Shown here: positions 1 through 45,937 of the stretch, piece by piece
Layout: each line of letters starts with the position of its first letter
Position numbering within the stretch: position 1 is the stretch's first letter
IMG/VR virus record: IMGVR_UViG_3300002460_000041
Span: 3,340-49,276 of that record
Reading direction: 5' to 3' (one strand)
Source of the DNA: a virus
DNA length: 45,937 bases
The notes under the pieces: generated by a model
Databases searched by the model: none
Seen by the model: the letters and a program-made list of their open reading frames with translations, nothing else
What the model was told of the DNA's origin: nothing
Program-made: the position numbers and the translations under genes

Positions 1-720
1 GCCGGCACAGGCCCGCTCGATGGAATGCACGTCGCCACTTCGGAAACCAATGCGTTCTGCATCTACAACGCGAACAAGCGGCAGGCGCTTTGCTACTTCA
101 CGACGGCGGCAACACGGATGAACGATTCTGTGGCGGTGGTTACATTCCGGGACGGAGAGCCCATGCCGTTCGAGCAGGCGGACTCGTGGGAACGGCGTGT
201 CAAGATCGTGCCGTGGCAGATCGTGTCGCCGGGAGACAATGACTGGTTTGTCTATGCCTACGCGAAAGCGGGCTCTATGATCGGGGTCAAAGCGGACGGG
301 ACGTTCTGGACGATGGAATCCGGGCTGAACGACCTTGGATCGCTGGCGATCAACGCCTATTGGAAGTCTCCGATCCTGACGGGCGGGGCGCCGTTTGTGA
401 CGTTGCAAAAGCAATGGCTGCGGCTGCGGCTGCGGACCGCGCAGACCGGCGATTGGGAATTGACCATCAACGAGTATCACGACCGGGACGAGGACGCGGC
501 GCAAAGCTGGCAAATGACGCTGGTGAACGAGGGCACGGCGCTGGTCGGTTCTGCCGTGGTGCCCTTCACGGTCACTGCCGGGGGCGATGTGCGCGCGTTT
601 AGCCGGCTGGACAAGCGATCAGAGGCATTCCAGTTCGAGTTGACACAGGCCGGCTCGAACGAGGATTTCCTGATTACCCATGCGGATGTGACATATTCGA
701 TTGGAGGAGAAGTAAACTGA
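1..720 (+). CDS. virion protein, C-terminal part (5' truncated by window edge)
   Basis: The frame is open from the first base, so the Met at position 25 is probably internal and the gene begins outside the window. The visible 231 or more residues are rich in Trp, Tyr and aromatic beta-strand patterns, with repeated short blocks such as 'GDNDWFVYAYAKAG' that look like blades of a beta-propeller or beta-rich tail protein. The stop at 718-720 overlaps the ATG of the next gene, so it shares an operon with tail-type proteins. A P22 gp10-like tail stabilisation or needle-base role is plausible from context only. Confidence 0.55.
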   Translation, partial: AGTGPLDGMHVATSETNAFCIYNANKRQALCYFTTAATRMNDSVAVVTFRDGEPMPFEQADSWERRVKIVPWQIVSPGDNDWFVYAYAKAGSMIGVKADGTFWTMESGLNDLGSLAINAYWKSPILTGGAPFVTLQKQWLRLRLRTAQTGDWELTINEYHDRDEDAAQSWQMTLVNEGTALVGSAVVPFTVTAGGDVRAFSRLDKRSEAFQFELTQAGSNEDFLITHADVTYSIGGEVN

Positions 721-1499
721 TGGCGACTCCCCTTTCGACAATCAGCGATGCGGCGGTCCGGGACTGGACTTCGGGCGAGGAAGCCACGGATACGCTGCTG
801 GAAACCGATCCGGCCAACTTGCGCGTTGCGGTCAACCTGCTGCTGGACTATCTCGCGGAGAACGAGAAGAGTTTCTCCGCGTCCAGCGCCCCGACGGACA
901 CGGCCAACGGATTCCTGTGGCACGATTCGACCAACAACGTGCTCAAGCTGCGCCGTTCCGGGGCCTATGAGCAGGTACTTACCGAGAACACGGTCGGCAC
1001 GGCGTCTCTTGCGGCCGGGGGAGGGACGGCCAAGGGCCGCCCCATCCTGCCGATCTTCGTGAACACCACGCAAGTCAGCCTGACGGGGGCGACCGGAGCG
1101 TTGATTGCGGCCACGATTCCGGCGAGCACGTTGAATGCCACGGGCGCCTCGCTGCGCATGGCCGCATGGGGGACCAAGACGGGCGCCAGCTCCGCGGCCA
1201 GCCTGCAAGTGTGGTGGGGCGGGGCCTCCATCGCTACGCACACGCTATCGGCGGGTTGCACGGACTGGTTCGTGAACGTCCACATCGTATACACCGGGGC
1301 CTCGGCGCAGGACACCGTTTCATTCATCGTTCCCAACCGGGACGATACGGGAAGCACCGATCTCTGCAACGCGACCAGCGCCGCCGTCGATACGACCGGG
1401 GCGGCGGTGGTGTTCAAGGTGGAGGTGTCGGCATTGGGCGCGCTGGATGCACTGGCGCAAGAGGCCGCGATCATCGAGTTCCTGCCGGGGACCGTGTGA
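720..1499 (+). CDS. virion appendage protein, paralogue 1
   Basis: This 259-residue protein has an alpha-helical N-terminal module (about residues 8-55, with 'DPANLRVAVNLLLDYLAE'). A short beta segment follows ('NGFLWHDSTNNVLKLRRSGAYEQVL'-like, about 62-90), then a Gly/Thr/Ala-rich beta domain. The next gene repeats the same N-terminal plan with a different C-terminal half, so the two are tandem paralogues. This modular design is typical of tail fibre, collar or capsid decoration proteins that share an attachment domain and vary the distal part. The start overlaps the previous stop (TGATG) and the stop overlaps the next start (ATGA). Exact virion location is unknown. Confidence 0.6.
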   Translation: MATPLSTISDAAVRDWTSGEEATDTLLETDPANLRVAVNLLLDYLAENEKSFSASSAPTDTANGFLWHDSTNNVLKLRRSGAYEQVLTENTVGTASLAAGGGTAKGRPILPIFVNTTQVSLTGATGALIAATIPASTLNATGASLRMAAWGTKTGASSAASLQVWWGGASIATHTLSAGCTDWFVNVHIVYTGASAQDTVSFIVPNRDDTGSTDLCNATSAAVDTTGAAVVFKVEVSALGALDALAQEAAIIEFLPGTV

Positions 1500-2257
1500 T
1501 GCCAAAGTCGCTGCTGGCTATCGAGGATGTGGAGGTACAGGATTGGGTGACGAATAGCCCGATCACGTCCGGCAAACTGGAGCGGGATTACCTTTCGCTC
1601 AAGGAGACGGTCAACCGGATCATCGAGTTTCTGCGCGACATGGAGAAGCGGTTTGCGACAGGAGAGCCAATCGACAAGGTGAATGGCGTTTTGTGGTACG
1701 ACGCCGCTAACGCGCTCCTGAAACTCTACCGATCTTCGGCGTGGGAGAACATTCTGACGGAAGGAACGATAGTAGGGCTGAACCTCCCCGCTGGTGGGGG
1801 GACGGCGACAGGCAAGTGGGCGCGGCCCATCCAGATCAATGCGACAGGGGTACAAGTGGCCGGTGCTGACGGCGATCTAATGACCTACACCCTGCCGGCA
1901 AACACGCTTAACGTGAATGGGCGATACGTCCAGGATGTTTGCTGGTTCATAAATGATGGGGCTGGCAACACAGACATTCTCAAAGTGTTCGGAACAGAAA
2001 CATTATATACACGCTCAACTTCTTCAACCAATCAATATGTGTTTTATTTTACAATAATAGTAAGGACTGCAAGCGGAGCGCAAAAATGGGCTATCTTTGT
2101 AAGGCGGAAACTTGACAATATGGGCCCAAATGCTGTGTTAGTTGATTCGGGGACAGCATCACAAACCGAAACAAGCGCAATAATCATGAAACATACGGCA
2201 GATCAGGGGGCTGGAAATTCAATAACGCAACACGGCGAAGTGCTGGAATGGCAATAG
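1499..2257 (+). CDS. virion appendage protein, paralogue 2 with AT-rich C-terminal half
   Basis: 252 residues when started at the ATG at 1499, which overlaps the upstream TGA; the frame is open further upstream but that part is antisense noise. Residues 5-105 align by eye with the previous protein: both have 'V.DW', a helical stretch, 'NG.LW(Y/H)D..N..LKL.RS.A(W/Y)' and 'L.AGGGTA.G'. The C-terminal half (about 1950-2257) is clearly more AT-rich than its surroundings and unrelated to paralogue 1, as expected for a swapped receptor- or environment-facing domain. It ends with TAG; the next ATG lies in the same frame 15 bases on. Confidence 0.6.
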   Translation: MPKSLLAIEDVEVQDWVTNSPITSGKLERDYLSLKETVNRIIEFLRDMEKRFATGEPIDKVNGVLWYDAANALLKLYRSSAWENILTEGTIVGLNLPAGGGTATGKWARPIQINATGVQVAGADGDLMTYTLPANTLNVNGRYVQDVCWFINDGAGNTDILKVFGTETLYTRSTSSTNQYVFYFTIIVRTASGAQKWAIFVRRKLDNMGPNAVLVDSGTASQTETSAIIMKHTADQGAGNSITQHGEVLEWQ

Positions 2258-2272
2258 CAGCGCGGATACACC

Positions 2273-2728
2273 ATGGCTGACGGGACTTCCGAAAACTGGG
2301 GCGCGGCAGATTCGCTTTTGCTAGCTTCTGCGCTGGCGGGCAATCGCGCGGACTATGTGAGTACAAAACAGGCCATCAAGGAGGGCCGGAGGGAGACAAA
2401 TCCATCGCTCGGGGAACGGCCATCGGACAACCACCTGCGCAACTACTTCTTGGCTATCGGCGCAGCGGATGCGGCCCTAGCTGCGGCTTTGCCAAAGGAC
2501 TTGCGCCGCCCGATTCTGGCGGCTGTGGCTGGCGTGGGTTTCAGCCTCGCGCAGCAGAACAACCAGCGGAAGAAGTTCGACAGCTTTGTGGATGCGATGA
2601 AAAAACCGGCGATCATCGGGGCACTGACGGGCCTGACCGCAATGGCGATGAACCTGGAAACCAGTACGCTATCCCCGTCCGCGACCAAGCAGGGCGGGCC
2701 GGCGATCACATTCCAGAAACAATTCTGA
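2273..2728 (+). CDS. hypothetical virion-operon protein
   Basis: 151 residues, not recognised. The N-terminal half is polar and helical, the middle is Ala-rich ('AADAALAAALPKDLRRPILAAVAGVGF', about 63-90) and there is a second hydrophobic patch near 'PAIIGALTGLTAMAM' (about 113-127). It could be membrane-interacting or an internal virion component. It sits between appendage genes and the putative internal virion proteins and is only weakly preceded by a GGA ribosome site. Confidence 0.6.
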   Translation: MADGTSENWGAADSLLLASALAGNRADYVSTKQAIKEGRRETNPSLGERPSDNHLRNYFLAIGAADAALAAALPKDLRRPILAAVAGVGFSLAQQNNQRKKFDSFVDAMKKPAIIGALTGLTAMAMNLETSTLSPSATKQGGPAITFQKQF

Positions 2729-2737
2729 GGTAGAGAT

Positions 2738-3493
2738 ATGGCACTTGGCCGCAAACCTATCTCCTTCGACGAGAACCCGTTGCCGCCCACCACGGCCGAT
2801 CCCAGCAATCCGGGAACTCCGGGCCTCGGCTTTGGTCCCACTCTTCCAGACGGAACTCCCAACCCAAATTGGACGCCGCCACCGACACAGCCGGTGACGT
2901 TCGGCTATGGCCCCGGGCAGTTCCCTGGCCCTCAAAACGGCGGGCAAGGGTTCACTCCTGACGTTGGCGGTGATGGGCAACAGCCTCAGGTAAATGTGGA
3001 CCCGGTCGGGGGCGGAGGCGGCTTGCCTAGGGCTACCGGTCCAAATCCGCTCGACGCAGACATGGACGTCTTCCGCAAGCTGCTGGACGAGCTGAACCCG
3101 CGTTTTCGGGGTGTGGCGGACGAGTTGCAGGGCATTGCGGGCGGGGAGGACCCGCGCTTCGATGCCTTCCGGCAAGTGCAGCTCGGGGACGCTTCCGCCC
3201 GCAATGCGGAGTTCTTTGGCCGCCGGGGCACCAGCGGAAGCACGGCCTCGCTCAATCAACTGCAACGCACGACCACCGGGATCAACGCGAGTCTCGGAAT
3301 GCAGCAATTGGCCCGGCAGGATACGGCCCGACTGGGATCGCTGGACGTGCTGCGGGGCTTCCTGGAGAACGAGACGGTGCCGATCCAATTGCAGCTACAG
3401 CGCATGGCCGCTGAGAATGCGGCCACGGCGGCTGAAATGGCCGGGCAACAGCGCGATCCGTTCATCAAGCTAGGCCCAATCTCCGTGGGGTAA
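2738..3493 (+). CDS. hypothetical virion protein, Pro/Gly-rich N-terminus
   Basis: 251 residues. Residues 1-100 are dominated by Pro, Gly and Asn and are probably disordered. Residues 105-240 are helical and Gln/Ala-rich with possible coiled-coil character ('LQLQRMAAENAATAAEMAGQ'). A 'FGRRGTSGSTASLNQLQRT' segment lies near residue 150-168. A disordered head with a helical rod is common in internal or ejection proteins of podovirus-like phages. It is followed after 4 bases by the 537-residue gene; ribosome site 'gaggtagag' upstream. Confidence 0.6.
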   Translation: MALGRKPISFDENPLPPTTADPSNPGTPGLGFGPTLPDGTPNPNWTPPPTQPVTFGYGPGQFPGPQNGGQGFTPDVGGDGQQPQVNVDPVGGGGGLPRATGPNPLDADMDVFRKLLDELNPRFRGVADELQGIAGGEDPRFDAFRQVQLGDASARNAEFFGRRGTSGSTASLNQLQRTTTGINASLGMQQLARQDTARLGSLDVLRGFLENETVPIQLQLQRMAAENAATAAEMAGQQRDPFIKLGPISVG

Positions 3494-3497
3494 GGCG

Positions 3498-5111
3498 ATG
3501 TCACGCTTCGGTATCGATGTCAGCAACGTCGGGCGCGGGTTCCAGGACTTGGTGCAATCCTGGAATCTGGTCGGCGAGCAGAACAGGATGCAGCGGGAGC
3601 GCGAGGCCCAGTCGCAGCAAGCGATGCTTTCCCTGCTCGCTGCGGCGGGCGGGGCCTTCATCCCCGGAGTTTCGGCCGTTGCAGGGGCCCAAATGGGCCT
3701 GGGGGCCGCCCAATTGCTCGGGCCCAGGCCCAACGTAGGGGCGGGCGCCCAAATGCTCCTGGGCGGCGCTGACCGGATGCAGCGGGACGAACAGCTTGGG
3801 AAGTTCGGCAAGGCGCTGAATCCAGCGAATCGTGGTGCTGCGGCTCAGGCAGCGGCCAATCTGGGTGATATCGGGACTGCGGCGGGATTGGCCTTCCCTG
3901 GCGAGAGCGACAGCGGCCGGGATCCGCAGCTATACGAAGTGCGCATACCAAGCAAAGAACCTGATGGTGAGCCCAAGATCGTCAGTGGCCTTACGCTTGC
4001 GGCCATGCAGGCGCAAATGCAAAATAATCCTGACGCCAGGGCGGCTAAAATGCCAACCGGCTTCAAGGAGGGGGAGGAAGCCAAGGGATCGCCGCGCCAA
4101 GTCTGGATTAATTCAGGTAGCACCGACAATCCGAAATGGCAGGCCCGCACAGTGACCAACAATGCGGCGTTTGAGAGCCTTCAAGAGAAGAAGGGCCCGG
4201 AGAACGTATTGCTGCAAGACCCGACAGCAGCCAAAGGGGAACGCAGCACGGAATTCGAGCGCATGGGCGAGTTTATCATCAGCCTTGGAGAAAAACGGCG
4301 AGAAGGCGCCTCTATCTCAGACGAGGACTTGTCTCGGGAGAATTTGTATCGCCAGCGGCTCAGCAGGCCGGTCAGCTTCGTCGATCCTGTGCGTGGACCT
4401 GTAACACAACCGGGACTCAGCTTTGAGGAATTGGATAAGTTGGGGAATCGCGCAGCCGAAGGATCGCCTGCAACCGCGCCGGCTGGTACTGCTCCATTGC
4501 CTATTCCTAAGCGCAGGGCAGATATTGCCGCCACAACTGAAAAAACCCGGACGGAAGCACAGCGGGTTGTTGTAGCGGCGCGCGAGCAGAGAGCTAGACT
4601 TTCGCAGATTCGTGAAACCTTCAAGCCTGAGTATTTGCAATGGAGTACCCAGGCATGGGTAGGCGGACTGAAAGTTGCTGAGAAATTAGGCGTGCCGCTC
4701 TCGGACGATCAGCGCGCAAATATCTCCAATATTACAACATTCAAGCAGCGTTCTATTGAGAACTTGAATCTATACATCAAGGAAATAACTGGTGCTCAAA
4801 TGTCTGAGGCTGAGGCGGGTCGATTGCGCAGGGCAATGCCTGACCCGGATTCAGACAGCCCAACTGAATTTCTCGCCAAATACGATTCTATTGTCAACAC
4901 CGGGCAATTGGCCGAATCCAGATATGAGCGGTTGTTGAGCGATGGCATTGTGCGGGTCGGTGATGCCGTGACTGAGGAAATCGCCAAGGCTCATCCGCTC
5001 GGGAGTAAGGATGATCCTGCTCGGCCGATCTCAGAGACCGACTTTAACAATATCCCACGGGGAGCCTATTACATCGACCCTGAGGACGGGAAACACTACC
5101 GTAAACCGTGA
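3498..5111 (+). CDS. putative internal virion (ejection-type) protein
   Basis: 537 residues. After a charged helical start there is a long Ala/Gly/Leu-rich segment (about residues 43-78, 'AGAQMGLGAAQLLG') that could insert in a membrane. Long charged helical stretches follow, including 'AAREQRARLSQIRETFK' (about 357-373) and 'AQMSEAEAGRLRRAMPD' (about 432-448). The C-terminus is short and aromatic ('RGAYYIDPEDGKHYRKP'). Size, composition and a position just before a second such protein suggest a protein injected with DNA or lining the injection conduit. No enzyme motif was seen. The assignment rests on composition and context, not on a recognised family. Confidence 0.5.
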   Translation: MSRFGIDVSNVGRGFQDLVQSWNLVGEQNRMQREREAQSQQAMLSLLAAAGGAFIPGVSAVAGAQMGLGAAQLLGPRPNVGAGAQMLLGGADRMQRDEQLGKFGKALNPANRGAAAQAAANLGDIGTAAGLAFPGESDSGRDPQLYEVRIPSKEPDGEPKIVSGLTLAAMQAQMQNNPDARAAKMPTGFKEGEEAKGSPRQVWINSGSTDNPKWQARTVTNNAAFESLQEKKGPENVLLQDPTAAKGERSTEFERMGEFIISLGEKRREGASISDEDLSRENLYRQRLSRPVSFVDPVRGPVTQPGLSFEELDKLGNRAAEGSPATAPAGTAPLPIPKRRADIAATTEKTRTEAQRVVVAAREQRARLSQIRETFKPEYLQWSTQAWVGGLKVAEKLGVPLSDDQRANISNITTFKQRSIENLNLYIKEITGAQMSEAEAGRLRRAMPDPDSDSPTEFLAKYDSIVNTGQLAESRYERLLSDGIVRVGDAVTEEIAKAHPLGSKDDPARPISETDFNNIPRGAYYIDPEDGKHYRKP

Positions 5112-5114
5112 GCC

Positions 5115-7202
5115 ATGGCGCGATTCCAGGGAATTCCAGTCGAAGATGAGGACGAGCGCAAGCCTCGTTTCCAGGGTGAATCCATAACGGAGGCGCCCCT
5201 AAAAACGACGAGCCGGTTGGGCGGGGATGGTCCTGAAGGGTTCCCCACAGCGGCCCGTGTCGCTGGCGCTATCGGCGGATTCGCCGTGGGTGGTCCGCTG
5301 GGCTCGGTGCCGGCTGCGGAGATTATGGGCCAGATCGCCGATCATCTGGTGGACTATGTACAGGGCCGGGAGCGGACACGGCGGGAGCGCGGAATTACCG
5401 CCATCACAAACGTTGGGACAGACCTTGCGATGGGAGGCGCAGGGGCTGGTATTTCCAAGGTGACACGCACGATTGCCAACACAACTCTCCGCCCATGGCT
5501 GCGCAGCGGACGTGCCGTCCAGATCGCACAAGACCTCAAGACGGCGGGAATCGCCCCAGAAGGAGCTGCGATCATGCTGGGTAGCCGGACCATGCAAGGG
5601 ACTATCGAGCTAGAGCGCAAGCTTCCAATCTCATCGAATATCTTCCAAAAGGCGATTCAGAAAACGAGCGACGACATAGGCAGATACGCCGAAGATGTAG
5701 CTCGCTCTGGTGGCGGGCATGCGAAAGATGCGTTCCGTGCCGGGGAGATCGCCCGGGAAGGCGTTGAAGGATACGCTGAGCGCCTGACATTGGATGCCGC
5801 CAAGCGGTATTCATCCATTGCCGGGCTTGATACGCGAACGCTTAACGCTGTTCAGATCAAGGCATACGCGAAGGAAATCAAAAGCGAGATCGCCCGCGGG
5901 AGGGTGGCCACGGTGCCGGCTTGGTTAGATCGGATCATCAAGGATACGCCAGATCAGGTAGATTTTCTCACCGCGCGTACCATGCGCTCCCAGCTTGCAG
6001 CACAAGCACGTGAGATGACCGAAGCCAGCCCATCGCGTGGGGCAGCTAAACGACTTGTTTCCAAAGTCGATGAAGCCATGGAAGCTATTGGTGAACAACT
6101 GGACCCGAAGGGACTCAAAGACTGGCGCAAGGCGAATTCCATCTACAAAGAGGGAGCACAGCGGTTGGACCGGCTCGCGGATGTGCGCCGCGGCGAGACT
6201 GGCATCGCCGCTTGGAACGCAGCGGTGGGAGGAACCAATCGCGACCCGAGCAAAATTGTTGATTTGAAAAAGGCTCTCAAGCCGGATGAATGGAAGGAAT
6301 ATGTCAGCGCTCGCGTTCGTGACATGGGATTGGAAACCAAGGCTGGCGGCAGCAGCGAGATCAAGGAATTTTCCGCAGTCCGCTTCCGATCTGCCTATCG
6401 GGACTTGATCCCGGAAGTGCGCGATGCGCTATTCGGCAAGTCGGGGCCTCTGAAAGAGGGAGTAGAACGCTTGGCGCGGATTGGAACGGCTGTTGATGAA
6501 TCGCGATTCGTAGCCAATCCCAGCGGCACCGCCGGGCACGTCCTGACAGGTGGGGCTATTGGAAGCGCTTTCACTGCCGCCGCATACGGGCATCCGTTGG
6601 AAGCTGCGCTTGGTCTAGCCACTACCGGCACAGCCCTCAGCGGATCAGCGAAACTGCTTACAAATCCAGCGTTTGTGCGTTGGCTTGGGGATGGTTTGCT
6701 AATCGCGCAAACGAATTATCGTGGCATGTCCGTTCATCTTGCGCGTCTAGCAGGTTTCGCCAAAGTGCAGCCAGAAATGCGTGGGGCTGTGAGCGATTAT
6801 TTAGCCGCACTGTCTGAAACAGACGCGCGCCGCGCTGTCTCATCGGTGCTAACCGGGAATGCTGCTGGAGAAACAGTAGGAGCGCAAGCCAGCAAGTCTC
6901 CAGAACAGCGTTTCCACGAAGTATTGGGCACAGTACGGGCGCAACAGGTCGTTTTGGATCGACTGCCCGAAAACGACCGCAAAGATTGGCAGAAATCGAT
7001 GCGCAAAGAGGCGGCTATAATGAATGTGTTTTTTGGGAATGCAAAACAGATCGCTCGTTTGGATGCCAGATTGTCCATCATCAACGGTGCGGAAAATCAA
7101 ACGCGACACAGGTCAGAACGAGTAGCTTTAATGAACGCTCGTAAACGTTTGGCATCTGAGTCGATGGATATGCGCGATGCATTATACATGGCGCAGCGAT
7201 GA
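5115..7202 (+). CDS. putative internal virion (ejection-type) protein, large
   Basis: 695 residues. The N-terminus repeats 'RFQG' twice (residues 3-6 and 18-21), which may be a short binding motif. Two Gly/Ala-rich hydrophobic segments lie at about residues 47-72 ('VAGAIGGFAVGGPLG') and about 475-512 ('GGAIGSAFTAAAYGHPLEAA'), with long amphipathic helices between and after. This pattern fits a DNA-ejection or internal core protein that crosses the envelope. It follows the 537-residue gene after 3 bases and overlaps the next gene by ATGA. No peptidase or lysozyme motif was recognised. Confidence 0.5.
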   Translation: MARFQGIPVEDEDERKPRFQGESITEAPLKTTSRLGGDGPEGFPTAARVAGAIGGFAVGGPLGSVPAAEIMGQIADHLVDYVQGRERTRRERGITAITNVGTDLAMGGAGAGISKVTRTIANTTLRPWLRSGRAVQIAQDLKTAGIAPEGAAIMLGSRTMQGTIELERKLPISSNIFQKAIQKTSDDIGRYAEDVARSGGGHAKDAFRAGEIAREGVEGYAERLTLDAAKRYSSIAGLDTRTLNAVQIKAYAKEIKSEIARGRVATVPAWLDRIIKDTPDQVDFLTARTMRSQLAAQAREMTEASPSRGAAKRLVSKVDEAMEAIGEQLDPKGLKDWRKANSIYKEGAQRLDRLADVRRGETGIAAWNAAVGGTNRDPSKIVDLKKALKPDEWKEYVSARVRDMGLETKAGGSSEIKEFSAVRFRSAYRDLIPEVRDALFGKSGPLKEGVERLARIGTAVDESRFVANPSGTAGHVLTGGAIGSAFTAAAYGHPLEAALGLATTGTALSGSAKLLTNPAFVRWLGDGLLIAQTNYRGMSVHLARLAGFAKVQPEMRGAVSDYLAALSETDARRAVSSVLTGNAAGETVGAQASKSPEQRFHEVLGTVRAQQVVLDRLPENDRKDWQKSMRKEAAIMNVFFGNAKQIARLDARLSIINGAENQTRHRSERVALMNARKRLASESMDMRDALYMAQR

Positions 7203-8059
7203 CCGTCCGCGATCCACTGACATTGCGATCTAGCGCCCAACGTCCTTCCATTGACGGCATTGTGGGCCTGCTCCGTGCGCTCTACACCTACGATGCGGCC
7301 AACGACATCCTGACGCTGGGCTCCGCGAACCTGACAGTCCGCCGGGCCAGCGCCGCTCCTACGTTGGCGCTAGAAACCTACTCCGCAACGATCACGGATC
7401 GCTCGATAATCAGCCTGCGCAAGTCGGCCTCGGCCACCCTGGGCACCCTGGCCGAAACGGCGGCATCCGAGCGGCTAGGTCTGATCGAAGCGCAGGCGGT
7501 GAACACAGCGCTTGCCTTTACCACCGCAGCGAGCATTGCTTTCCTGCAAAAAGGCGCGGCGGGAGCCGCGCAGGTTGGCGGCGAGATACGATTCTCGACC
7601 GCCACCGCTTCGGCGGCAACCGCCGTGCGTTTGACCATCACATCGCAGGGGAACCTTTCAGTCGGCTCCTCCACAGGCGACTCCACGAACGGGGTGCACA
7701 ACATCGTGCTGGACAACACGAGCACGGTGGTTGGCGCCGCAACAGCGAACAGAGTTTCGCTGGCCGCGTTTGACGTGGCCGCTGGGGATACGGCCCTGTA
7801 TGTTCAGCCGGAAACCGCGTCCCTGCATCGGTTCGGCAAGCAGGCATATCACAAGCAGGGGGTTACTACCGGGGCCGTCGCTGTGCTATCCCTAGAGCAG
7901 CTTGACATTGACCAAGCGATGCTGGACCTGGTTTGCACTATCGGCACCGGCAATGGAATCGAGGCGGTGGGGACCAAAACCCTGACGACGACGCACTTTG
8001 CCAAGGTGACGATTCCCGGCGGCCTCACCGTCTACTTCCCGATGGGAACCATCGCATAG
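7199..8059 (+). CDS. fibre-like virion protein
   Basis: 286 residues, Ala/Thr/Ser/Val-rich and beta-prone throughout, with short strands such as 'YDAANDILTLGSANLTVRRAS' (about 31-51). That motif resembles the 'D..N..L.L' motif of the two appendage paralogues at 720 and 1499. A Thr/Ala-rich central part and a C-terminal 'TTHFAKVTIPGGLTVYFPMG' follow. Such composition is typical of tail fibre or spike shafts and of capsid fibres. Its ATG overlaps the preceding stop. It closes the virion block before the lysis genes. Confidence 0.55.
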   Translation: MTVRDPLTLRSSAQRPSIDGIVGLLRALYTYDAANDILTLGSANLTVRRASAAPTLALETYSATITDRSIISLRKSASATLGTLAETAASERLGLIEAQAVNTALAFTTAASIAFLQKGAAGAAQVGGEIRFSTATASAATAVRLTITSQGNLSVGSSTGDSTNGVHNIVLDNTSTVVGAATANRVSLAAFDVAAGDTALYVQPETASLHRFGKQAYHKQGVTTGAVAVLSLEQLDIDQAMLDLVCTIGTGNGIEAVGTKTLTTTHFAKVTIPGGLTVYFPMGTIA

Positions 8060-8062
8060 GAA

Positions 8063-8440
8063 ATGCCCATGCAGATCAATCTCGCGGACCCGGTGGGAGA
8101 ACGCAGCGGCGCGGTCAGTATGCCGCTGAGAATGGTTCTGGTAGAGATGCTCGACTTTAGCGGAGCTCCATCGCGCGATGAAGCCCGCCAAATAGGGCGG
8201 CTCGCGGACAAGATCGCCGATGAGGCCGATGGGATGATAGAGCTGACGGAACAAGAAATCGGGCTGATCGAAAATGCCCTTGACCGTTCCATCGCCAAGC
8301 GGCCAAGCTGGCTTGTTGACCGCTTGGAGTACCTGCTCTGGCCGCACAAGCTGGCGGAATCGGATCGGGCGCGGCTAGAACAGCGCTACGCGAAGCCTGC
8401 GATCACGGAGCCGCACAACAGCAATGGCGCGGGCGTTTAG
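8063..8440 (+). CDS. hypothetical small acidic-helical protein
   Basis: 125 residues, not recognised. The central region is a charged helix ('DEARQIGRLADKIADEADGMIELTEQEIGLIENAL', about residues 38-72 in outline), followed by a Trp/Arg-containing segment and a polar tail. A second ATG lies two codons in. It sits at the border between fibre and lysis genes and could be a tail-assembly chaperone or lysis accessory protein; neither is shown by the sequence. Confidence 0.55.
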   Translation: MPMQINLADPVGERSGAVSMPLRMVLVEMLDFSGAPSRDEARQIGRLADKIADEADGMIELTEQEIGLIENALDRSIAKRPSWLVDRLEYLLWPHKLAESDRARLEQRYAKPAITEPHNSNGAGV

Positions 8441-8449
8441 GGGCTCCCA

Positions 8450-8710
8450 ATGACCACAGACCGCGACACGCTGACGCTCAACGTCCCGGCCAAGGCAGCT
8501 TGGCTGGCTGCTATTGGTACGCTGGTCACGGCGGCGGGGATGATCTTCTTCGCCGGTGTGGCGTGGCAAACCTTGCAGACCGTGCAGACGACGCAGGCCG
8601 CGATGGTCAGGCGGGCGGACGCGGATCATGAGTTGCTGGCCCGGCACGACGAGGCGCTGCGCATCCGGGGCATTTTCAACCCGGCATCCAATCATCCAGG
8701 CACGCCATGA
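8450..8710 (+). CDS. single-TM small membrane protein (lysis region)
   Basis: 86 residues with one clear membrane segment at about residues 17-37 ('AAIGTLVTAAGMIFFAGVAW'), then a helical, charged cytoplasmic or periplasmic tail. It is followed by ATGA coupling to another membrane protein and, further on, by the lysozyme and a 3-TM holin. It is probably a holin partner, an antiholin or a spanin-like factor; family not recognised. Confidence 0.55.
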   Translation: MTTDRDTLTLNVPAKAAWLAAIGTLVTAAGMIFFAGVAWQTLQTVQTTQAAMVRRADADHELLARHDEALRIRGIFNPASNHPGTP

Positions 8711-8973
8711 CGGACACCCTGATCCGCGTTCTGGCAGCACAGCTCCGCTACAACACCGGCCCAGCATTGATCCTGCTGGCCCTGACTGTGCTGCTGGCGG
8801 TGAAGATAGGGCCTCAATTGCTGGCTATATGGTCACGCAGGCGCTTGCCGGCGGCAGTGGCTCATGACCGTAGGGTGGAGGCGAAAAAGCCCTGGTATCA
8901 GCGCGGAAGCATTGCGGAATGGGGTGCCCTCGCGGTACTGTTGGCGGGAGCGGTGAAAACGATCCTGAGTTGA
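8707..8973 (+). CDS. two-TM small membrane protein (lysis region)
   Basis: 88 residues with hydrophobic segments at about 20-40 ('ALILLALTVLLAVKIGPQLL') and about 72-87 ('WGALAVLLAGAVKTIL'), separated by a basic loop. Translation is coupled to the upstream gene by ATGA (8707-8710). Size and topology suit a class II-like holin or antiholin, but the better holin candidate is at 10305. Function is inferred from location. Confidence 0.5.
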   Translation: MTDTLIRVLAAQLRYNTGPALILLALTVLLAVKIGPQLLAIWSRRRLPAAVAHDRRVEAKKPWYQRGSIAEWGALAVLLAGAVKTILS

Positions 8974-8976
8974 GCC

Positions 8977-9417
8977 ATGAACGAGACCCGCTTCCGAGAC
9001 CTGGAGCGCCTGTACGAGCGCGCCGGCAAACCGCGATGGCCGTGGTGGTGGTACGGCGTGGGCGTGGTGCTATGCGTGCTGGCGTTGATCCTGATCCTGT
9101 GCAGCGGACCGGGGAAGGCCAGGGCAGAGGATAGAGTAGACCCCTTTGACAGCGTTTCGATAGCGAACGCCGAGGTCTGCGCTGCGATGCGGGCCGAACT
9201 GTGGCAACTGGTCGATGCGGCCGTACAACTTGGCTCCGGGCAGATGCAGTTGGCGCTTCGCAGGGCCGGGATGCCCATGACGGACATCAAAGCGGTGGTG
9301 GACAAGGCCAACGAGCCGGGCGCCAAGGCGCAGGCCTGGTTCTTGTGGGGGCCGCGCTTCGTGCCCCATCAAGAGGCGATCCTGCTAGCCTTTGGGTGCG
9401 CGGAGACCGCGGACTAG
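8977..9417 (+). CDS. signal-anchored protein of the lysis region
   Basis: 146 residues: a short charged N-terminus, a very aromatic pre-membrane stretch ('WPWWWYGVGVV') and one membrane segment at about 24-44 ending in Cys, then a roughly 100-residue exported domain with two Cys. The Cys after 'LILIL' is not in a good lipobox because the preceding residue is Leu, so a signal anchor is more likely than a lipoprotein. It could be an i-spanin-like or lysis-regulating protein. Readthrough of its TAG would add only 17 residues. Confidence 0.5.
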   Translation: MNETRFRDLERLYERAGKPRWPWWWYGVGVVLCVLALILILCSGPGKARAEDRVDPFDSVSIANAEVCAAMRAELWQLVDAAVQLGSGQMQLALRRAGMPMTDIKAVVDKANEPGAKAQAWFLWGPRFVPHQEAILLAFGCAETAD

Positions 9418-9451
9418 GAGTCGATTGCAGCCAATGCACAGCCGGTGCAAA

Positions 9452-9478
9452 CTACAACTCAAGGCGCTTGAATTGTAG
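9452..9478. terminator. 12-bp hairpin downstream of the first lysis genes
   Basis: An inverted repeat with 12-base arms (9452-9463 and 9467-9478) surrounds a GCG loop. Read on the plus strand it has one C-A mismatch; read on the minus strand that position becomes a G-U pair. There is no clear T run after it, so rho-independent termination is uncertain. It lies in a 194-base, relatively AT-rich gap (9418-9611) between lysis genes and may be a transcript end, a processing site or an operator. Confidence 0.4.
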
Positions 9479-9597
9479 ATTTGGCCGCAAAACAACAATT
9501 GCAATGAGTTCCAAACGAGTTCCAATCCAATATTGGCTTCACGTTCTGAATCAACGGGTTGCATTGAAATGAACCCAAATTGAAGGATTCTTTCACT

Positions 9598-9613
9598 ATT
9601 GGAGCAGTCCAAT
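9598..9613 (+). promoter_or_regulatory. hairpin covering the ribosome site and start of the next gene
   Basis: ATTGGA-GCAG-TCCAAT forms a 6-bp stem. Its left arm and loop contain the GGAG ribosome site (9601-9604) and its right arm runs into the AUG at 9612. In mRNA this would partly hide the start of the 66-residue gene and could delay its translation. The stem is short, so the effect is a hypothesis. Confidence 0.3.
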
Positions 9614-9812
9614 GACCATGTGTGAACTGCTGGCGAAGGTGAGGGCGCTGGAAGCGAAGGTGGCGGAGTTGGAGGCGCGGCCTCCGGTGGTGATTCACAT
9701 GCCGCCGGCTCCGGCGGTGCTGACATGGGATAGGGGGTTGCCGTGGCCGTATACGGGCACTACCAGCACGCCGCTTCCCAATTTTTCGCCCCCGAAGTCC
9801 ATTTGGAGCTGA
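9612..9812 (+). CDS. small coiled-coil/Pro-rich protein
   Basis: 66 residues: an N-terminal leucine-heptad helix ('LLAKVRALEAKVAELEARP', about 5-23), then a proline-rich tail ending in Trp-Ser. The TGA is one base before the lysozyme ATG, so the two are co-translated. This design resembles small phage trimerising or lysis accessory proteins. Not assigned to a family. An alternative Met lies two codons in. Confidence 0.45.
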   Translation: MTMCELLAKVRALEAKVAELEARPPVVIHMPPAPAVLTWDRGLPWPYTGTTSTPLPNFSPPKSIWS

Positions 9813-9813
9813 C

Positions 9814-10305
9814 ATGGCGACATACGACCGCAAGGCCCTGGCCGCTCAGCTTGACCAGCAGGAAGCGTTTCGGACGCGCATCTACCTGGACTCCAAGGGC
9901 ATCCTGACGGTGGGCCGCGGGCACGCGCTGGGCTCTGTGCCGCTCTCGGATGTCATGCGCAATCTCATGTCCATGCCGGGGGTGATGGACACCCCGTTTT
10001 CAGCCGAGGCGCTGGAGGTACAGTTCGTGCAGGACGCGGCTGAGGCGGAGCGGCAGGTTGAGGCGCTGGCGAATTTGCGCGGCGTGGACTTCAACGCGCT
10101 GGCGCCACGTCAGCAACAGGCTCTCGTGAACATGTGCTTCCAGATGGGGCCAAGCCGGCTGGGCGGGTTTGTGAAAATGTGGGCGGCGCTGGCGGTGGGA
10201 GACATGGCGGAGGCGGAACGGCAGGCCCTCGATAGCAAGTGGGCGCGCGAGGATAGCCCTGGGAGGGCAAAGGAAGTCGCTGGAATGCTGGGGGAGGGTG
10301 GCTGA
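9814..10305 (+). CDS. endolysin, T4-type lysozyme (GH24 family)
   Basis: 163 residues, the normal size for the T4 lysozyme family, which cuts the beta-1,4 bond between MurNAc and GlcNAc in peptidoglycan. The catalytic triad is visible as Glu17, Asp26 and Thr32 in 'EAFRTRIYLDSKGILTVGRG', with the same 9 and 6 residue spacing as Glu11-Asp20-Thr26 of T4 lysozyme. Downstream 'QQQALVNMCFQMG' and 'KWARE' match the conserved C-terminal lobe. There is no signal peptide, so it should need a holin; the adjacent gene supplies one, overlapping by TGATG. Confidence 0.92.
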   Translation: MATYDRKALAAQLDQQEAFRTRIYLDSKGILTVGRGHALGSVPLSDVMRNLMSMPGVMDTPFSAEALEVQFVQDAAEAERQVEALANLRGVDFNALAPRQQQALVNMCFQMGPSRLGGFVKMWAALAVGDMAEAERQALDSKWAREDSPGRAKEVAGMLGEGG

Positions 10306-10838
10306 TGTCTCAACTGACTGAATGGCTCCGCAGCAACCCAGCCGCGTCCGGCATCCTGCGCTCAGTGGCCCCCACGGTGGCAACGGCGCTGGGCGGGCCG
10401 TTCGCGGGGATGGCGGTCAAGGCCTTGACGGACGGGCTCGCTGTAGGCACGCCCGAAGCGGCTCTCAAGGCCATTGAGAGCGCAGACCCGGCCCTACTCC
10501 TCAAGCTGCGGGAGATCGAGGCCCAGGTCAAAGCCAAGGCCGCGGAGCTGGAGATCGACCTGGAGCGGGTCGCGGCTGGGGATCGGGATTCTGCGCGCCA
10601 GCGAGAGGCCCAAACCGGGGATCACTGGACGCCGCGCGTTCTGGCGGCCGTCGCGGTACTCGGCTTCTTCGGGGTGCTCGGGGGAGTGCTCTGGCAGGGG
10701 GTCCCGGACGGTTCCACGGGCCAGGTACTCATGCTGCTGGTTGGGACCCTGACCACCATCGTCGTCAGCATCTACACCTACTTCTTCGGCTCCAGCAAGG
10801 GCAGCGCGGACAAATCCGCCATGCTCATGCGGAAGTAG
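10305..10838 (+). CDS. holin, 3-TM GTA-type family
   Basis: 177 residues. A weakly hydrophobic Ala/Gly-rich stretch lies near 18-45. A charged helix follows ('LREIEAQVKAKAAELEIDLERVAAGDRDSARQRE', about 67-100), then two strong membrane segments (about 108-130 and 137-160) and a polar 'FGSSKGS..K' tail. This architecture matches the holin family first described for gene transfer agent release (3-TM holin). It would form membrane lesions that let the cytoplasmic lysozyme encoded just upstream reach the wall. Overlap with the lysozyme stop supports co-expression. Confidence 0.8.
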   Translation: MSQLTEWLRSNPAASGILRSVAPTVATALGGPFAGMAVKALTDGLAVGTPEAALKAIESADPALLLKLREIEAQVKAKAAELEIDLERVAAGDRDSARQREAQTGDHWTPRVLAAVAVLGFFGVLGGVLWQGVPDGSTGQVLMLLVGTLTTIVVSIYTYFFGSSKGSADKSAMLMRK

Positions 10839-10849
10839 CGCGGCAAACC

Positions 10850-10866
10850 TGTAAGAGTTACTTACA
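10850..10866. terminator. possible bidirectional terminator between convergent operons
   Basis: TGTAAG-AGTTA-CTTACA forms a 6-bp hairpin where the rightward lysis operon and the leftward early operon meet. It overlaps the last codons of the minus-strand gene at 10858. The stem is AT-rich and has no U run, so it may only be a weak end signal. Confidence 0.3.
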
Positions 10867-11097
10867 AGTTGGCTGTCTGGTCGCCTTGTCATAGGCTGCG
10901 ACCGCCGTCAGCAAGCGCGCGGTGCTTGGCCCGACCACTCCAATTTTGTTGGCGGCCTCTACCACCTTCCGCGCGGCCCGCAGTTCTTTGACGATTGCCC
11001 CAAGGGTTAGAGGATCGTTGCCTAAGCAATAGTCGCAACTAAATCTCTCATCTACACGCTCAAGAATTTCGAGCAAGTCTGCATCGTCGATCTTCAT
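10858..11097 (-). CDS. hypothetical protein, end of early operon
   Basis: 79 residues, not recognised. The N-terminal part is acidic and helical with two Cys as 'CDYC' (about residues 20-23). The C-terminal half is helical ('LGAIVKELRAARKVVEAANK') and is typical of many phage early proteins that end with 'LL.AV.AYD'. It is the last gene of the leftward operon. Confidence 0.6.
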   Translation of the reverse strand: MKIDDADLLEILERVDERFSCDYCLGNDPLTLGAIVKELRAARKVVEAANKIGVVGPSTARLLTAVAAYDKATRQPTCK

Positions 11098-11113
11098 GTC
11101 TCACCCCTTGAGT

Positions 11114-11329
11114 TTATTGAATCAATTTCCACAGCAGCAAGCGCCACCACGAGGATTGGCAATGCCTCCGAAAGTCCGAATATTCTTGAACGATTGCCCG
11201 CTGTCTCGTGTGTGAGGCTATCAGGGCATCAACAGCTTCCGTTTCAGTGGTGATTGACGTGCTCATGCCCATGAAGGATTGCACATACTCTAGGGCTGTC
11301 TTTTGGCCGTGTTGCTCGCTGATCTTCAT
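11114..11329 (-). CDS. hypothetical small early protein
   Basis: 71 residues, not recognised; mostly polar and helical with a Trp-rich basic end ('SSWWRLLLWKLIQ') that could be amphipathic or membrane-associating. An upstream 'ttaaggagtgagg' gives a good ribosome site, shared with the end of the preceding gene. Confidence 0.55.
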   Translation of the reverse strand: MKISEQHGQKTALEYVQSFMGMSTSITTETEAVDALIASHTRQRAIVQEYSDFRRHCQSSWWRLLLWKLIQ

Positions 11330-11332
11330 ACC

Positions 11333-11542
11333 TCACTCCTTAAGTTTTCGGCGCCGTACTGCCGCGTCACTGGTCCTGCCGCGGTCTAGGCGCTCCCGCT
11401 GAGTCAGCTTCTTGAAGCTCGCCTTGATTCCCGCGCGCACCATTTCCGCCGTGATCGTAGTCACGGGCCCCGTGTAGCGCAGCAGCGCCTCTTGCAGCTC
11501 GGCGCGCTCCCGGCGCTTCCGGCGTGGGATTTCCGTGGTCAT
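11333..11542 (-). CDS. small basic early protein
   Basis: 69 residues, strongly basic (Arg/Lys at both ends), with helical segments 'RAELQEALLRYTG' and 'AEMVRAGIKASFKKLTQRERLDRG'. It may bind nucleic acid. Its ATG overlaps the stop of the 290-residue gene (ATGA, 11542-11539). Confidence 0.55.
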   Translation of the reverse strand: MTTEIPRRKRRERAELQEALLRYTGPVTTITAEMVRAGIKASFKKLTQRERLDRGRTSDAAVRRRKLKE

Positions 11543-12411
11543 TGCTTGACCGTTCCATTAGAAATCGGCTCGATACGGTCTGGAATCAGGGACCGCAGCT
11601 GCACGTTCTCGGCTTCCACTATCGCCAAGACTTGCTCTGCTGCGATTCTTTGCGCCTCGGAAGCGTCGAGGGCGTCGAGAAGATAGTGGAGCATGATGTG
11701 GCCGGACGCTATGATGATTGCGCTTCGTGCATCATGCCCGGCTCGCAGCCATGTCCCTTCTTCACGGCCGGGAACAGTCTCAACAGCTTGCCGAATCTCC
11801 GCGATCCGCCCAGGAGAGGGGCTGGTGGGCTCTTGCGGCGCAATCGGCTCGAACAGCTTTCCACCTGGGCCACAGGGCTCTCCCTCACGGCGCGCCATAT
11901 TCTGTTTCGGCGGTGAATTTCCATCGCCAATAAAACCCTTCCAGCAAAAATCTTTCCACACGCCAGCCCGCCCCCACTTGCAGTCTTGGCAACGAGGCAC
12001 GGCGCTTCCCGATGTACCGACAAGGCCGGGGATCATGGCGGGATCGAAACCTTCCCTTTTTGCCGGTTCGGACGGTTCTTTCCCCACATAATCATAGGGG
12101 TCCCACTGCGTGCCGATCTCGCCGGGGCCGTCGCCAATGAAATCAGGGGCGGGCTCGGACTTGGCCGCCTGAGCGCGGCGGCGATCAGGATGCAAGCGCC
12201 GCACAAAAAGTTGTCGCGGAGTCTGAAAATGCCTGCAAATACCCGCAACGCATTTCGGCCGAGCCGGAAAGCCACCGCGCGCGCACCACACGCGCCTCTC
12301 CTTCCCGCTGCGCTCGTGATGGAGGCAGGGGGAGCAATCAAGGTGGATAGGCTCAGTGGGCGTGTACCGGAGCAACCGCTGTCCCGCCGGGCACGTCAGA
12401 TTGTCGCTCAT
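11539..12411 (-). CDS. Cys-rich, probably Zn-binding early protein
   Basis: 290 residues if started at the ATG at 12411, chosen because it overlaps the previous stop (ATGA) and follows 'aaaggag'. The longer open frame upstream overlaps that gene. The N-terminal region has Cys in 'LTCPAGQ', 'CSPCLHHERSG', 'VWCARG' and 'CVAGICRHF', the middle has 'CQDCKWGRAGVWKDFCWKGF', and the C-terminal third is helical. Several metal sites are likely. Phage proteins with this kind of multi-cysteine layout are common in early regions and have no assigned role. Confidence 0.6.
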   Translation of the reverse strand: MSDNLTCPAGQRLLRYTPTEPIHLDCSPCLHHERSGKERRVWCARGGFPARPKCVAGICRHFQTPRQLFVRRLHPDRRRAQAAKSEPAPDFIGDGPGEIGTQWDPYDYVGKEPSEPAKREGFDPAMIPGLVGTSGSAVPRCQDCKWGRAGVWKDFCWKGFIGDGNSPPKQNMARREGEPCGPGGKLFEPIAPQEPTSPSPGRIAEIRQAVETVPGREEGTWLRAGHDARSAIIIASGHIMLHYLLDALDASEAQRIAAEQVLAIVEAENVQLRSLIPDRIEPISNGTVKQ

Positions 12412-12587
12412 GGCGTCTCCTTTAGCGTTATCTCGGCCAAGCAGCACCAGCACCGCCGCCATCCTAGCCCATCTCGAATTGGCCCCACCTGGACGCACCA
12501 ATCAGGATGCTCTCCAGCGGCAATCTTATCCAAGGCCAGACGCAGCTTGGCGTTGTCCTCTATTACCTTTTCTAGACTCTCGCTCAT
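12408..12587 (-). CDS. small early protein with C-terminal cysteines
   Basis: 59 residues from the ATG at 12587, which forms ATGA with the upstream stop and follows 'aaggagacgac'. Sequence: a helix 'SLEKVIEDNAKLRLALDKIAAGEHPDWC', then 'RRCWCCLAEITLKETP'. The pattern Cys...CxxCC-like may bind metal. It resembles short phage proteins whose core reads 'L..IA.G.H..WC', whose function is unknown. Confidence 0.6.
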   Translation of the reverse strand: MSESLEKVIEDNAKLRLALDKIAAGEHPDWCVQVGPIRDGLGWRRCWCCLAEITLKETP

Positions 12588-12841
12588 GTCGTCTCCTTGA
12601 GCTTCTCTGGATCGATGCCGAGGGCGTTCCACGCGATGCAGAGCGGACATAGCTCGCCTCTAGCTTGGTGTGCCGGCAAGCCTTCTGTTGGACTGGAACA
12701 GTGTATGGATAGGAGTTGCAAGAACTCCGGCAGCCGCTCCGGGTGCGCGACGGCGGAGAGATCGAGCCAAGGAGTTTTCGCCAATTCTTCATAGCTCCAT
12801 CCCGGACTTGACCCTGACCTGTGCCAATTGCTGGATGTCAT
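12584..12841 (-). CDS. small early protein with CPLC motif
   Basis: 85 residues, not recognised. Contains 'HCSSPTEG' and 'GELCPLCIAWNALGID' near the C-terminus, a possible single metal knuckle. The first ATG lies 53 bases inside the end of the upstream 65-residue gene, a longer overlap than elsewhere in the operon, so one of the two may start or end differently. Confidence 0.5.
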   Translation of the reverse strand: MTSSNWHRSGSSPGWSYEELAKTPWLDLSAVAHPERLPEFLQLLSIHCSSPTEGLPAHQARGELCPLCIAWNALGIDPEKLKETT

Positions 12842-12986
12842 GGCACACCATGTGTAATAGCCTTTGGGGGCTGTAACTGATGAGAAAGCCGCGCCTTACT
12901 TCGCGCAATGTAAAACGCCGTTGACAGTGTTCGCAGCGAGCGAACATCCAGCGTCGCAACACAGCTAAAAAACGTTTCAAGTTCAT
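12789..12986 (-). CDS. small Cys/His early protein
   Basis: 65 residues, basic, with 'ARCEHCQRRFTLREV' at about 16-30 and 'HMVCHD' at about 45-50, a possible CxxC...HxxCH zinc site. Start overlaps the previous stop by ATGA (12986-12983). The last 53 bases overlap the next gene in another frame. Confidence 0.5.
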   Translation of the reverse strand: MNLKRFLAVLRRWMFARCEHCQRRFTLREVRRGFLISYSPQRLLHMVCHDIQQLAQVRVKSGMEL

Positions 12987-13165
12987 GGTTTCCTCCGATC
13001 CGGTTGTGTCCCGCGCCGCTCCTCGCAGCCGGGGCCGTAGTTATAATTCAACAAGGCGCCGCCTTTGACGTGACGATAGGCCATTTCCACCACGTCAAAG
13101 GCAGTAGTTCCACCACAGCCAGGGCACCAGACGAGTTTGTGGGATGGGTAGGCTTTCTCTGTCAT
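12983..13165 (-). CDS. small Zn-ribbon early protein
   Basis: 60 residues. 'LVWCPGCGGTTAFDVVEM' (about 11-28) is a zinc-ribbon knuckle; a lone 'GPGCEE' lies near the end. ATGA couplings at both ends (13165 and 12986). Likely part of the operon's set of tiny metal-binding proteins. Confidence 0.55.
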   Translation of the reverse strand: MTEKAYPSHKLVWCPGCGGTTAFDVVEMAYRHVKGGALLNYNYGPGCEERRGTQPDRRKP

Positions 13166-13346
13166 TTTTCCTCGTATGCTAGGGCAATGCCGGCGCTGAA
13201 TCCAGCGATCCAGACACCGAGAATGCCTACCAGAAAAGCGGGATGGAAGTGTTTGGTGTTCTCGGCGTAGATGCCATCACCACAAACGTGAACGCAATAC
13301 CGAAGAAGATTCCCGCAAGCACTCTCCAAAACCGTGCTGAATTCAT
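13162..13346 (-). pseudogene. two-TM membrane protein split by an apparent -1 frameshift
   Basis: An ATG at 13346 overlaps the previous stop (ATGA) and opens a frame encoding a membrane helix ('WRVLAGIFFGIAFTFVV'), closed at 13221. A second frame, one base back, continues from about 13285 with 'HPAFLVGILGVWIAGFSAG' and 'ALAYEEK' and ends at 13162, itself coupled by ATGA to the next gene. Joining the frames near 'FTFV' gives a sensible 61-62 residue, two-TM protein. No classic slippery heptamer was found, so an indel or sequence error is more likely than programmed frameshifting. Alternatively these are two separate mini-genes. Confidence 0.5.
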
Positions 13347-13906
13347 TTCTCCACCATCGCAACTTGGATGATTCGCTTCGCGTCAACTTGTCGCCTCAGC
13401 ATCAGGTGGTAGACCTCGATTCCGTAGCCGCTTGGTCGCCAGCCGAAGTCCACAAGGTCCTGCGGGCGATGGTATCCAGTGAATGCCAGCGTCCACCTAC
13501 GGTCAGTCCACCAGTACCAATGTGATAAAATTTGAGCGGCACACTGGGCAGTTGCAGCCGGCAAGGTGCGCCACTTCGCCGGGCATCCATGCCGCTCCGC
13601 TGCGGCTTGGGTGATCTGCATCGGCCCGAAACTGTATGGGTCCACGCTCCTTGGACACACCGGGTCCAGGCTGCACTCGCGCTGCCACACCGCGACTAAG
13701 GCGGCCAGTGGCACGCCGGTCTCGGCCGCTGCGGCGCTTAGGTGCGCCAGGAATCCGCACTGCGCTGGACTCAATGGACGTGCGCTCCATGAGATCGCGC
13801 AGGATGGCAGGGTCAAGGGCCGCGGTGCGGCGACGGTGACGACACCAGAGCCGCCAAGCGCCAAGAGCAAACACGCCAGCGACAACCACCAGCAGAATCG
13901 TCTCAT
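13343..13906 (-). CDS. exported lytic transglycosylase-like (SLT-type) protein
   Basis: 187 residues. Residues 1-28 look like a Sec signal peptide: 'MRR', a hydrophobic core 'LSLACLLLALGG', then small residues. The body shows SLT-type signatures: 'VPLAALVAVWQRECSLDP' with the presumed catalytic Glu, then 'YSFGPMQIT' (usual form S.G.MQ) and 'HWYWWTDRRWTLAFTGYH'. Such enzymes cleave the glycan strand to an anhydro product. Being in the early operon and secreted, it is distinct from the lysozyme at 9814; it might open the wall locally or act in the periplasm on superinfecting phage. Its first 100 or so codons overlap another open frame. Confidence 0.7.
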   Translation of the reverse strand: MRRFCWWLSLACLLLALGGSGVVTVAAPRPLTLPSCAISWSARPLSPAQCGFLAHLSAAAAETGVPLAALVAVWQRECSLDPVCPRSVDPYSFGPMQITQAAAERHGCPAKWRTLPAATAQCAAQILSHWYWWTDRRWTLAFTGYHRPQDLVDFGWRPSGYGIEVYHLMLRRQVDAKRIIQVAMVEK

Positions 13907-13910
13907 TCAT
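13503..13910 (-). CDS. overlapping ORF with N-terminal TM segment
   Basis: An ATG at 13910, four bases before the transglycosylase start, opens a 135-codon frame. It has a membrane segment ('ILLVVVAGVFALGAWRLW') followed by a very basic stretch. The GGAG ribosome site is spaced better for this ATG than for the 13906 one, and its upstream sequence is a near copy of the leader of the 43-residue ORF at 14065. The C-terminal two thirds look like antisense-type noise. Either a short membrane protein is really made here, or this frame is a passenger of the transglycosylase gene. Confidence 0.3.
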   Translation of the reverse strand: MNETILLVVVAGVFALGAWRLWCRHRRRTAALDPAILRDLMERTSIESSAVRIPGAPKRRSGRDRRATGRLSRGVAARVQPGPGVSKERGPIQFRADADHPSRSGAAWMPGEVAHLAGCNCPVCRSNFITLVLVD

Positions 13911-13933
13911 GCTCGGCTCCCAGGGCCGCAGGT

Positions 13934-14065
13934 TCACTTCCACGCTATCAGTCGAAACGGGCCAACGTGTATTGCGAATAGATGAACGTGATACCAGCGA
14001 CCGCGAAACATCTTGCAGCGCCACGGATTCCTCACAGCCCAAGCCACGTTCCATCTGGCTATCAT
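13934..14065 (-). CDS. 43-residue Trp/Arg-rich mini-protein
   Basis: Opens at ATG 14065 behind 'ccctgggagtcgagc' and ends at TGA 13936-13934. It is rich in Trp and Arg ('IARWNVAWAVRNPWRCK', then 'FRGRWYHVHLFAIHV'), compatible with an amphipathic, membrane-binding peptide. Its stop lies inside a near copy of its own leader, which then serves the next start at 13910. Not recognised. Confidence 0.4.
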   Translation of the reverse strand: MIARWNVAWAVRNPWRCKMFRGRWYHVHLFAIHVGPFRLIAWK

Positions 14066-14168
14066 GCTCGACTCCCAGGGCCGTAGGTTCACTGCGTCTC
14101 GATCTTTGTGCTCACGTCCCCTCCTCGATCAGTTCCAGTTGCCCCGCCGCGCGCAGGGCGGCCAGGTG

Positions 14169-16418
14169 CTATTCCACCGGCAATTCGATCTGGCGTTCCG
14201 TTGCGGCTTCAGCCAAGTGCCGGCATGCCAGTTCCCAATACGAGCGCTTAAGCTCCGCGCCGATGAAGCGCCTCCCCATCTTGAGGGCCATGTAACCCTC
14301 GCTGCCAATGCCGGCGAACGGTGACAGCACAAGGTCATTCGGCGCAGTCCAGAGCATCAACGCTCTCTCGATCACGTCGAGTTGCAGCGGGGCAATGTGC
14401 CGCTCGTCGTCGTTCTCTCTTGCCCCGGCACGGTTGAGCGTCCGGCTCATGTCGATGTCCATCCAGACAGGCGATGCGTACCGTTGCCACAAGCTCACAG
14501 GGAACTCCTTCGGGTCATGCGAAATTGGCTTGGGGTTGATGCCAGGTTTGCGCATGGTGATGAGGTAGTCTGGAATACCCTGGCGTGCCATGCTGCTATC
14601 CCTGCGGATCGTTTTGTGCAGTAGGCCCAGGGCCTTGGTCCGCTGCATGGCCGTCACGGGGTCTTTCCAGATCACCACTTCGGAGTGATAAATCCAGCCC
14701 TCGCGCTGGAATAGCCGGATCAGTTCGCCGCGGAAATCTCTGATGCCAATGAAACCATCCACCTGTTTCCGTGTGGGCAGATTCATGCAATGAAAGCTGA
14801 GATCGCGCCCGGGCGTCGTGACGCGGAACAATTCGCGCACCAGGAATCCGAAGTGCTGCATGAACTCGCCATCATTGGCGGCATTCCCCATGTCCCGCTC
14901 GCTGTTGGAGTAGGTGTAGAGACTGGAAAACGGCGGGCTGAAGATGCTGTAATCGACGCTCGCATCAGCCTGTTCGTGGAGCACTTCAATGCAGTCGCCC
15001 AAGTGCATTGTCCAATTCTTCCCGGATGCGATGTCCCGCCGGTGTGGCGCCGTATCGCGCGACGCCCCTTCGATTTCCTTTCGCGTTAGATCGCCCATGT
15101 GTTCCACCATCTCCGTGTTCATGTCCTGTGCCTGGCGCTCCTTGCGCTGGATATTGGCAAGTACCGCGCCCTCGATTTCCGCAATGATGATGTGCGCGTG
15201 GACTTGACGCGTTTGACCGAAGCGCCAGCACCGCCGCAGTGCTTGGTAGAACTGCTCGTAGCTGTCGCTGAGCCCGACAAACGCCATGCGCGCGCAGTGC
15301 TGCATATTCAGCCCGAAGCCGGCGATGCTTGGCTTGGTGACCAAGACCCGCGCCGAGCCATCCAGGAATGCCTGCATCCGCGTCTCTTTTTCCTCCAGCG
15401 AATGCGCCCCTTCGATAGCCACGGCGCCGCTGATGAGCCGTTCCAACGAGCGTGATTCATCGTTGAGATTGCACCACACGATCCACTGTTCGGAATCGGC
15501 GTTGACCAGATCGGCGCACGCGTGCGCGCGGGATGCAACGGTGGAGCGTCGAGCAGCAATGCGTTCGCTGAGCGTCTCAGCTTCCATTGGGAACAGCAGC
15601 CCCTCCGGCGTCTCTGATCCATCGACGATGTGCTGGTGGAATTGGATCGGCGGCAGGTCGTATCCCTCATCCGAGTAACCCAAGTCGGAAGGCTTCTTGA
15701 CCACCGCCGCCCAGGTCGCAAGCCATTCCCAAAAGCGCGTGCGCCCATGGCCCTTGAGTCGCCACTTTGCAGTGTCACCTCCATCGTGCGTGAAGAACAT
15801 CGCTAGCATTTCAGCCTGCGACATGACGCCCAGGAACTCGGCTTGGCCGCCGAACTCCATGTAATCGTTCGGGCTGGGCGTAGCCGTGCAGGACAGCCGG
15901 AACGGGATGGTCTGACACCGCGCGAGCAAATCTGCCCGGGTCTTACCATCCACGCTCTTGAGGATGCTGGATTCATCCAGCACGATTCCACAGAAATGAG
16001 CCAGATCGAATGCCCCCGCCATCTCATAGTTGGTGATATACACGCCAGGAGCGCTGATCTGCGCCTGTCCCCGGACATAATCCACATGGGCTTGCACATG
16101 CTGGGCTTCGCGCACGGTTTGTTGAGCTACGCAAAGCGGCGCGAGAATCAGCACCATCCCACCGCAGTGCTCAGACACGCGATTGGCCCACGCCACCTGA
16201 ATCCGCGTCTTTCCGAGCCCGGTGTCTGCAAACACGGCTGCCCGCCCACGACGGAGCGCCCAGCGTACAATGGCTTGCTGAAACGGATAGAGGCCGACCT
16301 GATCGGCCTGCGCCCCGGCGATTCCGGTGGGCACATCAACGATGTGCTTGGACGCCAGGAACTCTGCGTAAGTCTCCTTCGCATCCCCCTGCGCGATGCG
16401 GTTCCGGGGCGTATTCAC
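14169..16418 (-). CDS. SNF2/DEAD-like helicase fused to DNA methyltransferase
   Basis: 749 residues from a GTG start (16418) that overlaps the previous stop (GTGA). The N-terminal half (about 45-430) is a superfamily 2 helicase: Walker A 'FADTGLGKTRIQ', motif II 'VLDESS', motif III 'CTATPSPND', late motifs 'KPSIAGFGLNMQHC' and 'QALRRCWRFGQT'. The C-terminal half carries 'GDCIEVL', the catalytic 'SPPF' (beta-type order) and the AdoMet motif 'SPFAGIGSEGYMALKMGR'. It probably methylates N6 of adenine or N4 of cytosine while tracking on DNA; no nuclease domain is visible, so protection rather than restriction is likely. It ends in TAG; the frame continues for 18 sensible codons after it. Confidence 0.85.
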   Translation of the reverse strand: MNTPRNRIAQGDAKETYAEFLASKHIVDVPTGIAGAQADQVGLYPFQQAIVRWALRRGRAAVFADTGLGKTRIQVAWANRVSEHCGGMVLILAPLCVAQQTVREAQHVQAHVDYVRGQAQISAPGVYITNYEMAGAFDLAHFCGIVLDESSILKSVDGKTRADLLARCQTIPFRLSCTATPSPNDYMEFGGQAEFLGVMSQAEMLAMFFTHDGGDTAKWRLKGHGRTRFWEWLATWAAVVKKPSDLGYSDEGYDLPPIQFHQHIVDGSETPEGLLFPMEAETLSERIAARRSTVASRAHACADLVNADSEQWIVWCNLNDESRSLERLISGAVAIEGAHSLEEKETRMQAFLDGSARVLVTKPSIAGFGLNMQHCARMAFVGLSDSYEQFYQALRRCWRFGQTRQVHAHIIIAEIEGAVLANIQRKERQAQDMNTEMVEHMGDLTRKEIEGASRDTAPHRRDIASGKNWTMHLGDCIEVLHEQADASVDYSIFSPPFSSLYTYSNSERDMGNAANDGEFMQHFGFLVRELFRVTTPGRDLSFHCMNLPTRKQVDGFIGIRDFRGELIRLFQREGWIYHSEVVIWKDPVTAMQRTKALGLLHKTIRRDSSMARQGIPDYLITMRKPGINPKPISHDPKEFPVSLWQRYASPVWMDIDMSRTLNRAGARENDDERHIAPLQLDVIERALMLWTAPNDLVLSPFAGIGSEGYMALKMGRRFIGAELKRSYWELACRHLAEAATERQIELPVE

Positions 16419-16927
16419 ACAAGCACTCCGTCTGGCCGCATTGGCTCCGGCATCGCGTCTGGAAGCATCTGCACAGCCACTAGCCCGCCTTTTGTTTCGC
16501 CTGCTAATTCAAATCCCGCGCGGAGATAACACCGGCCGGGATCGCGCTTGTGCCGAACTTTCGATGCGTCAATGAATGTCACCATTCCAAGAGTCGGAAT
16601 TTCCGGCCAGTACCAGCGCGTGCATGCCACCGCTTGCACAATCAACTCGCTGCTAAGACCGGCTCCCTCGTTCCGAAACAGGCTGCACACCCAGGCTCCC
16701 GCCCACCTGTGCTTCACGTATTCTGCGAATTGCCATGTGGTCACCCACAAGCCGCGGCCACACTTCGACAGGAGTACGAGGCAGCGACCTGGCGGTACGA
16801 ATTGTGGCGTCCCCGGTTTCTGGCGCGAATAGTGCCGGTCAGCCAAGGCGACAGCCGGTGGATCGGACCTGTGCGAGAGGCGCCACACCATGTCGCCCTG
16901 CGCGATCCGGTTGCGCGAAAGGGTCAT
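16415..16927 (-). CDS. Mom-like GNAT-fold DNA modification protein
   Basis: 170 residues from the ATG at 16927 (ATGA with the upstream stop; the longer frame runs antisense through that gene). Visible blocks are 'VALADRHYSRQKPGTPQF', 'WVCSLFRNEG' followed by 'SSELI', and 'LGMVTFIDASKV' followed by 'DPGRCYLRAGFELAGET'. The HYS, RNE..S, FxD and GxCYRxAGFxxxG(E/R)T pattern parallels phage Mu Mom, a GNAT-superfamily enzyme that adds a carbamoylmethyl-type group to adenine and blocks restriction. Sitting directly before the helicase-methyltransferase strengthens a DNA-modification role. A generic GNAT acyltransferase is the alternative. Confidence 0.55.
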   Translation of the reverse strand: MTLSRNRIAQGDMVWRLSHRSDPPAVALADRHYSRQKPGTPQFVPPGRCLVLLSKCGRGLWVTTWQFAEYVKHRWAGAWVCSLFRNEGAGLSSELIVQAVACTRWYWPEIPTLGMVTFIDASKVRHKRDPGRCYLRAGFELAGETKGGLVAVQMLPDAMPEPMRPDGVLV

Positions 16928-17163
16928 GGGCGCACCTTGTCCATACGATCCCGGTGCATGAGGCTGAATCGGCGGACTCCATTCCACGAATTCCACAGGT
17001 TGATGGCCTGCTCCCGTGTCGCTTCTCCGTATGTCGTAGCCGTGTGCCCATGTTGGCACCGCACGATGAAATAGGAGAACACGCCTGCCGAATCTGTCAC
17101 GATCGTTTCATTCGGAGCGGCCCCGAATGCGCCGCACCGCGGGCACGGTTTCGCGCGTGTCAT
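16924..17163 (-). CDS. Lar-like restriction alleviation / Zn-ribbon protein
   Basis: 79 residues. 'KPCPRCGAF' near the start, 'VRCQHGHTATTYGE' in the middle and 'EQAINLWNSWNG' afterwards match the Lar-type layout (CPxCG, a second CxxxH/C pair, then 'eAi..WN'). Lar proteins relieve type I restriction in the prophage setting; many phage members are uncharacterised. Located just upstream of the Mom-like gene, joined by ATGA on both sides. Confidence 0.65.
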   Translation of the reverse strand: MTRAKPCPRCGAFGAAPNETIVTDSAGVFSYFIVRCQHGHTATTYGEATREQAINLWNSWNGVRRFSLMHRDRMDKVRP

Positions 17164-17240
17164 GGGCGCACCTTGCGCTTGCGCGTCTCCCGCGTGGCGC
17201 GCACGCTCTCGCCTGTGAAGATGATTCCGCGCTCGCTCAT
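17160..17240 (-). CDS. 26-residue ORF resembling the start of a common phage protein
   Basis: Coupled by ATGA at both ends (17240 and 17163). The peptide 'MSERGIIFTGESVRATRETR' plus a short basic tail looks like the first 20-25 residues of a widespread phage family that begins 'M.ERPILFSGPMVRA...GRKTQTRR' and is normally much longer. It is either a remnant kept for translational coupling or a functional mini-protein. Confidence 0.45.
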   Translation of the reverse strand: MSERGIIFTGESVRATRETRKRKVRP

Positions 17241-17455
17241 GGCATCCTCGCTCCGCCGATGACGTTTGCGGCCGTCGTCAGACCCGCCGCGTAATCTTTC
17301 CATTCATGCTCGCAAGCCAAGCAGCGGTAGTGCCCCCGCGCCCGCAGAGGCACCTCCATCCCAAGGTCAATCGCGTCACCGCAGTTGATGCAGCGCGGGC
17401 GCGCGGGCGTGCCGTAGTACTCGCGCAGCAGGCACGGCGGCTTAGGGCGGCTCAT
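17237..17455 (-). CDS. Zn-ribbon early protein
   Basis: 72 residues from the ATG at 17455 (ATGA with the preceding stop; the longer open frame upstream overlaps another gene). Four-cysteine ribbon: 'RCINCGDAID' at about 24-33 and 'YRCLACEHEWKDY' at about 46-58. The spacing suits a zinc ribbon that binds nucleic acid or a host protein. Confidence 0.6.
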   Translation of the reverse strand: MSRPKPPCLLREYYGTPARPRCINCGDAIDLGMEVPLRARGHYRCLACEHEWKDYAAGLTTAANVIGGARMP

Positions 17456-17691
17456 GACTTCACCGCGAGCGCGAACTTTTGCGCCTCCAACTGGCCCATC
17501 GGCCGGCGCTTGAGAGACGTGAAATTGTCGGATGGAAATGGAGGGGCTGGGCAGAAATAGTGCGTGCACCAGAGCCAGATTTCGCTTCCGCGTTGGATCA
17601 GCGCAAACGTTTCCCGGCCGCACTGGTCGCATTTTAGGCGTAGTGGGTGGCTTATGATTTCTTTAGCGGCTCGACTCCTGTAGCTGCTCAT
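17452..17691 (-). CDS. Zn-ribbon early protein
   Basis: 79 residues. Paired cysteines 'LKCDQCGRET' (about 19-28) and a later 'WCTHYFCP' (about 41-48) suggest a zinc ribbon; the C-terminal part is basic and polar. ATGA coupling at both ends. Similar in size and plan to its downstream neighbour but not obviously a duplicate. Confidence 0.6.
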   Translation of the reverse strand: MSSYRSRAAKEIISHPLRLKCDQCGRETFALIQRGSEIWLWCTHYFCPAPPFPSDNFTSLKRRPMGQLEAQKFALAVKS

Positions 17692-18017
17692 GGCGTCACC
17701 GGGTCAGTCCACTTGGCGTTCGCCGCAATCCGCAATTCCGAGAGCCAGCCCATCTTGTGCAGGTCCGGCGAGTACATGGGCGCGCTGGATTCTCGCGCGG
17801 GATGGTAGGGCGCCTGCATGACTGGCGCATCCTCGGCTGTCCCTGGATGCGTCAGCTCGCGCGTGATGCTCCGGTGCAGGTCGCCTCGCAGGATCGCCGC
17901 TACAGATGAGCTATGAATGCCAAACTCCTGCCCGAGCGCCCGCTTGGCCGCGCCCGCCCAGCCCCGCCGGTAGATTTCCACGACCTGGGCGGCGTTGAGT
18001 TTTGCGCGGCGGGTCAT
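17688..18017 (-). CDS. helix-turn-helix DNA-binding early protein
   Basis: 109 residues. The first half reads 'KLNAAQVVEIYRRG', 'AKRALGQEFGIHSSSVAAIL' and 'RGDLHRSIT', the helix-turn-helix form seen at the N-terminus of many phage HNH-type and regulatory proteins ('L...QV.EI......A..FG....V..I..G'). The second half has no nuclease motif and looks flexible. It may be a small regulator or a truncated nuclease. ATGA coupling on both sides. Confidence 0.6.
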   Translation of the reverse strand: MTRRAKLNAAQVVEIYRRGWAGAAKRALGQEFGIHSSSVAAILRGDLHRSITRELTHPGTAEDAPVMQAPYHPARESSAPMYSPDLHKMGWLSELRIAANAKWTDPVTP

Positions 18018-18397
18018 TTCTCCACCGCCGTTCTGACCCTAGTTGCCGCGCGCTTCTCCTTCGGCAAGAGGCTGCGCAGGAAGGCCAGCTCCGCCTTCGC
18101 TAGGCGTAGGCACTCCTTGCAGCCGACGGCGCGATGCCGGACCTTGTGTCGCGGATGATCGTCATGTTGGTGGATACTCCACTCGGCATACGGGCTTCCA
18201 TCGCAAACCTGCTGGTGCGTTTTCTCGGCAATGGGGCAACCCGTACAACCCGCCACATAGAACTCTTTGCACAACGGGCAATTTGCTATCCCGCGATCCG
18301 GATTGCGTGGGGACGCAACGATCCGCCCCCATTTCTTGATTGACCCGTGCAGGGCCTTCAAAGTCGCCGGGTCCATAGGTGTGATCTTCTCGCTCAT
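18014..18397 (-). CDS. conserved phage Cys-rich protein
   Basis: 127 residues from the ATG at 18397 (ATGA with the nuclease stop). Contains 'LKALHGSIKKWGRIVA', then 'NCPLCKEFYVAGCTGCPIAE', 'HQQVCDGSPYAEWSIH' and 'VGCKECLRLAKAELAFLRSL'. This order (helix, CPLC, CxGCPIA, CxGSPY) is a recurring phage protein family of unknown function that likely binds zinc. C-terminal helix basic. Confidence 0.65.
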   Translation of the reverse strand: MSEKITPMDPATLKALHGSIKKWGRIVASPRNPDRGIANCPLCKEFYVAGCTGCPIAEKTHQQVCDGSPYAEWSIHQHDDHPRHKVRHRAVGCKECLRLAKAELAFLRSLLPKEKRAATRVRTAVEK

Positions 18398-18777
18398 TCC
18401 ATGGCCTCCATGACATCCTCCACGCTGCGCACGATGTAGTACCGGCCGCCGGACCGCTTCCAACGCCGCTCAAATTCCATCTGCGAGAGCCGCTGTCTAC
18501 CCGTCCGGCTTTTGACCTCAAAGGCGATAGGGGCAGCGGGGTGCCCTCCATCAATGCCGTGCCATTGCCCAATCCCCAAAATATCCGCCACTCCGTCCGC
18601 CCAGGCCCCGTCCTTCCACGCGCCCCCATGCATGACTCCCTTCACCTTGAGCGCCATGCGCATTGCTGTGACCGGCTCGACGCGAACAAAACACCAGCCA
18701 GGATACTTCGCCTGGAGGTATTCCAGGATCGCCAGGACAATTTCGCGCTCCTTCGGGTCGCGGAGTGGGAGCTTCAT
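18394..18777 (-). CDS. VRR-NUC domain nuclease
   Basis: 127 residues from the ATG at 18777, chosen because it overlaps the stop of the 39-residue ORF; an ATG four codons earlier also exists. The PD-(D/E)xK core is seen as Glu at 'REIVLAILEYL', 'WADGVADILGIGQ' and 'IAFEVKSRTGRQRLSQ', with 'GGRYYIVRSVEDVMEAM' at the end, the VRR motif region. VRR-NUC proteins act as structure-specific or Holliday-junction-type nucleases in replication and recombination. Close to the SSB-like gene, which fits. Confidence 0.85.
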   Translation of the reverse strand: MKLPLRDPKEREIVLAILEYLQAKYPGWCFVRVEPVTAMRMALKVKGVMHGGAWKDGAWADGVADILGIGQWHGIDGGHPAAPIAFEVKSRTGRQRLSQMEFERRWKRSGGRYYIVRSVEDVMEAME

Positions 18778-18893
18778 TTCGCATTCCATGGTGGAACATG
18801 CCCTGCGATGTCACCCCACGCCCAACGGGCGCACATCCACCATGAATGGCCCAGTTTTCGACGGGAGCGCCAGCGCCACAGCCATGCTTTCAT
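18774..18893 (-). CDS. 39-residue Trp/Arg-rich mini-protein
   Basis: Begins at ATG 18893 behind 'gatggagagggaggccac', an excellent ribosome site, and ends in an ATGA overlap with the nuclease. Very rich in Trp and Arg ('KAWLWRWRSRRKLGHSWW'), so it may bind membranes or nucleic acid. Not recognised. Confidence 0.5.
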   Translation of the reverse strand: MKAWLWRWRSRRKLGHSWWMCARWAWGDIAGHVPPWNAK

Positions 18894-19024
18894 GTGGCCT
18901 CCCTCTCCATCAGGGCCTTGACAGTGGAAGCAGGCGGGGCGTCCTGGGCGCCGGGAGGGGGACTACCGGCCGAACCGGGAACATCCCCGCCTGCTGTTCT
19001 AAAACGGAATGTCGTCGTCAACAT
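18890..19024 (-). CDS. possible 44-residue ORF overlapping the SSB-like gene end
   Basis: A frame from ATG 19024 to TGA 18890 ends in an ATGA overlap with the 39-residue ORF. It is Pro/Ala/Gly-rich ('GSAGSPPPGAQDAPPAS') with a helical tail 'TVKALMEREAT'. No convincing ribosome site precedes the ATG, and 26 bases overlap the upstream gene. The proper stop-start overlap at its end is the main reason to list it. Confidence 0.3.
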   Translation of the reverse strand: MLTTTFRFRTAGGDVPGSAGSPPPGAQDAPPASTVKALMEREAT

Positions 19025-19640
19025 AAACCGAATCATCATGGGTTTGTGCATCGTCCGCGCTGGCCGCAGGGGTTGAATGCTGAGTGCGCCAGATATCAAA
19101 TGCATCATCGAGGCCGGGCAATAGATCGCGGGACACCCATCGCTCCAATGTGAATACGGGGCGATAATTGATGCCATGCACACCTTTGATCGAATCCGTC
19201 CGCCCACACTGGAACACCGGCACTTCATCGGGCCTGGTCGATGCAAGGGCCTCGTATTCTCCGTACATGGCGTTGATCGTCTCGATGAACACGGCCGAGT
19301 TCGCCATGATTTCACGGACCCCGATTCGCTCATTCCGCGCACCTGGAACCTGTTGGGTGCCATACACCAATACGCGGAATCCGCGTTTGTGTTTTTCCGA
19401 CGGAGCATCTGCCTCCTGTTCCAACGTCAGGTCCCAGGTCACTTCAGGCAGGCCCCCCTGCGGATTGAATCGTATCCATCCTGTCTGGATGTGTGGGAAA
19501 TCAAACGCCAGCCTGAGTGGAATCGGTAGTTCCACATCGCCTTGAATGTCTTTGAATCGAGCGTAGAACCGCCCCGCCTTGGCGTTGTACTTCATGAAAG
19601 GGACAAAAGCGCCCGAATTTGAACGGAGATTGAGCGGCAT
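18999..19640 (-). CDS. single-stranded DNA-binding-like protein
   Basis: 213 residues from the ATG at 19640, preceded by a perfect 'aaggagg'. The N-terminal two thirds are beta-rich with many aromatics ('FVPFMKYNAKAGRFYARF', 'IRFNPQGG', 'ITYRP'-type strands). The C-terminus is acidic and ends 'DDSVYVDDDIPF', the typical tip by which SSB proteins contact replication and repair partners. It is not the E. coli SSB fold by sequence, but such tips are common in phage SSB replacements. Near the VRR-NUC and replication genes. Ends with TAG. Confidence 0.65.
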   Translation of the reverse strand: MPLNLRSNSGAFVPFMKYNAKAGRFYARFKDIQGDVELPIPLRLAFDFPHIQTGWIRFNPQGGLPEVTWDLTLEQEADAPSEKHKRGFRVLVYGTQQVPGARNERIGVREIMANSAVFIETINAMYGEYEALASTRPDEVPVFQCGRTDSIKGVHGINYRPVFTLERWVSRDLLPGLDDAFDIWRTQHSTPAASADDAQTHDDSVYVDDDIPF

Positions 19641-19642
19641 GG

Positions 19643-19687
19643 CTAGTCCTCCTTGACGGCGGGGAGATTGGTGGTTGGTTCGGTCAT
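19643..19687 (-). CDS. 14-codon leader ORF before the SSB-like gene
   Basis: ATG 19687 forms ATGA with the upstream stop; the ORF ('MTEPTTNLPAVKED') ends in TAG at 19643. Its last codons contain the aaggagg ribosome site of the SSB-like gene two bases downstream. It probably serves to keep ribosomes moving into the next start rather than to make a product. Confidence 0.3.
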   Translation of the reverse strand: MTEPTTNLPAVKED

Positions 19688-19890
19688 TGTGCCCCCTTGT
19701 ACTCGAAGATTTGAACGGTGACGCGGGAGACGCGGGTCGGCTGGATCGCTTGTGTTGCAATATCCCGCGCTTCATCTCGGCTTGGATAAAAACCGATCAA
19801 GTCCCACGGATCAAATTCCTCCGCGCGCGGCGTCCCCACGGCTTCTTGGACCATCCACGCGTTGAACTCCACAATCTTCTTGCCTTTCAT
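19684..19890 (-). CDS. hypothetical small early protein
   Basis: 68 residues from ATG 19890, behind 'ctaggaggcgcc'. Mixed alpha/beta: 'KIVEFNAWMVQEAVG', 'DLIGFYPSRDEARDIATQAI', 'VSRVTVQIFEYKGA'. The pattern helix-loop-strand with aligned charges suggests a small folded domain; no family recognised. The longer open frame upstream is not supported by a start signal. Confidence 0.6.
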   Translation of the reverse strand: MKGKKIVEFNAWMVQEAVGTPRAEEFDPWDLIGFYPSRDEARDIATQAIQPTRVSRVTVQIFEYKGAQ

Positions 19891-19898
19891 GGCGCCTC

Positions 19899-20312
19899 CT
19901 AGAGATTGGCTTGCACCCAGTTGATGTCGAAACAGCGATTCAGCATCAACTCGCGGCTGGCGCGGTCTGCCTGGCCCTGTAGCACCGCTTCTTCCTCTCG
20001 GGTAGGCTCCCCTATGGCTTTGCGCCATTCCTCGCCTTGGCGGGCCCTCCAGGGGCCTTCCCAGCGCGCTTTACGACATAGCGGCCCAGCCTTCAGCGCC
20101 TTCATCGAAGGCACGGGATTCCGCACCTTGAGAGACCCCACGTTCCATGGCTGATCTAGCTCTGCCTCCCACCTGCGCCACTCCCGGTCCCGGTACTCGG
20201 AGAGCGGATGCAGGCGGCACCACTCACCCCATGTGAAGGAGTGGTCCGGCTTCGGCTCATCCAGGGCTCTGAGGCGCGCGAGGGTGATTGCGACTTCTTC
20301 CTCGATGGTCAC
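19899..20312 (-). CDS. hypothetical helical early protein
   Basis: 137 residues from a GTG (20312) overlapping the previous stop (GTGA). Highly charged, helical and Trp-rich, with 'WGEWCRLHPLSEYRDREWRRWEAEL' in the first half and 'EEEAVLQGQADRASRELMLNRC' in the second. Could be a nucleic-acid or protein-binding helical bundle. Ends in TAG. Confidence 0.6.
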   Translation of the reverse strand: MTIEEEVAITLARLRALDEPKPDHSFTWGEWCRLHPLSEYRDREWRRWEAELDQPWNVGSLKVRNPVPSMKALKAGPLCRKARWEGPWRARQGEEWRKAIGEPTREEEAVLQGQADRASRELMLNRCFDINWVQANL

Positions 20313-20537
20313 GTCGCCACCTTGTTGATCGGTTTCGCAGCCTTGATCGCGGCGATTGCTCGCAGCTCGTTCGCCCTGTCCAAGAGGGCCGCAATCAGAC
20401 CCCCACCCCTGCCGTGGGGACTCTTAGAAAAATGCCCACGATCTGCACAGCGCCGGAGCGCCTCAGCCACGTCGTCCAGCTCCTCGGCCTCGTGCCGCAG
20501 GTCCTCGGGTGAGGTTGTGTCGATGTTGAAATGAGAG

Positions 20538-20545
<8 letters not shown>
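20309..20545 (-). CDS. hypothetical small helical protein
   Basis: 78 residues. 'EDLRHEAEELDDVAEALRRCAD' is a clear acidic helix, then a glycine-rich turn and 'LIAALLDRANELRAIAAIKAAK'. A helical hairpin is likely. Good ribosome site 'gagggagaat' before ATG 20545; the start overlaps the previous gene by 8 bases. Confidence 0.6.
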
Positions 20546-21145
<600 letters not shown>

Positions 21146-21149
<4 letters not shown>

Positions 21150-21331
21150 GTCGTCCCCTCTCGCATTGGTTTTGCGTACTTTGCTTTGAGCCGTGCCACC
21201 GCCATCTTCCAATCGAAAGCCTCCTTGGGCAATTCCACTGGCGGGCGGGCTTGATCCGCAAGGCGAGCGGCGGCCTTGGCGTAATACACTAGGCCAGCAT
21301 TTTGTTTATCCGGCTGTGAGTGCCGAGCCAT
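21146..21331 (-). CDS. hypothetical small basic protein
   Basis: 61 residues, basic, one or two helices ('GLVYYAKAAARLADQARPP', 'KEAFDWKMAVARLKAKYAK'). It overlaps the end of the replication gene by 26 bases and ends in an ATGA with the next gene. Only a weak GAG ribosome site; translation may depend on ribosomes leaving the upstream gene. Confidence 0.5.
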
Positions 21332-22085
21332 CTCGATTTAGCCCCCGTGACTCTGCGCAGCGGCCACAATACTTGTCCGTTGCCTCAATCGGTTTGCCGC
21401 AGGTGTCGCATCGGCCTTCAAGCACCCGGCGCGCCTGCGGCCGTTCATCCTCCCATCGAGAATTGTGCAGCCACGTCGCGGCGTGGGGAATGAACCGGCC
21501 ATCGTCTTTCGTCCAGTCTGGCGATCCACGCTGCCACGTCACCGCCCTTTGAATCCTGGCCCTCAACTCGGCGTCCGGTTTCAGTTTGTTCCATGCCGCC
21601 CTCGCGTTGGCCTTGGCGACCTTGCGCGGGTACTGTGACCAAAACTCAAGAAATCCAGATTCGTCGGCCATGGTAGTTGTAGTTTTCTTGTTTATTGTCT
21701 TATTGCTTATTGTATTGTGTGCTCGTTCTGTGCTCTCCGCGTGCTCAAGTTGTGCTCGATCCGTGCGCTCATCACCCGTAGAAGTGCTTGTAGACTGGAT
21801 TTGACCGCGCTCAAACTGTGCTCTCTCCGTGCTCTCTCCGTGCTCAAGCCGTGCTGTGTTTCCGGTGCTTTTCCTGACAACCTCATGGGCTTGCGCATAC
21901 GCAAGAATCGACCTGGCCCAGCTATGGCTTTTGTCGAATTGCCGCGCCAGCGCCCTGATTCCATTCTGTAGTGCCCCCGTCTCGTAGTCTCTGTGGCGCA
22001 TCAGCCACAGGTAGGCTTGCAGCTTCACCGGGTCCCGGATCTCATCAAACACGTCGTTTGGAAGCTGGATGAACCCGTTGCCCAT
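21306..22085 (-). CDS. phage replication protein (replisome organizer / DnaD-like)
   Basis: 259 residues from ATG 22085; a TTG five codons upstream is the alternative. The N-terminal winged-helix-type domain reads 'FIQLPNDVFDEI' and 'ALQNGIRALARQFDKSHSWARSIL' (about 4-70). A low-complexity linker with near repeats 'LEHGESTERAQ' and 'LEHAESTERAH' follows. The C-terminal domain is typical of phage O or DnaD-like initiators: 'FLEFWSQYPRKVAKANARAAW' and 'PHAATWLHNSRWEDE'. A zinc ribbon ('CDTCGKP', 'YCGRCAES') ends the protein. It would load the host helicase at the phage origin. Its mRNA leader is unusually structured. Confidence 0.8.
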   Translation of the reverse strand: MGNGFIQLPNDVFDEIRDPVKLQAYLWLMRHRDYETGALQNGIRALARQFDKSHSWARSILAYAQAHEVVRKSTGNTARLEHGESTERAQFERGQIQSTSTSTGDERTDRAQLEHAESTERAHNTISNKTINKKTTTTMADESGFLEFWSQYPRKVAKANARAAWNKLKPDAELRARIQRAVTWQRGSPDWTKDDGRFIPHAATWLHNSRWEDERPQARRVLEGRCDTCGKPIEATDKYCGRCAESRGLNRDGSALTAG

Positions 22086-22107
22086 CGTTGATCCGAGCAA
22101 AAGGCCG

Positions 22108-22191
22108 CCCAGGCGCGCTGAGGCTCCGCCGGGTGGGGACTGCGGAACGCGCCTGGGGGCACAATCGGTAATCGGGACTTTGGAGCCTCAG
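22108..22191 (-). promoter_or_regulatory. pseudoknot-like leader before the replication gene
   Basis: Two perfect 10-bp inverted repeats are interleaved: arms 22191-22182 with 22127-22118 (CTGAGGCTCC/GGAGCCTCAG) and arms 22157-22148 with 22117-22108 (CCCAGGCGCG/CGCGCCTGGG). On the minus strand the order is A-B-A'-B', with A' and B' directly adjacent. The RNA could therefore form an H-type pseudoknot or switch between two hairpins. The predicted transcript start falls at the first arm, and the gene's ATG lies about 22 bases after the last arm, so control of initiator translation is the natural reading. Confidence 0.6.
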
Positions 22192-22196
22192 TGACC

Positions 22197-22226
22197 AGCA
22201 TACTGCTCCCCCTGCGCGATTGTCAA
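22197..22226 (-). promoter_or_regulatory. sigma70-type promoter for the replication gene
   Basis: On the minus strand TTGACA (22226-22221) and TATGCT (22202-22197) are separated by 18 bases, a good match to the sigma70 consensus. The expected start near 22190 coincides with the beginning of the pseudoknot-like leader. Confidence 0.6.
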
Positions 22227-22279
22227 GCGAGTGTGCCGTCCCTGGCAATGGCCCCGTCCCTGCGGCCTCCTGCTACACT

Positions 22280-22395
22280 GGTGAACTGACGTGAGCGGGG
22301 ATCTTGCATCCGGGGCCTGGATGGAAGGTGGCAACGCTCCAAGCCTCAGCACCGCGCCTTGCGGTTAGCGGCATCCCCGCTCACGTCAGTTCACC
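22280..22395. repeat. 23-bp perfect inverted repeat with 70-base loop
   Basis: Arms 22280-22302 and 22373-22395 are exact reverse complements. The right arm contains the stop codon of the 67-residue minus-strand gene. The loop is GC-rich. It lies about 55 bases upstream of the replication gene promoter. Candidate roles are replication origin structure, transcription barrier between operon parts, or a stable small RNA. Confidence 0.8.
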
Positions 22396-22589
22396 GTTGA
22401 GACATCCACTGCGCCCGGCGCCTCCTGCTCCATTTCCGCAATCCGCAAGTGCGCCGCGATCTGCCTGTGGATTTGGCGCAGAATATGCAACTGAGATTGC
22501 ACGAGCAGCAGCGAGACATCCACTACTTCGGATTGTCGTGCGGCCCGGTCCAGCAGCAGGCGCATCAGGGCTGTGTCGTCTGGAGTCAT
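22386..22589 (-). CDS. hypothetical helical early protein
   Basis: 67 residues, nearly all helical: 'DDTALMRLLLDRAARQSEVVDVSLLLVQSQ' and 'LRQIHRQIAAHLRIAEMEQ'. ATGA coupling to the upstream gene (22589-22586). Its stop lies in the right arm of the 23-bp inverted repeat. Not recognised. Confidence 0.6.
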   Translation of the reverse strand: MTPDDTALMRLLLDRAARQSEVVDVSLLLVQSQLHILRQIHRQIAAHLRIAEMEQEAPGAVDVSTVN

Positions 22590-22978
22590 TGGGGGCCTCT
22601 CATCTTGGCAAGCAGTGCGCGGGCAAAGACGGCTTGATCCGCGAGCCCGGAATCACAGGCTATTTCGTTTGGCAGCGTTCGCTCTGGCCCACCGGCGATA
22701 TCGGAAACGATGGCCTCTAGCGCCTCGATGATCTCCGGCCAAAGGGCGAGCTTGCGGGCCTGCTCGGCTTCTTCTCGCTTGCGAGCCGTCTCCGCCTTCA
22801 ATCGCACAGTGCGGGCGGATTCATGCGCAGCATCAATTGCGGCCAACTTTGCCTCCCGCTTGATCGGGTCATGGACGCCGCAGTACCACTCACCATCAAC
22901 CTTGATCTTGCCTGGATAAGGGCAGGGGTGGCCGGTGTAACTCCCGGCATAGATTCGCTTGCTACACTTTCCGCTCAT
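22586..22978 (-). CDS. Zn-binding early protein with coiled-coil
   Basis: 130 residues. The N-terminal Cys/His module 'CSKRIYAGSYTGHPCPYPGKI', then 'WYCGVHDP' (CX..GHPC..YCxxH), is a small treble-clef-like zinc site found in many phage early proteins. A charged helix follows ('ARTVRLKAETARKREEAEQARK'), then a short C-terminal domain. Its ATG comes 14 bases after the 25-bp stem element. Confidence 0.65.
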   Translation of the reverse strand: MSGKCSKRIYAGSYTGHPCPYPGKIKVDGEWYCGVHDPIKREAKLAAIDAAHESARTVRLKAETARKREEAEQARKLALWPEIIEALEAIVSDIAGGPERTLPNEIACDSGLADQAVFARALLAKMRGPQ

Positions 22979-22992
22979 TTCACACCCTTCTC

Positions 22993-23152
22993 TAGGCGTT
23001 CAAGGTGACGGAAGATGGCCCGTCTCGTACCGTGCGAGGCTCCGTCCAATCGCACGGGTTGGGCACCCCCTTGGGAGCTACGTCGGCCGGCTATGGTCGT
23101 GGCCCTAGGATTGTCACGATAACGCCGCATCTTCCGCCACCCTCAGCGCCTA
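22993..23152 (-). ncRNA. structured element closed by a 25-bp stem
   Basis: Arms 22993-23017 and 23128-23152 pair over 25 positions as minus-strand RNA with only two mismatches, including two G-U pairs. The 110-base interior contains a second exact 8-bp hairpin (23030-23037 with 23050-23057). The stop codon of the 54-residue gene sits in the outer stem and the next start is 14 bases beyond it. This could be a small RNA, an RNase III processing site or a translation-separating structure. No tRNA or known riboswitch hallmark was recognised. Confidence 0.5.
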
Positions 23153-23314
23153 TTTCTTCGCGGGCGGTTCCCAGATCATGCTCAGCGCGGCGCAAACCTC
23201 CTGGCCGAACGCATCCCACTGGATTTGGGTCATGGACGCCTTGAGCGCCTTCAGTTCCGCCATGCTGACAACGGGCGGCGCGAAGAACTTCATGATGGCT
23301 GCGGTCGTGTTCAT
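23150..23314 (-). CDS. 54-residue early mini-protein
   Basis: Opens at ATG 23314 behind 'agagggaatc' and ends with TAG at 23152-23150. Sequence begins 'MNTTAAIMKFFAPPVVSMAE', then a helix 'LKALKASMTQIQWDAFGQEV' and a tail 'WEPPAKK'. It has normal codon use and a good ribosome site. Not recognised. Confidence 0.55.
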   Translation of the reverse strand: MNTTAAIMKFFAPPVVSMAELKALKASMTQIQWDAFGQEVCAALSMIWEPPAKK

Positions 23315-23339
23315 GATTCCCTCTTGTTCTGGTTAACGC

Positions 23340-23483
23340 CTACTTCTTCGGGCGCAGCTTGAGGCAATTCTTGCACGTCACATCGCGCCAATAGCGCGTG
23401 ACCTTGGGCCACCAGCCGATGGTGCGACAAACAGCCGCCGCGCTCGTTCCAATCTCCTTGTGCGTCACATTCGGCTTGCTCAT
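23340..23483 (-). CDS. 47-residue basic mini-protein with CxxC
   Basis: ATG 23483 to TAG 23340. 'SKPNVTHKEIGTSAAAVCRT' looks like a short helix-turn-helix start. 'WWPKVTRYWRDVTCKNCLK' carries one CxxC, and the end is 'RPKK'. The ATG is in frame with, and 30 bases after, the TAG of the upstream 68-residue gene. Possibly a nucleic-acid-binding peptide. Confidence 0.55.
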   Translation of the reverse strand: MSKPNVTHKEIGTSAAAVCRTIGWWPKVTRYWRDVTCKNCLKLRPKK

Positions 23484-23513
23484 GACTCGCTCCGCAAGAA
23501 TTGTGCCATCACG

Positions 23514-23720
23514 CTACGCGATCCGCCAGATGCGGTATCCACCCTCGACTTTGCGCGAGGAAAATTTGCAGCCGTTGGCCTTCCCGGCCTTGGTCACGAT
23601 GCTCCGGGCTTTGCCATCCGGCGTGAAAAACGAATCGCCGACTTCCATGTCTCGCCACGGGTATTTGGCGGGTCCGCCATTGAAATTCGGCCGTTCGATT
23701 CCCTTCTCGATTTCGTACAT
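23514..23720 (-). CDS. conserved small phage protein
   Basis: 68 residues. 'MYEIEKGIERP' then 'KYPWRDMEVGDSFF' and a C-terminal 'GGYRIWRIA' match a recurrent phage family, often annotated only as hypothetical ('..KGI..P......YP...M.VGDSF......RV.R'). A small beta-barrel-like fold is plausible. Ends with TAG. Confidence 0.65.
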   Translation of the reverse strand: MYEIEKGIERPNFNGGPAKYPWRDMEVGDSFFTPDGKARSIVTKAGKANGCKFSSRKVEGGYRIWRIA

Positions 23721-23727
23721 CGTGCCT

Positions 23728-24021
23728 CTAGGTTTGGGCGGTGTGGGGCTTCACCGCGCGCCGAGCTTCCAGGGCCTCAAGCACCAGGCGCTCGTGCATT
23801 TCGCTGCGGTTGCCATCGGCTTCTCGCTTCGCCAACTCGTCAATTTTCTCAATCAGCGAGTAGCGCAGGCTCAGGTTCACGCCGAGTTTTGGATCGTATT
23901 TGGTCATGGCTCCTGCGCTGAATGGGTAGGTCCCTCTCTGCCGGACTCTCGCATGCTGTTTCATAGTTGTCAAGTAGAAACTTCCAGCGCCCACAGAGTC
24001 AGGGCACCCGTCAGCTTTCAT
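23728..24021 (-). CDS. ribbon-helix-helix-type small regulator
   Basis: The core 'KLGVNLSLRYSLIEKIDELAKREADGNRSEMHERLVLEAL' has the strand-helix-helix pattern of Arc/CopG-type DNA-binding proteins. Two starts are possible. ATG 24021 overlaps the previous stop (ATGA) and gives 97 residues with a 38-residue N-terminal extension coded by the 46-bp repeat. ATG 23907, after 'gcaggagcc', gives 59 residues, the usual size for this fold. I favour the shorter protein as the functional domain. Confidence 0.6.
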   Translation of the reverse strand: MKADGCPDSVGAGSFYLTTMKQHARVRQRGTYPFSAGAMTKYDPKLGVNLSLRYSLIEKIDELAKREADGNRSEMHERLVLEALEARRAVKPHTAQT

Positions 24022-24022
24022 T
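23977..24022. repeat. 46-bp direct repeat, copy 1
   Basis: Nearly identical (two differences) to 24322-24367. On the minus strand it begins at an ATG that overlaps an upstream stop and encodes 'MKADGCPDSVGAGSF'. Both copies sit at the start of an open frame, so the repeat may move or copy a translation start with its first 15 codons. Confidence 0.85.
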
Positions 24023-24176
24023 CCGGGGCCTCGGCCTTGGCGATGGCATCCCGACAATTAGCGTACACGTCCACCGTGTTGTGATATTCGGGATGCGATT
24101 CCAGGATTACCTCCAGCAGCGTGCAGGCTTCTTTCAGCGCCGCGAGCAGGTGATCGCAAGCTTCTTTGGTCATCAT
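24018..24176 (-). CDS. 52-residue early mini-protein
   Basis: ATG 24176 (second Met one codon on) to TGA 24018, which overlaps the ATG of the next frame. Helical: 'MTKEACDHLLAALKEACTLL' then 'VILESHPEYHNTVDVYANCR' and 'DAIAKAEAPE'. Regular codon use and clear helices suggest a real small protein. Not recognised. Confidence 0.55.
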   Translation of the reverse strand: MMTKEACDHLLAALKEACTLLEVILESHPEYHNTVDVYANCRDAIAKAEAPE

Positions 24177-24193
24177 GGTGTCACTCGGTTAGA

Positions 24194-24213
24194 GCGCCAA
24201 GCCGACTTGGCGC
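24194..24213. promoter_or_regulatory. 8-bp hairpin between mini-genes
   Basis: GCGCCAAG-CCGA-CTTGGCGC is an exact 8-bp stem with a 4-base loop, 18 bases before the 52-residue gene on the minus strand. There is no U run; it could be an attenuating hairpin or a protein-binding site. Confidence 0.4.
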
Positions 24214-24243
24214 GGGTTGGCGGTCGATTTTCGGCATTCGCGT

Positions 24244-24366
24244 TCACGAAGGAACAGCGGTCAGGAATTGCCAGAAAGGCCGTGAATGCGCGGTGGGAGC
24301 GCACGAAGAAATTTTCGCCCGGAAACTTCCAGCGCCCACAGAGTCAGGGCACCCGCCAGCCTTCAT
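24244..24366 (-). CDS. 40-residue ORF starting in repeat copy 2
   Basis: ATG 24366 overlaps the stop of a 15-codon ORF (24363-24410, 'MAPRVIFPLDLERRQ') that itself overlaps the 49-residue gene. The product begins 'MKAGGCPDSVGAGSF' like copy 1, then diverges into Ser/Phe/Pro-rich sequence of no evident fold. It may be a decayed duplicate; a clean start is its only support. Confidence 0.3.
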   Translation of the reverse strand: MKAGGCPDSVGAGSFRAKISSCAPTAHSRPFWQFLTAVPS

Positions 24367-24367
24367 T
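24322..24367. repeat. 46-bp direct repeat, copy 2
   Basis: Second copy of the 23977-24022 repeat, 345 bases away, same orientation, two differences. Contains the start of the 40-residue minus-strand ORF. Confidence 0.85.
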
Positions 24368-24394
24368 GCCGGCGCTCCAGGTCTAGGGGGAAGA

Positions 24395-24544
24395 TCACGC
24401 GCGGAGCCATTTTCGCGGCGACTTCCCCCATTGCGGCGTGACCACGGCGGCGCCGAGGGCCGCACGGATGGATTCGGCCTGATCCGCTGTGACGCCCTGC
24501 ACTACTAGCCCCTTCGGGCTGTACGGCTTGACCGTGATATCCAT
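24395..24544 (-). CDS. 49-residue early mini-protein
   Basis: ATG 24544 follows 'gcagggggacacc' and the frame ends at TGA 24395. 'MDITVKPYSPKGLVVQGVT' followed by 'ADQAESIRAALGAAVV' and 'TPQWGKSPRKWLRA' gives a strand-helix-strand pattern with a basic end. Codon use is normal. The leader upstream shares 15 bases (ending gtgaaccta) with the leader near 14085. Confidence 0.55.
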   Translation of the reverse strand: MDITVKPYSPKGLVVQGVTADQAESIRAALGAAVVTPQWGKSPRKWLRA

Positions 24545-24616
24545 GGTGTCCCCCTGCTTAGGTTCACTGCGTCCTGCGTCCAGGTCTGCCGCCGGTCGCC
24601 CAGCGGCAGGGTGGGC

Positions 24617-24949
24617 TCAGGCGCTAATCCGCGCTGCGATCTCTCGGATCAACCTCACTGCTGTGTACGGTTTCGCGCCGCCTGGGTGCACGGACAGGTT
24701 CGCATCGCCGTGGCGATAGCCGGTGACCATGTTGTAGCCGCCGCCCTGCGCAGGTGAGTGATTCGAGCATCGGATCAGCAGCTCGTCGTCGATCAGCACA
24801 TATCGCGACGTTCCACTCCCATGCACCTCGGCGGTCAGTCCGAGTTCCTCCGCATATCTCGCGAGGGCGTCTGCGTGCTCCCACGGGAGGAGAGTCATCC
24901 CAAACATCGCGTGCTCGCGGGGCCGATAAGGCGGGAATTTGATCGCCAT
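24617..24949 (-). CDS. first gene of the leftward early operon, unknown function
   Basis: 110 residues from ATG 24949, behind 'gaggtggagggagac'. The open frame extends to 25015, but that Met lies inside the promoter -10 box, so the later start is right. The protein is mixed alpha/beta: 'FGMTLLPWEHADALARYAEEL', 'TSRYVLIDDELLIRCSNHS', 'VTGYRHGDANLSVHPGGAK' and 'TAVRLIREIAARISA'. Being first in the operon it is probably made early, as many host-takeover proteins are. Not recognised. Confidence 0.65.
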   Translation of the reverse strand: MAIKFPPYRPREHAMFGMTLLPWEHADALARYAEELGLTAEVHGSGTSRYVLIDDELLIRCSNHSPAQGGGYNMVTGYRHGDANLSVHPGGAKPYTAVRLIREIAARISA

Positions 24950-25010
24950 GTCTCCCTCCACCTCATCTCCCGGCACCCGGCCGGTGCGTCCTGTCTCGAT
25001 TGTTGAGTCC

Positions 25011-25038
25011 ATCATATCATAGCCTGTAATGATGTCAA
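25011..25038 (-). promoter_or_regulatory. strong leftward early promoter
   Basis: Minus strand TTGACA (25038-25033), 16-base spacer, TATGAT (25016-25011): five of six -10 positions and all -35 positions match sigma70. Transcription should start near 25004 and feed the whole minus-strand early region. It lies about 40 bases from the repressor operator, so direct or looping control by the XRE protein is possible. Confidence 0.75.
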
Positions 25039-25075
25039 GCTCCCTCCCCCAATCTCCATAATCGTATGTACAATA

Positions 25076-25099
25076 ACACGGCTTGACAACACGCCGTGT
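25076..25099. promoter_or_regulatory. operator for the XRE repressor
   Basis: ACACGG at 25076 and CCGTGT at 25094 form an inverted repeat; a tighter palindrome ACACG-C-CGTGT lies at 25089-25099. These three half-sites overlap the -35 box and spacer of the rightward promoter, the expected place for autorepression by the adjacent repressor. Confidence 0.55.
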
Positions 25100-25110
25100 C
25101 TGTGTAATGC
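25083..25110 (+). promoter_or_regulatory. rightward repressor promoter, probably leaderless
   Basis: TTGACA (25083-25088), 16-base spacer, TAATGC (25105-25110). The repressor ATG at 25117 is where transcription would begin, and no ribosome site precedes it, so the mRNA is likely leaderless, as for lambda cI from its maintenance promoter. Confidence 0.6.
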
Positions 25111-25116
25111 TGGCCC

Positions 25117-25464
25117 ATGGACACTCTGCAATCTCGCCTGGCTGGCGCCCGCAAGGCCGCTGGCCTCACACAAGCCACTGCGGCTAGACGCCTCCTAGTG
25201 ACCACCACGACGGTTGCGCGGTGGGAACTGCGCTCAGGCCAGTATCGCCCTACCCTGGCCCATCTAGAGGACCTGGCGAGCCTCTACGGTGTGACCCTCG
25301 GCGCGCTGCTCGACAATCCGCCTGTGCTGGGCCGCTGGGCGCGGGATCATTTCCAGAGGTCCGGCAGTCTCGGCCCTCCTATAGGTCAGTCGATTCAGCC
25401 GCTGTCCATCGAGGACCAGGTCGCGGAGGAATTCGCCAGCCTACAGTCCGAGCAAGAGCCATGA
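25117..25464 (+). CDS. XRE-family helix-turn-helix repressor
   Basis: 115 residues. Residues 4-62 form a Cro/CI-type helix-turn-helix: 'LAGARKAAGLTQATAARRLLVTTTTVARWE' and 'PTLAHLEDLASLYGVTLGALL'. The C-terminal part is short and acidic, without an S24 autoproteolysis domain, so RecA-triggered cleavage is not expected. It lies downstream of a palindromic operator and divergent from the early operon, so it probably controls a lysis-lysogeny-like or timing switch. No integrase is present in the window. Confidence 0.85.
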   Translation: MDTLQSRLAGARKAAGLTQATAARRLLVTTTTVARWELRSGQYRPTLAHLEDLASLYGVTLGALLDNPPVLGRWARDHFQRSGSLGPPIGQSIQPLSIEDQVAEEFASLQSEQEP

Positions 25465-25569
25465 CACAAGGAGTTGGACACCGCGCAAACAGTGGTGCTT
25501 CCCCACCGAGCCGGAGCCGCCGCTCACCATACACCTGCAGCCAGCCTCAACAGCTAGGATATCTGCTGT

Positions 25570-26091
25570 GTGGGGCAGGATGGGGAGCCAATGAGCCCGC
25601 TTGAACGATTCCGCCTGATCCGACGCCTCACGCTGTCTGGCTCTGCCAAGTGCCTCTTGTTTGTCCTGGCGTCACACGCCAGCCGTGATGGCATTTGCTA
25701 CCCCGGCCTGCGCTTGCTCGCCCAAGAAACAGGTTACAGCGAGCGCACCATTCGCACCTGCTACCGGCTACTCAAAGCCGAGGGATTGTTGATCCTACGC
25801 CATCGCCGAGGGCGCTCTACTCTGGTCAAGCTGACACTCGATGCGTATGTCTCGCTCCTCAATACCCCGGCAACCATTGCCGCACCACCCCGGCAACCAT
25901 TGCCGGCAGAAGTAGCCCAAGTGAAGGCTACCACTCGCAAGCCCTCTCCGCGACCCTGGACTATGCCCTGCTCCCGCTGTGGCGCCATCATGCGCTCAAC
26001 CAAACGCAAGGCTGAGGCCGTTTGCAGCGCCTGCTCTCAAAACATACCCACCGCGGACGTAATCGCCCTGTTCCCGGAAGCCAAACGCTAG
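25570..26091 (+). CDS. HTH_36-type helix-turn-helix protein with Zn-ribbon
   Basis: 173 residues; the ATG at 25591 ('MSPLERFRLIRRL') is an alternative start. Residues 10-95 have the winged-helix layout of phage and plasmid replication or regulatory proteins: 'SAKCLLFVLASHASRDGICYPGLRLLAQETGYSERTIRTCYRLLKAEGLL' in outline. The C-terminal part after a Pro/Thr-rich linker holds 'MPCSRCGAIM' and 'AVCSACSQ', a zinc ribbon like that of the replication protein at 21306. May take part in replication or transcription control. The 105 bases before it hold no other gene. Confidence 0.7.
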   Translation: MGQDGEPMSPLERFRLIRRLTLSGSAKCLLFVLASHASRDGICYPGLRLLAQETGYSERTIRTCYRLLKAEGLLILRHRRGRSTLVKLTLDAYVSLLNTPATIAAPPRQPLPAEVAQVKATTRKPSPRPWTMPCSRCGAIMRSTKRKAEAVCSACSQNIPTADVIALFPEAKR

Positions 26092-26129
26092 CCTTGCCCT
26101 CACCCCCCAACTGCGCTATGAGGTAGACC

Positions 26130-26321
26130 ATGCGCGAAGCCTTCACCCTCTGCCTGACCGGCGTGGCCGTTGCGATCGGCGGCGCCTTCTTGGTGCTCGC
26201 TCAGGAACTCATTCCAGCGGTTCCTGCATGGCACTCAGGACTCCTCATCGCCCTCGGCCTCCTGCTCATAACCGAGGCCGTAGCCCTGTGGGTAATCGTG
26301 ACAGACAAGTCTCCAAAATGA
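26130..26321 (+). CDS. small two-TM membrane protein
   Basis: 63 residues, membrane segments about 7-27 ('LCLTGVAVAIGGAFLVLAQE') and 37-57 ('SGLLIALGLLLITEAVALWV'). Ends with a short basic tail. Found between regulators and the structured operator-like region; could be a superinfection-exclusion or membrane-sensing protein, but the sequence alone does not show it. Confidence 0.55.
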   Translation: MREAFTLCLTGVAVAIGGAFLVLAQELIPAVPAWHSGLLIALGLLLITEAVALWVIVTDKSPK

Positions 26322-26326
26322 GACGG

Positions 26327-26377
26327 CATGACAAATATGTCATGACCAAAATGTCAGTGTGGCGAGAATGACACACT
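26327..26377. promoter_or_regulatory. cluster of TGACA/TGTCA inverted repeats
   Basis: CATGACA-AATA-TGTCATG (26327-26344) is an exact 7-bp palindrome. It is followed by TGTCA (26352) and TGACA (26369) and by AGTGTG...CACACT (26356-26377). Such clustered half-sites look like binding sites for a dimeric regulator. The surrounding 26322-26724 stretch is otherwise without a convincing gene. Confidence 0.45.
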
Positions 26378-26403
26378 CAAACGCAAAGACAGGGGCCTAG
26401 GTC

Positions 26404-26649
26404 ATGGGTATTCATTCCGTCGCGAGCCGCGAGGCCAATCGCCACCAGGGCGCTACCTGCTCCTGCTCGGCGCCCATCGCCATTCTGTCTGTGCGCACTG
26501 AGGCGCGATGCACCACGCTGCATGGTGTGTGCTCGATGTGTGGATCACGTGCGGTAATTGCCATTACCGCAGCAATCCGCAGGCCGCCCCCTCAGAGGCT
26601 GGCAGGGAAGGCCCCCCTACCCCCTCGGCGCAAACGCCGATTCTTATAA
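26404..26649 (+). CDS. doubtful 81-residue ORF
   Basis: Begins after 'ggggcctagg', so a ribosome site exists. The Cys content ('TCSCSAPI', 'CSMCGSRAV') and Pro/Arg-rich end do not resemble a folded protein. The region may instead be regulatory DNA. Listed for completeness. Confidence 0.2.
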   Translation: MGIHSVASREANRHQGATCSCSAPIAILSVRTEARCTTLHGVCSMCGSRAVIAITAAIRRPPPQRLAGKAPLPPRRKRRFL

Positions 26650-26674
26650 TCGGAACTCACCCGTAACATACTAA

Positions 26675-26702
26675 TTACACGAGCGGCGAATTTTGGTATA
26701 TA
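26675..26702 (+). promoter_or_regulatory. rightward promoter for the sugar/packaging operon
   Basis: TTACAC (26675-26680), 16-base spacer, TATATA (26697-26702). Transcription would start near 26709, just before the GGGGAG ribosome site of the gene at 26725. It is in a locally AT-rich stretch. It could drive the sugar and terminase genes; the -35 match is only moderate. Confidence 0.45.
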
Positions 26703-26724
26703 ACGCGCATGGGGAGTTTCGCTG

Positions 26725-26937
26725 ATGATTCGGCTAGCCGTTTTGTGGAAGTCGATTAAGCGCCATCCTATAGCGTGGTGGTTTGCACTGCCAGCATCGG
26801 TTGTGTTCTTTGCTTTGGCTGTGTACAGGCTGTGGTTGGATTCACCGGCTGTGGCTGTGTTTTCGATGGGAGCCTACGCGGCGGTCTGCGGTTTGCTGGC
26901 GTGGTTGAACTTTCTCGATGAAAACGGGCTGCTTTAG
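26725..26937 (+). CDS. small two-TM membrane protein
   Basis: 70 residues with basic N-terminus ('LWKSIKRHPIAWW') and two membrane segments (about 17-37 and 44-63). The ribosome site GGGGAG lies nine bases before the ATG. Its end overlaps the following gene by 20 bases. Function unknown; first gene behind the putative rightward promoter. Confidence 0.6.
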   Translation: MIRLAVLWKSIKRHPIAWWFALPASVVFFALAVYRLWLDSPAVAVFSMGAYAAVCGLLAWLNFLDENGLL

Positions 26938-27247
26938 AGAACGAGGACAGGTGCGAATCTACCGTGTACCGACAGGGATGCTTCATGGGAATCGACCAGA
27001 GCCATTGCCGGCGGGGTCGATGTCTTATGCAGCACAGATGTTGCGCATTGGCGTGCGGCAGGAGCGGGACGGGCGGTTGCTGCGGATCGAGCAAGTGCGA
27101 GACCTTCACCGCAAGGATTGTGTGATGTGGATCGAGCATTGGGAGAGGGCGGTGTACAAGGTCCCCACGATGTCAAGGCAGGTCGCGGCGTACTATTTGG
27201 CGAAGCTGGGGGATGGGGTAATCTTCGAGGATAAGGTTTCCAAATGA
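26918..27247 (+). CDS. hypothetical protein before pseB
   Basis: 109 residues, mixed and basic, with 'GQVRIYRVPTGMLHG', 'RLLRIEQVRDLHRKDCVMW' and 'RQVAAYYLAKLGDGVIFED'. It overlaps the upstream gene by 20 bases and couples to pseB by ATGA (27244-27247). The DNA here and in pseB is strikingly G-rich and C-poor on the plus strand. Not recognised; a partner of the sugar cluster is possible from position alone. Confidence 0.5.
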   Translation: MKTGCFRERGQVRIYRVPTGMLHGNRPEPLPAGSMSYAAQMLRIGVRQERDGRLLRIEQVRDLHRKDCVMWIEHWERAVYKVPTMSRQVAAYYLAKLGDGVIFEDKVSK

Positions 27248-28350
27248 GCGGTGATCTGGACGGCAAATCGGTTCTCGTGACGGGAGGGACGGGGACATTC
27301 GGGAGGGCGTTCTTCCGGCATGTGCTGAGGGAGTACAAGCCGAGGCGGCTGATTTGTTTTTCTCGGGACGAGTTCAAGCAGTGGGAGTTGCGGGGAGAGC
27401 TGCGGGCTGAGTTAGGAGAGGAAGCGATCCGGTGTATGCGGTGGTTCATTGGGGACGTGAGGGATTTGGAGCGGCTGCGGATGGCATTCAGGCCGGTGGA
27501 CATTGTGGTTCACGCGGCGGCTTTGAAGCACGTTCCCACGGGGGAGGTCAATCCGATTGAGGTTATCAAGACGAATGTGATGGGGGCGGAGAATGTGGTT
27601 ACGGCGGCGATAGAGCAGGGGGTGGAACGGGTCATGGCGCTATCGTCGGATAAGGCATGCGCGCCGATCAACTTGTATGGGGCGAGCAAGCTGTGCGCGG
27701 AGAAGTTGTTTGTGGCGGCCAATGCCTTGTCGGGGGATGGGGGGGCGCGGTTCGCGGCGGTCAGGTATGGAAATGTGATCGGGTCGCGGGGGTCGGTGGT
27801 GGAGCTGTTCTTTGAGCAGGCCAGGAGTGGGGGGCCGCTGACCATCACAGACCGGCGGATGACGCGGTTCTGGCTCAGGATTGAGAGGGGTGTCGAATTC
27901 GTGTGCGAGTGCTTGGGGCGGATGCGGGGAGGGGAGATTTTCGTGCCGCTGTGCCCGTCGGGGCTTGTGGTGGATTTGGCGGAGGCGGTGTCGCCTGGAG
28001 TCCCTTGGGTTGAGACGGGGATTCGGCCTGGGGAGAAGATGCACGAGAGCCTGATTTCGGATGTGGAGGCGCGCACGACGGTTGCTATCGAGGGCGGGTA
28101 CATCATCGAGCCGGAGGCGGACTGGTATGAGCGACAACATGACGGTGGGACAAGAGTGGAGGGAAGGAATGGCGGCTATCAATCCGATACGAACAACTGG
28201 TTGCTCGGCGCCGCCAGCCTGCGAGCCCTCGTCCACTCGGCCGATCCTCCTGTCCCGGCACCAGATCGAGCCGCAGGACATCGAGGCGGTGACGGCGATG
28301 CTCAAGTCGGGGGAGGACTTGACGCGGGGGCGCCAGACCCGGGCCTTTGA
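27244..28350 (+). CDS. pseB: UDP-N-acetylglucosamine 4,6-dehydratase (inverting), PseB-like
   Basis: 368 residues; PseB proteins are usually near 330. It converts UDP-GlcNAc to UDP-2-acetamido-2,6-dideoxy-beta-L-arabino-hexos-4-ulose, the first step to pseudaminic acid. The NAD(P)-binding 'VLVTGGTGTFGRAF' and the catalytic 'SSDKACAPINLYGASK' (Asp-Lys plus YxxxK) are intact. The family-type end 'YQSDTNNWLLGAASLRALV' is at about residues 312-330. The remaining 38 or so residues are Gly/Asp/Pro-rich and run inside the PseC coding region, so the native stop seems lost. Base composition differs from pseC. Confidence 0.88.
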   Translation: MSGDLDGKSVLVTGGTGTFGRAFFRHVLREYKPRRLICFSRDEFKQWELRGELRAELGEEAIRCMRWFIGDVRDLERLRMAFRPVDIVVHAAALKHVPTGEVNPIEVIKTNVMGAENVVTAAIEQGVERVMALSSDKACAPINLYGASKLCAEKLFVAANALSGDGGARFAAVRYGNVIGSRGSVVELFFEQARSGGPLTITDRRMTRFWLRIERGVEFVCECLGRMRGGEIFVPLCPSGLVVDLAEAVSPGVPWVETGIRPGEKMHESLISDVEARTTVAIEGGYIIEPEADWYERQHDGGTRVEGRNGGYQSDTNNWLLGAASLRALVHSADPPVPAPDRAAGHRGGDGDAQVGGGLDAGAPDPGL

Positions 28351-29281
28351 GGAAGAATTTGCCGCCTATGCCGGAGCGAGGTACGCGGTGGCCTGTTCGT
28401 CTGGCACGGCGGCGCTATGGCTGGCGGCTCAGGCATGTTCGGTTATATCTGGGCCATGGCAGGTTCCGGCGATCACGTTTGCCGCGACCCGGAACGCGCT
28501 GGATTCCTTTGAGATCGTGGACTGCGACCCTGACACGGGGTTGGGCAAGTTCACGCAAGACCCAGCCCTCGCCGTCATGTACGCCGGGCAAACTGCCGGG
28601 GGTGGGAACTTGATCGTCGATGCGGCGCATGCGCTGGGTTCCGTGTTGTGCGATGGAATCAAGGTGGGCGGGAAAGCCACGCTAACTTGCTTCTCATTTC
28701 ACCCGGCCAAGACGATCACGACCGGAGAGGGCGGTATGGTCACGACCCCGGATGAAGGGCTGGCGCGGGAAATGCGCCGACTTCGGGACAATGGGATCGT
28801 GCGCTCCCGGAAGGATCCGCCGGGTTGGTACGACAACTCGGGCTTCGGGCTCAACTTCCACATGGGAGAAATGGGGGCGGCGCTGGGGCGGAGCCAGTTA
28901 CGCCGCATCGAGAGCATCCTACAAGAGCGGCGCAACTTGGTTCGGCACTATCTGTTCCGCATTCCAGATTCCGTGCGCCCGATACTCCAGTCGGAGGGCG
29001 GATACTGCGATGAAGATATGCTCCGTCGCAACGCCTGCCACATCTTCCCGGTCTTGATCGACTTCGAGGCCCTGGGCACGACCCGGGAGCGCGTGATGTA
29101 CGATCTGCTGCGGCGCGGTATTGAAACCAATGTGCATTACGTGCCGCTCAAACGCGGACTGCCCGGAGCGGAGGAATTTTACCGGCGCGAATTGACCTTG
29201 CCCCTGCATTGCGGCATGACTTTGCAGGATGTAGGCTACGTGTGCGCTGTCCTCGCCGAGGTCCTGCATGAGCAAGTTTAA
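28169..29281 (+). CDS. pseC: UDP-4-keto-6-deoxy-sugar aminotransferase, PseC-like
   Basis: 370 residues from ATG 28169, chosen for its 'ggagggaagga' ribosome site. It is a PLP-dependent DegT/DnrJ/EryC1 family enzyme that would aminate C4 of the PseB product using glutamate. Visible features are 'YAVACSSGTAALWLAAQA', 'LIVDAAHALGS' (Asp of the cofactor pocket), 'TCFSFHPAKTITTGEGGMV' with the Schiff-base Lys, and the C-terminal 'ETNVHYVPLKRGLPGAEEFY' and 'LPLHCGMT'. It overlaps pseB by 182 bases in another frame, and the first 25 residues before 'ILLSRHQIEPQD' look like an extension caused by this overlap. Confidence 0.88.
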   Translation: MAAINPIRTTGCSAPPACEPSSTRPILLSRHQIEPQDIEAVTAMLKSGEDLTRGRQTRAFEEEFAAYAGARYAVACSSGTAALWLAAQACSVISGPWQVPAITFAATRNALDSFEIVDCDPDTGLGKFTQDPALAVMYAGQTAGGGNLIVDAAHALGSVLCDGIKVGGKATLTCFSFHPAKTITTGEGGMVTTPDEGLAREMRRLRDNGIVRSRKDPPGWYDNSGFGLNFHMGEMGAALGRSQLRRIESILQERRNLVRHYLFRIPDSVRPILQSEGGYCDEDMLRRNACHIFPVLIDFEALGTTRERVMYDLLRRGIETNVHYVPLKRGLPGAEEFYRRELTLPLHCGMTLQDVGYVCAVLAEVLHEQV

Positions 29282-29840
29282 ACCCAAGGGCAGGGAGCTG
29301 GTGCTGCAAGAAGCGCCGGATAGCCTGCCCGATGAAATGGACGATGGGGTCGTCCTGCCCATCATCAACGGGCACCAGATCACGTTGTTTGAAGCGCGGT
29401 GCTTCAAAGCCTACGTCGATTCCAACGGGAACAAGTCAGCAGCAGCTTTGGCCCTGCAATGCACACGGCAGAATTTCTACCGCTTTGAGAAAGAGCCGTG
29501 GTGGCAATGGCTTTGCGACCGCTATATCGTCTCCGAGCAGCGCCGTACCCACATCAATCTCGCGCGCCGGATGCACCTGGCGGCCGACACGCTCTTTGAC
29601 GTGATGACCAATACCAGCCCCGACGACCGCACCGCCGGGGCGCGCGTGAACGCTGCGAAAACGGTGCTGGAAGTCGGCAATGACCCGCTCATCAAGAAAA
29701 GCCCGTCCTTGCAGATCAATCAGAACATCATCAACAACCACGGCACCATCAACATCGCCAAATTGAAGGGGCTGGCGCCTGACAAGCTGCACGAGATCGC
29801 GGAAACGCTGGAAATCCCTCTGGAAGCCAAGGATTTTTGA
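29268..29840 (+). CDS. terminase small subunit-like DNA-binding protein
   Basis: 190 residues. The N-terminal third is disordered and acidic. 'RCFKAYVDSNGNKSAAALALQCTRQNFYRFEKEPWW' (about 44-79 in outline) is a helix-turn-helix as in small terminases, followed by helices and a beta stretch 'SLQINQNIINNHGTINIAKL'. It lies immediately upstream of the large terminase with a stop almost touching its start and overlaps pseC by 14 bases. The role would be recognising phage DNA for packaging. Confidence 0.7.
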   Translation: MSKFKPKGRELVLQEAPDSLPDEMDDGVVLPIINGHQITLFEARCFKAYVDSNGNKSAAALALQCTRQNFYRFEKEPWWQWLCDRYIVSEQRRTHINLARRMHLAADTLFDVMTNTSPDDRTAGARVNAAKTVLEVGNDPLIKKSPSLQINQNIINNHGTINIAKLKGLAPDKLHEIAETLEIPLEAKDF

Positions 29841-29842
29841 GC

Positions 29843-31654
29843 ATGGCCGCCCAAAACCTGCTGACCTTGTGGGATGACGCGCTGGCGCCGGAGTTCATCC
29901 CGAGATACCCGACCTATGCGCTCCTGCGAGCAAAAGGCGGGGAGGTCACGCACGAAATTACCGACGTGATCCGCGTCGGTACGGGGCGGGAGCGCGTGAT
30001 CGTAGACTCACGGCCGGCAAAAGAGGGAGAATTGCTGCGCGATCCAATCCTGCGGTACGTCCCTGACTGGACCGACAACTTCCTCTATCGCATCAAAGTG
30101 CAAAACAAGTGCCAAACCGACCTGAATGCGCGTGAAATTGTCAAGGTTTACTGCAAATCGTCCATCCTGTACTTCGCCAACGTCTTTTGCTGGTCCTATG
30201 ACCCGCGCCGGCACCCGCGCAAGCGCACGCCGTTCTGCACATACATCTACCAGGACGACGTGATTACCTGGATGCTGTGGCTGGTGCGCTACGGCCGCTC
30301 TGGTGTGCTTGAAAAGTCGCGCGACATGGGCGCCTCCTGGATGGCTGTCGTGGTGGCGGCGTGGATGGCGCTGTTTTTCGACGACGTAGAGGCGCTTTTC
30401 ATGTCCATGCGCGAAAATGACGTGGACGACCGGAGCATGAAATCGCTGCTTGGAAAGGTGCGGTTCCTGCTCAACAACCTGCCGGATTGGATGCGCTGCG
30501 GCTGGCAGGAAAACATGCCGAATATCGACACGGTGATGTCCATCAAATTCCCCGGCTCACATTCCATGATTGACGGGATTCTGTCGCGCGGAACGGCCGG
30601 ACGCTCCGGGCGGGCGACGGTGTGCTTTCCTGACGAATTTGCGTTTGTAGAGGATTCCGAGCACGTCTTGGGGGCCTTGTCCGAGCTGTCGGACGCGAAA
30701 ATCTACATGAGCACGCCCGCAGGGCCGTTCGGATCGTTCTACGACATGGCCTCCGACCCCGCCACGCTCAAGAAAACGCTCCATTGGAGCCTGCACCCGC
30801 TCAAGAACCCCGATTGGGCCAAACGCCGGCGCAACGAGCCGGACATGAACGATGAAATCTGGTCGCGCGAGCATGAGATCGCTTACGAGACGGCCGTGGT
30901 GGGCCGCGTGTTCCCCGAATTCATTTCCAATCAGTCCAAAGACATACCGTGGGCGCATGTGCAAGAGGGGGCGCTTGTCCAGTATGACCCGGCCTACGAT
31001 GTCTACACCACGTCCGATTTGGGCATTTCCGACCCGTGCTCAACGCTGTGGGCACAGGTCAAGCCCCTGCCGCCCGAGTTTTCCGCGATGCTGGGCGCGA
31101 AGGAGTGCATTGTGTTCTTCGAGGAACACCAGGCTCGGAACATGACGGCATTCGACCTGCGTTACCTGCTCAACGAGCGCGACTACCACTACCGGGACGA
31201 CATCTACGATTTCCGCACCGCGACCCAGCGTGATTCTTCGGGTCGGACGTGGATGAAAAACTTAGAGGACCCTACCACCGCGGCGCTGTATTCGACCTAC
31301 TTCCGCCGCATCATCGACCCGGGCAAGCCCCGCAAAGTCAAGGGAATGCGCTCGCCGGAGAAGGAAACGATCCAGAATCTCCGCAACGTCCTGAATCATG
31401 ACCGCTACGCCGTCGCGTTTTCCAGACACGGCTGCCCTGGTGCGATCCGCGCGATACAGTCATGGTCATTCGACGTGGACCGGGAGACGCGCAAGCCTAA
31501 GCGCAATGACTCGCCGCGTCACGACCAATGGTCACACTACTGCAAGGCTGTGCTGTATCTGATAGACTGGCTCTACGGAAAGCCCAAGCAGGCGCAGGAG
31601 CGGCCTGACGAGTGGGATTTCCAAGTCCTTCCCTCAGCCGCCGGATTCCGATAG
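29843..31654 (+). CDS. terL: terminase large subunit
   Basis: 603 residues from ATG 29843 (a TTG two codons earlier also reads in frame). ATPase motor: deviant Walker A 'LEKSRDMGASWMAVVV' (about residues 154-169) and Walker B 'VCFPDEFAFVED', then coupling motif-type 'IYMSTPAG'. The RNase H-like nuclease follows with acidic positions at 'YTTSDLGISDPCS' and further Asp/Glu towards the end. It cuts concatemers and pumps DNA into the prohead. It sits inside the sugar gene set, flanked by pseC and the cytidylyltransferase. Ends with TAG, and the next ATG is in frame. Confidence 0.9.
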   Translation: MAAQNLLTLWDDALAPEFIPRYPTYALLRAKGGEVTHEITDVIRVGTGRERVIVDSRPAKEGELLRDPILRYVPDWTDNFLYRIKVQNKCQTDLNAREIVKVYCKSSILYFANVFCWSYDPRRHPRKRTPFCTYIYQDDVITWMLWLVRYGRSGVLEKSRDMGASWMAVVVAAWMALFFDDVEALFMSMRENDVDDRSMKSLLGKVRFLLNNLPDWMRCGWQENMPNIDTVMSIKFPGSHSMIDGILSRGTAGRSGRATVCFPDEFAFVEDSEHVLGALSELSDAKIYMSTPAGPFGSFYDMASDPATLKKTLHWSLHPLKNPDWAKRRRNEPDMNDEIWSREHEIAYETAVVGRVFPEFISNQSKDIPWAHVQEGALVQYDPAYDVYTTSDLGISDPCSTLWAQVKPLPPEFSAMLGAKECIVFFEEHQARNMTAFDLRYLLNERDYHYRDDIYDFRTATQRDSSGRTWMKNLEDPTTAALYSTYFRRIIDPGKPRKVKGMRSPEKETIQNLRNVLNHDRYAVAFSRHGCPGAIRAIQSWSFDVDRETRKPKRNDSPRHDQWSHYCKAVLYLIDWLYGKPKQAQERPDEWDFQVLPSAAGFR

Positions 31655-31663
31655 GAGGTCGCC

Positions 31664-32044
31664 ATGTCACGCATGACAGCCCTGCGCTGCAAACTCTGCA
31701 TGAAGCCGATCCTGAAAGATCAGCTCGTGCTTTATGATGGTCAGCCGCAGCACCGCGAGTGCATGTTGGAGGCGCGCCGTGCGCAGAAGGCCCCGCCGCC
31801 CGCAGTGGCGCAATCAACGCCCACGCCTGCGGTGCGTGTGAAATCGCAGGAATTGCGCACCGATGCCGTGCGCCAGCCCGCGCACAGGGTGGTGGCCGAT
31901 AACGGGGCGGGGTTCAACGTGGAGACGGCCGCAGGCCAGCGCATCACAGCGGAATCCGTGCCGCTGGCGGCGGCGCAATCCATCGCGGAGAAGGCTGGCA
32001 AGCCGAAGCCCAAGAACAAACCCAAGCCGACGGGGCGGAAATGA
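31664..32044 (+). CDS. small Cys/His protein with disordered tail
   Basis: 126 residues. 'LRCKLCMKPILKDQLVLYDG' and 'QHRECMLEARR' (about 7-40) give a CxxC...HxxC zinc site. The remainder is Pro/Ala/Lys-rich and probably disordered, with a basic end 'KPKPKNKPKPTGRK'. It begins 9 bases after terL in the same frame and overlaps the next start by ATGA. A packaging accessory or head protein is possible. Confidence 0.5.
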   Translation: MSRMTALRCKLCMKPILKDQLVLYDGQPQHRECMLEARRAQKAPPPAVAQSTPTPAVRVKSQELRTDAVRQPAHRVVADNGAGFNVETAAGQRITAESVPLAAAQSIAEKAGKPKPKNKPKPTGRK

Positions 32045-32883
32045 TCGGGCTCATCATCCAGGCGCGCGTTGGCAGTACCCGCCTGCCGAACAAGATCATG
32101 GCGGACCTTGGCGGGAAACCTGTGATCGAGCACGTCATTCAGCGTTGTGCGGCTGCTAAGCTGCCGGAACTGGTGGTGATCGCCATGCCCAAGGAGGACT
32201 TTATCGATCACGGGCATAGCCAGAAAACGGCCGGGGAACGTGTGCGGAAAATCGCGGCCAAGTACCGCGCCGAGGTTTATGCGCCGCCGGACACAGATAC
32301 CGACGACGTGCTGGGCCGTTTCTTTAAGACGGCGATTCACTATCACATGAACCAGATCGTGCGGATCACCAGCGATTGCCCCTTGCTTGACCCTGGGATC
32401 ATCGACCGCTGCCTCCACGAGTTCATGGTCAACCGGAATCAAATCGAGTATGTCACCAATACCATTCAGCGCGTCCATCCGCGGGGCATGGACGTGGAGG
32501 TCATGAGCTTCAATGCGCTGGAAAAGGCGTTTCTCGATGGAAGCGTTGGCGATCAGCGCGGATTCGACCAGGAGCACGTCACGCCTTACGTCCGGCGCAA
32601 TCCGCGGATATTCCCGCACAAGGACCTGGGCGTGAACCCGATGGCGGAAGGCATGGACCTACGGCTGACCCTGGACTATCCCGAGGACCTGGAACTGCTT
32701 CGCGCGGTCCACAAAGCCTGCACGGCGGAGGTTCACAATGCGGGGATGCCGGACGCGATTCTCAAGCAGAACCCGCACATTACCGGCCAGTACCCGATGT
32801 TCGGCGTCTGTGAGATCAAGAAAGCCTACGAGAAGAACCCGACATGGATCAATATCAACGGGATGCACAGGCAAGCGGGCTGA
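32041..32883 (+). CDS. SpsF/NeuA-type cytidylyltransferase (PseF-like role)
   Basis: 280 residues. The signature 'LIIQARVGSTRLPNKIMADLGGKPVIEHVI' is typical of SpsF and related CMP-sugar synthetases; 'RITSDCPLLDP' and 'HVTPYVRRNP' are further family motifs. These enzymes join CMP to a nonulosonic acid or similar sugar using CTP. With PseB, PseC and a NeuB-like synthase nearby, activation of a pseudaminic- or legionaminic-like acid is the natural role. SpsF proteins also occur in other sugar pathways, so the substrate is inferred. Coupled by ATGA upstream and overlapping the synthase by 40 bases. Confidence 0.82.
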   Translation: MIGLIIQARVGSTRLPNKIMADLGGKPVIEHVIQRCAAAKLPELVVIAMPKEDFIDHGHSQKTAGERVRKIAAKYRAEVYAPPDTDTDDVLGRFFKTAIHYHMNQIVRITSDCPLLDPGIIDRCLHEFMVNRNQIEYVTNTIQRVHPRGMDVEVMSFNALEKAFLDGSVGDQRGFDQEHVTPYVRRNPRIFPHKDLGVNPMAEGMDLRLTLDYPEDLELLRAVHKACTAEVHNAGMPDAILKQNPHITGQYPMFGVCEIKKAYEKNPTWININGMHRQAG

Positions 32884-33599
32884 CGCTAATCGCTGAGGCG
32901 GGCACGGGCCATGGTGGAGATTTCCATTTGGTTGTGGCGATGATCGAAGCCGCAACCCGCACAGGGGCAACGCATGTGAAATTCCAGCATGTGGACCCGG
33001 CGGCGGTGGATAACACTGCGCTTCGCCCCTGGTACGAGCGGTGCCGGTTCCAACGCCATCAGTTGGAAAACCTGAAAGCCCTTGTCGAATGCCATGGCCT
33101 GCGCTTTCTCTGTACGCCGCAGACGGTGGCCGATTTCCAGGACTTAGTGGAGATCGGAATCGATGAAGTCAAGATCAGCAGCGACAACGCGAAGAACGAG
33201 GCGCTGCTTGCGGCTGTCAATGCCTGGGGTGGCCGCGTTTACCTGAGCTGCGGGGCCGTGTCGGAAGAAGAGGCGCTACTTGCGCTCATGAAGCTCCATC
33301 ATTGCACGACAACGCTTATGATCTGCACGTCGGAATACCCATGCCCACCCGAGCGCGCAAACCTTTCCCGGATCAAGAATTGGGTTATTCAGCGGGTGGA
33401 AGGTTTCTCCGATCACACGCTGGGCAACACGGCGGCATTGCTGGCCTACGGGCTGGGCGTGCGCATCTTCGAGAAGCACTTCAAGATTCCGGGCTGCTCC
33501 GGCCCCGATATGCTGGTGGCGGCCAGTGAAAGCGACCTGACGGCCTATTTCGCCGCGCTCCGAGAGGCGGAGATCATGCTGGGGGACGGGAGGTGGTAA
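32844..33599 (+). CDS. NeuB/PseI-type nonulosonic acid synthase lacking SAF domain
   Basis: 251 residues, about 90 fewer than typical. It holds the TIM barrel that condenses a hexose with phosphoenolpyruvate. Motifs seen are 'LIAEAGTGHGGDF' (usual form AEIG.NH.G, so altered here), 'ATHVKFQHVDP', 'FLCTPQTV', 'CTSEYPCPPERANL' and 'VEGFSDHTLGNTAALLAYG' followed by 'IFEKHFKI'. The C-terminal SAF (antifreeze-like) domain, which normally covers the active site of the partner subunit, is absent because the stop follows the barrel. Activity may thus need a host partner or differ. Confidence 0.8.
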   Translation: MDQYQRDAQASGLTLIAEAGTGHGGDFHLVVAMIEAATRTGATHVKFQHVDPAAVDNTALRPWYERCRFQRHQLENLKALVECHGLRFLCTPQTVADFQDLVEIGIDEVKISSDNAKNEALLAAVNAWGGRVYLSCGAVSEEEALLALMKLHHCTTTLMICTSEYPCPPERANLSRIKNWVIQRVEGFSDHTLGNTAALLAYGLGVRIFEKHFKIPGCSGPDMLVAASESDLTAYFAALREAEIMLGDGRW

Positions 33600-33600
33600 A

Positions 33601-34173
33601 ATGACAAATCTTGACTGCGAAGGGCTGGTTTGTGAACGTGGGCGAGATCGGATCACTATTCGCGGGAAACTCACCAGAGAAGAAACTGATTGGTTCACAA
33701 AAGAGTTTGACAAACCCGGCAAACTGGTTCGCGTTCCGCCCTCGTGGAGTGCATTGAAAGGAAATCTCACCAGGATACGAAGTGAACCGCGTTTCCATCA
33801 ATGGGTGCTCATCAATGGCGACCCGAAAATCGGCGAAGGGACGAAGATCGGGATTTTCTCGGAGGTCCATGACAAGGGTGGTGTCGTGGCGATTGGAAAA
33901 AATTGTGACATCGCCTCGTTTGTGGCGATCAATTGTGCGGACAGCCACAACCAAGTACTTGGGCTTTCGGCCAGTCGTACTTACAGACCAATTCGGATCG
34001 AGGATTCAGTGTTTGTTGGTTCTCACACCTTCATCCCCGGTGGAACCGAAATCGGGCATCACTGCGTCATCGCGGCGGGAACGATCGTCAAGCCGGGCAA
34101 ATATCCGCCATACTCACTGATTTGGGGAAACCGCTGTAAGACGAAACGGGGGCACTATGCGCCACGGGCTTGA
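33601..34173 (+). CDS. left-handed beta-helix acyltransferase-like protein
   Basis: 190 residues. From about residue 70 on, hexapeptide-repeat turns are visible: 'INGDPKIGEGTKIGIFSEV', 'VAIGKNCDIASFVAI', 'IRIEDSVFVGSHTFI' and 'TEIGHHCVIAAGTIV', ending 'YSLIWGNRCKTKRG'. This is the fold of sugar N- or O-acyltransferases, here a likely substitute for PseH (a GNAT) or a decorator of the finished sugar. The DNA is more AT-rich than its neighbours, suggesting separate acquisition. It overlaps the radical SAM gene by 17 bases. Confidence 0.75.
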   Translation: MTNLDCEGLVCERGRDRITIRGKLTREETDWFTKEFDKPGKLVRVPPSWSALKGNLTRIRSEPRFHQWVLINGDPKIGEGTKIGIFSEVHDKGGVVAIGKNCDIASFVAINCADSHNQVLGLSASRTYRPIRIEDSVFVGSHTFIPGGTEIGHHCVIAAGTIVKPGKYPPYSLIWGNRCKTKRGHYAPRA

Positions 34174-35488
34174 CTGGATACTTAGTTATCCAACCCCAAC
34201 CGACGACAGCCCCTTCGGCCTGACGCCGTTGTCCATCATGCAGCCGGGCGCGATGTTCGAGGCGCAGGGGCAGACCGTGGAGTATTGGGATCAGCGGTAT
34301 GATCCGCTGGAAATGTTCGACGATCTGCTCAAGGACGCTGTGAACCTGGGTGTGTCGTGCTTCACGGGCAAGCAATCCGGCTATGCTTCTGACCTGCTTG
34401 AACGGGCGAAGCGGCTCAAGCCAAGCATCATCACGCACGTTGGGGGCCATCACGCGCGCCTCTGTACCGAGGACGTGAAGCGCGAGCCGAACGTGGACCG
34501 CGTGTGGCCGGAACGCTGGTACGGGGAGGATTTCTTTCCGTGGAGCCCTGCCGCCCAGCGGCAATGGAAGCGCGGCGTGGTGCAGTACCAGACCTCGCGC
34601 GGGTGCCCCTACGCCTGCTCCTTCTGCGCCCTGCGCTCCCCCTGGTTTGCGGCGCCCATCGAGCGCATAGGCCGGGAACTGTCGATGATTGCGGAACTGC
34701 GTGGCGGCCTGGGCGAAATCAGCGTGACCGACCCGAACATTGGTTTCGAGCGGGAAAAGGTGGAAGGGGAGTGGAGCGTTCACGACCGCCTGACGCGCAT
34801 GAACGAGCTGGGCCGCGTGTTCCGCCGGCTCGGGATCAAGTGGGATGGGAACGTGCGCTCCAACTACATCACTCCCGAGTACCGGGATGCGCTGGTGGAC
34901 TCCGGCTGTGTGTCGCTGGAATTCGGCGCGGAGAGCGGGAGCGACCAGTTCTTGCGCAAGGTGATCCAGAAAGGGCACGGTGTCGATGCGATCAGGCGGG
35001 CCAATGAGTTGTTCGCCGATACGCCCGTGTCAGTCATGAACTCCTTCATCCGTGGAATGCCGCGCGAAACGCACACGCAATGGCTGGACACTATGGGCTT
35101 GATCGACTGGCTCATGGAGACGGCGCCGAAGGCCCGCGTGTCCGTCTACCGCTACGCTCCGTATCCGGGTGGCCCCGCCTACGAGGATGCGATCAAGGGT
35201 GTGGCCGGCTATCCGCGCTTTACCCCGCCAAGCACCATGAAGGGTTGGGGTGAATTGAAGCTGATGGTGGACAACACGTACTGGTGCGCGGGCATGTGCT
35301 TCCGGCTGGACAACACGCGGAAGAACTTTCATGGCGCCGATTGGGCCTTGATCGAGCCATATGTACTGCTCGCGCGCAAGCTGTGGAGGGAGCGTCGGCC
35401 AGAGGATTTTCCAGGTGAAGAAGTTGAATCCCTGGTCAAGGCCCAAGTCGTCAAGCACAACTTGATAACTGCGCAGGAGGCGGCATGA
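34157..35488 (+). CDS. B12-binding-type radical SAM enzyme
   Basis: 443 residues. Residues 1-130 resemble a cobalamin-binding Rossmann domain ('YPTPTDDSPFGLTPL', then 'GQTVEYWDQRYDP' and 'HVGGHHARL'). The radical SAM cluster motif 'TSRGCPYACSFCALRSPW' follows, with the CxxxCxxC spacing, then barrel motifs 'EISVTDPNIGFE', 'GCVSLEFGAESGSDQFL' and 'MNSFIRGMPRETHTQW'. Such enzymes do methylations, epimerisations or C-C chemistry on sugars, antibiotics or RNA. Being between an acyltransferase and a virion gene, sugar or virion-protein modification is possible. Rare in phage genomes. Confidence 0.82.
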   Translation: MRHGLDWILSYPTPTDDSPFGLTPLSIMQPGAMFEAQGQTVEYWDQRYDPLEMFDDLLKDAVNLGVSCFTGKQSGYASDLLERAKRLKPSIITHVGGHHARLCTEDVKREPNVDRVWPERWYGEDFFPWSPAAQRQWKRGVVQYQTSRGCPYACSFCALRSPWFAAPIERIGRELSMIAELRGGLGEISVTDPNIGFEREKVEGEWSVHDRLTRMNELGRVFRRLGIKWDGNVRSNYITPEYRDALVDSGCVSLEFGAESGSDQFLRKVIQKGHGVDAIRRANELFADTPVSVMNSFIRGMPRETHTQWLDTMGLIDWLMETAPKARVSVYRYAPYPGGPAYEDAIKGVAGYPRFTPPSTMKGWGELKLMVDNTYWCAGMCFRLDNTRKNFHGADWALIEPYVLLARKLWRERRPEDFPGEEVESLVKAQVVKHNLITAQEAA

Positions 35489-35703
35489 AACGGATCAGGC
35501 ATTTCATCAACAAGTTCTTTGGAGACCCCATGATTCACATCTATCTGGAAACACGGCCGAGAAGTGAAGTCTACAACTACCGCGGAGAAGCAGGCCCGCA
35601 CGACGATCCGCAATCCTTCAAGCGACTGATGGAGAAGAAGAACCTGCGGGTGTACCTAACTCCCGAATATCAGGGGCAGCAAATCAAGCACATGGAGGTG
35701 TGA
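35485..35703 (+). CDS. hypothetical small protein
   Basis: 72 residues, basic N-terminus ('MKRIRHFINKFFGDP'), then 'IHIYLETRPRSEV' and a polar tail. ATGA coupling to the radical SAM gene. A Met at residue 16 is an alternative start. Not recognised; probably a small virion or assembly factor because virion genes follow. Confidence 0.5.
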   Translation: MKRIRHFINKFFGDPMIHIYLETRPRSEVYNYRGEAGPHDDPQSFKRLMEKKNLRVYLTPEYQGQQIKHMEV

Positions 35704-35704
35704 C

Positions 35705-36112
35705 ATGGCCGGCTTTACACCAGACGAAGGCGAAACCCTGATCGGGCAGGTGATCTTCCAGCGCACGCACGCCGACAGGGACGCAACCCTGGAACTGGGC
35801 CTGTTTACGAACGTCGCTCCGGGCGAGACGATCACCAACGCCACGATCACGGAACCGACTGGCACTGGATACGCGCGCATTGCACTGACCGATGCAAGCT
35901 GGTCTGTTACAGGCGGCGTTGCCAGCTACGCCCAGCAGACCTTCACGGGAGGGGCGGGCGGATGGACGGGCTCGATCCAGGGCTATTTCATCGCAAGCGT
36001 ATCTGCCGGCGGCACAAAACGGTTGATTGCTATAGAGGTTGATGCGGTTGGCCCTTACACAATCAACGTGAACGACACGTACAAGATCACACCGAACATA
36101 ACAATCGCATAG
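35705..36112 (+). CDS. virion protein, beta-rich
   Basis: 135 residues, Thr/Gly/Ala-rich, with alternating strands such as 'ATLELGLFTNVAPGE', 'ASWSVTGGVASYAQQTF' and 'PYTINVNDTYKITPN'. This pattern (an N-terminal charged strand, then a jelly-roll-like core) recurs in phage capsid decoration or appendage proteins. Lies one base after the preceding stop. Ends with TAG. Confidence 0.6.
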   Translation: MAGFTPDEGETLIGQVIFQRTHADRDATLELGLFTNVAPGETITNATITEPTGTGYARIALTDASWSVTGGVASYAQQTFTGGAGGWTGSIQGYFIASVSAGGTKRLIAIEVDAVGPYTINVNDTYKITPNITIA

Positions 36113-36125
36113 CTATTGGTGGACT

Positions 36126-37415
36126 GTGGCTATCGCCTTTGTCAACGCAGGCACGGAAGGCAGCGGCTCGGGAGCTAGCGTCTCTCCCGGCTCGCCCGCC
36201 AGTCCGCAGAATGGCGACATCTGGCTTTGCGTTGTCCATTCGTCGTCCACGTCGCGCGTGATCTCGATGGATGCGGCCTGGACGCAGATCGTGCAGTCGG
36301 CAAGTACGACGGGCCGCCTCGCCGTGTTCTGGTTCCGCTACGCCGGCAGCACACCCACGCTCACGGTGAGCCGCGGCGGCACGGGCACGCAGGGCTTCAA
36401 CGCTGGCATCGCCTCGTTCCGGGGCTGCGTTGCCAGTGGATCGCCGGTTGATGTGCAGAGCACAGCCGCCACGGGCACCGACGCCAGCATCGAGTTCAAC
36501 AGCCTAGCCGCGCCGTCGGTGGATGGCTGCATGTTGATCTGCGCGGACGGGGCAAGTGACGACAACGCCCGCAGCACTCTCCCTGCTAGTTTTACCAATG
36601 CCTTTGAGGACACGCTGACCGGCACGCAACGGGCGTATGTTTCCAGCACAGGCGCGCCCGACACGTCCTGCGCGATCCATTATTTACTCCAGGCCACCAA
36701 GGCTGCCGTGAGCGGGTTGGTGGATACGATGGCCGCCGCCGACCCGTGGGTAAGCATCTTGTTCGCACTGAAACCGGGCGCAGCCGCGTTTTCCATAACC
36801 GGCGCTGTAACAATAACGCCGGCTGTGGCTTCCGCAATGGATTTTACACGCAACGCGAGTATTGCGGGAGCAGTGACCGTTACGCCTTCCGTGGCGTCTG
36901 CGATGGACTTCACCCGCAACGCCAGCATTGCCGGAGCGGTGACGATCACGCCGTCAATAGCGTCCGCGATGCAGTATGCAGTCGCCGGCAATGAGATAGC
37001 CGGAGCAGTGACGGTGACGATATCCGTTGCGGCGGAAATGGACTACACCTTCAACCCGTCTATCGCCGGGGCTGTCACTGTAACTCCGGCCGTAGCGTCT
37101 GCGATGACGTACAACCTGAAAGCGTCCATTGTCGGGTCCGCCACGGTATCGGCGTCAGTGCTGGCCATTATGATCTATAACCTGAATGCCTCAATCGTGG
37201 GCGCCGTGACAGTAACTCCCAGCATTGAGGCAACCATGGAATCAGGCGGTCAGAAGGCCATTGCGGGAGATATTACGATTTCTGCGCTGGTGGCAGGGGG
37301 CTTCGCGCACACAGCCGTTCCAACCGAGCCTGTGCCTTTGACTGCGACACAGCTTAAAATGGCCGCTTTGAAAAGGTGGCGTTGGACACCAACTGAAGGA
37401 AGGCCGCGGAAATGA
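36126..37415 (+). CDS. virion surface protein with 22-residue repeats
   Basis: 429 residues from a GTG at 36126. Residues 1-215 form a beta-rich domain ('NGDIWLCVVHSSS', 'AVFWFRYAGSTPTL'). Residues 223-395 are eight degenerate copies of a 22-residue unit like 'SIAGAVTVTPSVASAMDFT', Thr/Ser/Ala-rich. The C-terminus is short and basic. Such repeat stalks are common in capsid or tail fibres, and the many Ser and Thr could carry sugar. It lies between the radical SAM enzyme and WbqC-like genes; its stop overlaps the next start (ATGA). A natural candidate for a glycosylated virion protein, but this is inference. Confidence 0.6.
   Translation: MAIAFVNAGTEGSGSGASVSPGSPASPQNGDIWLCVVHSSSTSRVISMDAAWTQIVQSASTTGRLAVFWFRYAGSTPTLTVSRGGTGTQGFNAGIASFRGCVASGSPVDVQSTAATGTDASIEFNSLAAPSVDGCMLICADGASDDNARSTLPASFTNAFEDTLTGTQRAYVSSTGAPDTSCAIHYLLQATKAAVSGLVDTMAAADPWVSILFALKPGAAAFSITGAVTITPAVASAMDFTRNASIAGAVTVTPSVASAMDFTRNASIAGAVTITPSIASAMQYAVAGNEIAGAVTVTISVAAEMDYTFNPSIAGAVTVTPAVASAMTYNLKASIVGSATVSASVLAIMIYNLNASIVGAVTVTPSIEATMESGGQKAIAGDITISALVAGGFAHTAVPTEPVPLTATQLKMAALKRWRWTPTEGRPRK
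36792..37311 (+). repeat. eight degenerate 66-bp tandem repeats
   Basis: Each unit codes a form of '(A/P)SIAGAVTVTPSVASAM' plus a six-residue spacer. Units 1-3 are most alike, later units drift, so copies arose by duplication and then diverged. Copy number may vary between related phages. Confidence 0.8.
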
Positions 37416-38176
37416 AGCTCTGCATCATGCAGCCCGCCTATCTGCCCTGGCCGGGCTATCTGGACAGGATCGCCCAATCTGATCTGTTTGTGGTGATGGA
37501 CGATGTGCAATTTGAGCGCGGGTCCTTCATCAATCGGAATAAGATCAAGGACCCGCACGGATGGCGGTGGATCACCGTCCCGGTGAAGCTGAAAGGGCAC
37601 ATGCACTCCACCATCGCTGAGACGCGCATTGACGACACGCGCCGCTGGGCGGAATCGCACATGAAGCAGATTTTCCATGCGTACAGCAAGGCGCCCCGCT
37701 TCTTCGAGAACTTCAAGCTCCTGGAACAGCTCTACCAGTACGACCGGGGAACGATTGCCGATCTCTGCATCTTCCAGTTGGACGCCCTGTGGCTCCCGCA
37801 GTACGGGATCAAGACGCGAATGGTGCGGATGCCGCGCCGGCTGGACTATCTGCACAAGACGAGCCTGGTGCTGGCGATCTGCCAGCACTTTGGAGCCACG
37901 GAATACCTGTCAGGGCCGCTAGGGCGGGGCTACCTGGGCGCGATGGATGGAGAGGGGATCGCGGTGTCGTTCCACGACTACACGCCGCCCATGTACCCCC
38001 AACTGTGGGGCGATTTCATTCCCGGCCTGTCGATTTTGGACTACTGGATGATGGAGGATAGGAACCCATGGGAAAATCAGTCCTTGTCGTTGTTGCCCAC
38101 CCTGACGATGAAGCCCTCGGATGCGGAGGAACCATCGCCAGCCACGTCGCCGCCGGCGATCAAGTCCATGTCCTGA
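37412..38176 (+). CDS. WbqC-like protein
   Basis: 254 residues. 'MKLCIMQPAYLPWPGYLDRIAQSDLFVVMDDVQF' at the N-terminus is the hallmark of the WbqC family; 'RNKIKDPHGWRWITVPVK' and 'ILDYWMME' near the end are also typical. Family genes lie in O-antigen and glycan clusters and probably act in amino-sugar modification; the chemistry is not settled. The last 36 codons overlap the LmbE gene and look like read-on sequence ('EEPSPATSPPAIKSMS'). Start overlaps the virion gene by ATGA. Confidence 0.8.
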   Translation: MKLCIMQPAYLPWPGYLDRIAQSDLFVVMDDVQFERGSFINRNKIKDPHGWRWITVPVKLKGHMHSTIAETRIDDTRRWAESHMKQIFHAYSKAPRFFENFKLLEQLYQYDRGTIADLCIFQLDALWLPQYGIKTRMVRMPRRLDYLHKTSLVLAICQHFGATEYLSGPLGRGYLGAMDGEGIAVSFHDYTPPMYPQLWGDFIPGLSILDYWMMEDRNPWENQSLSLLPTLTMKPSDAEEPSPATSPPAIKSMS

Positions 38177-38793
38177 TTTTCTGCGATGGGGGAACGGGAG
38201 TCCGAGGATACGAGCCGGACCGGCAATGGCGGGGGCGCATACACATGGCTGTCGCCGCGACAGCAGCTTGTGCCCCTGGGTTCGTAAACGCGCATCGAGC
38301 GGCTGGACTGCTTGGGGCGCAAAATCTCCGCGTACTGGATTTTCCAGACACTCGGTTTGAAACGCTCACGATCCTGGATTACGCGCATGAAGTGGAGCGC
38401 GCGCTGGATTTTCACAAGCCGTCCATCGTTTACACTCACCACGGCGGCGACCTGAATATGGATCATCGCTGGGTGCATCAAGCCGTGGTGGCAGCCTGCC
38501 GGCCCAAACCCGGCGCCCCCGTACAATCCCTCCTATTCTTCGAGACGCCCAGCTCTACGGAATGGGCTCAAGGATCCTTCCAGCCGTTCATCCCCACCGT
38601 CTTTCAGCCTCTCGCGCAATCCGCCTGGGATGCCAAGGAAAAGGCCCTCACAGAAGCCTACGGCGTTGAAATGCGAGGCCAGGGGCACCCCCGCAGCATC
38701 GAGGCGATCAAGGCCCTTGCCGTGGTCAGGGGGGCCGCTATTGGCTGCCCGATGGCCGAAGCGTTCATGCTTGGGCGGATCAGACTCGATTAA
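38068..38793 (+). CDS. PIG-L/LmbE family deacetylase
   Basis: 241 residues. The metal-binding and catalytic motif 'VAHPDDEALGCGGTI' is at residues 9-23, 'THHGGDLNMDHRWVHQAV' (second metal site HxxxDxNxDH) is at about 123-140, and the C-terminal 'EAYGVEMR' is present. These zinc enzymes remove acetyl from GlcNAc-type sugars. Next to an acyltransferase, it could remove an acetyl from the sugar intermediate or from the finished sugar to let a different acyl group be added. Overlaps the WbqC-like gene by 109 bases. Confidence 0.85.
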   Translation: MGKSVLVVVAHPDDEALGCGGTIASHVAAGDQVHVLIFCDGGTGVRGYEPDRQWRGRIHMAVAATAACAPGFVNAHRAAGLLGAQNLRVLDFPDTRFETLTILDYAHEVERALDFHKPSIVYTHHGGDLNMDHRWVHQAVVAACRPKPGAPVQSLLFFETPSSTEWAQGSFQPFIPTVFQPLAQSAWDAKEKALTEAYGVEMRGQGHPRSIEAIKALAVVRGAAIGCPMAEAFMLGRIRLD

Positions 38794-38942
38794 AATGTGC
38801 GTTTCCTGACAAACCAACACCCAGCGCGGTTATTGTTAACCCGCCGGTAGACTCTCTAGGCTGAGCGACAGGGCGCAGCATCCTGCCCGCCCGCTCCAAG
38901 ACCTGGGTAAAACCCAGGCCCCGCAATGCCAGGGAGGTCCCC
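38794..38942 (+). promoter_or_regulatory. 149-base gap with hairpin before a virion gene
   Basis: No gene. It contains CCTGGGT-AAA-ACCCAGG (38902-38918), a 7-bp hairpin, and a smaller GGTTA/TAACC repeat near 38828. A ribosome site 'agggagg' precedes the ATG at 38943. The hairpin could be a weak terminator, an mRNA-stabilising stem or part of a late promoter region; no U run and no clear -10/-35 pair was seen. Confidence 0.4.
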
Positions 38943-39806
38943 ATGAGTCAGCAACGCGCGTTCGGGCGTCCGCGCCCCATCGCAGGGAAATCAGGAGTTT
39001 TCGACGCCACGCTCGTTCCGATGGCGTTTCTCGCCGCTGTTCGCACAGGTCCGCATCCGATCACCACCAGCGGCACGTCCAACCGCACCTTCACACTGGC
39101 CGCGTCCGTCACGGCCCCCGTCTACATTTGGGACGGGAACGACTACATCGAGCTGAAAGAGAACCTGTCGTACAGTTGGTCTACCGGCTCGACAAACTCC
39201 GCCATCGCCACGACCGGCGCCACGTCCGCTGCGAACACGCCTGGCGCGATTGGCGTGCGCTACTACTACGTCGGCTCCGCTTCTGACGGCACGATTCAAC
39301 TTCTGCCGTCCATCTCCAAGCCGTCCGCCGTGGAAGGGCCAATGGGCCTCAAGGTGCTCGGCCACCCCGGCCCGAGCCGCACCCGCGCCTGGACGTATGT
39401 GGGCTGGCAGTACATGAGCGCCACCGCCCCGACTCTCAGCTACTTCGTGAAGAAGGGGTACGTCTACCACGTTTCCAACTACGCCCTTGCAGGCGTGGAT
39501 ACGCAGCCCGGCGAGCTGTCCGCCGCTGCTGTGCCCAAGCATGACGGTGTGCGGCTGGGTGGATTCGTGGACGGCGGCGCAACCTCGGTGGCGGTGGAAC
39601 TCGGCGCGGCCACCGATGCGACGGCGACAAATGCTCTGGTTGGCGTGTGGAAAACGTTCGTGGCGGGGGTTTCCGCTGCGGCTGACGGCGTTGCATACGC
39701 TGGCTTCGACGACATCCCGGTCAGCACCAACGGCATCTTCGCCCACATTGCGGCCACGGCAACGGTCGTGAATGTCAACATCACGCGCATTACGGACGTG
39801 GTGTGA
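38943..39806 (+). CDS. virion protein, beta-rich
   Basis: 287 residues. Ala/Thr/Val/Gly-rich with well-spaced strands ('TFTLAASVTAPVYIWDG', 'AIGVRYYYVGSASDGTIQLLPS', 'YFVKKGYVYHVSNYALAG') and a C-terminal Ala/Val-rich domain. Size and composition fit a capsid decoration or tail protein. It sits between the LmbE gene and the MAF-like gene, again mixing virion and sugar genes. Own ribosome site; the next gene follows after 3 bases. Confidence 0.6.
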   Translation: MSQQRAFGRPRPIAGKSGVFDATLVPMAFLAAVRTGPHPITTSGTSNRTFTLAASVTAPVYIWDGNDYIELKENLSYSWSTGSTNSAIATTGATSAANTPGAIGVRYYYVGSASDGTIQLLPSISKPSAVEGPMGLKVLGHPGPSRTRAWTYVGWQYMSATAPTLSYFVKKGYVYHVSNYALAGVDTQPGELSAAAVPKHDGVRLGGFVDGGATSVAVELGAATDATATNALVGVWKTFVAGVSAAADGVAYAGFDDIPVSTNGIFAHIAATATVVNVNITRITDVV

Positions 39807-39809
39807 TTC

Positions 39810-40640
39810 ATGAGCCGATACACTCTGGAAGAAATCGCGGCTCAATACCGGGGTGCGAACATCGCCATTCTGGGCAATGGGCCAACGGTCATCTACCGGA
39901 ACGATCAAGGCGGGGTGATGGGTAAGGCGGATTTCTCACAATACCCGCACCCGCTCTGGTCGATCAACGGTGGGTGGCACTACCATCCGAATTCTTCACT
40001 CGGCTTCATGATGGACGACGTGCGTGGGCCGTCGATCCACGAGCATCCTGACCCGCCCTGGTACGTCGCGCTGGTCGAACATGCGACCATCCCGATCCTG
40101 ACCAGCAAAGCGTACCCGGATTTCCCCGCCCTGGTGGAATTCCCGCTGGCCGACGTGATGCGCTTCTTCGAGTTGGCGTACTTCGCCGAATCCATCAACT
40201 ACATGATCGCGTTCGCGGTCATGACGGGGGTGGAGCGGATCGAATTCTACGGCGCCGACTACATGAATGCGCGTCCGCAGGAACGCGCTTCTACCGAATT
40301 TTGGGCGGGTGTGTCGCACGGGCTCTGGCTCGCGCGCAAGCATTGGCGAGCCGCGAAGAAAAAAGCCTCGACCAAAGAGGCCCGCGCCCTGGAACGGATG
40401 TTCGCGCTCATGCCGGAAGGTCGGGAGCATGTGGGGGCTCAGATCGTGGTGTCGCCAGCATCTGAAATGATGAAAGCGCGCTACGACGAGTTGTACTACA
40501 TGCCCGGATTCTACGGCTACAACAAGGACTCGTTCCCGATCCGGTACGAGGAAAAGGGCGGCCCAGCCAATGTGAACGTGATTCTGGACGCTCCCTACAG
40601 CAGCAAGTGGTGGAGGCCGGTCACGAAAGAGGCAGCGTGA
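39810..40640 (+). CDS. short MAF/DUF115-like putative sugar transferase
   Basis: 276 residues. Rossmann-like start 'GANIAILGNGPTVIY' and a mid-protein 'TGVERIEFYGADYMNARPQ' parallel the motility accessory factor (MAF, DUF115/MptE-like) family, whose members transfer pseudaminic or legionaminic acid to flagellin in several bacteria. Here it could move the phage-made sugar to a virion protein. The similarity is from motif order only; many phages carry such proteins without known activity. It sits between two virion genes; GTGA overlap with the next. Confidence 0.5.
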   Translation: MSRYTLEEIAAQYRGANIAILGNGPTVIYRNDQGGVMGKADFSQYPHPLWSINGGWHYHPNSSLGFMMDDVRGPSIHEHPDPPWYVALVEHATIPILTSKAYPDFPALVEFPLADVMRFFELAYFAESINYMIAFAVMTGVERIEFYGADYMNARPQERASTEFWAGVSHGLWLARKHWRAAKKKASTKEARALERMFALMPEGREHVGAQIVVSPASEMMKARYDELYYMPGFYGYNKDSFPIRYEEKGGPANVNVILDAPYSSKWWRPVTKEAA

Positions 40641-40927
40641 AAGAGGTTCACGTTGACAGCCCGCAGGTACAGAGCGGTTTCTATGCCGCGCAGCCGCATA
40701 TCGAGAAACGGCACTGGCCGTACCGCTCGCAGACGCCGCGGGCGAATCTCAGCAACTTGGCGGACATCGCGCCAGCCGAATTCGATGCGACCAAGTGCCC
40801 CTTGTGCGGCGGCAAGGGGCGCAAGTGGGTTCCAAAGAATGCGCGCACGGGAAGCCTCCGCAATGTCCCGTGCGAGTGCAGTTCATCGAGCCTTCCGGGC
40901 TTGAGCCCCGGCCGGCCAGGAGAATGA
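40637..40927 (+). CDS. small protein with zinc knuckle
   Basis: 96 residues from a GTG at 40637 that overlaps the previous stop. An N-terminal 'YAAQPHIEKRHWPYRS' is followed by 'TKCPLCGGKGRKW' and 'NVPCECSSSS' (CxxCGGKG and CxC), like a DnaJ-type zinc site. Widespread next to phage head genes; perhaps a head-assembly accessory. Confidence 0.55.
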   Translation: MKEVHVDSPQVQSGFYAAQPHIEKRHWPYRSQTPRANLSNLADIAPAEFDATKCPLCGGKGRKWVPKNARTGSLRNVPCECSSSSLPGLSPGRPGE

Positions 40928-40930
40928 ACC

Positions 40931-41644
40931 ATGAGCTATCTTCACTATCTCAACGCTTTCGGCGATGCGAACAAGCTCCGCCGGCAAGTGTTCTGCTACA
41001 CGCCCACCCTCGAAGCGGCCGTGCAAGGCCCGACGATTGGGGTGGCCTGCAATGCGAACCCCACGATCTACGCGGATGCGGAGGCGTTGCTGACCATCGA
41101 CAACACGGCGAGCCGGTCCGACGGAGACAATGTTTTCGTCTACCCCGTGCAGATCGAAATGTGGTCAACCGTGCGCGGCACGGCTGGCACTTTCGCGGCC
41201 GTGCGCTGGGTACTGGACAACGCCACGCGCTGGTCAAGCGGCGGGGCAACGCTGGTGGCCGCCTCGACGTACTACGACACGCTGACCGGCTACACGAACA
41301 CCACGCCCAAAGGACAGATTCACTTCGGGGACGTGGCCTGCATCACGAATTCCGCGCAGAAGATCGCGCATGAATCCTTGCTGCAAGCAGGGGCCACCAT
41401 TTTCGCCATCGGCGATACGCATGTGTTCACGTTCGGCGAAGTGGCTGCGGTTGGGTCCAGCCGTAAGAATGTCTCCACGGAGGCATCGGAGCCGGGTGTG
41501 TTCTTGCACTCCGTCCCGCCCATTTCCATCGGGCCGGGCTGCTCGCTGCTGCTGCAACCGCTGTTCACGATCATGACCGCAGCGGCCAGCTTCGGCATTT
41601 CCGTGGTCACGCTGGAACTCGGACATCCGCGTGAGACGGCGTAA
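40931..41644 (+). CDS. virion protein, beta-rich
   Basis: 237 residues. Thr/Ala/Val-rich with strands 'DNVFVYPVQIEMWSTVRG' and 'GTFAAVRWVLDNATRW', a Gly-rich middle, and a C-terminal 'SFGISVVTLELGHPRE'. Directly upstream of the portal gene, so a head or neck component is likely. The three-base gap to the previous gene suggests tight operon packing. Confidence 0.6.
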   Translation: MSYLHYLNAFGDANKLRRQVFCYTPTLEAAVQGPTIGVACNANPTIYADAEALLTIDNTASRSDGDNVFVYPVQIEMWSTVRGTAGTFAAVRWVLDNATRWSSGGATLVAASTYYDTLTGYTNTTPKGQIHFGDVACITNSAQKIAHESLLQAGATIFAIGDTHVFTFGEVAAVGSSRKNVSTEASEPGVFLHSVPPISIGPGCSLLLQPLFTIMTAAASFGISVVTLELGHPRETA

Positions 41645-41657
41645 CCCGTGAGGCTCT

Positions 41658-43814
41658 ATGGCCCATCGGCATAAGCCGAGGCGCATGAAGGCAGAGCGCA
41701 TGCTTGTCACCACGGAAAACGTGGTACGAGCGCCGCGCTCTGTCTTTGCCGGAGACGACCGGGCCAATCTCGTTCCAGGCATGTCGGAAGAAGAAAAAAG
41801 CGCGGTGGTGTCCATCGTCACGTCCCGCCACGGAACAGCCCGCGAGCAGACGGAGAAGATCGCGGCCAAGATGGACAAGTGGGAGAAACAGTACAACGGG
41901 GAATGGCAGAGCCCCGAGATCGACGACGAGAAGATTTTCCTGCCCAAGACACGCGAACAGGTGCAGGTGATCTACGCCTACATCATGCTCCTGGTGTCTC
42001 AGCTCGATCCGTTGGTCACGATGCGCCCGCAGGTGTCCTCGATTTGGGCATCCAAAGAGGAATACAAGCGCGCCAAGGTGGCCGAGGCATTGACCGACTA
42101 CCACTTCGATGACCTGTGGAAAATCCGGGACGACGTGTTCCCGCGTTGGTTGAAAGCGTTCCTCAAGCACACCATGGCGGTGTGGAAGGTGACGTACCGT
42201 GAAGATGCGTTCCTGCCCGATCTCAAGATCGACGTGGTAGACCGCTCCCTGCTGTACATCGACCCGGTAGCCCGCGATTTGCGCGATGCGCGCTGGGTGA
42301 TCGAGCGGTACTACCTGCCGCGCTCCGAAGTCCAGAAACGCATCGACGACAAGCACTGGTCCGTGCGCGCCGATCTGTACGACAAGGTGATGCACAACAC
42401 CGTGCAGATCGACGAGGCCAACCTGCGGCGGTTCTATGGAGACAACTTCAACAGCCAGTTCTCTGTGGAAGAAGATGAATTGATCGAGTGCTGGGATTAC
42501 TGGCAAGCGCCGGTTAAGGGGCTGCAAGACGCCTATGCAGTCATGCTAGGCGGCGAATCTGGCGAATTGGTGCGCTACGGCCGCAACCCATTCCCGTACA
42601 AGGGCATTCCGTTCCGGGCCAAGTCCTACGATCCGAACGAGTTCCGCCCCGACGGTACGGGGCTGGTGGAGCAGTACCGCCCGATTCAGGAGGTTGTGAA
42701 CAACTTTCTGAACATGCGGATAACGGACGTGCGGAAGAACATCACCCGCCCCGTGGCCGCGACGGGCCGGTTCATCACGACACAGACGCAACAGGACTTC
42801 AAGGACGGCAACAAGATCGTGCGGCTCTCCGATGAGGTCATGGAGGCTTCGCGCGAGCCCAGCTTTGACCTGCGCAAGCACTTCTTCGAGTTGCCCATCG
42901 GCACGAGCACGCAAGAGTTGCTGATTGCCGATCTGCCCTTTGTGCTGGGCCAAGGTAAGGAAGCGGTCAACGTCTCTGACGTGTTCCGGGGCCAGGCCCC
43001 GCCGCATCAGGCCACGCTCGGCCAAGTGCAGGAACAGCTCAGCCGCAACCAGGGGGTGTTCCGCCCGATCTACCTGCAAGTCATGCGCGGCTTTGAGGAA
43101 CTGGCGGAAATCTGCATGGCATATTTCAGGGAGCCGGAGTTTTTCCCGACCAGTCGCATCATCCAGATCATCGGCCAAAACAGGTACTCGGACGTGCTGG
43201 AATCCTGGCACAACCCAGGCGGCAATATGTTCGTGCGCGAGGTCACGGCGGACGAAATGGACGTGGATGTGACCATTGACGCCGTTCACGCCGCCGATGC
43301 GCTGGCCTCTCGCACCTTCCTGATTACGAGCCTGGAGCAAATCTTCCAGTCCGTCGGCCAGATTCCCGAGTTGTACACGGAACTGCGCAAGGAACTGGAC
43401 TTCTCCCGCGTTGTGGAAATGATGCTCAACGCCTCTGGTCACGACATCGAGGGCATCCGGCTCTCCCCGCAGGCCAAACAACAACGCGATCAGGAGCAGC
43501 AGGCCAAGCAGCAACAGGCGATCCAAATGCAGCAGATGATGATGCAGATGGAAGCGCAAATGAAGTCCATGCAGGAACGCGAGAAGGCCATGGCGCAGGC
43601 GCAGGGCAAGATGGCCGTCGATACCAATAAGGCCAAGCTGGACGACACCGCCATGCGGAACGAACTGGTGTTGGATCATGAGTCGGAAGTCCAGCAAATC
43701 AAGATCAAGGTGCGCGAGGAATTGCGCGCCGATTTGAAGCGCATGATCGAAGAAGCGGCCCTGGAAGCGAAGGGCGCGGAAGCGGTCGGGCACGGGAACA
43801 ACGTGAATCAGTAA
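41658..43814 (+). CDS. portal protein
   Basis: 718 residues, a typical large portal. Helical N-terminus, then a core with 'QLDPLVTMRPQVSSIW', 'RSLLYIDPVARDLRDARWVIERYYLPRSEV', 'FPYKGIPFRAKSYDPN', 'LVEQYRPIQEVVNNFLNMRITDV' and 'FRGQAPPHQATLGQVQEQLSRNQGVF', all usual in podovirus-like portals. A Gln/Met-rich coiled coil (about 595-650) and acidic barrel end follow. It forms the dodecameric channel for packaging and ejection. It lies upstream of scaffold and capsid genes. Confidence 0.88.
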   Translation: MAHRHKPRRMKAERMLVTTENVVRAPRSVFAGDDRANLVPGMSEEEKSAVVSIVTSRHGTAREQTEKIAAKMDKWEKQYNGEWQSPEIDDEKIFLPKTREQVQVIYAYIMLLVSQLDPLVTMRPQVSSIWASKEEYKRAKVAEALTDYHFDDLWKIRDDVFPRWLKAFLKHTMAVWKVTYREDAFLPDLKIDVVDRSLLYIDPVARDLRDARWVIERYYLPRSEVQKRIDDKHWSVRADLYDKVMHNTVQIDEANLRRFYGDNFNSQFSVEEDELIECWDYWQAPVKGLQDAYAVMLGGESGELVRYGRNPFPYKGIPFRAKSYDPNEFRPDGTGLVEQYRPIQEVVNNFLNMRITDVRKNITRPVAATGRFITTQTQQDFKDGNKIVRLSDEVMEASREPSFDLRKHFFELPIGTSTQELLIADLPFVLGQGKEAVNVSDVFRGQAPPHQATLGQVQEQLSRNQGVFRPIYLQVMRGFEELAEICMAYFREPEFFPTSRIIQIIGQNRYSDVLESWHNPGGNMFVREVTADEMDVDVTIDAVHAADALASRTFLITSLEQIFQSVGQIPELYTELRKELDFSRVVEMMLNASGHDIEGIRLSPQAKQQRDQEQQAKQQQAIQMQQMMMQMEAQMKSMQEREKAMAQAQGKMAVDTNKAKLDDTAMRNELVLDHESEVQQIKIKVREELRADLKRMIEEAALEAKGAEAVGHGNNVNQ

Positions 43815-43907
43815 GCCGTCCGGCGGTGCGGCGATCTCCGGGTCGCGGCATTCGGTCGGCCACGCAAGGTTCCGCAAGGGACCGGCACCATCAGCCGTGA
43901 GGATGAA

Positions 43908-44846
43908 ATGGCAGCGCAAGGCAGACAGCAGCTCACCGATCTTTCCCAGGTGCAGCAGCGGGTCGCATCGTTCGGTATCCAGCCCGAAGTGGCGGATTCT
44001 GAGCCGGTCGATGGCGAACAGACGGACCAGGAAACCGAGGGCGAGCAAGCAGTGGAGAGTGACGAGCGCGAAGGCGCGGACGCCTCCATTGGCAGCCAGG
44101 GTTCCGAAACCGAGACTGACGCCGATACGGTCGGAGAAGATACGCCGAAGGACAAGGGCGCGGAGAAAGGACAAGGCGATCCACGCATTGCTGTCCTGGA
44201 AGAAAGGATCGCGCGGGCAGAAGAAATGGAGCGCAAATGGCAGTCGCGCTACGACCGGACCACGGCTCAACTAGAACGGGTGGTGGCCCGGGCGGGCGGA
44301 CAACAGGCAGGTACAACGGATGACGGGAGCGATCTCGGCATTGAAGACAACGACGACCTGGTTTCAAACAAGGATTTGAAGAAGTTGATGGGCAAGCTGG
44401 CCTCCAACCAGCGAGCGGCCAATCAAAGCACTGCGGCCAGCACGCAGCGCCAGCAGTGGGTCGCAGCGCAGGAGGATGTGCAGGCCGTGGTGAAATACAT
44501 GCAGGCCAACGGTTTGTGGTCCGATGATTCCTCTCTCAGGGGAATCCCGACGGACGAAATCGGCCTCTACGCTATCGCCAAGAACATGAAGCTCGAAGCG
44601 GAGCTCAAGGCGGCCGACAAGCGCGTCGCGGATGAAGTCGCCAAGGCCCGTGCGGACGAACGCAAGAAGCTGTTGAAGAACGGCGGAAGGACTCGCGTTC
44701 CAGACACGGGCGGGAATGGCGCTCCTGGGAGGTCCCGCAGTACCGGGGAATCTCTGGAACCGGCCAGTCAGTCCGAGCAGGACTACCTCAGCTTCTTCAA
44801 GAGGCTCGGGGCGCCTGCGCAGATCGTCGCTGTGCGGAGAGGCTGA
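43908..44846 (+). CDS. scaffold-like head assembly protein
   Basis: 312 residues. Residues 25-100 are very acidic and disordered ('ETEGEQAVESDEREG'), the centre is a charged helix ('ERIARAEEMERKWQSRYDRT'), then a polar linker and C-terminal 'LSFFKRLGAPAQIVAVRRG'. An acidic, helical protein between portal and capsid is the classic scaffold, which directs prohead assembly and then leaves. The 93-base gap before it holds no other gene. Confidence 0.75.
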   Translation: MAAQGRQQLTDLSQVQQRVASFGIQPEVADSEPVDGEQTDQETEGEQAVESDEREGADASIGSQGSETETDADTVGEDTPKDKGAEKGQGDPRIAVLEERIARAEEMERKWQSRYDRTTAQLERVVARAGGQQAGTTDDGSDLGIEDNDDLVSNKDLKKLMGKLASNQRAANQSTAASTQRQQWVAAQEDVQAVVKYMQANGLWSDDSSLRGIPTDEIGLYAIAKNMKLEAELKAADKRVADEVAKARADERKKLLKNGGRTRVPDTGGNGAPGRSRSTGESLEPASQSEQDYLSFFKRLGAPAQIVAVRRG

Positions 44847-44876
44847 GCAGCACCGTCACGCAACTGAGGAAAGAAA

Positions 44877-45937
44877 ATGGCGGCAACCCATGTCATCGGG
44901 CGGCGATCTTACGCCACCCAGTCCGGTCGCATCATCCCGAACGTCCTGCCCAAGATCATCCTGATCGACCGGGACCCGGCTGCTGCGGCGTATCTCGCGT
45001 TCTACTCGCGCGTGTCCATGCTCACCACGGAGCAGGAAGAATTCAAGTGGGACGTGGACGAGTACCTGGCGCTGACGGACACCACCACGGAGGCGGCAGC
45101 GACGACGCTGGAAACAATCAACGTCACGAACCCGAAATACTTCATCCCGGGTCAACTGTGGGTGGTGAAGCGGACCAGTGAATTCATGTTCGTCAAGAGC
45201 ACCAACACGTCAACCTCGCAAGTGACGTTCACGCGCGGCGTGACGGCCCTCAATTCCTCGGGCGGTACGGCGGCGGCGGCTATCGTCAGCGGCGATACGC
45301 TGGTGCGCGTGGCCCCGGCGGTCGGCGAGAATTCCGTGCGCCAGACCACGCAAACCACGACTCCTTCCGAGAAGGCCAACTACTGCCAGCAGTTCCGGTG
45401 GGAGTTGGGCCTGTCGCGGCGCCAGATGAAACGGCGCTTTGAGACGGAGGACGAACTGCCCTACCAGCGCATGAAGATCATGAACGAGGCGCGCATGGCC
45501 CTGAATCGCCAGTTCCTGATCGGCGAGAAGGCGCGCTACACCAACGACGACGGCGACGACGTGACGCTGACTGCCGGCCTCAAGCCGGTCATCAGCACCT
45601 ACACCTGGTCCGTCGGCGGCACGCTCCACGAGTACGAGTGGGACGAGTTCCTGGTGGAAGAAGGCTTGCGCCGGGGCTCTCGCAACAAGCTGCTGTTCGC
45701 GTCAACGGACGTGATCCTGGCGCTCAACCAGATGACCAAGGATCGCGTCGAGTATTCCGTCGGCTTCGGCCAAGGCGAGAAGTCGGTTGGAATCACGGTC
45801 ATGGAGTACATGGCCCCGAACGGCGGGCGCATCATGGTGGTGGAGGATCGCTTCCTCACGGAAGGCTTCAATGGAATCGCTATCGGCGTGGACCTGAGCC
45901 AACTGAAACGGCGCGTGTTCTCCCGGAACGGCTTCAA
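44877..45937 (+). CDS. major capsid protein, SU10/DUF5309 type (3' truncated)
   Basis: The frame opens at ATG 44877 (ribosome site 'gaggaaag') and runs past the window end, giving 353 or more residues. Features typical of this HK97-fold family are seen: N-terminal 'LPKIILIDRDPAAAAYLAF', 'FKWDVDEYLALTDTT', 'NYCQQFRWELGLSRRQMKRRF', 'RMKIMNEARMALNRQFLIGEKARY' and 'RRGSRNKLLFASTDVILALNQM'. The remaining residues lie outside the window. It builds the shell together with the scaffold upstream. Confidence 0.88.
   Translation, partial: MAATHVIGRRSYATQSGRIIPNVLPKIILIDRDPAAAAYLAFYSRVSMLTTEQEEFKWDVDEYLALTDTTTEAAATTLETINVTNPKYFIPGQLWVVKRTSEFMFVKSTNTSTSQVTFTRGVTALNSSGGTAAAAIVSGDTLVRVAPAVGENSVRQTTQTTTPSEKANYCQQFRWELGLSRRQMKRRFETEDELPYQRMKIMNEARMALNRQFLIGEKARYTNDDGDDVTLTAGLKPVISTYTWSVGGTLHEYEWDEFLVEEGLRRGSRNKLLFASTDVILALNQMTKDRVEYSVGFGQGEKSVGITVMEYMAPNGGRIMVVEDRFLTEGFNGIAIGVDLSQLKRRVFSRNGF

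Follow-up and report, generated by a model that had tools for sequence, protein, structure and literature searches.

The replication locus and its leader

The window analysed here, the whole stretch of 45,937 nucleotides (positions 3340-49276 of a 49,276-base virus record), carries on its minus strand at 21306-22085 a gene for a replication initiation protein (rep). The rep product matches the replication initiation family phrog_270 (7.3e-28) as well as phrog_9474 (2.6e-26), and no Pfam model matched it. The ATG at 22085-22083 was used as the start codon; the TTG at 22100, where the ORF list begins rep, was dropped because relatives align only from the ATG onwards. Upstream, a sigma-70-like promoter, TTGACA-18 bp-TATGCT (22197-22226, minus strand), predicts a transcript start at about 22190, and two inverted repeats lie between the promoter and the ATG. 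On the plus strand, 22108-22117 (CCCAGGCGCG) is 100% complementary to 22148-22157 (CGCGCCTGGG), and 22118-22127 (CTGAGGCTCC) is 100% complementary to 22182-22191 (GGAGCCTCAG). Read along the rep (minus) strand, the order is arm B’ (22182-22191, CUGAGGCUCC in RNA), 24 nt, arm A’ (22148-22157, CCCAGGCGCG in RNA), 20 nt, arm B (22118-22127, GGAGCCUCAG in RNA) and, 0 nt further on, arm A (22108-22117, CGCGCCUGGG in RNA). Arm B’ lies at the predicted 5’ end of the transcript, A’ and A are the 5’ and 3’ halves of a terminator-like hairpin, and B is located within the A’/A loop, abutting A. Stem A’/A is strong and can be extended by GCC/GGC with a bulge. The tail behind the extended stem (CUUUUGCU) holds only four consecutive U residues (22099-22102, minus strand), a tract that is weak for an intrinsic terminator. 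A putative weak Shine-Dalgarno-like element, GGA (22092-22094, minus strand), is found 6 nt before the ATG.

An initial annotation of this DNA had described two exact 10-bp inverted repeats, interleaved and with two arms touching, and they were found exactly as described. Its placement of the transcript start at the first arm by the TTGACA/TATGCT promoter also held, as the predicted start is 1 nt from arm B’ and 0/400 local shuffles gave an equally good promoter at that position. The same is true of its distance to the replication gene, given as about 22 bases past the last arm: the ATG of this phrog_270 gene lies 22 nt downstream of the end of arm A. A start at G22189 instead would cost B’/B two pairs. 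Promoter-like sites across the 10-kb region were not in excess (4 found vs 2.9 expected), and none was found on the plus strand of 18000-28000.

Just upstream of the rep promoter is a 23-bp perfect inverted repeat (22280-22302 and 22373-22395) with a 70-nt branched loop. It contains the stop codon of an ORF at 22386-22589 (minus strand), and on either strand its fold is far more stable than those of shuffles (z -7.4 and -7.9). The viral contigs yielded no copy of its arm, and the genome contigs none of the arm pair. Rfam listings of the hairpin as miRNA and ybhL families fell far below the gathering scores and were taken as chance, and pairing of the hairpin (22280-22395) with the leader was also rejected, since the hairpin loop resembles arms A and B but not significantly. 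The sequence CCGTCCCTG occurs twice, at 22236-22244 and 22254-22262, 18 bp apart and just upstream of the rep -35 element; these copies are possible activator or repressor sites. Within rep, GTGCTC-based repeats are found at 21721-21865, and phage MR13 has direct repeats at a comparable rep position (L077, 4244-4302). Given these two sets of repeats, and by analogy with lambda O, where the origin lies within the gene, an iteron origin inside the window rep gene is likely.

Other features of the window were recorded as well. PseB (TIGR03589, above cut-off) and then a PseC-like aminotransferase (below its cut-off) are encoded at 27244-29281, representing the pseudaminic-acid pathway on a phage. 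The gene at 25570-26091, adjoined by a CI/Cro-like regulator at 25117-25464, encodes a second protein whose N-terminal domain resembles replication-initiation proteins (phrog_1032, 1.5e-10). The 749-aa protein of 14169-16418 is a helicase fused to an N6/N4 DNA methyltransferase, for which 71 relative loci were found in viral contigs. An array of GGCGGCGTC-like units with periods of 9, 24 and 33 occupies 20610-20747.

Chance controls, folding and relatives of the window

An interleaved pair of exact stems, each at least 10 bp long, arose in 0/60 dinucleotide shuffles of the whole window and in 0/20,000 local dinucleotide shuffles of 108 nt; one exact stem of at least 10 bp alone was present in 0.6% of the local shuffles. 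Among 157 other phage loci (1,416,326 bases), 282 inverted repeats of at least 10 bp were identified, with 0 interleaved pairs. With wobble pairs and stacking energies included, the pseudoknot score of the window was reached by 0/300 shuffles, in a test whose leaders were picked as the best ones. No copies of the arm sequences beyond chance were found elsewhere in the window, and arm B at 0 mismatches has only its single pair there. The interleaved arrangement in the window is not chance, and the earlier claim that two exact 10-bp repeats in 84 bases are improbable was borne out by both sets of shuffles and by the 1.42 Mb of natural sequence.

Nested folding of 22192-22085 preferred A’/A (-45.1 kcal/mol) to B’/B, which gave -40.1 kcal/mol when forced. 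B’/B is the best fold while the transcript reaches B and A has yet to appear. With B’/B forced, CUGGGCG of arm A is predicted to pair with UGCUCGG over the Shine-Dalgarno region; A’/A uses the same bases. Local nested stability was modest (z -2.2, with 6/200 shuffles as good), which is expected if one of two stems has to be omitted. The two stems have no nucleotide in common, and the loops of 24, 20 and 0 nt should permit both at once, with B and A as one continuous 20-nt strand. The flip between two hairpins that had been proposed is thus upheld only in part: the stems compete in nested folding, but with no shared nucleotides they can coexist as a pseudoknot.

Searches with Rep returned one short match (L004) and no close relative in viral contigs, and 0 matches in genome contigs. 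In the collections searched, the portal protein had no relatives, the terminase had a single relative at 21%, and the exact B-A 19-mer had no matches; blastn of 21000-24000 likewise gave none. When 14 window proteins were compared with the phage loci fetched by then, Rep alone matched (2 loci). An alignment-based Rep scan was limited to the best 80 of 554 distant relatives which, with six others, gave 86 upstream regions. Exact interleaved stems (within 130 nt, stems of at least 8 bp) were present in 1/86, namely L142, and a ranking of 87 rep upstream regions by their weaker stem placed L142 first, the window second and L096 next. The pseudoknot scan trims overlaps, since the A stem can be extended by two pairs that reach into arm B. 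Two loci in the upstream ranking were set aside: L090, whose stems resemble coding sequence, and L154, which had the lowest p though rep is embedded there and was counted as expected noise.

In most annotated relatives that were read, rep lies inside an operon, so that there is no leader to compare. In MR13, psageK9, Fyn8, Ab105-2phi, Olaya, CF183a, SE-1, AB1 and MD-2021a, fewer than 50 nt separate rep from the gene upstream, and those operon-type named phages that were run through the pseudoknot scan contained no comparable pseudoknot. IME307 and Pam4 have longer gaps before rep, yet no U-tailed pseudoknot was found in them. The initial annotation had named relatives that keep the gene without the stems as evidence against its reading; most distant relatives are indeed without the leader, but rep is operon-embedded in most of the annotated ones read.

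A shared layout before replication genes of other phages

The layout of the window recurs before replication genes in unrelated phages. The common order is a promoter-like site, arm 1, the 5’ half of a hairpin, the partner of arm 1, the 3’ half, often a U tract, and the replication gene, and the promoter-like sites place the RNA start near arm 1. L142 has stems of 15 and 15 bp that include wobble pairs, a 2-nt gap from B to A, and no proper U tract. L160 combines stems of 14 bp and 9 bp, 0 nt apart, with a U-rich run and a short stretch between hairpin and rep. In L094, a TTGACA promoter is followed by TGCGATGCTACA, which pairs with TGTGGCATCGCA over 12 bp, and by a terminator with U7; in L137, a terminator stem precedes U6, and L121 has the 7-nt loop of an 18-bp terminator and U7. 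Another gene precedes rep in L117 (15 and 11 bp, 1 nt apart, U5), in L138 (a 16-bp terminator whose loop takes part in 7 bp, U-rich run) and, as read from its sequence, in L096, which has no U tract on the sense strand. The downstream proteins of L142, L137, L160, L138, L094, L117 and the clade members L176 and L177 match phrog_270 and phrog_9474. The best-matching promoter start was at most 5 nt from the chosen arm in 14/14 leaders (up to 14 nt being allowed), and the promoter was weak or no better than shuffles in several of them (254/400 for L142 and 237/400 for L094b, against 0/400 for the window). Wobble pairs in several stems favour pairing of RNA rather than DNA.

Enrichment near rep was assessed in 2,947,360 strand-bases from loci fetched before the idea arose or for checking named phages, with thresholds for the layout that were chosen after the first examples had been seen. 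U-tailed pseudoknots with a summed stem energy of -40 or below occurred five times in these 2.95 Mb. Three of the five (L117, L160 and L138) fall within 620 nt upstream of rep, a zone that makes up 1.73% of the bases. The fourth, L121, lies directly before the rep ATG but was coded as not near rep, since the open frame there extends back into the leader. A second leader in L094 (372-482) accounts for the fifth. The mean over twenty shuffles was 1.0 such hits in all and 0.05 near rep. The excess fades at the weaker threshold of -30 (33 vs 20.8, with 3 near rep). The second pseudoknot-terminator leader of L094 lies about 2.2 kb upstream of the rep one, has different arms and stands before a small gene of unknown role. 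At 2187-2304, L138 has the elements TTCGTAC, GTACGAG and CTCGTAC, the middle one able to pair with either side, like seqA/B/C of phage P4. The occurrence of one layout in sequence-unrelated phages suggests an overlooked RNA control of phage DNA replication.

Covariation could be followed in two clades. L093, L121, L140, L151 and L156 have one upstream gene in common, the first four with leaders of two related classes. The upstream protein of clades J and K (119 aa), which we take to be VRR-NUC-like, was used in a scan that gave 80 loci with 59 distinct downstream stretches. A terminator-plus-Shine-Dalgarno leader was present in 49/80 loci (38 of class K and 11 of class J), and 29 of these 49 had a Rep-profile hit within 3 kb downstream, as the first gene in 25. 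Among the other first genes, those of L180 and L190 match primosomal-protein PHROGs. In both clades the Shine-Dalgarno sequence, GGAG or GGGG, comes right behind the U tract.

The class-K alignment comprised 19 distinct leaders, 7 J-class rows of the 26 distinct leaders being left out; the K leaders L190, L209, L216 and L236 were missed by the pattern and lie outside the alignment, and were later matched by the class-K model. In class K, the loop of a 5’ hairpin pairs with a segment within the terminator loop in 99.1% of cells. Both sides changed at 3/6 pairs of this loop-loop helix, which occurs as TTGACG/CGTCAA, TTGGAA/TTCCAA, TTGGTA/TACCAA, TTGGCA/TGCCAA and TTGCAG/CTGCAA. A second long-range helix was paired in 95.6% of cells, with 4/6 pairs changed on both sides. 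The whole structure showed 60 double-change cells vs 16.9 in shuffles (0/500 as high) and a covariation score of 0.348 vs 0.178, and pairing of 89.8% fell to 28-46% with slid partners. The number of pair types was not above shuffles (23 vs 27.4), the outer pair of helix 1 fails in 10/19 leaders, and helix 4 is 83.4% paired, partly as two subclasses are out of register in the alignment. Class J provided one clean double change, from GGTCAAG/CTTGACC to GGACAAG/CTTGTCC.

The class-K covariance model R1 had no match to the window at E up to 1, nor did the class-K model match L142, L094, L137, L160, L138 or L117; the window is therefore tied to the other leaders by layout and not by homology. No Rfam match at or above the gathering threshold was obtained in the window or in 23 leader-bearing loci. 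Variation around the conserved upstream gene was also seen. Across clades J and K (L176-L247), leader and upstream gene are constant, while the replication protein encoded after them exchanges its N-terminal half between several types. L192, L217, L221, L222, L234, L244, L248 and L253 carry another leader class below the same gene, in which a small conserved ORF and a large hairpin lacking a U tract precede the next gene. In L230, L231, L238, L239, L243 and L250-L252, clusters of TTATCCACA, presumably DnaA-box-like, replace the terminator leader.

Proposed control of rep and its alternatives

Rep expression in the window is probably controlled by a cis-acting RNA leader whose 5’ end takes part in a pseudoknot with a terminator-like hairpin. 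Transcription of rep would begin at about 22190, making B’ the extreme 5’ end of the RNA. B’ would pair with B inside the loop of the A’/A hairpin, so that both stems form one pseudoknot, and as B’/B would form first during transcription, it may delay or reshape the A’/A hairpin. The outcome could be that RNA polymerase reads through or does not (attenuation), or that the Shine-Dalgarno region is freed or masked, and the leader would in this way set in cis the amount of initiator made. That the RNA structure is a selected feature is well supported. The shuffle and natural-sequence controls show that the window leader is not chance, and a leader role is supported by the first arm at the predicted RNA start. 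The pseudoknot-like rep leader of the initial annotation stands in that its arms exceed chance, its first arm is at the predicted 5’ end and its layout recurs before genes of the same family, one clade showing compensatory changes; we infer its folding as a pseudoknot, its ON state, what shifts the balance and transcription attenuation by this leader. Since the U tract of the window is weak, control may also act on translation. The window most likely holds a functional pseudoknotted rep leader that acts on termination, translation or both.

RNA control of initiator genes is classic in plasmids and in the satellite phage P4, and the gene behind the pT181 leader is the initiator gene of that plasmid. 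A short pseudoknot in ColIb-P9/IncB activates translation of repZ, coupled to a leader peptide; the window likewise has a pseudoknot within a rep mRNA leader, but its stems are long and no leader peptide is established. In pT181, the 5’ half of the terminator is occupied by an anti-terminator, which gives it up once an antisense RNA has bound the 5’ hairpin, and this binding begins with a kissing contact (PMC4878617). The resemblance to pT181 lies in an untranslated leader with a 5’-proximal element and a terminator-like hairpin ahead of the gene, and clades J and K have kissing-type loops. Unlike in the pT181 scheme, B’ of the window pairs with the loop segment B that abuts the 3’ half A, and the stems do not overlap; no anti-terminator pairing with the terminator 5’ half was found in the window, the partner of B’ being B. 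In P4, transcription of the replication genes is cut short by the CI RNA through pairing with seqA and seqC (PMC4825925). Phage replication genes and an untranslated leader with complementary segments are common ground with that account, and premature termination may be so too; P4 differs in that a processed antisense RNA pairs with two copies; the window has one pair per arm and no Rfam match, and two target copies for one regulatory segment were not found in it. The c4 antisense RNA of P1/P7-like phages, listed in PMC2864571, is similarly a phage regulatory RNA with complementary segments, but Rfam matches neither the window nor the 23 leader-bearing loci to it. By analogy, the window leader would work like the pT181 or P4 rep leaders in position and logic while being a member of neither; it was not filed with them because no antisense promoter and no seqA/B/C set were found.

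Several other readings were weighed against cis-acting attenuation. The leader may act on translation or RNA stability only, its pseudoknot protecting the 5’ end or exposing and masking the Shine-Dalgarno region. The weak U tract of the window, the want of a proper one in L142 and L096, the predicted pairing of arm A over the Shine-Dalgarno region when B’/B is forced, and a 5’ end that would be sealed in a stem if B’/B forms are all consistent with this; we nevertheless regard it as somewhat unlikely, given the U-rich run after the hairpin in L094, L137, L138, L160, L117 and clades J and K, where in both clades the Shine-Dalgarno sequence directly follows the tract. Control of immunity or copy number by RNA in the manner of P4 or pT181, with a short terminated leader or separate RNA acting in trans on nascent rep leaders, is unlikely. 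The position before a replication gene is equal, the 23-bp hairpin lies upstream of the window promoter, and L138 has a third element, TTCGTAC, at its 5’ end, so that GTACGAG can pair on both sides, like the seqA/B/C layout of P4 (PMC4825925). Against a trans-acting RNA, no opposite-strand promoter (at least 9/12 matches) was found in the 440 nt around the window leader, one of 8/11 leaders tested that have none, and the match of the 23-bp hairpin loop to arms A and B was not significant (424/5000 shuffles and 44/1295 real 70-nt windows).

It is improbable that the inverted repeats serve as DNA sites, whether as operators for a protein or as an origin-like element. In favour are an overlap between the first arm and the start site and two neighbours, the 23-bp perfect inverted repeat and the pair of 9-bp direct repeats upstream of the -35 element. 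Against it, copies of the arms elsewhere in the window do not exceed chance, and the G-U pairs of other phages, their strand-specific U tracts and the placement between promoter and start codon indicate RNA. Still more remote is an origin by chance, or as the neutral trace of an inversion or duplication in the region; the searched collections yielded no close relative through which conservation of the two stems could be tested, which leaves this reading some room, but the shuffle and natural-sequence controls and the recurrence of the layout before rep in unrelated phages speak the other way.

The cis-acting leader could have a wider meaning. Tentatively, and with more doubt than belief, we suggest that rep genes with their own promoter are commonly under an unrecognised class of pseudoknot attenuators, in which the 5’ end of the nascent RNA would pair into the loop of a terminator hairpin located immediately ahead of the start codon. 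The layout would be kept among unrelated sequences, the terminated leaders might serve as factors of RNA immunity or copy number as well, and the window would be one member. No description of RNA leader control as a general device of tailed-phage rep genes was found in the portions of the open-licence literature consulted. At least one RNA family is added by clade K, with two covarying long-range pairings that are unmatched by Rfam release 15. A layout that is shared while its sequence varies would supply orthogonal natural attenuators and account for the way such phages adjust the dose of initiator.

Follow-up and report, generated by a model that had tools for sequence, protein, structure and literature searches.

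In the viral DNA analysed here, genes for making a nonulosonic (sialic-acid-like) sugar are interleaved with the gene of the terminase large subunit (TerL), and portal and capsid genes then follow, as found by profile searches, all on the + strand. Nonulosonic acids are known as sugars that occur on cell surfaces, on flagella, and in capsules. A plausible, though finely balanced, reading is that the phage makes a CMP-nonulosonate and that a sialyltransferase/Maf-like enzyme decorates virion proteins with it; the acceptor, the sugar, and the nucleotide-removing step are what we infer. Somewhat more tentatively, several tailed-phage lineages may have independently placed nonulosonic-acid synthesis (two with a complete-looking NeuC-NeuB-NeuA) in head operons with a virus-specific transferase family, giving phage-sialylated capsids. 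The computed results are the gene identities, the NeuB and PseB catalytic motifs, the sialyltransferase/MptE fold predicted for the GNGP protein, the linkage of GNGP to head genes, and the recurrence of NeuB within head operons. A nonulosonic-acid route in a head operon was found neither in the literature searched nor among 50,697 phage records, and no report of a phage NeuB-terminase arrangement was found in that literature. If true, this would be phage-encoded virion chemistry of a kind not found in the literature or deposited phage genomes searched, with a bearing on phage encounters with mucus, lectins, and antibodies, and GNGP, an unannotated head-linked family, would gain a testable predicted function.

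Gene layout of the probable late region

The window (45,937 nucleotides, the whole stretch analysed) contains the following genes in the region of interest, with the matches that identify them.

27244..28350, +, PseB-type UDP-GlcNAc 4,6-dehydratase (inverting); PF02719 1.7e-92, TIGR03589 415.3 bits
28061..29281, +, PseC-type DegT aminotransferase; PF01041 8.8e-60, PseC the best NCBIfam model, below cut-off
29268..29840, +, probable terminase small subunit (TerS), before TerL; phrog_5334 E 0.031 only
29837..31654, +, terminase large subunit; phrog_2 1.5e-14, PF03237 1.2e-5 at genome scale
32041..32883, +, SpsF-type cytidylyltransferase (CMP-sugar activation); PF02348 (CTP_transf_3) 1.4e-24, 6oew cytidylyltransferase 6e-31
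32844..33599, +, NeuB-type nonulosonate synthase, TIM barrel only; PF03102 4.1e-36, 6ncs 5.8e-22
33601..34173, +, hexapeptide (left-handed beta-helix) acyltransferase; PF00132 6.9e-11
34157..35488, +, B12-binding radical-SAM protein; PF04055 7e-12, PF02310 2.4e-7
35705..36112, +, possible fibre/virion protein; PF23140 gp80 1.6e-5, 25.6 bits vs cut-off 27
36126..37415, +, Ser/Thr-rich repetitive protein, possible virion protein; S+T 22.6%, repeats in the translation, no Pfam or PHROG match
37412..38176, +, WbqC-family protein; PF08889 1.1e-61
38068..38793, +, LmbE/PIG-L type de-N-acetylase; PF02585 1.5e-25
38943..39806, +, Ser/Thr-rich protein adjoining the transferase candidate, from its position a possible acceptor; S+T 18.8%, no match in family searches
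39810..40640, +, GNGP protein, predicted sialyltransferase/MptE-fold transferase; PDB profile matches, predicted fold
40931..41644, +, possible virion protein before the portal gene; S+T 18.6%, no match in family searches
41658..43814, +, portal protein; PF23899 7.5e-8, PF16510 4.6e-7, phrog_1216 3.2e-15
44877..45935, +, major capsid protein, SU10 type, cut by the window end; PF17236 1.9e-19

The initial annotation described PseB-, PseC-, SpsF-, NeuB-, hexapeptide-acyltransferase-, WbqC-, and LmbE-type genes in one operon-like run, and the profiles agree with all of these assignments on the + strand. As described, most neighbouring genes overlap or are less than 15 bases apart, but 149 bases precede 38943, and two ORF overlaps reach 185 and 109 bases. 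Both terminase genes had been placed in the run; TerL holds, while TerS has the weak match alone. At least three virion proteins had also been counted in this span, where 35705-36112 alone has a match (gp80, below the cut-off) and the proteins at 36126 and 38943 are presumptive. Two genes, those of the B12/radical-SAM protein (34157-35488) and of GNGP (39810-40640), had been overlooked. Single-protein scans for close relatives gave one distant match for TerL.

Sugar-synthesis enzymes and the missing hydrolase

The PseB-type protein scores above the NCBIfam equivalog cut-off of 407.75 bits; its nearest solved relative is H. pylori 2gn4 (6e-91), and the active-site motif aligns. The PseC-type protein misses its equivalog cut-off (245 of 423.5 bits), although PseC is its best model. 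Its PLP-lysine stretch aligns, it is shortened between two conserved stretches, and the true start of the gene is probably inside the ORF. The NeuB-type protein reaches 125.1 bits with PF03102 (cut-off 22.1) and has the catalytic motif residues; 14 motif positions are kept across the head-linked NeuBs, except that a few of these show E/D and S/G swaps. It falls below the PseI equivalog cut-off (81 of 340 bits) and also below that of the NeuB model, where it scores higher (128 of 400). With 251 aa it comprises the TIM barrel only, without the C-terminal SAF domain of characterised synthases. The deposited 6ncs chain is likewise short (290 aa). The earlier description of the sugar as pseudaminic-like draws on PseB and is tentative for the final product. 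A lack of catalytic residues, which was to count against virion glycosylation, was not seen in NeuB or PseB, where these residues are present.

Close relatives of the hexapeptide acyltransferase adjoin NeuB in loci L007-L011 and L080, and the B12/radical-SAM gene is also near NeuB in L013, L033, L047, L049, L053, and L056. WbqC is a recurrent partner of PseB/DegT/NeuB/hexapeptide genes, with relatives in L007-L011, L073, and L080; examined as a PseG substitute, its model (pLDDT 68, modest confidence) gave no clear fold match. PseG, whose absence had been reported, was not found in the whole 49,276-base record (the control matched in 5 of 14 genomes), nor was NeuC, which leaves a gap in the route as it stands. 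The record itself may be incomplete. The PseG gap is common to nearly all NeuB-bearing viral records examined.

Family knowledge suggests how the late operon could make and use a nonulosonic sugar during head building. PseB and the PseC-type enzyme would convert host UDP-GlcNAc to a 4-amino-4,6-dideoxy sugar, which the hexapeptide enzyme would acylate and which WbqC, LmbE, and the radical-SAM protein would possibly tailor. A PseG-like enzyme of the host, or some activity not recognised here, would remove UDP; NeuB would join the hexose to PEP, and from the product the SpsF-type enzyme would make the CMP-sugar. GNGP would then move the sugar, in the cytoplasm, onto a virion protein, as Maf does for flagellin; the likely acceptor is a protein of the head or of the surface next to it. 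The B. subtilis sps operon for legionaminic acid encodes SpsC (DegT), SpsE (NeuB), and SpsF (cytidylyltransferase) types, all of which the window run has. Unlike the sps operon, it is without SpsG/PseG and includes a PseB-type dehydratase, and its NeuB has no SAF domain.

The GNGP transferase candidate

When the GNGP family profile was compared with 177,635 PDB sequences, the best nine matches were all CMP-sialic-acid sialyltransferases, the top one being weak (E 0.0053) with a short alignment. Foldseek placed CstII at the top for the predicted GNGP structure (prob 0.99, E 2.4e-3), and VIA Z scores of the model (pLDDT 76) were 11.4 for MptE, 9.5 for CstI, and 9.1 for CstII. By its CstI and CstII matches, the protein is predicted to have the GT42 sialyltransferase fold. 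It also shares with CstI and CstII a Gly-rich loop and a YM.A.AI..G..EI.L.G.D-like motif. The similarity is only remote, the GNGP family was found almost only in viruses, and among 23 GNGP relatives no His is conserved downstream of GxD, where CstII has its catalytic His188. A single GNGP locus turned up in GTDB genomes, and it agrees with viral contig L097 in both length and match position. The window GNGP has no Pfam match, and no close relatives appeared in single-protein scans. It departs from the family at near-invariant sites (P41D, H69D, E156P, Q158E, and G173W, position 69 being the only conserved His), which raises the possibility that the protein here is altered or inactive. These departures, read from the alignment, weaken the case for this phage. 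The initial proposal that the sugar is made in late expression to coat the particle or alter the host is partly supported: the sialyltransferase-fold candidate in the same run favours particle coating over host alteration, but the candidate itself is atypical.

The 99 ORFs flanking GNGP-family genes most commonly match major head protein families, followed by TerL, portal, and head-tail adaptor. An annotated Microcystis phage has the family gene directly upstream of TerS-TerL-portal-scaffold. Of the 24 GNGP-bearing viral records that were found independently and lie outside the seed set, 6 have NeuB, as do 0 of 35 controls selected by terminase. The Fisher p value is 0.003, with 4e-4 when only records longer than 13 kb are counted and 0.005 under the strictest version of the test. 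NeuB was not detected in 18 of the 24, many of which are fragments.

Maf proteins attach pseudaminic acid to flagellin in the cytoplasm (PMC4065374), and Maf4 is a putative legionaminyl transferase (PMC9298399). As in the Maf systems of Aeromonas and Campylobacter, biosynthesis genes and a dedicated cytoplasmic transferase (predicted here) lie near a self-assembling surface protein (PMC4065374, PMC9298399), and some head-linked phages hold DUF115/MptE-like genes. In contrast to Maf systems, the neighbours of the phage run are capsid, portal, and terminase genes, and the window candidate is of a separate family without a match to PF01973 (Maf/DUF115), of which the whole record has none. The Maf structure 5MU5 is not among the fold matches listed, and nothing is excluded by that. 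Virion glycosylation by phage glycosyltransferases has been suggested for mycobacteriophage Maravista (PMC11256854), and giant viruses are sugar-making (PMC4691112). There too, virus-encoded enzymes are thought to glycosylate their own particle; the difference is that here a predicted nonulosonic-acid route sits in a head operon.

NeuB in other head operons and competing explanations

NeuB occurs inside head genes in about eight phage arrangements, at different positions. It precedes TerL in L002, where an MptE-like gene follows the capsid gene, and lies between TerS and TerL in L007, the gene content of which is matched in L008-L011. In L109/L122 it comes after the portal gene, with GNGP, SpsF, hexapeptide, LmbE, PseB, and DegT genes, and in L118/L120 NeuB-NeuC-NeuA precedes the portal gene and GNGP follows the capsid gene. 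It is found between the head-tail adaptor and later head-completion genes (L119), near GNGP-TerL (L121), and among capsid and neck genes with MptE-like genes (L013/L049). At least five changes of the head-linked label are required on the NeuB tree. In several large phages (100-200 kb), NeuB is far from TerL. A host-derived island, named beforehand as the outcome that would undermine virion glycosylation, was rejected as the main reading because GC is even across the region and the relatives carry their sugar genes inside head operons.

The target of the sugar could instead be a surface structure of the host (LPS, capsule, or flagellum); superinfection would then be blocked or the receptor changed, and the late-operon place would reflect timing only. 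The usual role of the PseB, NeuB, and WbqC families is in surface glycans, and in large phages such as AG-345-L05 NeuB belongs to general sugar clusters that include glycosyltransferase-like genes. In Acinetobacter, capsular nonulosonic acids are also known to be modified by enzymes that phages encode (PMC12053666, PMC6586298). We nevertheless consider this unlikely: in several phage groups the enzymes lie among packaging and head genes, late for receptor change, the relatives of the transferase candidate adjoin major head protein genes, neither a polymerase nor a flippase was seen in the window, and no integrase was noticed in passing among the window proteins scanned. Far less probable still is decoration of phage DNA, by transfer of a CMP- or NDP-sugar onto modified bases before packaging. 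The terminase genes are close by, and the L007 cluster holds a TET-associated glycosyltransferase domain (PF20691, 3.8e-17), but this domain was not seen among the window proteins scanned, GNGP resembles CMP-sialyltransferases rather than DNA glucosyltransferases, and Tet/JBP gave 0 matches in 50 NeuB-bearing records, a search in which the positive control was also silent.

Since its best fold match is the archaeal pterin kinase MptE (Z 11.4), GNGP may have a non-glycosyl role, as a nucleotide-binding or pyrophosphokinase-like head protein beside sugar genes that are separate cargo. Many head operons with GNGP but no detected NeuB would fit, as would the lack of conservation of the general-base His of CstII. 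This seems improbable, if less so than DNA decoration, and the virion-directed transferase is preferred: the sequence-profile matches are to sialyltransferases only, NeuB is enriched in GNGP records, and in L023 a GNGP relative is fused to a GT2 glycosyltransferase.

Sugar and virion genes of the window

The source record is linear and viral (49,276 bases), and the window corresponds to its bases 3340-49276. The run of sugar genes within packaging and virion genes described in the initial annotation proved to be real, its gene identities being given by profile and solved-structure matches. Every gene of this right-hand block is on the plus strand, in the following order:

(+) PseB; PseC-type DegT (28061-29281); probable TerS; TerL; small protein
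(+) SpsF-type cytidylyltransferase; NeuB; hexapeptide acyltransferase; B12-binding radical-SAM protein (34157-35488)
(+) possible fibre and Ser/Thr-rich proteins; WbqC; LmbE; second Ser/Thr-rich protein
(+) GNGP (39810-40640); possible virion protein; portal
(+) probable scaffold (by position); SU10-type capsid protein

At most junctions the genes overlap or lie a few bases apart, and the GC level is even over the block. PseB scores above its NCBIfam equivalog cut-off; the NCBIfam PseC and NeuB models are the top matches of the PseC-type protein and NeuB, yet both fall under the cut-off. Among solved structures, the best match of NeuB is 6ncs, a 290-residue synthase chain, and that of the cytidylyltransferase is 6oew. 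The initial annotation had raised the question of catalytic residues: the active-site stretch of PseB aligns with that of H. pylori 2gn4 (6e-91), and the NeuB motif positions are kept in all 14 NeuBs compared that lie among or near head genes (head-linked), a few showing E/D or S/G swaps. The DegT protein is short between two conserved stretches, and its gene, whose start is uncertain, shares up to 290 bases with PseB. A Ser/Thr-rich protein (36126-37415) carries imperfect repeats of ~20 residues.

Head-linked NeuB in other phages

The window is one case of a wider pattern among phages. The NeuB scan yielded 449 viral contigs, and eight head-linked arrangements were found in all, the window included. 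The contigs (L handles) read as follows:

L002: NeuB, TerL, portal, capsid-like protein, MptE-like
L007 (L008-L011 match in gene content): TerS, PseB, DegT, two NeuBs, hexapeptide, DegT, WbqC, cytidylyltransferase, LmbE, TerL, Mu-type portal
L109/L122: TerL, portal, GNGP, SpsF, hexapeptide, NeuB, LmbE, GNAT, PseB, DegT
L118, L120: NeuB, NeuC-type epimerase, NeuA-type cytidylyltransferase (L118:3181-5635, L120:8802-11733) immediately upstream of portal; GNGP downstream of capsid
L119: capsid, GNGP, head-tail adaptor, NeuB, NeuA, head completion
L121: NeuB, GNGP, TerL
L013/L047/L049: MptE-like genes, radical SAM, NeuB, neck genes

L118 and L120 thus hold a complete-looking CMP-sialic-acid route inside the head operon. 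L023, L044 and L067 were counted as head-linked on GNGP proximity; in L023, TerL is ~15 kb off on the same strand.

The head-linked label must change five times or more along well-supported branches of the NeuB tree. The window, on a long branch, clusters with L007, L009, L080 and L122, and their cassettes have PseB, DegT, hexapeptide and LmbE genes in common. The sugar genes occupy different points in different head operons, which argues for selection for their co-expression with the head. Head-linked NeuB of these types was not found among 50,697 deposited phage records, where NeuB matches came from a marine virus known from a single cell, from a metagenomic phage of 484 kb, and from a Moritella contig resembling a bacterial capsule locus. 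The phage collection includes a capsule locus of Moritella viscosa, L006 (FPLJ01000048.1), which appears bacterial rather than viral.

A B12-binding radical-SAM protein is encoded close to NeuB in several unrelated viral contigs (the window, L013:6077-7357, L047, L049, L053, L056, L033). A xylose-isomerase-like TIM barrel lies immediately downstream of NeuB (L013:8918-9781), a polysaccharide pyruvyl transferase family protein follows NeuB and the cytidylyltransferase amid head-completion genes (L119:11364-12476), and a TET-associated glycosyltransferase domain shares one cluster with sugar genes and TerS/TerL (L007:1262-2005).

GNGP, a candidate transferase

GNGP, named after its loop, has no match in Pfam, PHROG or NCBIfam. 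Its alignment has 23 rows, the relatives coming first from NeuB loci and later from a viral scan. Searched against all PDB sequences, the profile returned CMP-sialic-acid sialyltransferases as its top nine matches, over short stretches (best E 0.0053). The predicted structure (pLDDT 76, pTM 0.74) has CstII as its first Foldseek match; MptE, CstI and CstII lead on a DALI-like scale, and DUF115/MptE-like proteins also match in a viral library. Predicted fold and sequence agree in suggesting a relationship to sialyltransferases and MptE. GNGP is not placed in GT42, since the family alignment lacks a conserved His after the GxD motif and the window copy deviates at near-invariant positions.

Among 99 ORFs flanking family members, major head proteins are the commonest family match, followed by TerL, portal and head-tail adaptors. 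A deposited Microcystis phage has its GNGP-family gene immediately upstream of TerS, TerL, portal and scaffold. Among the 29 records examined that carry GNGP, 10 also have NeuB (6 of 24 non-seed records), vs. 0/35 terminase-chosen controls, one of which carries GNGP. The Fisher p of 0.003 (0.0004 to 0.005 in other versions) is only indicative, since the seed set contained NeuB-linked members and the controls are a single terminase clade.

Virion or host surface

The best-supported reading, to which we give roughly an even chance, is that the phage would produce a CMP-nonulosonate, whose sugar a sialyltransferase- or Maf-like enzyme would put onto the phage's own virion proteins. The nearest working model is Maf-dependent flagellin glycosylation, which occurs in the cytoplasm (PMC4065374, PMC9298399).

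A search of the window's whole record found no PseG, nor had the initial annotation seen one; PseG is absent from 49 of 50 NeuB-bearing viral records, the remaining one giving a weak match. NeuC is above cut-off in seven of the 50, the window's record not among them, and in several large phages NeuB is distant from TerL. Modification of the host surface by the nonulosonate enzymes remains a serious rival to virion glycosylation, since phage-encoded enzymes that modify nonulosonic acids of the host capsule are documented (PMC12053666, PMC6586298).

Elsewhere, the window encodes:

9814-10305: phage lysozyme, near tail genes
13343-13906 (-): transglycosylase-like protein (weak match), early strand
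14169-16418 (-): helicase fused to N6/N4 DNA methylase, early region
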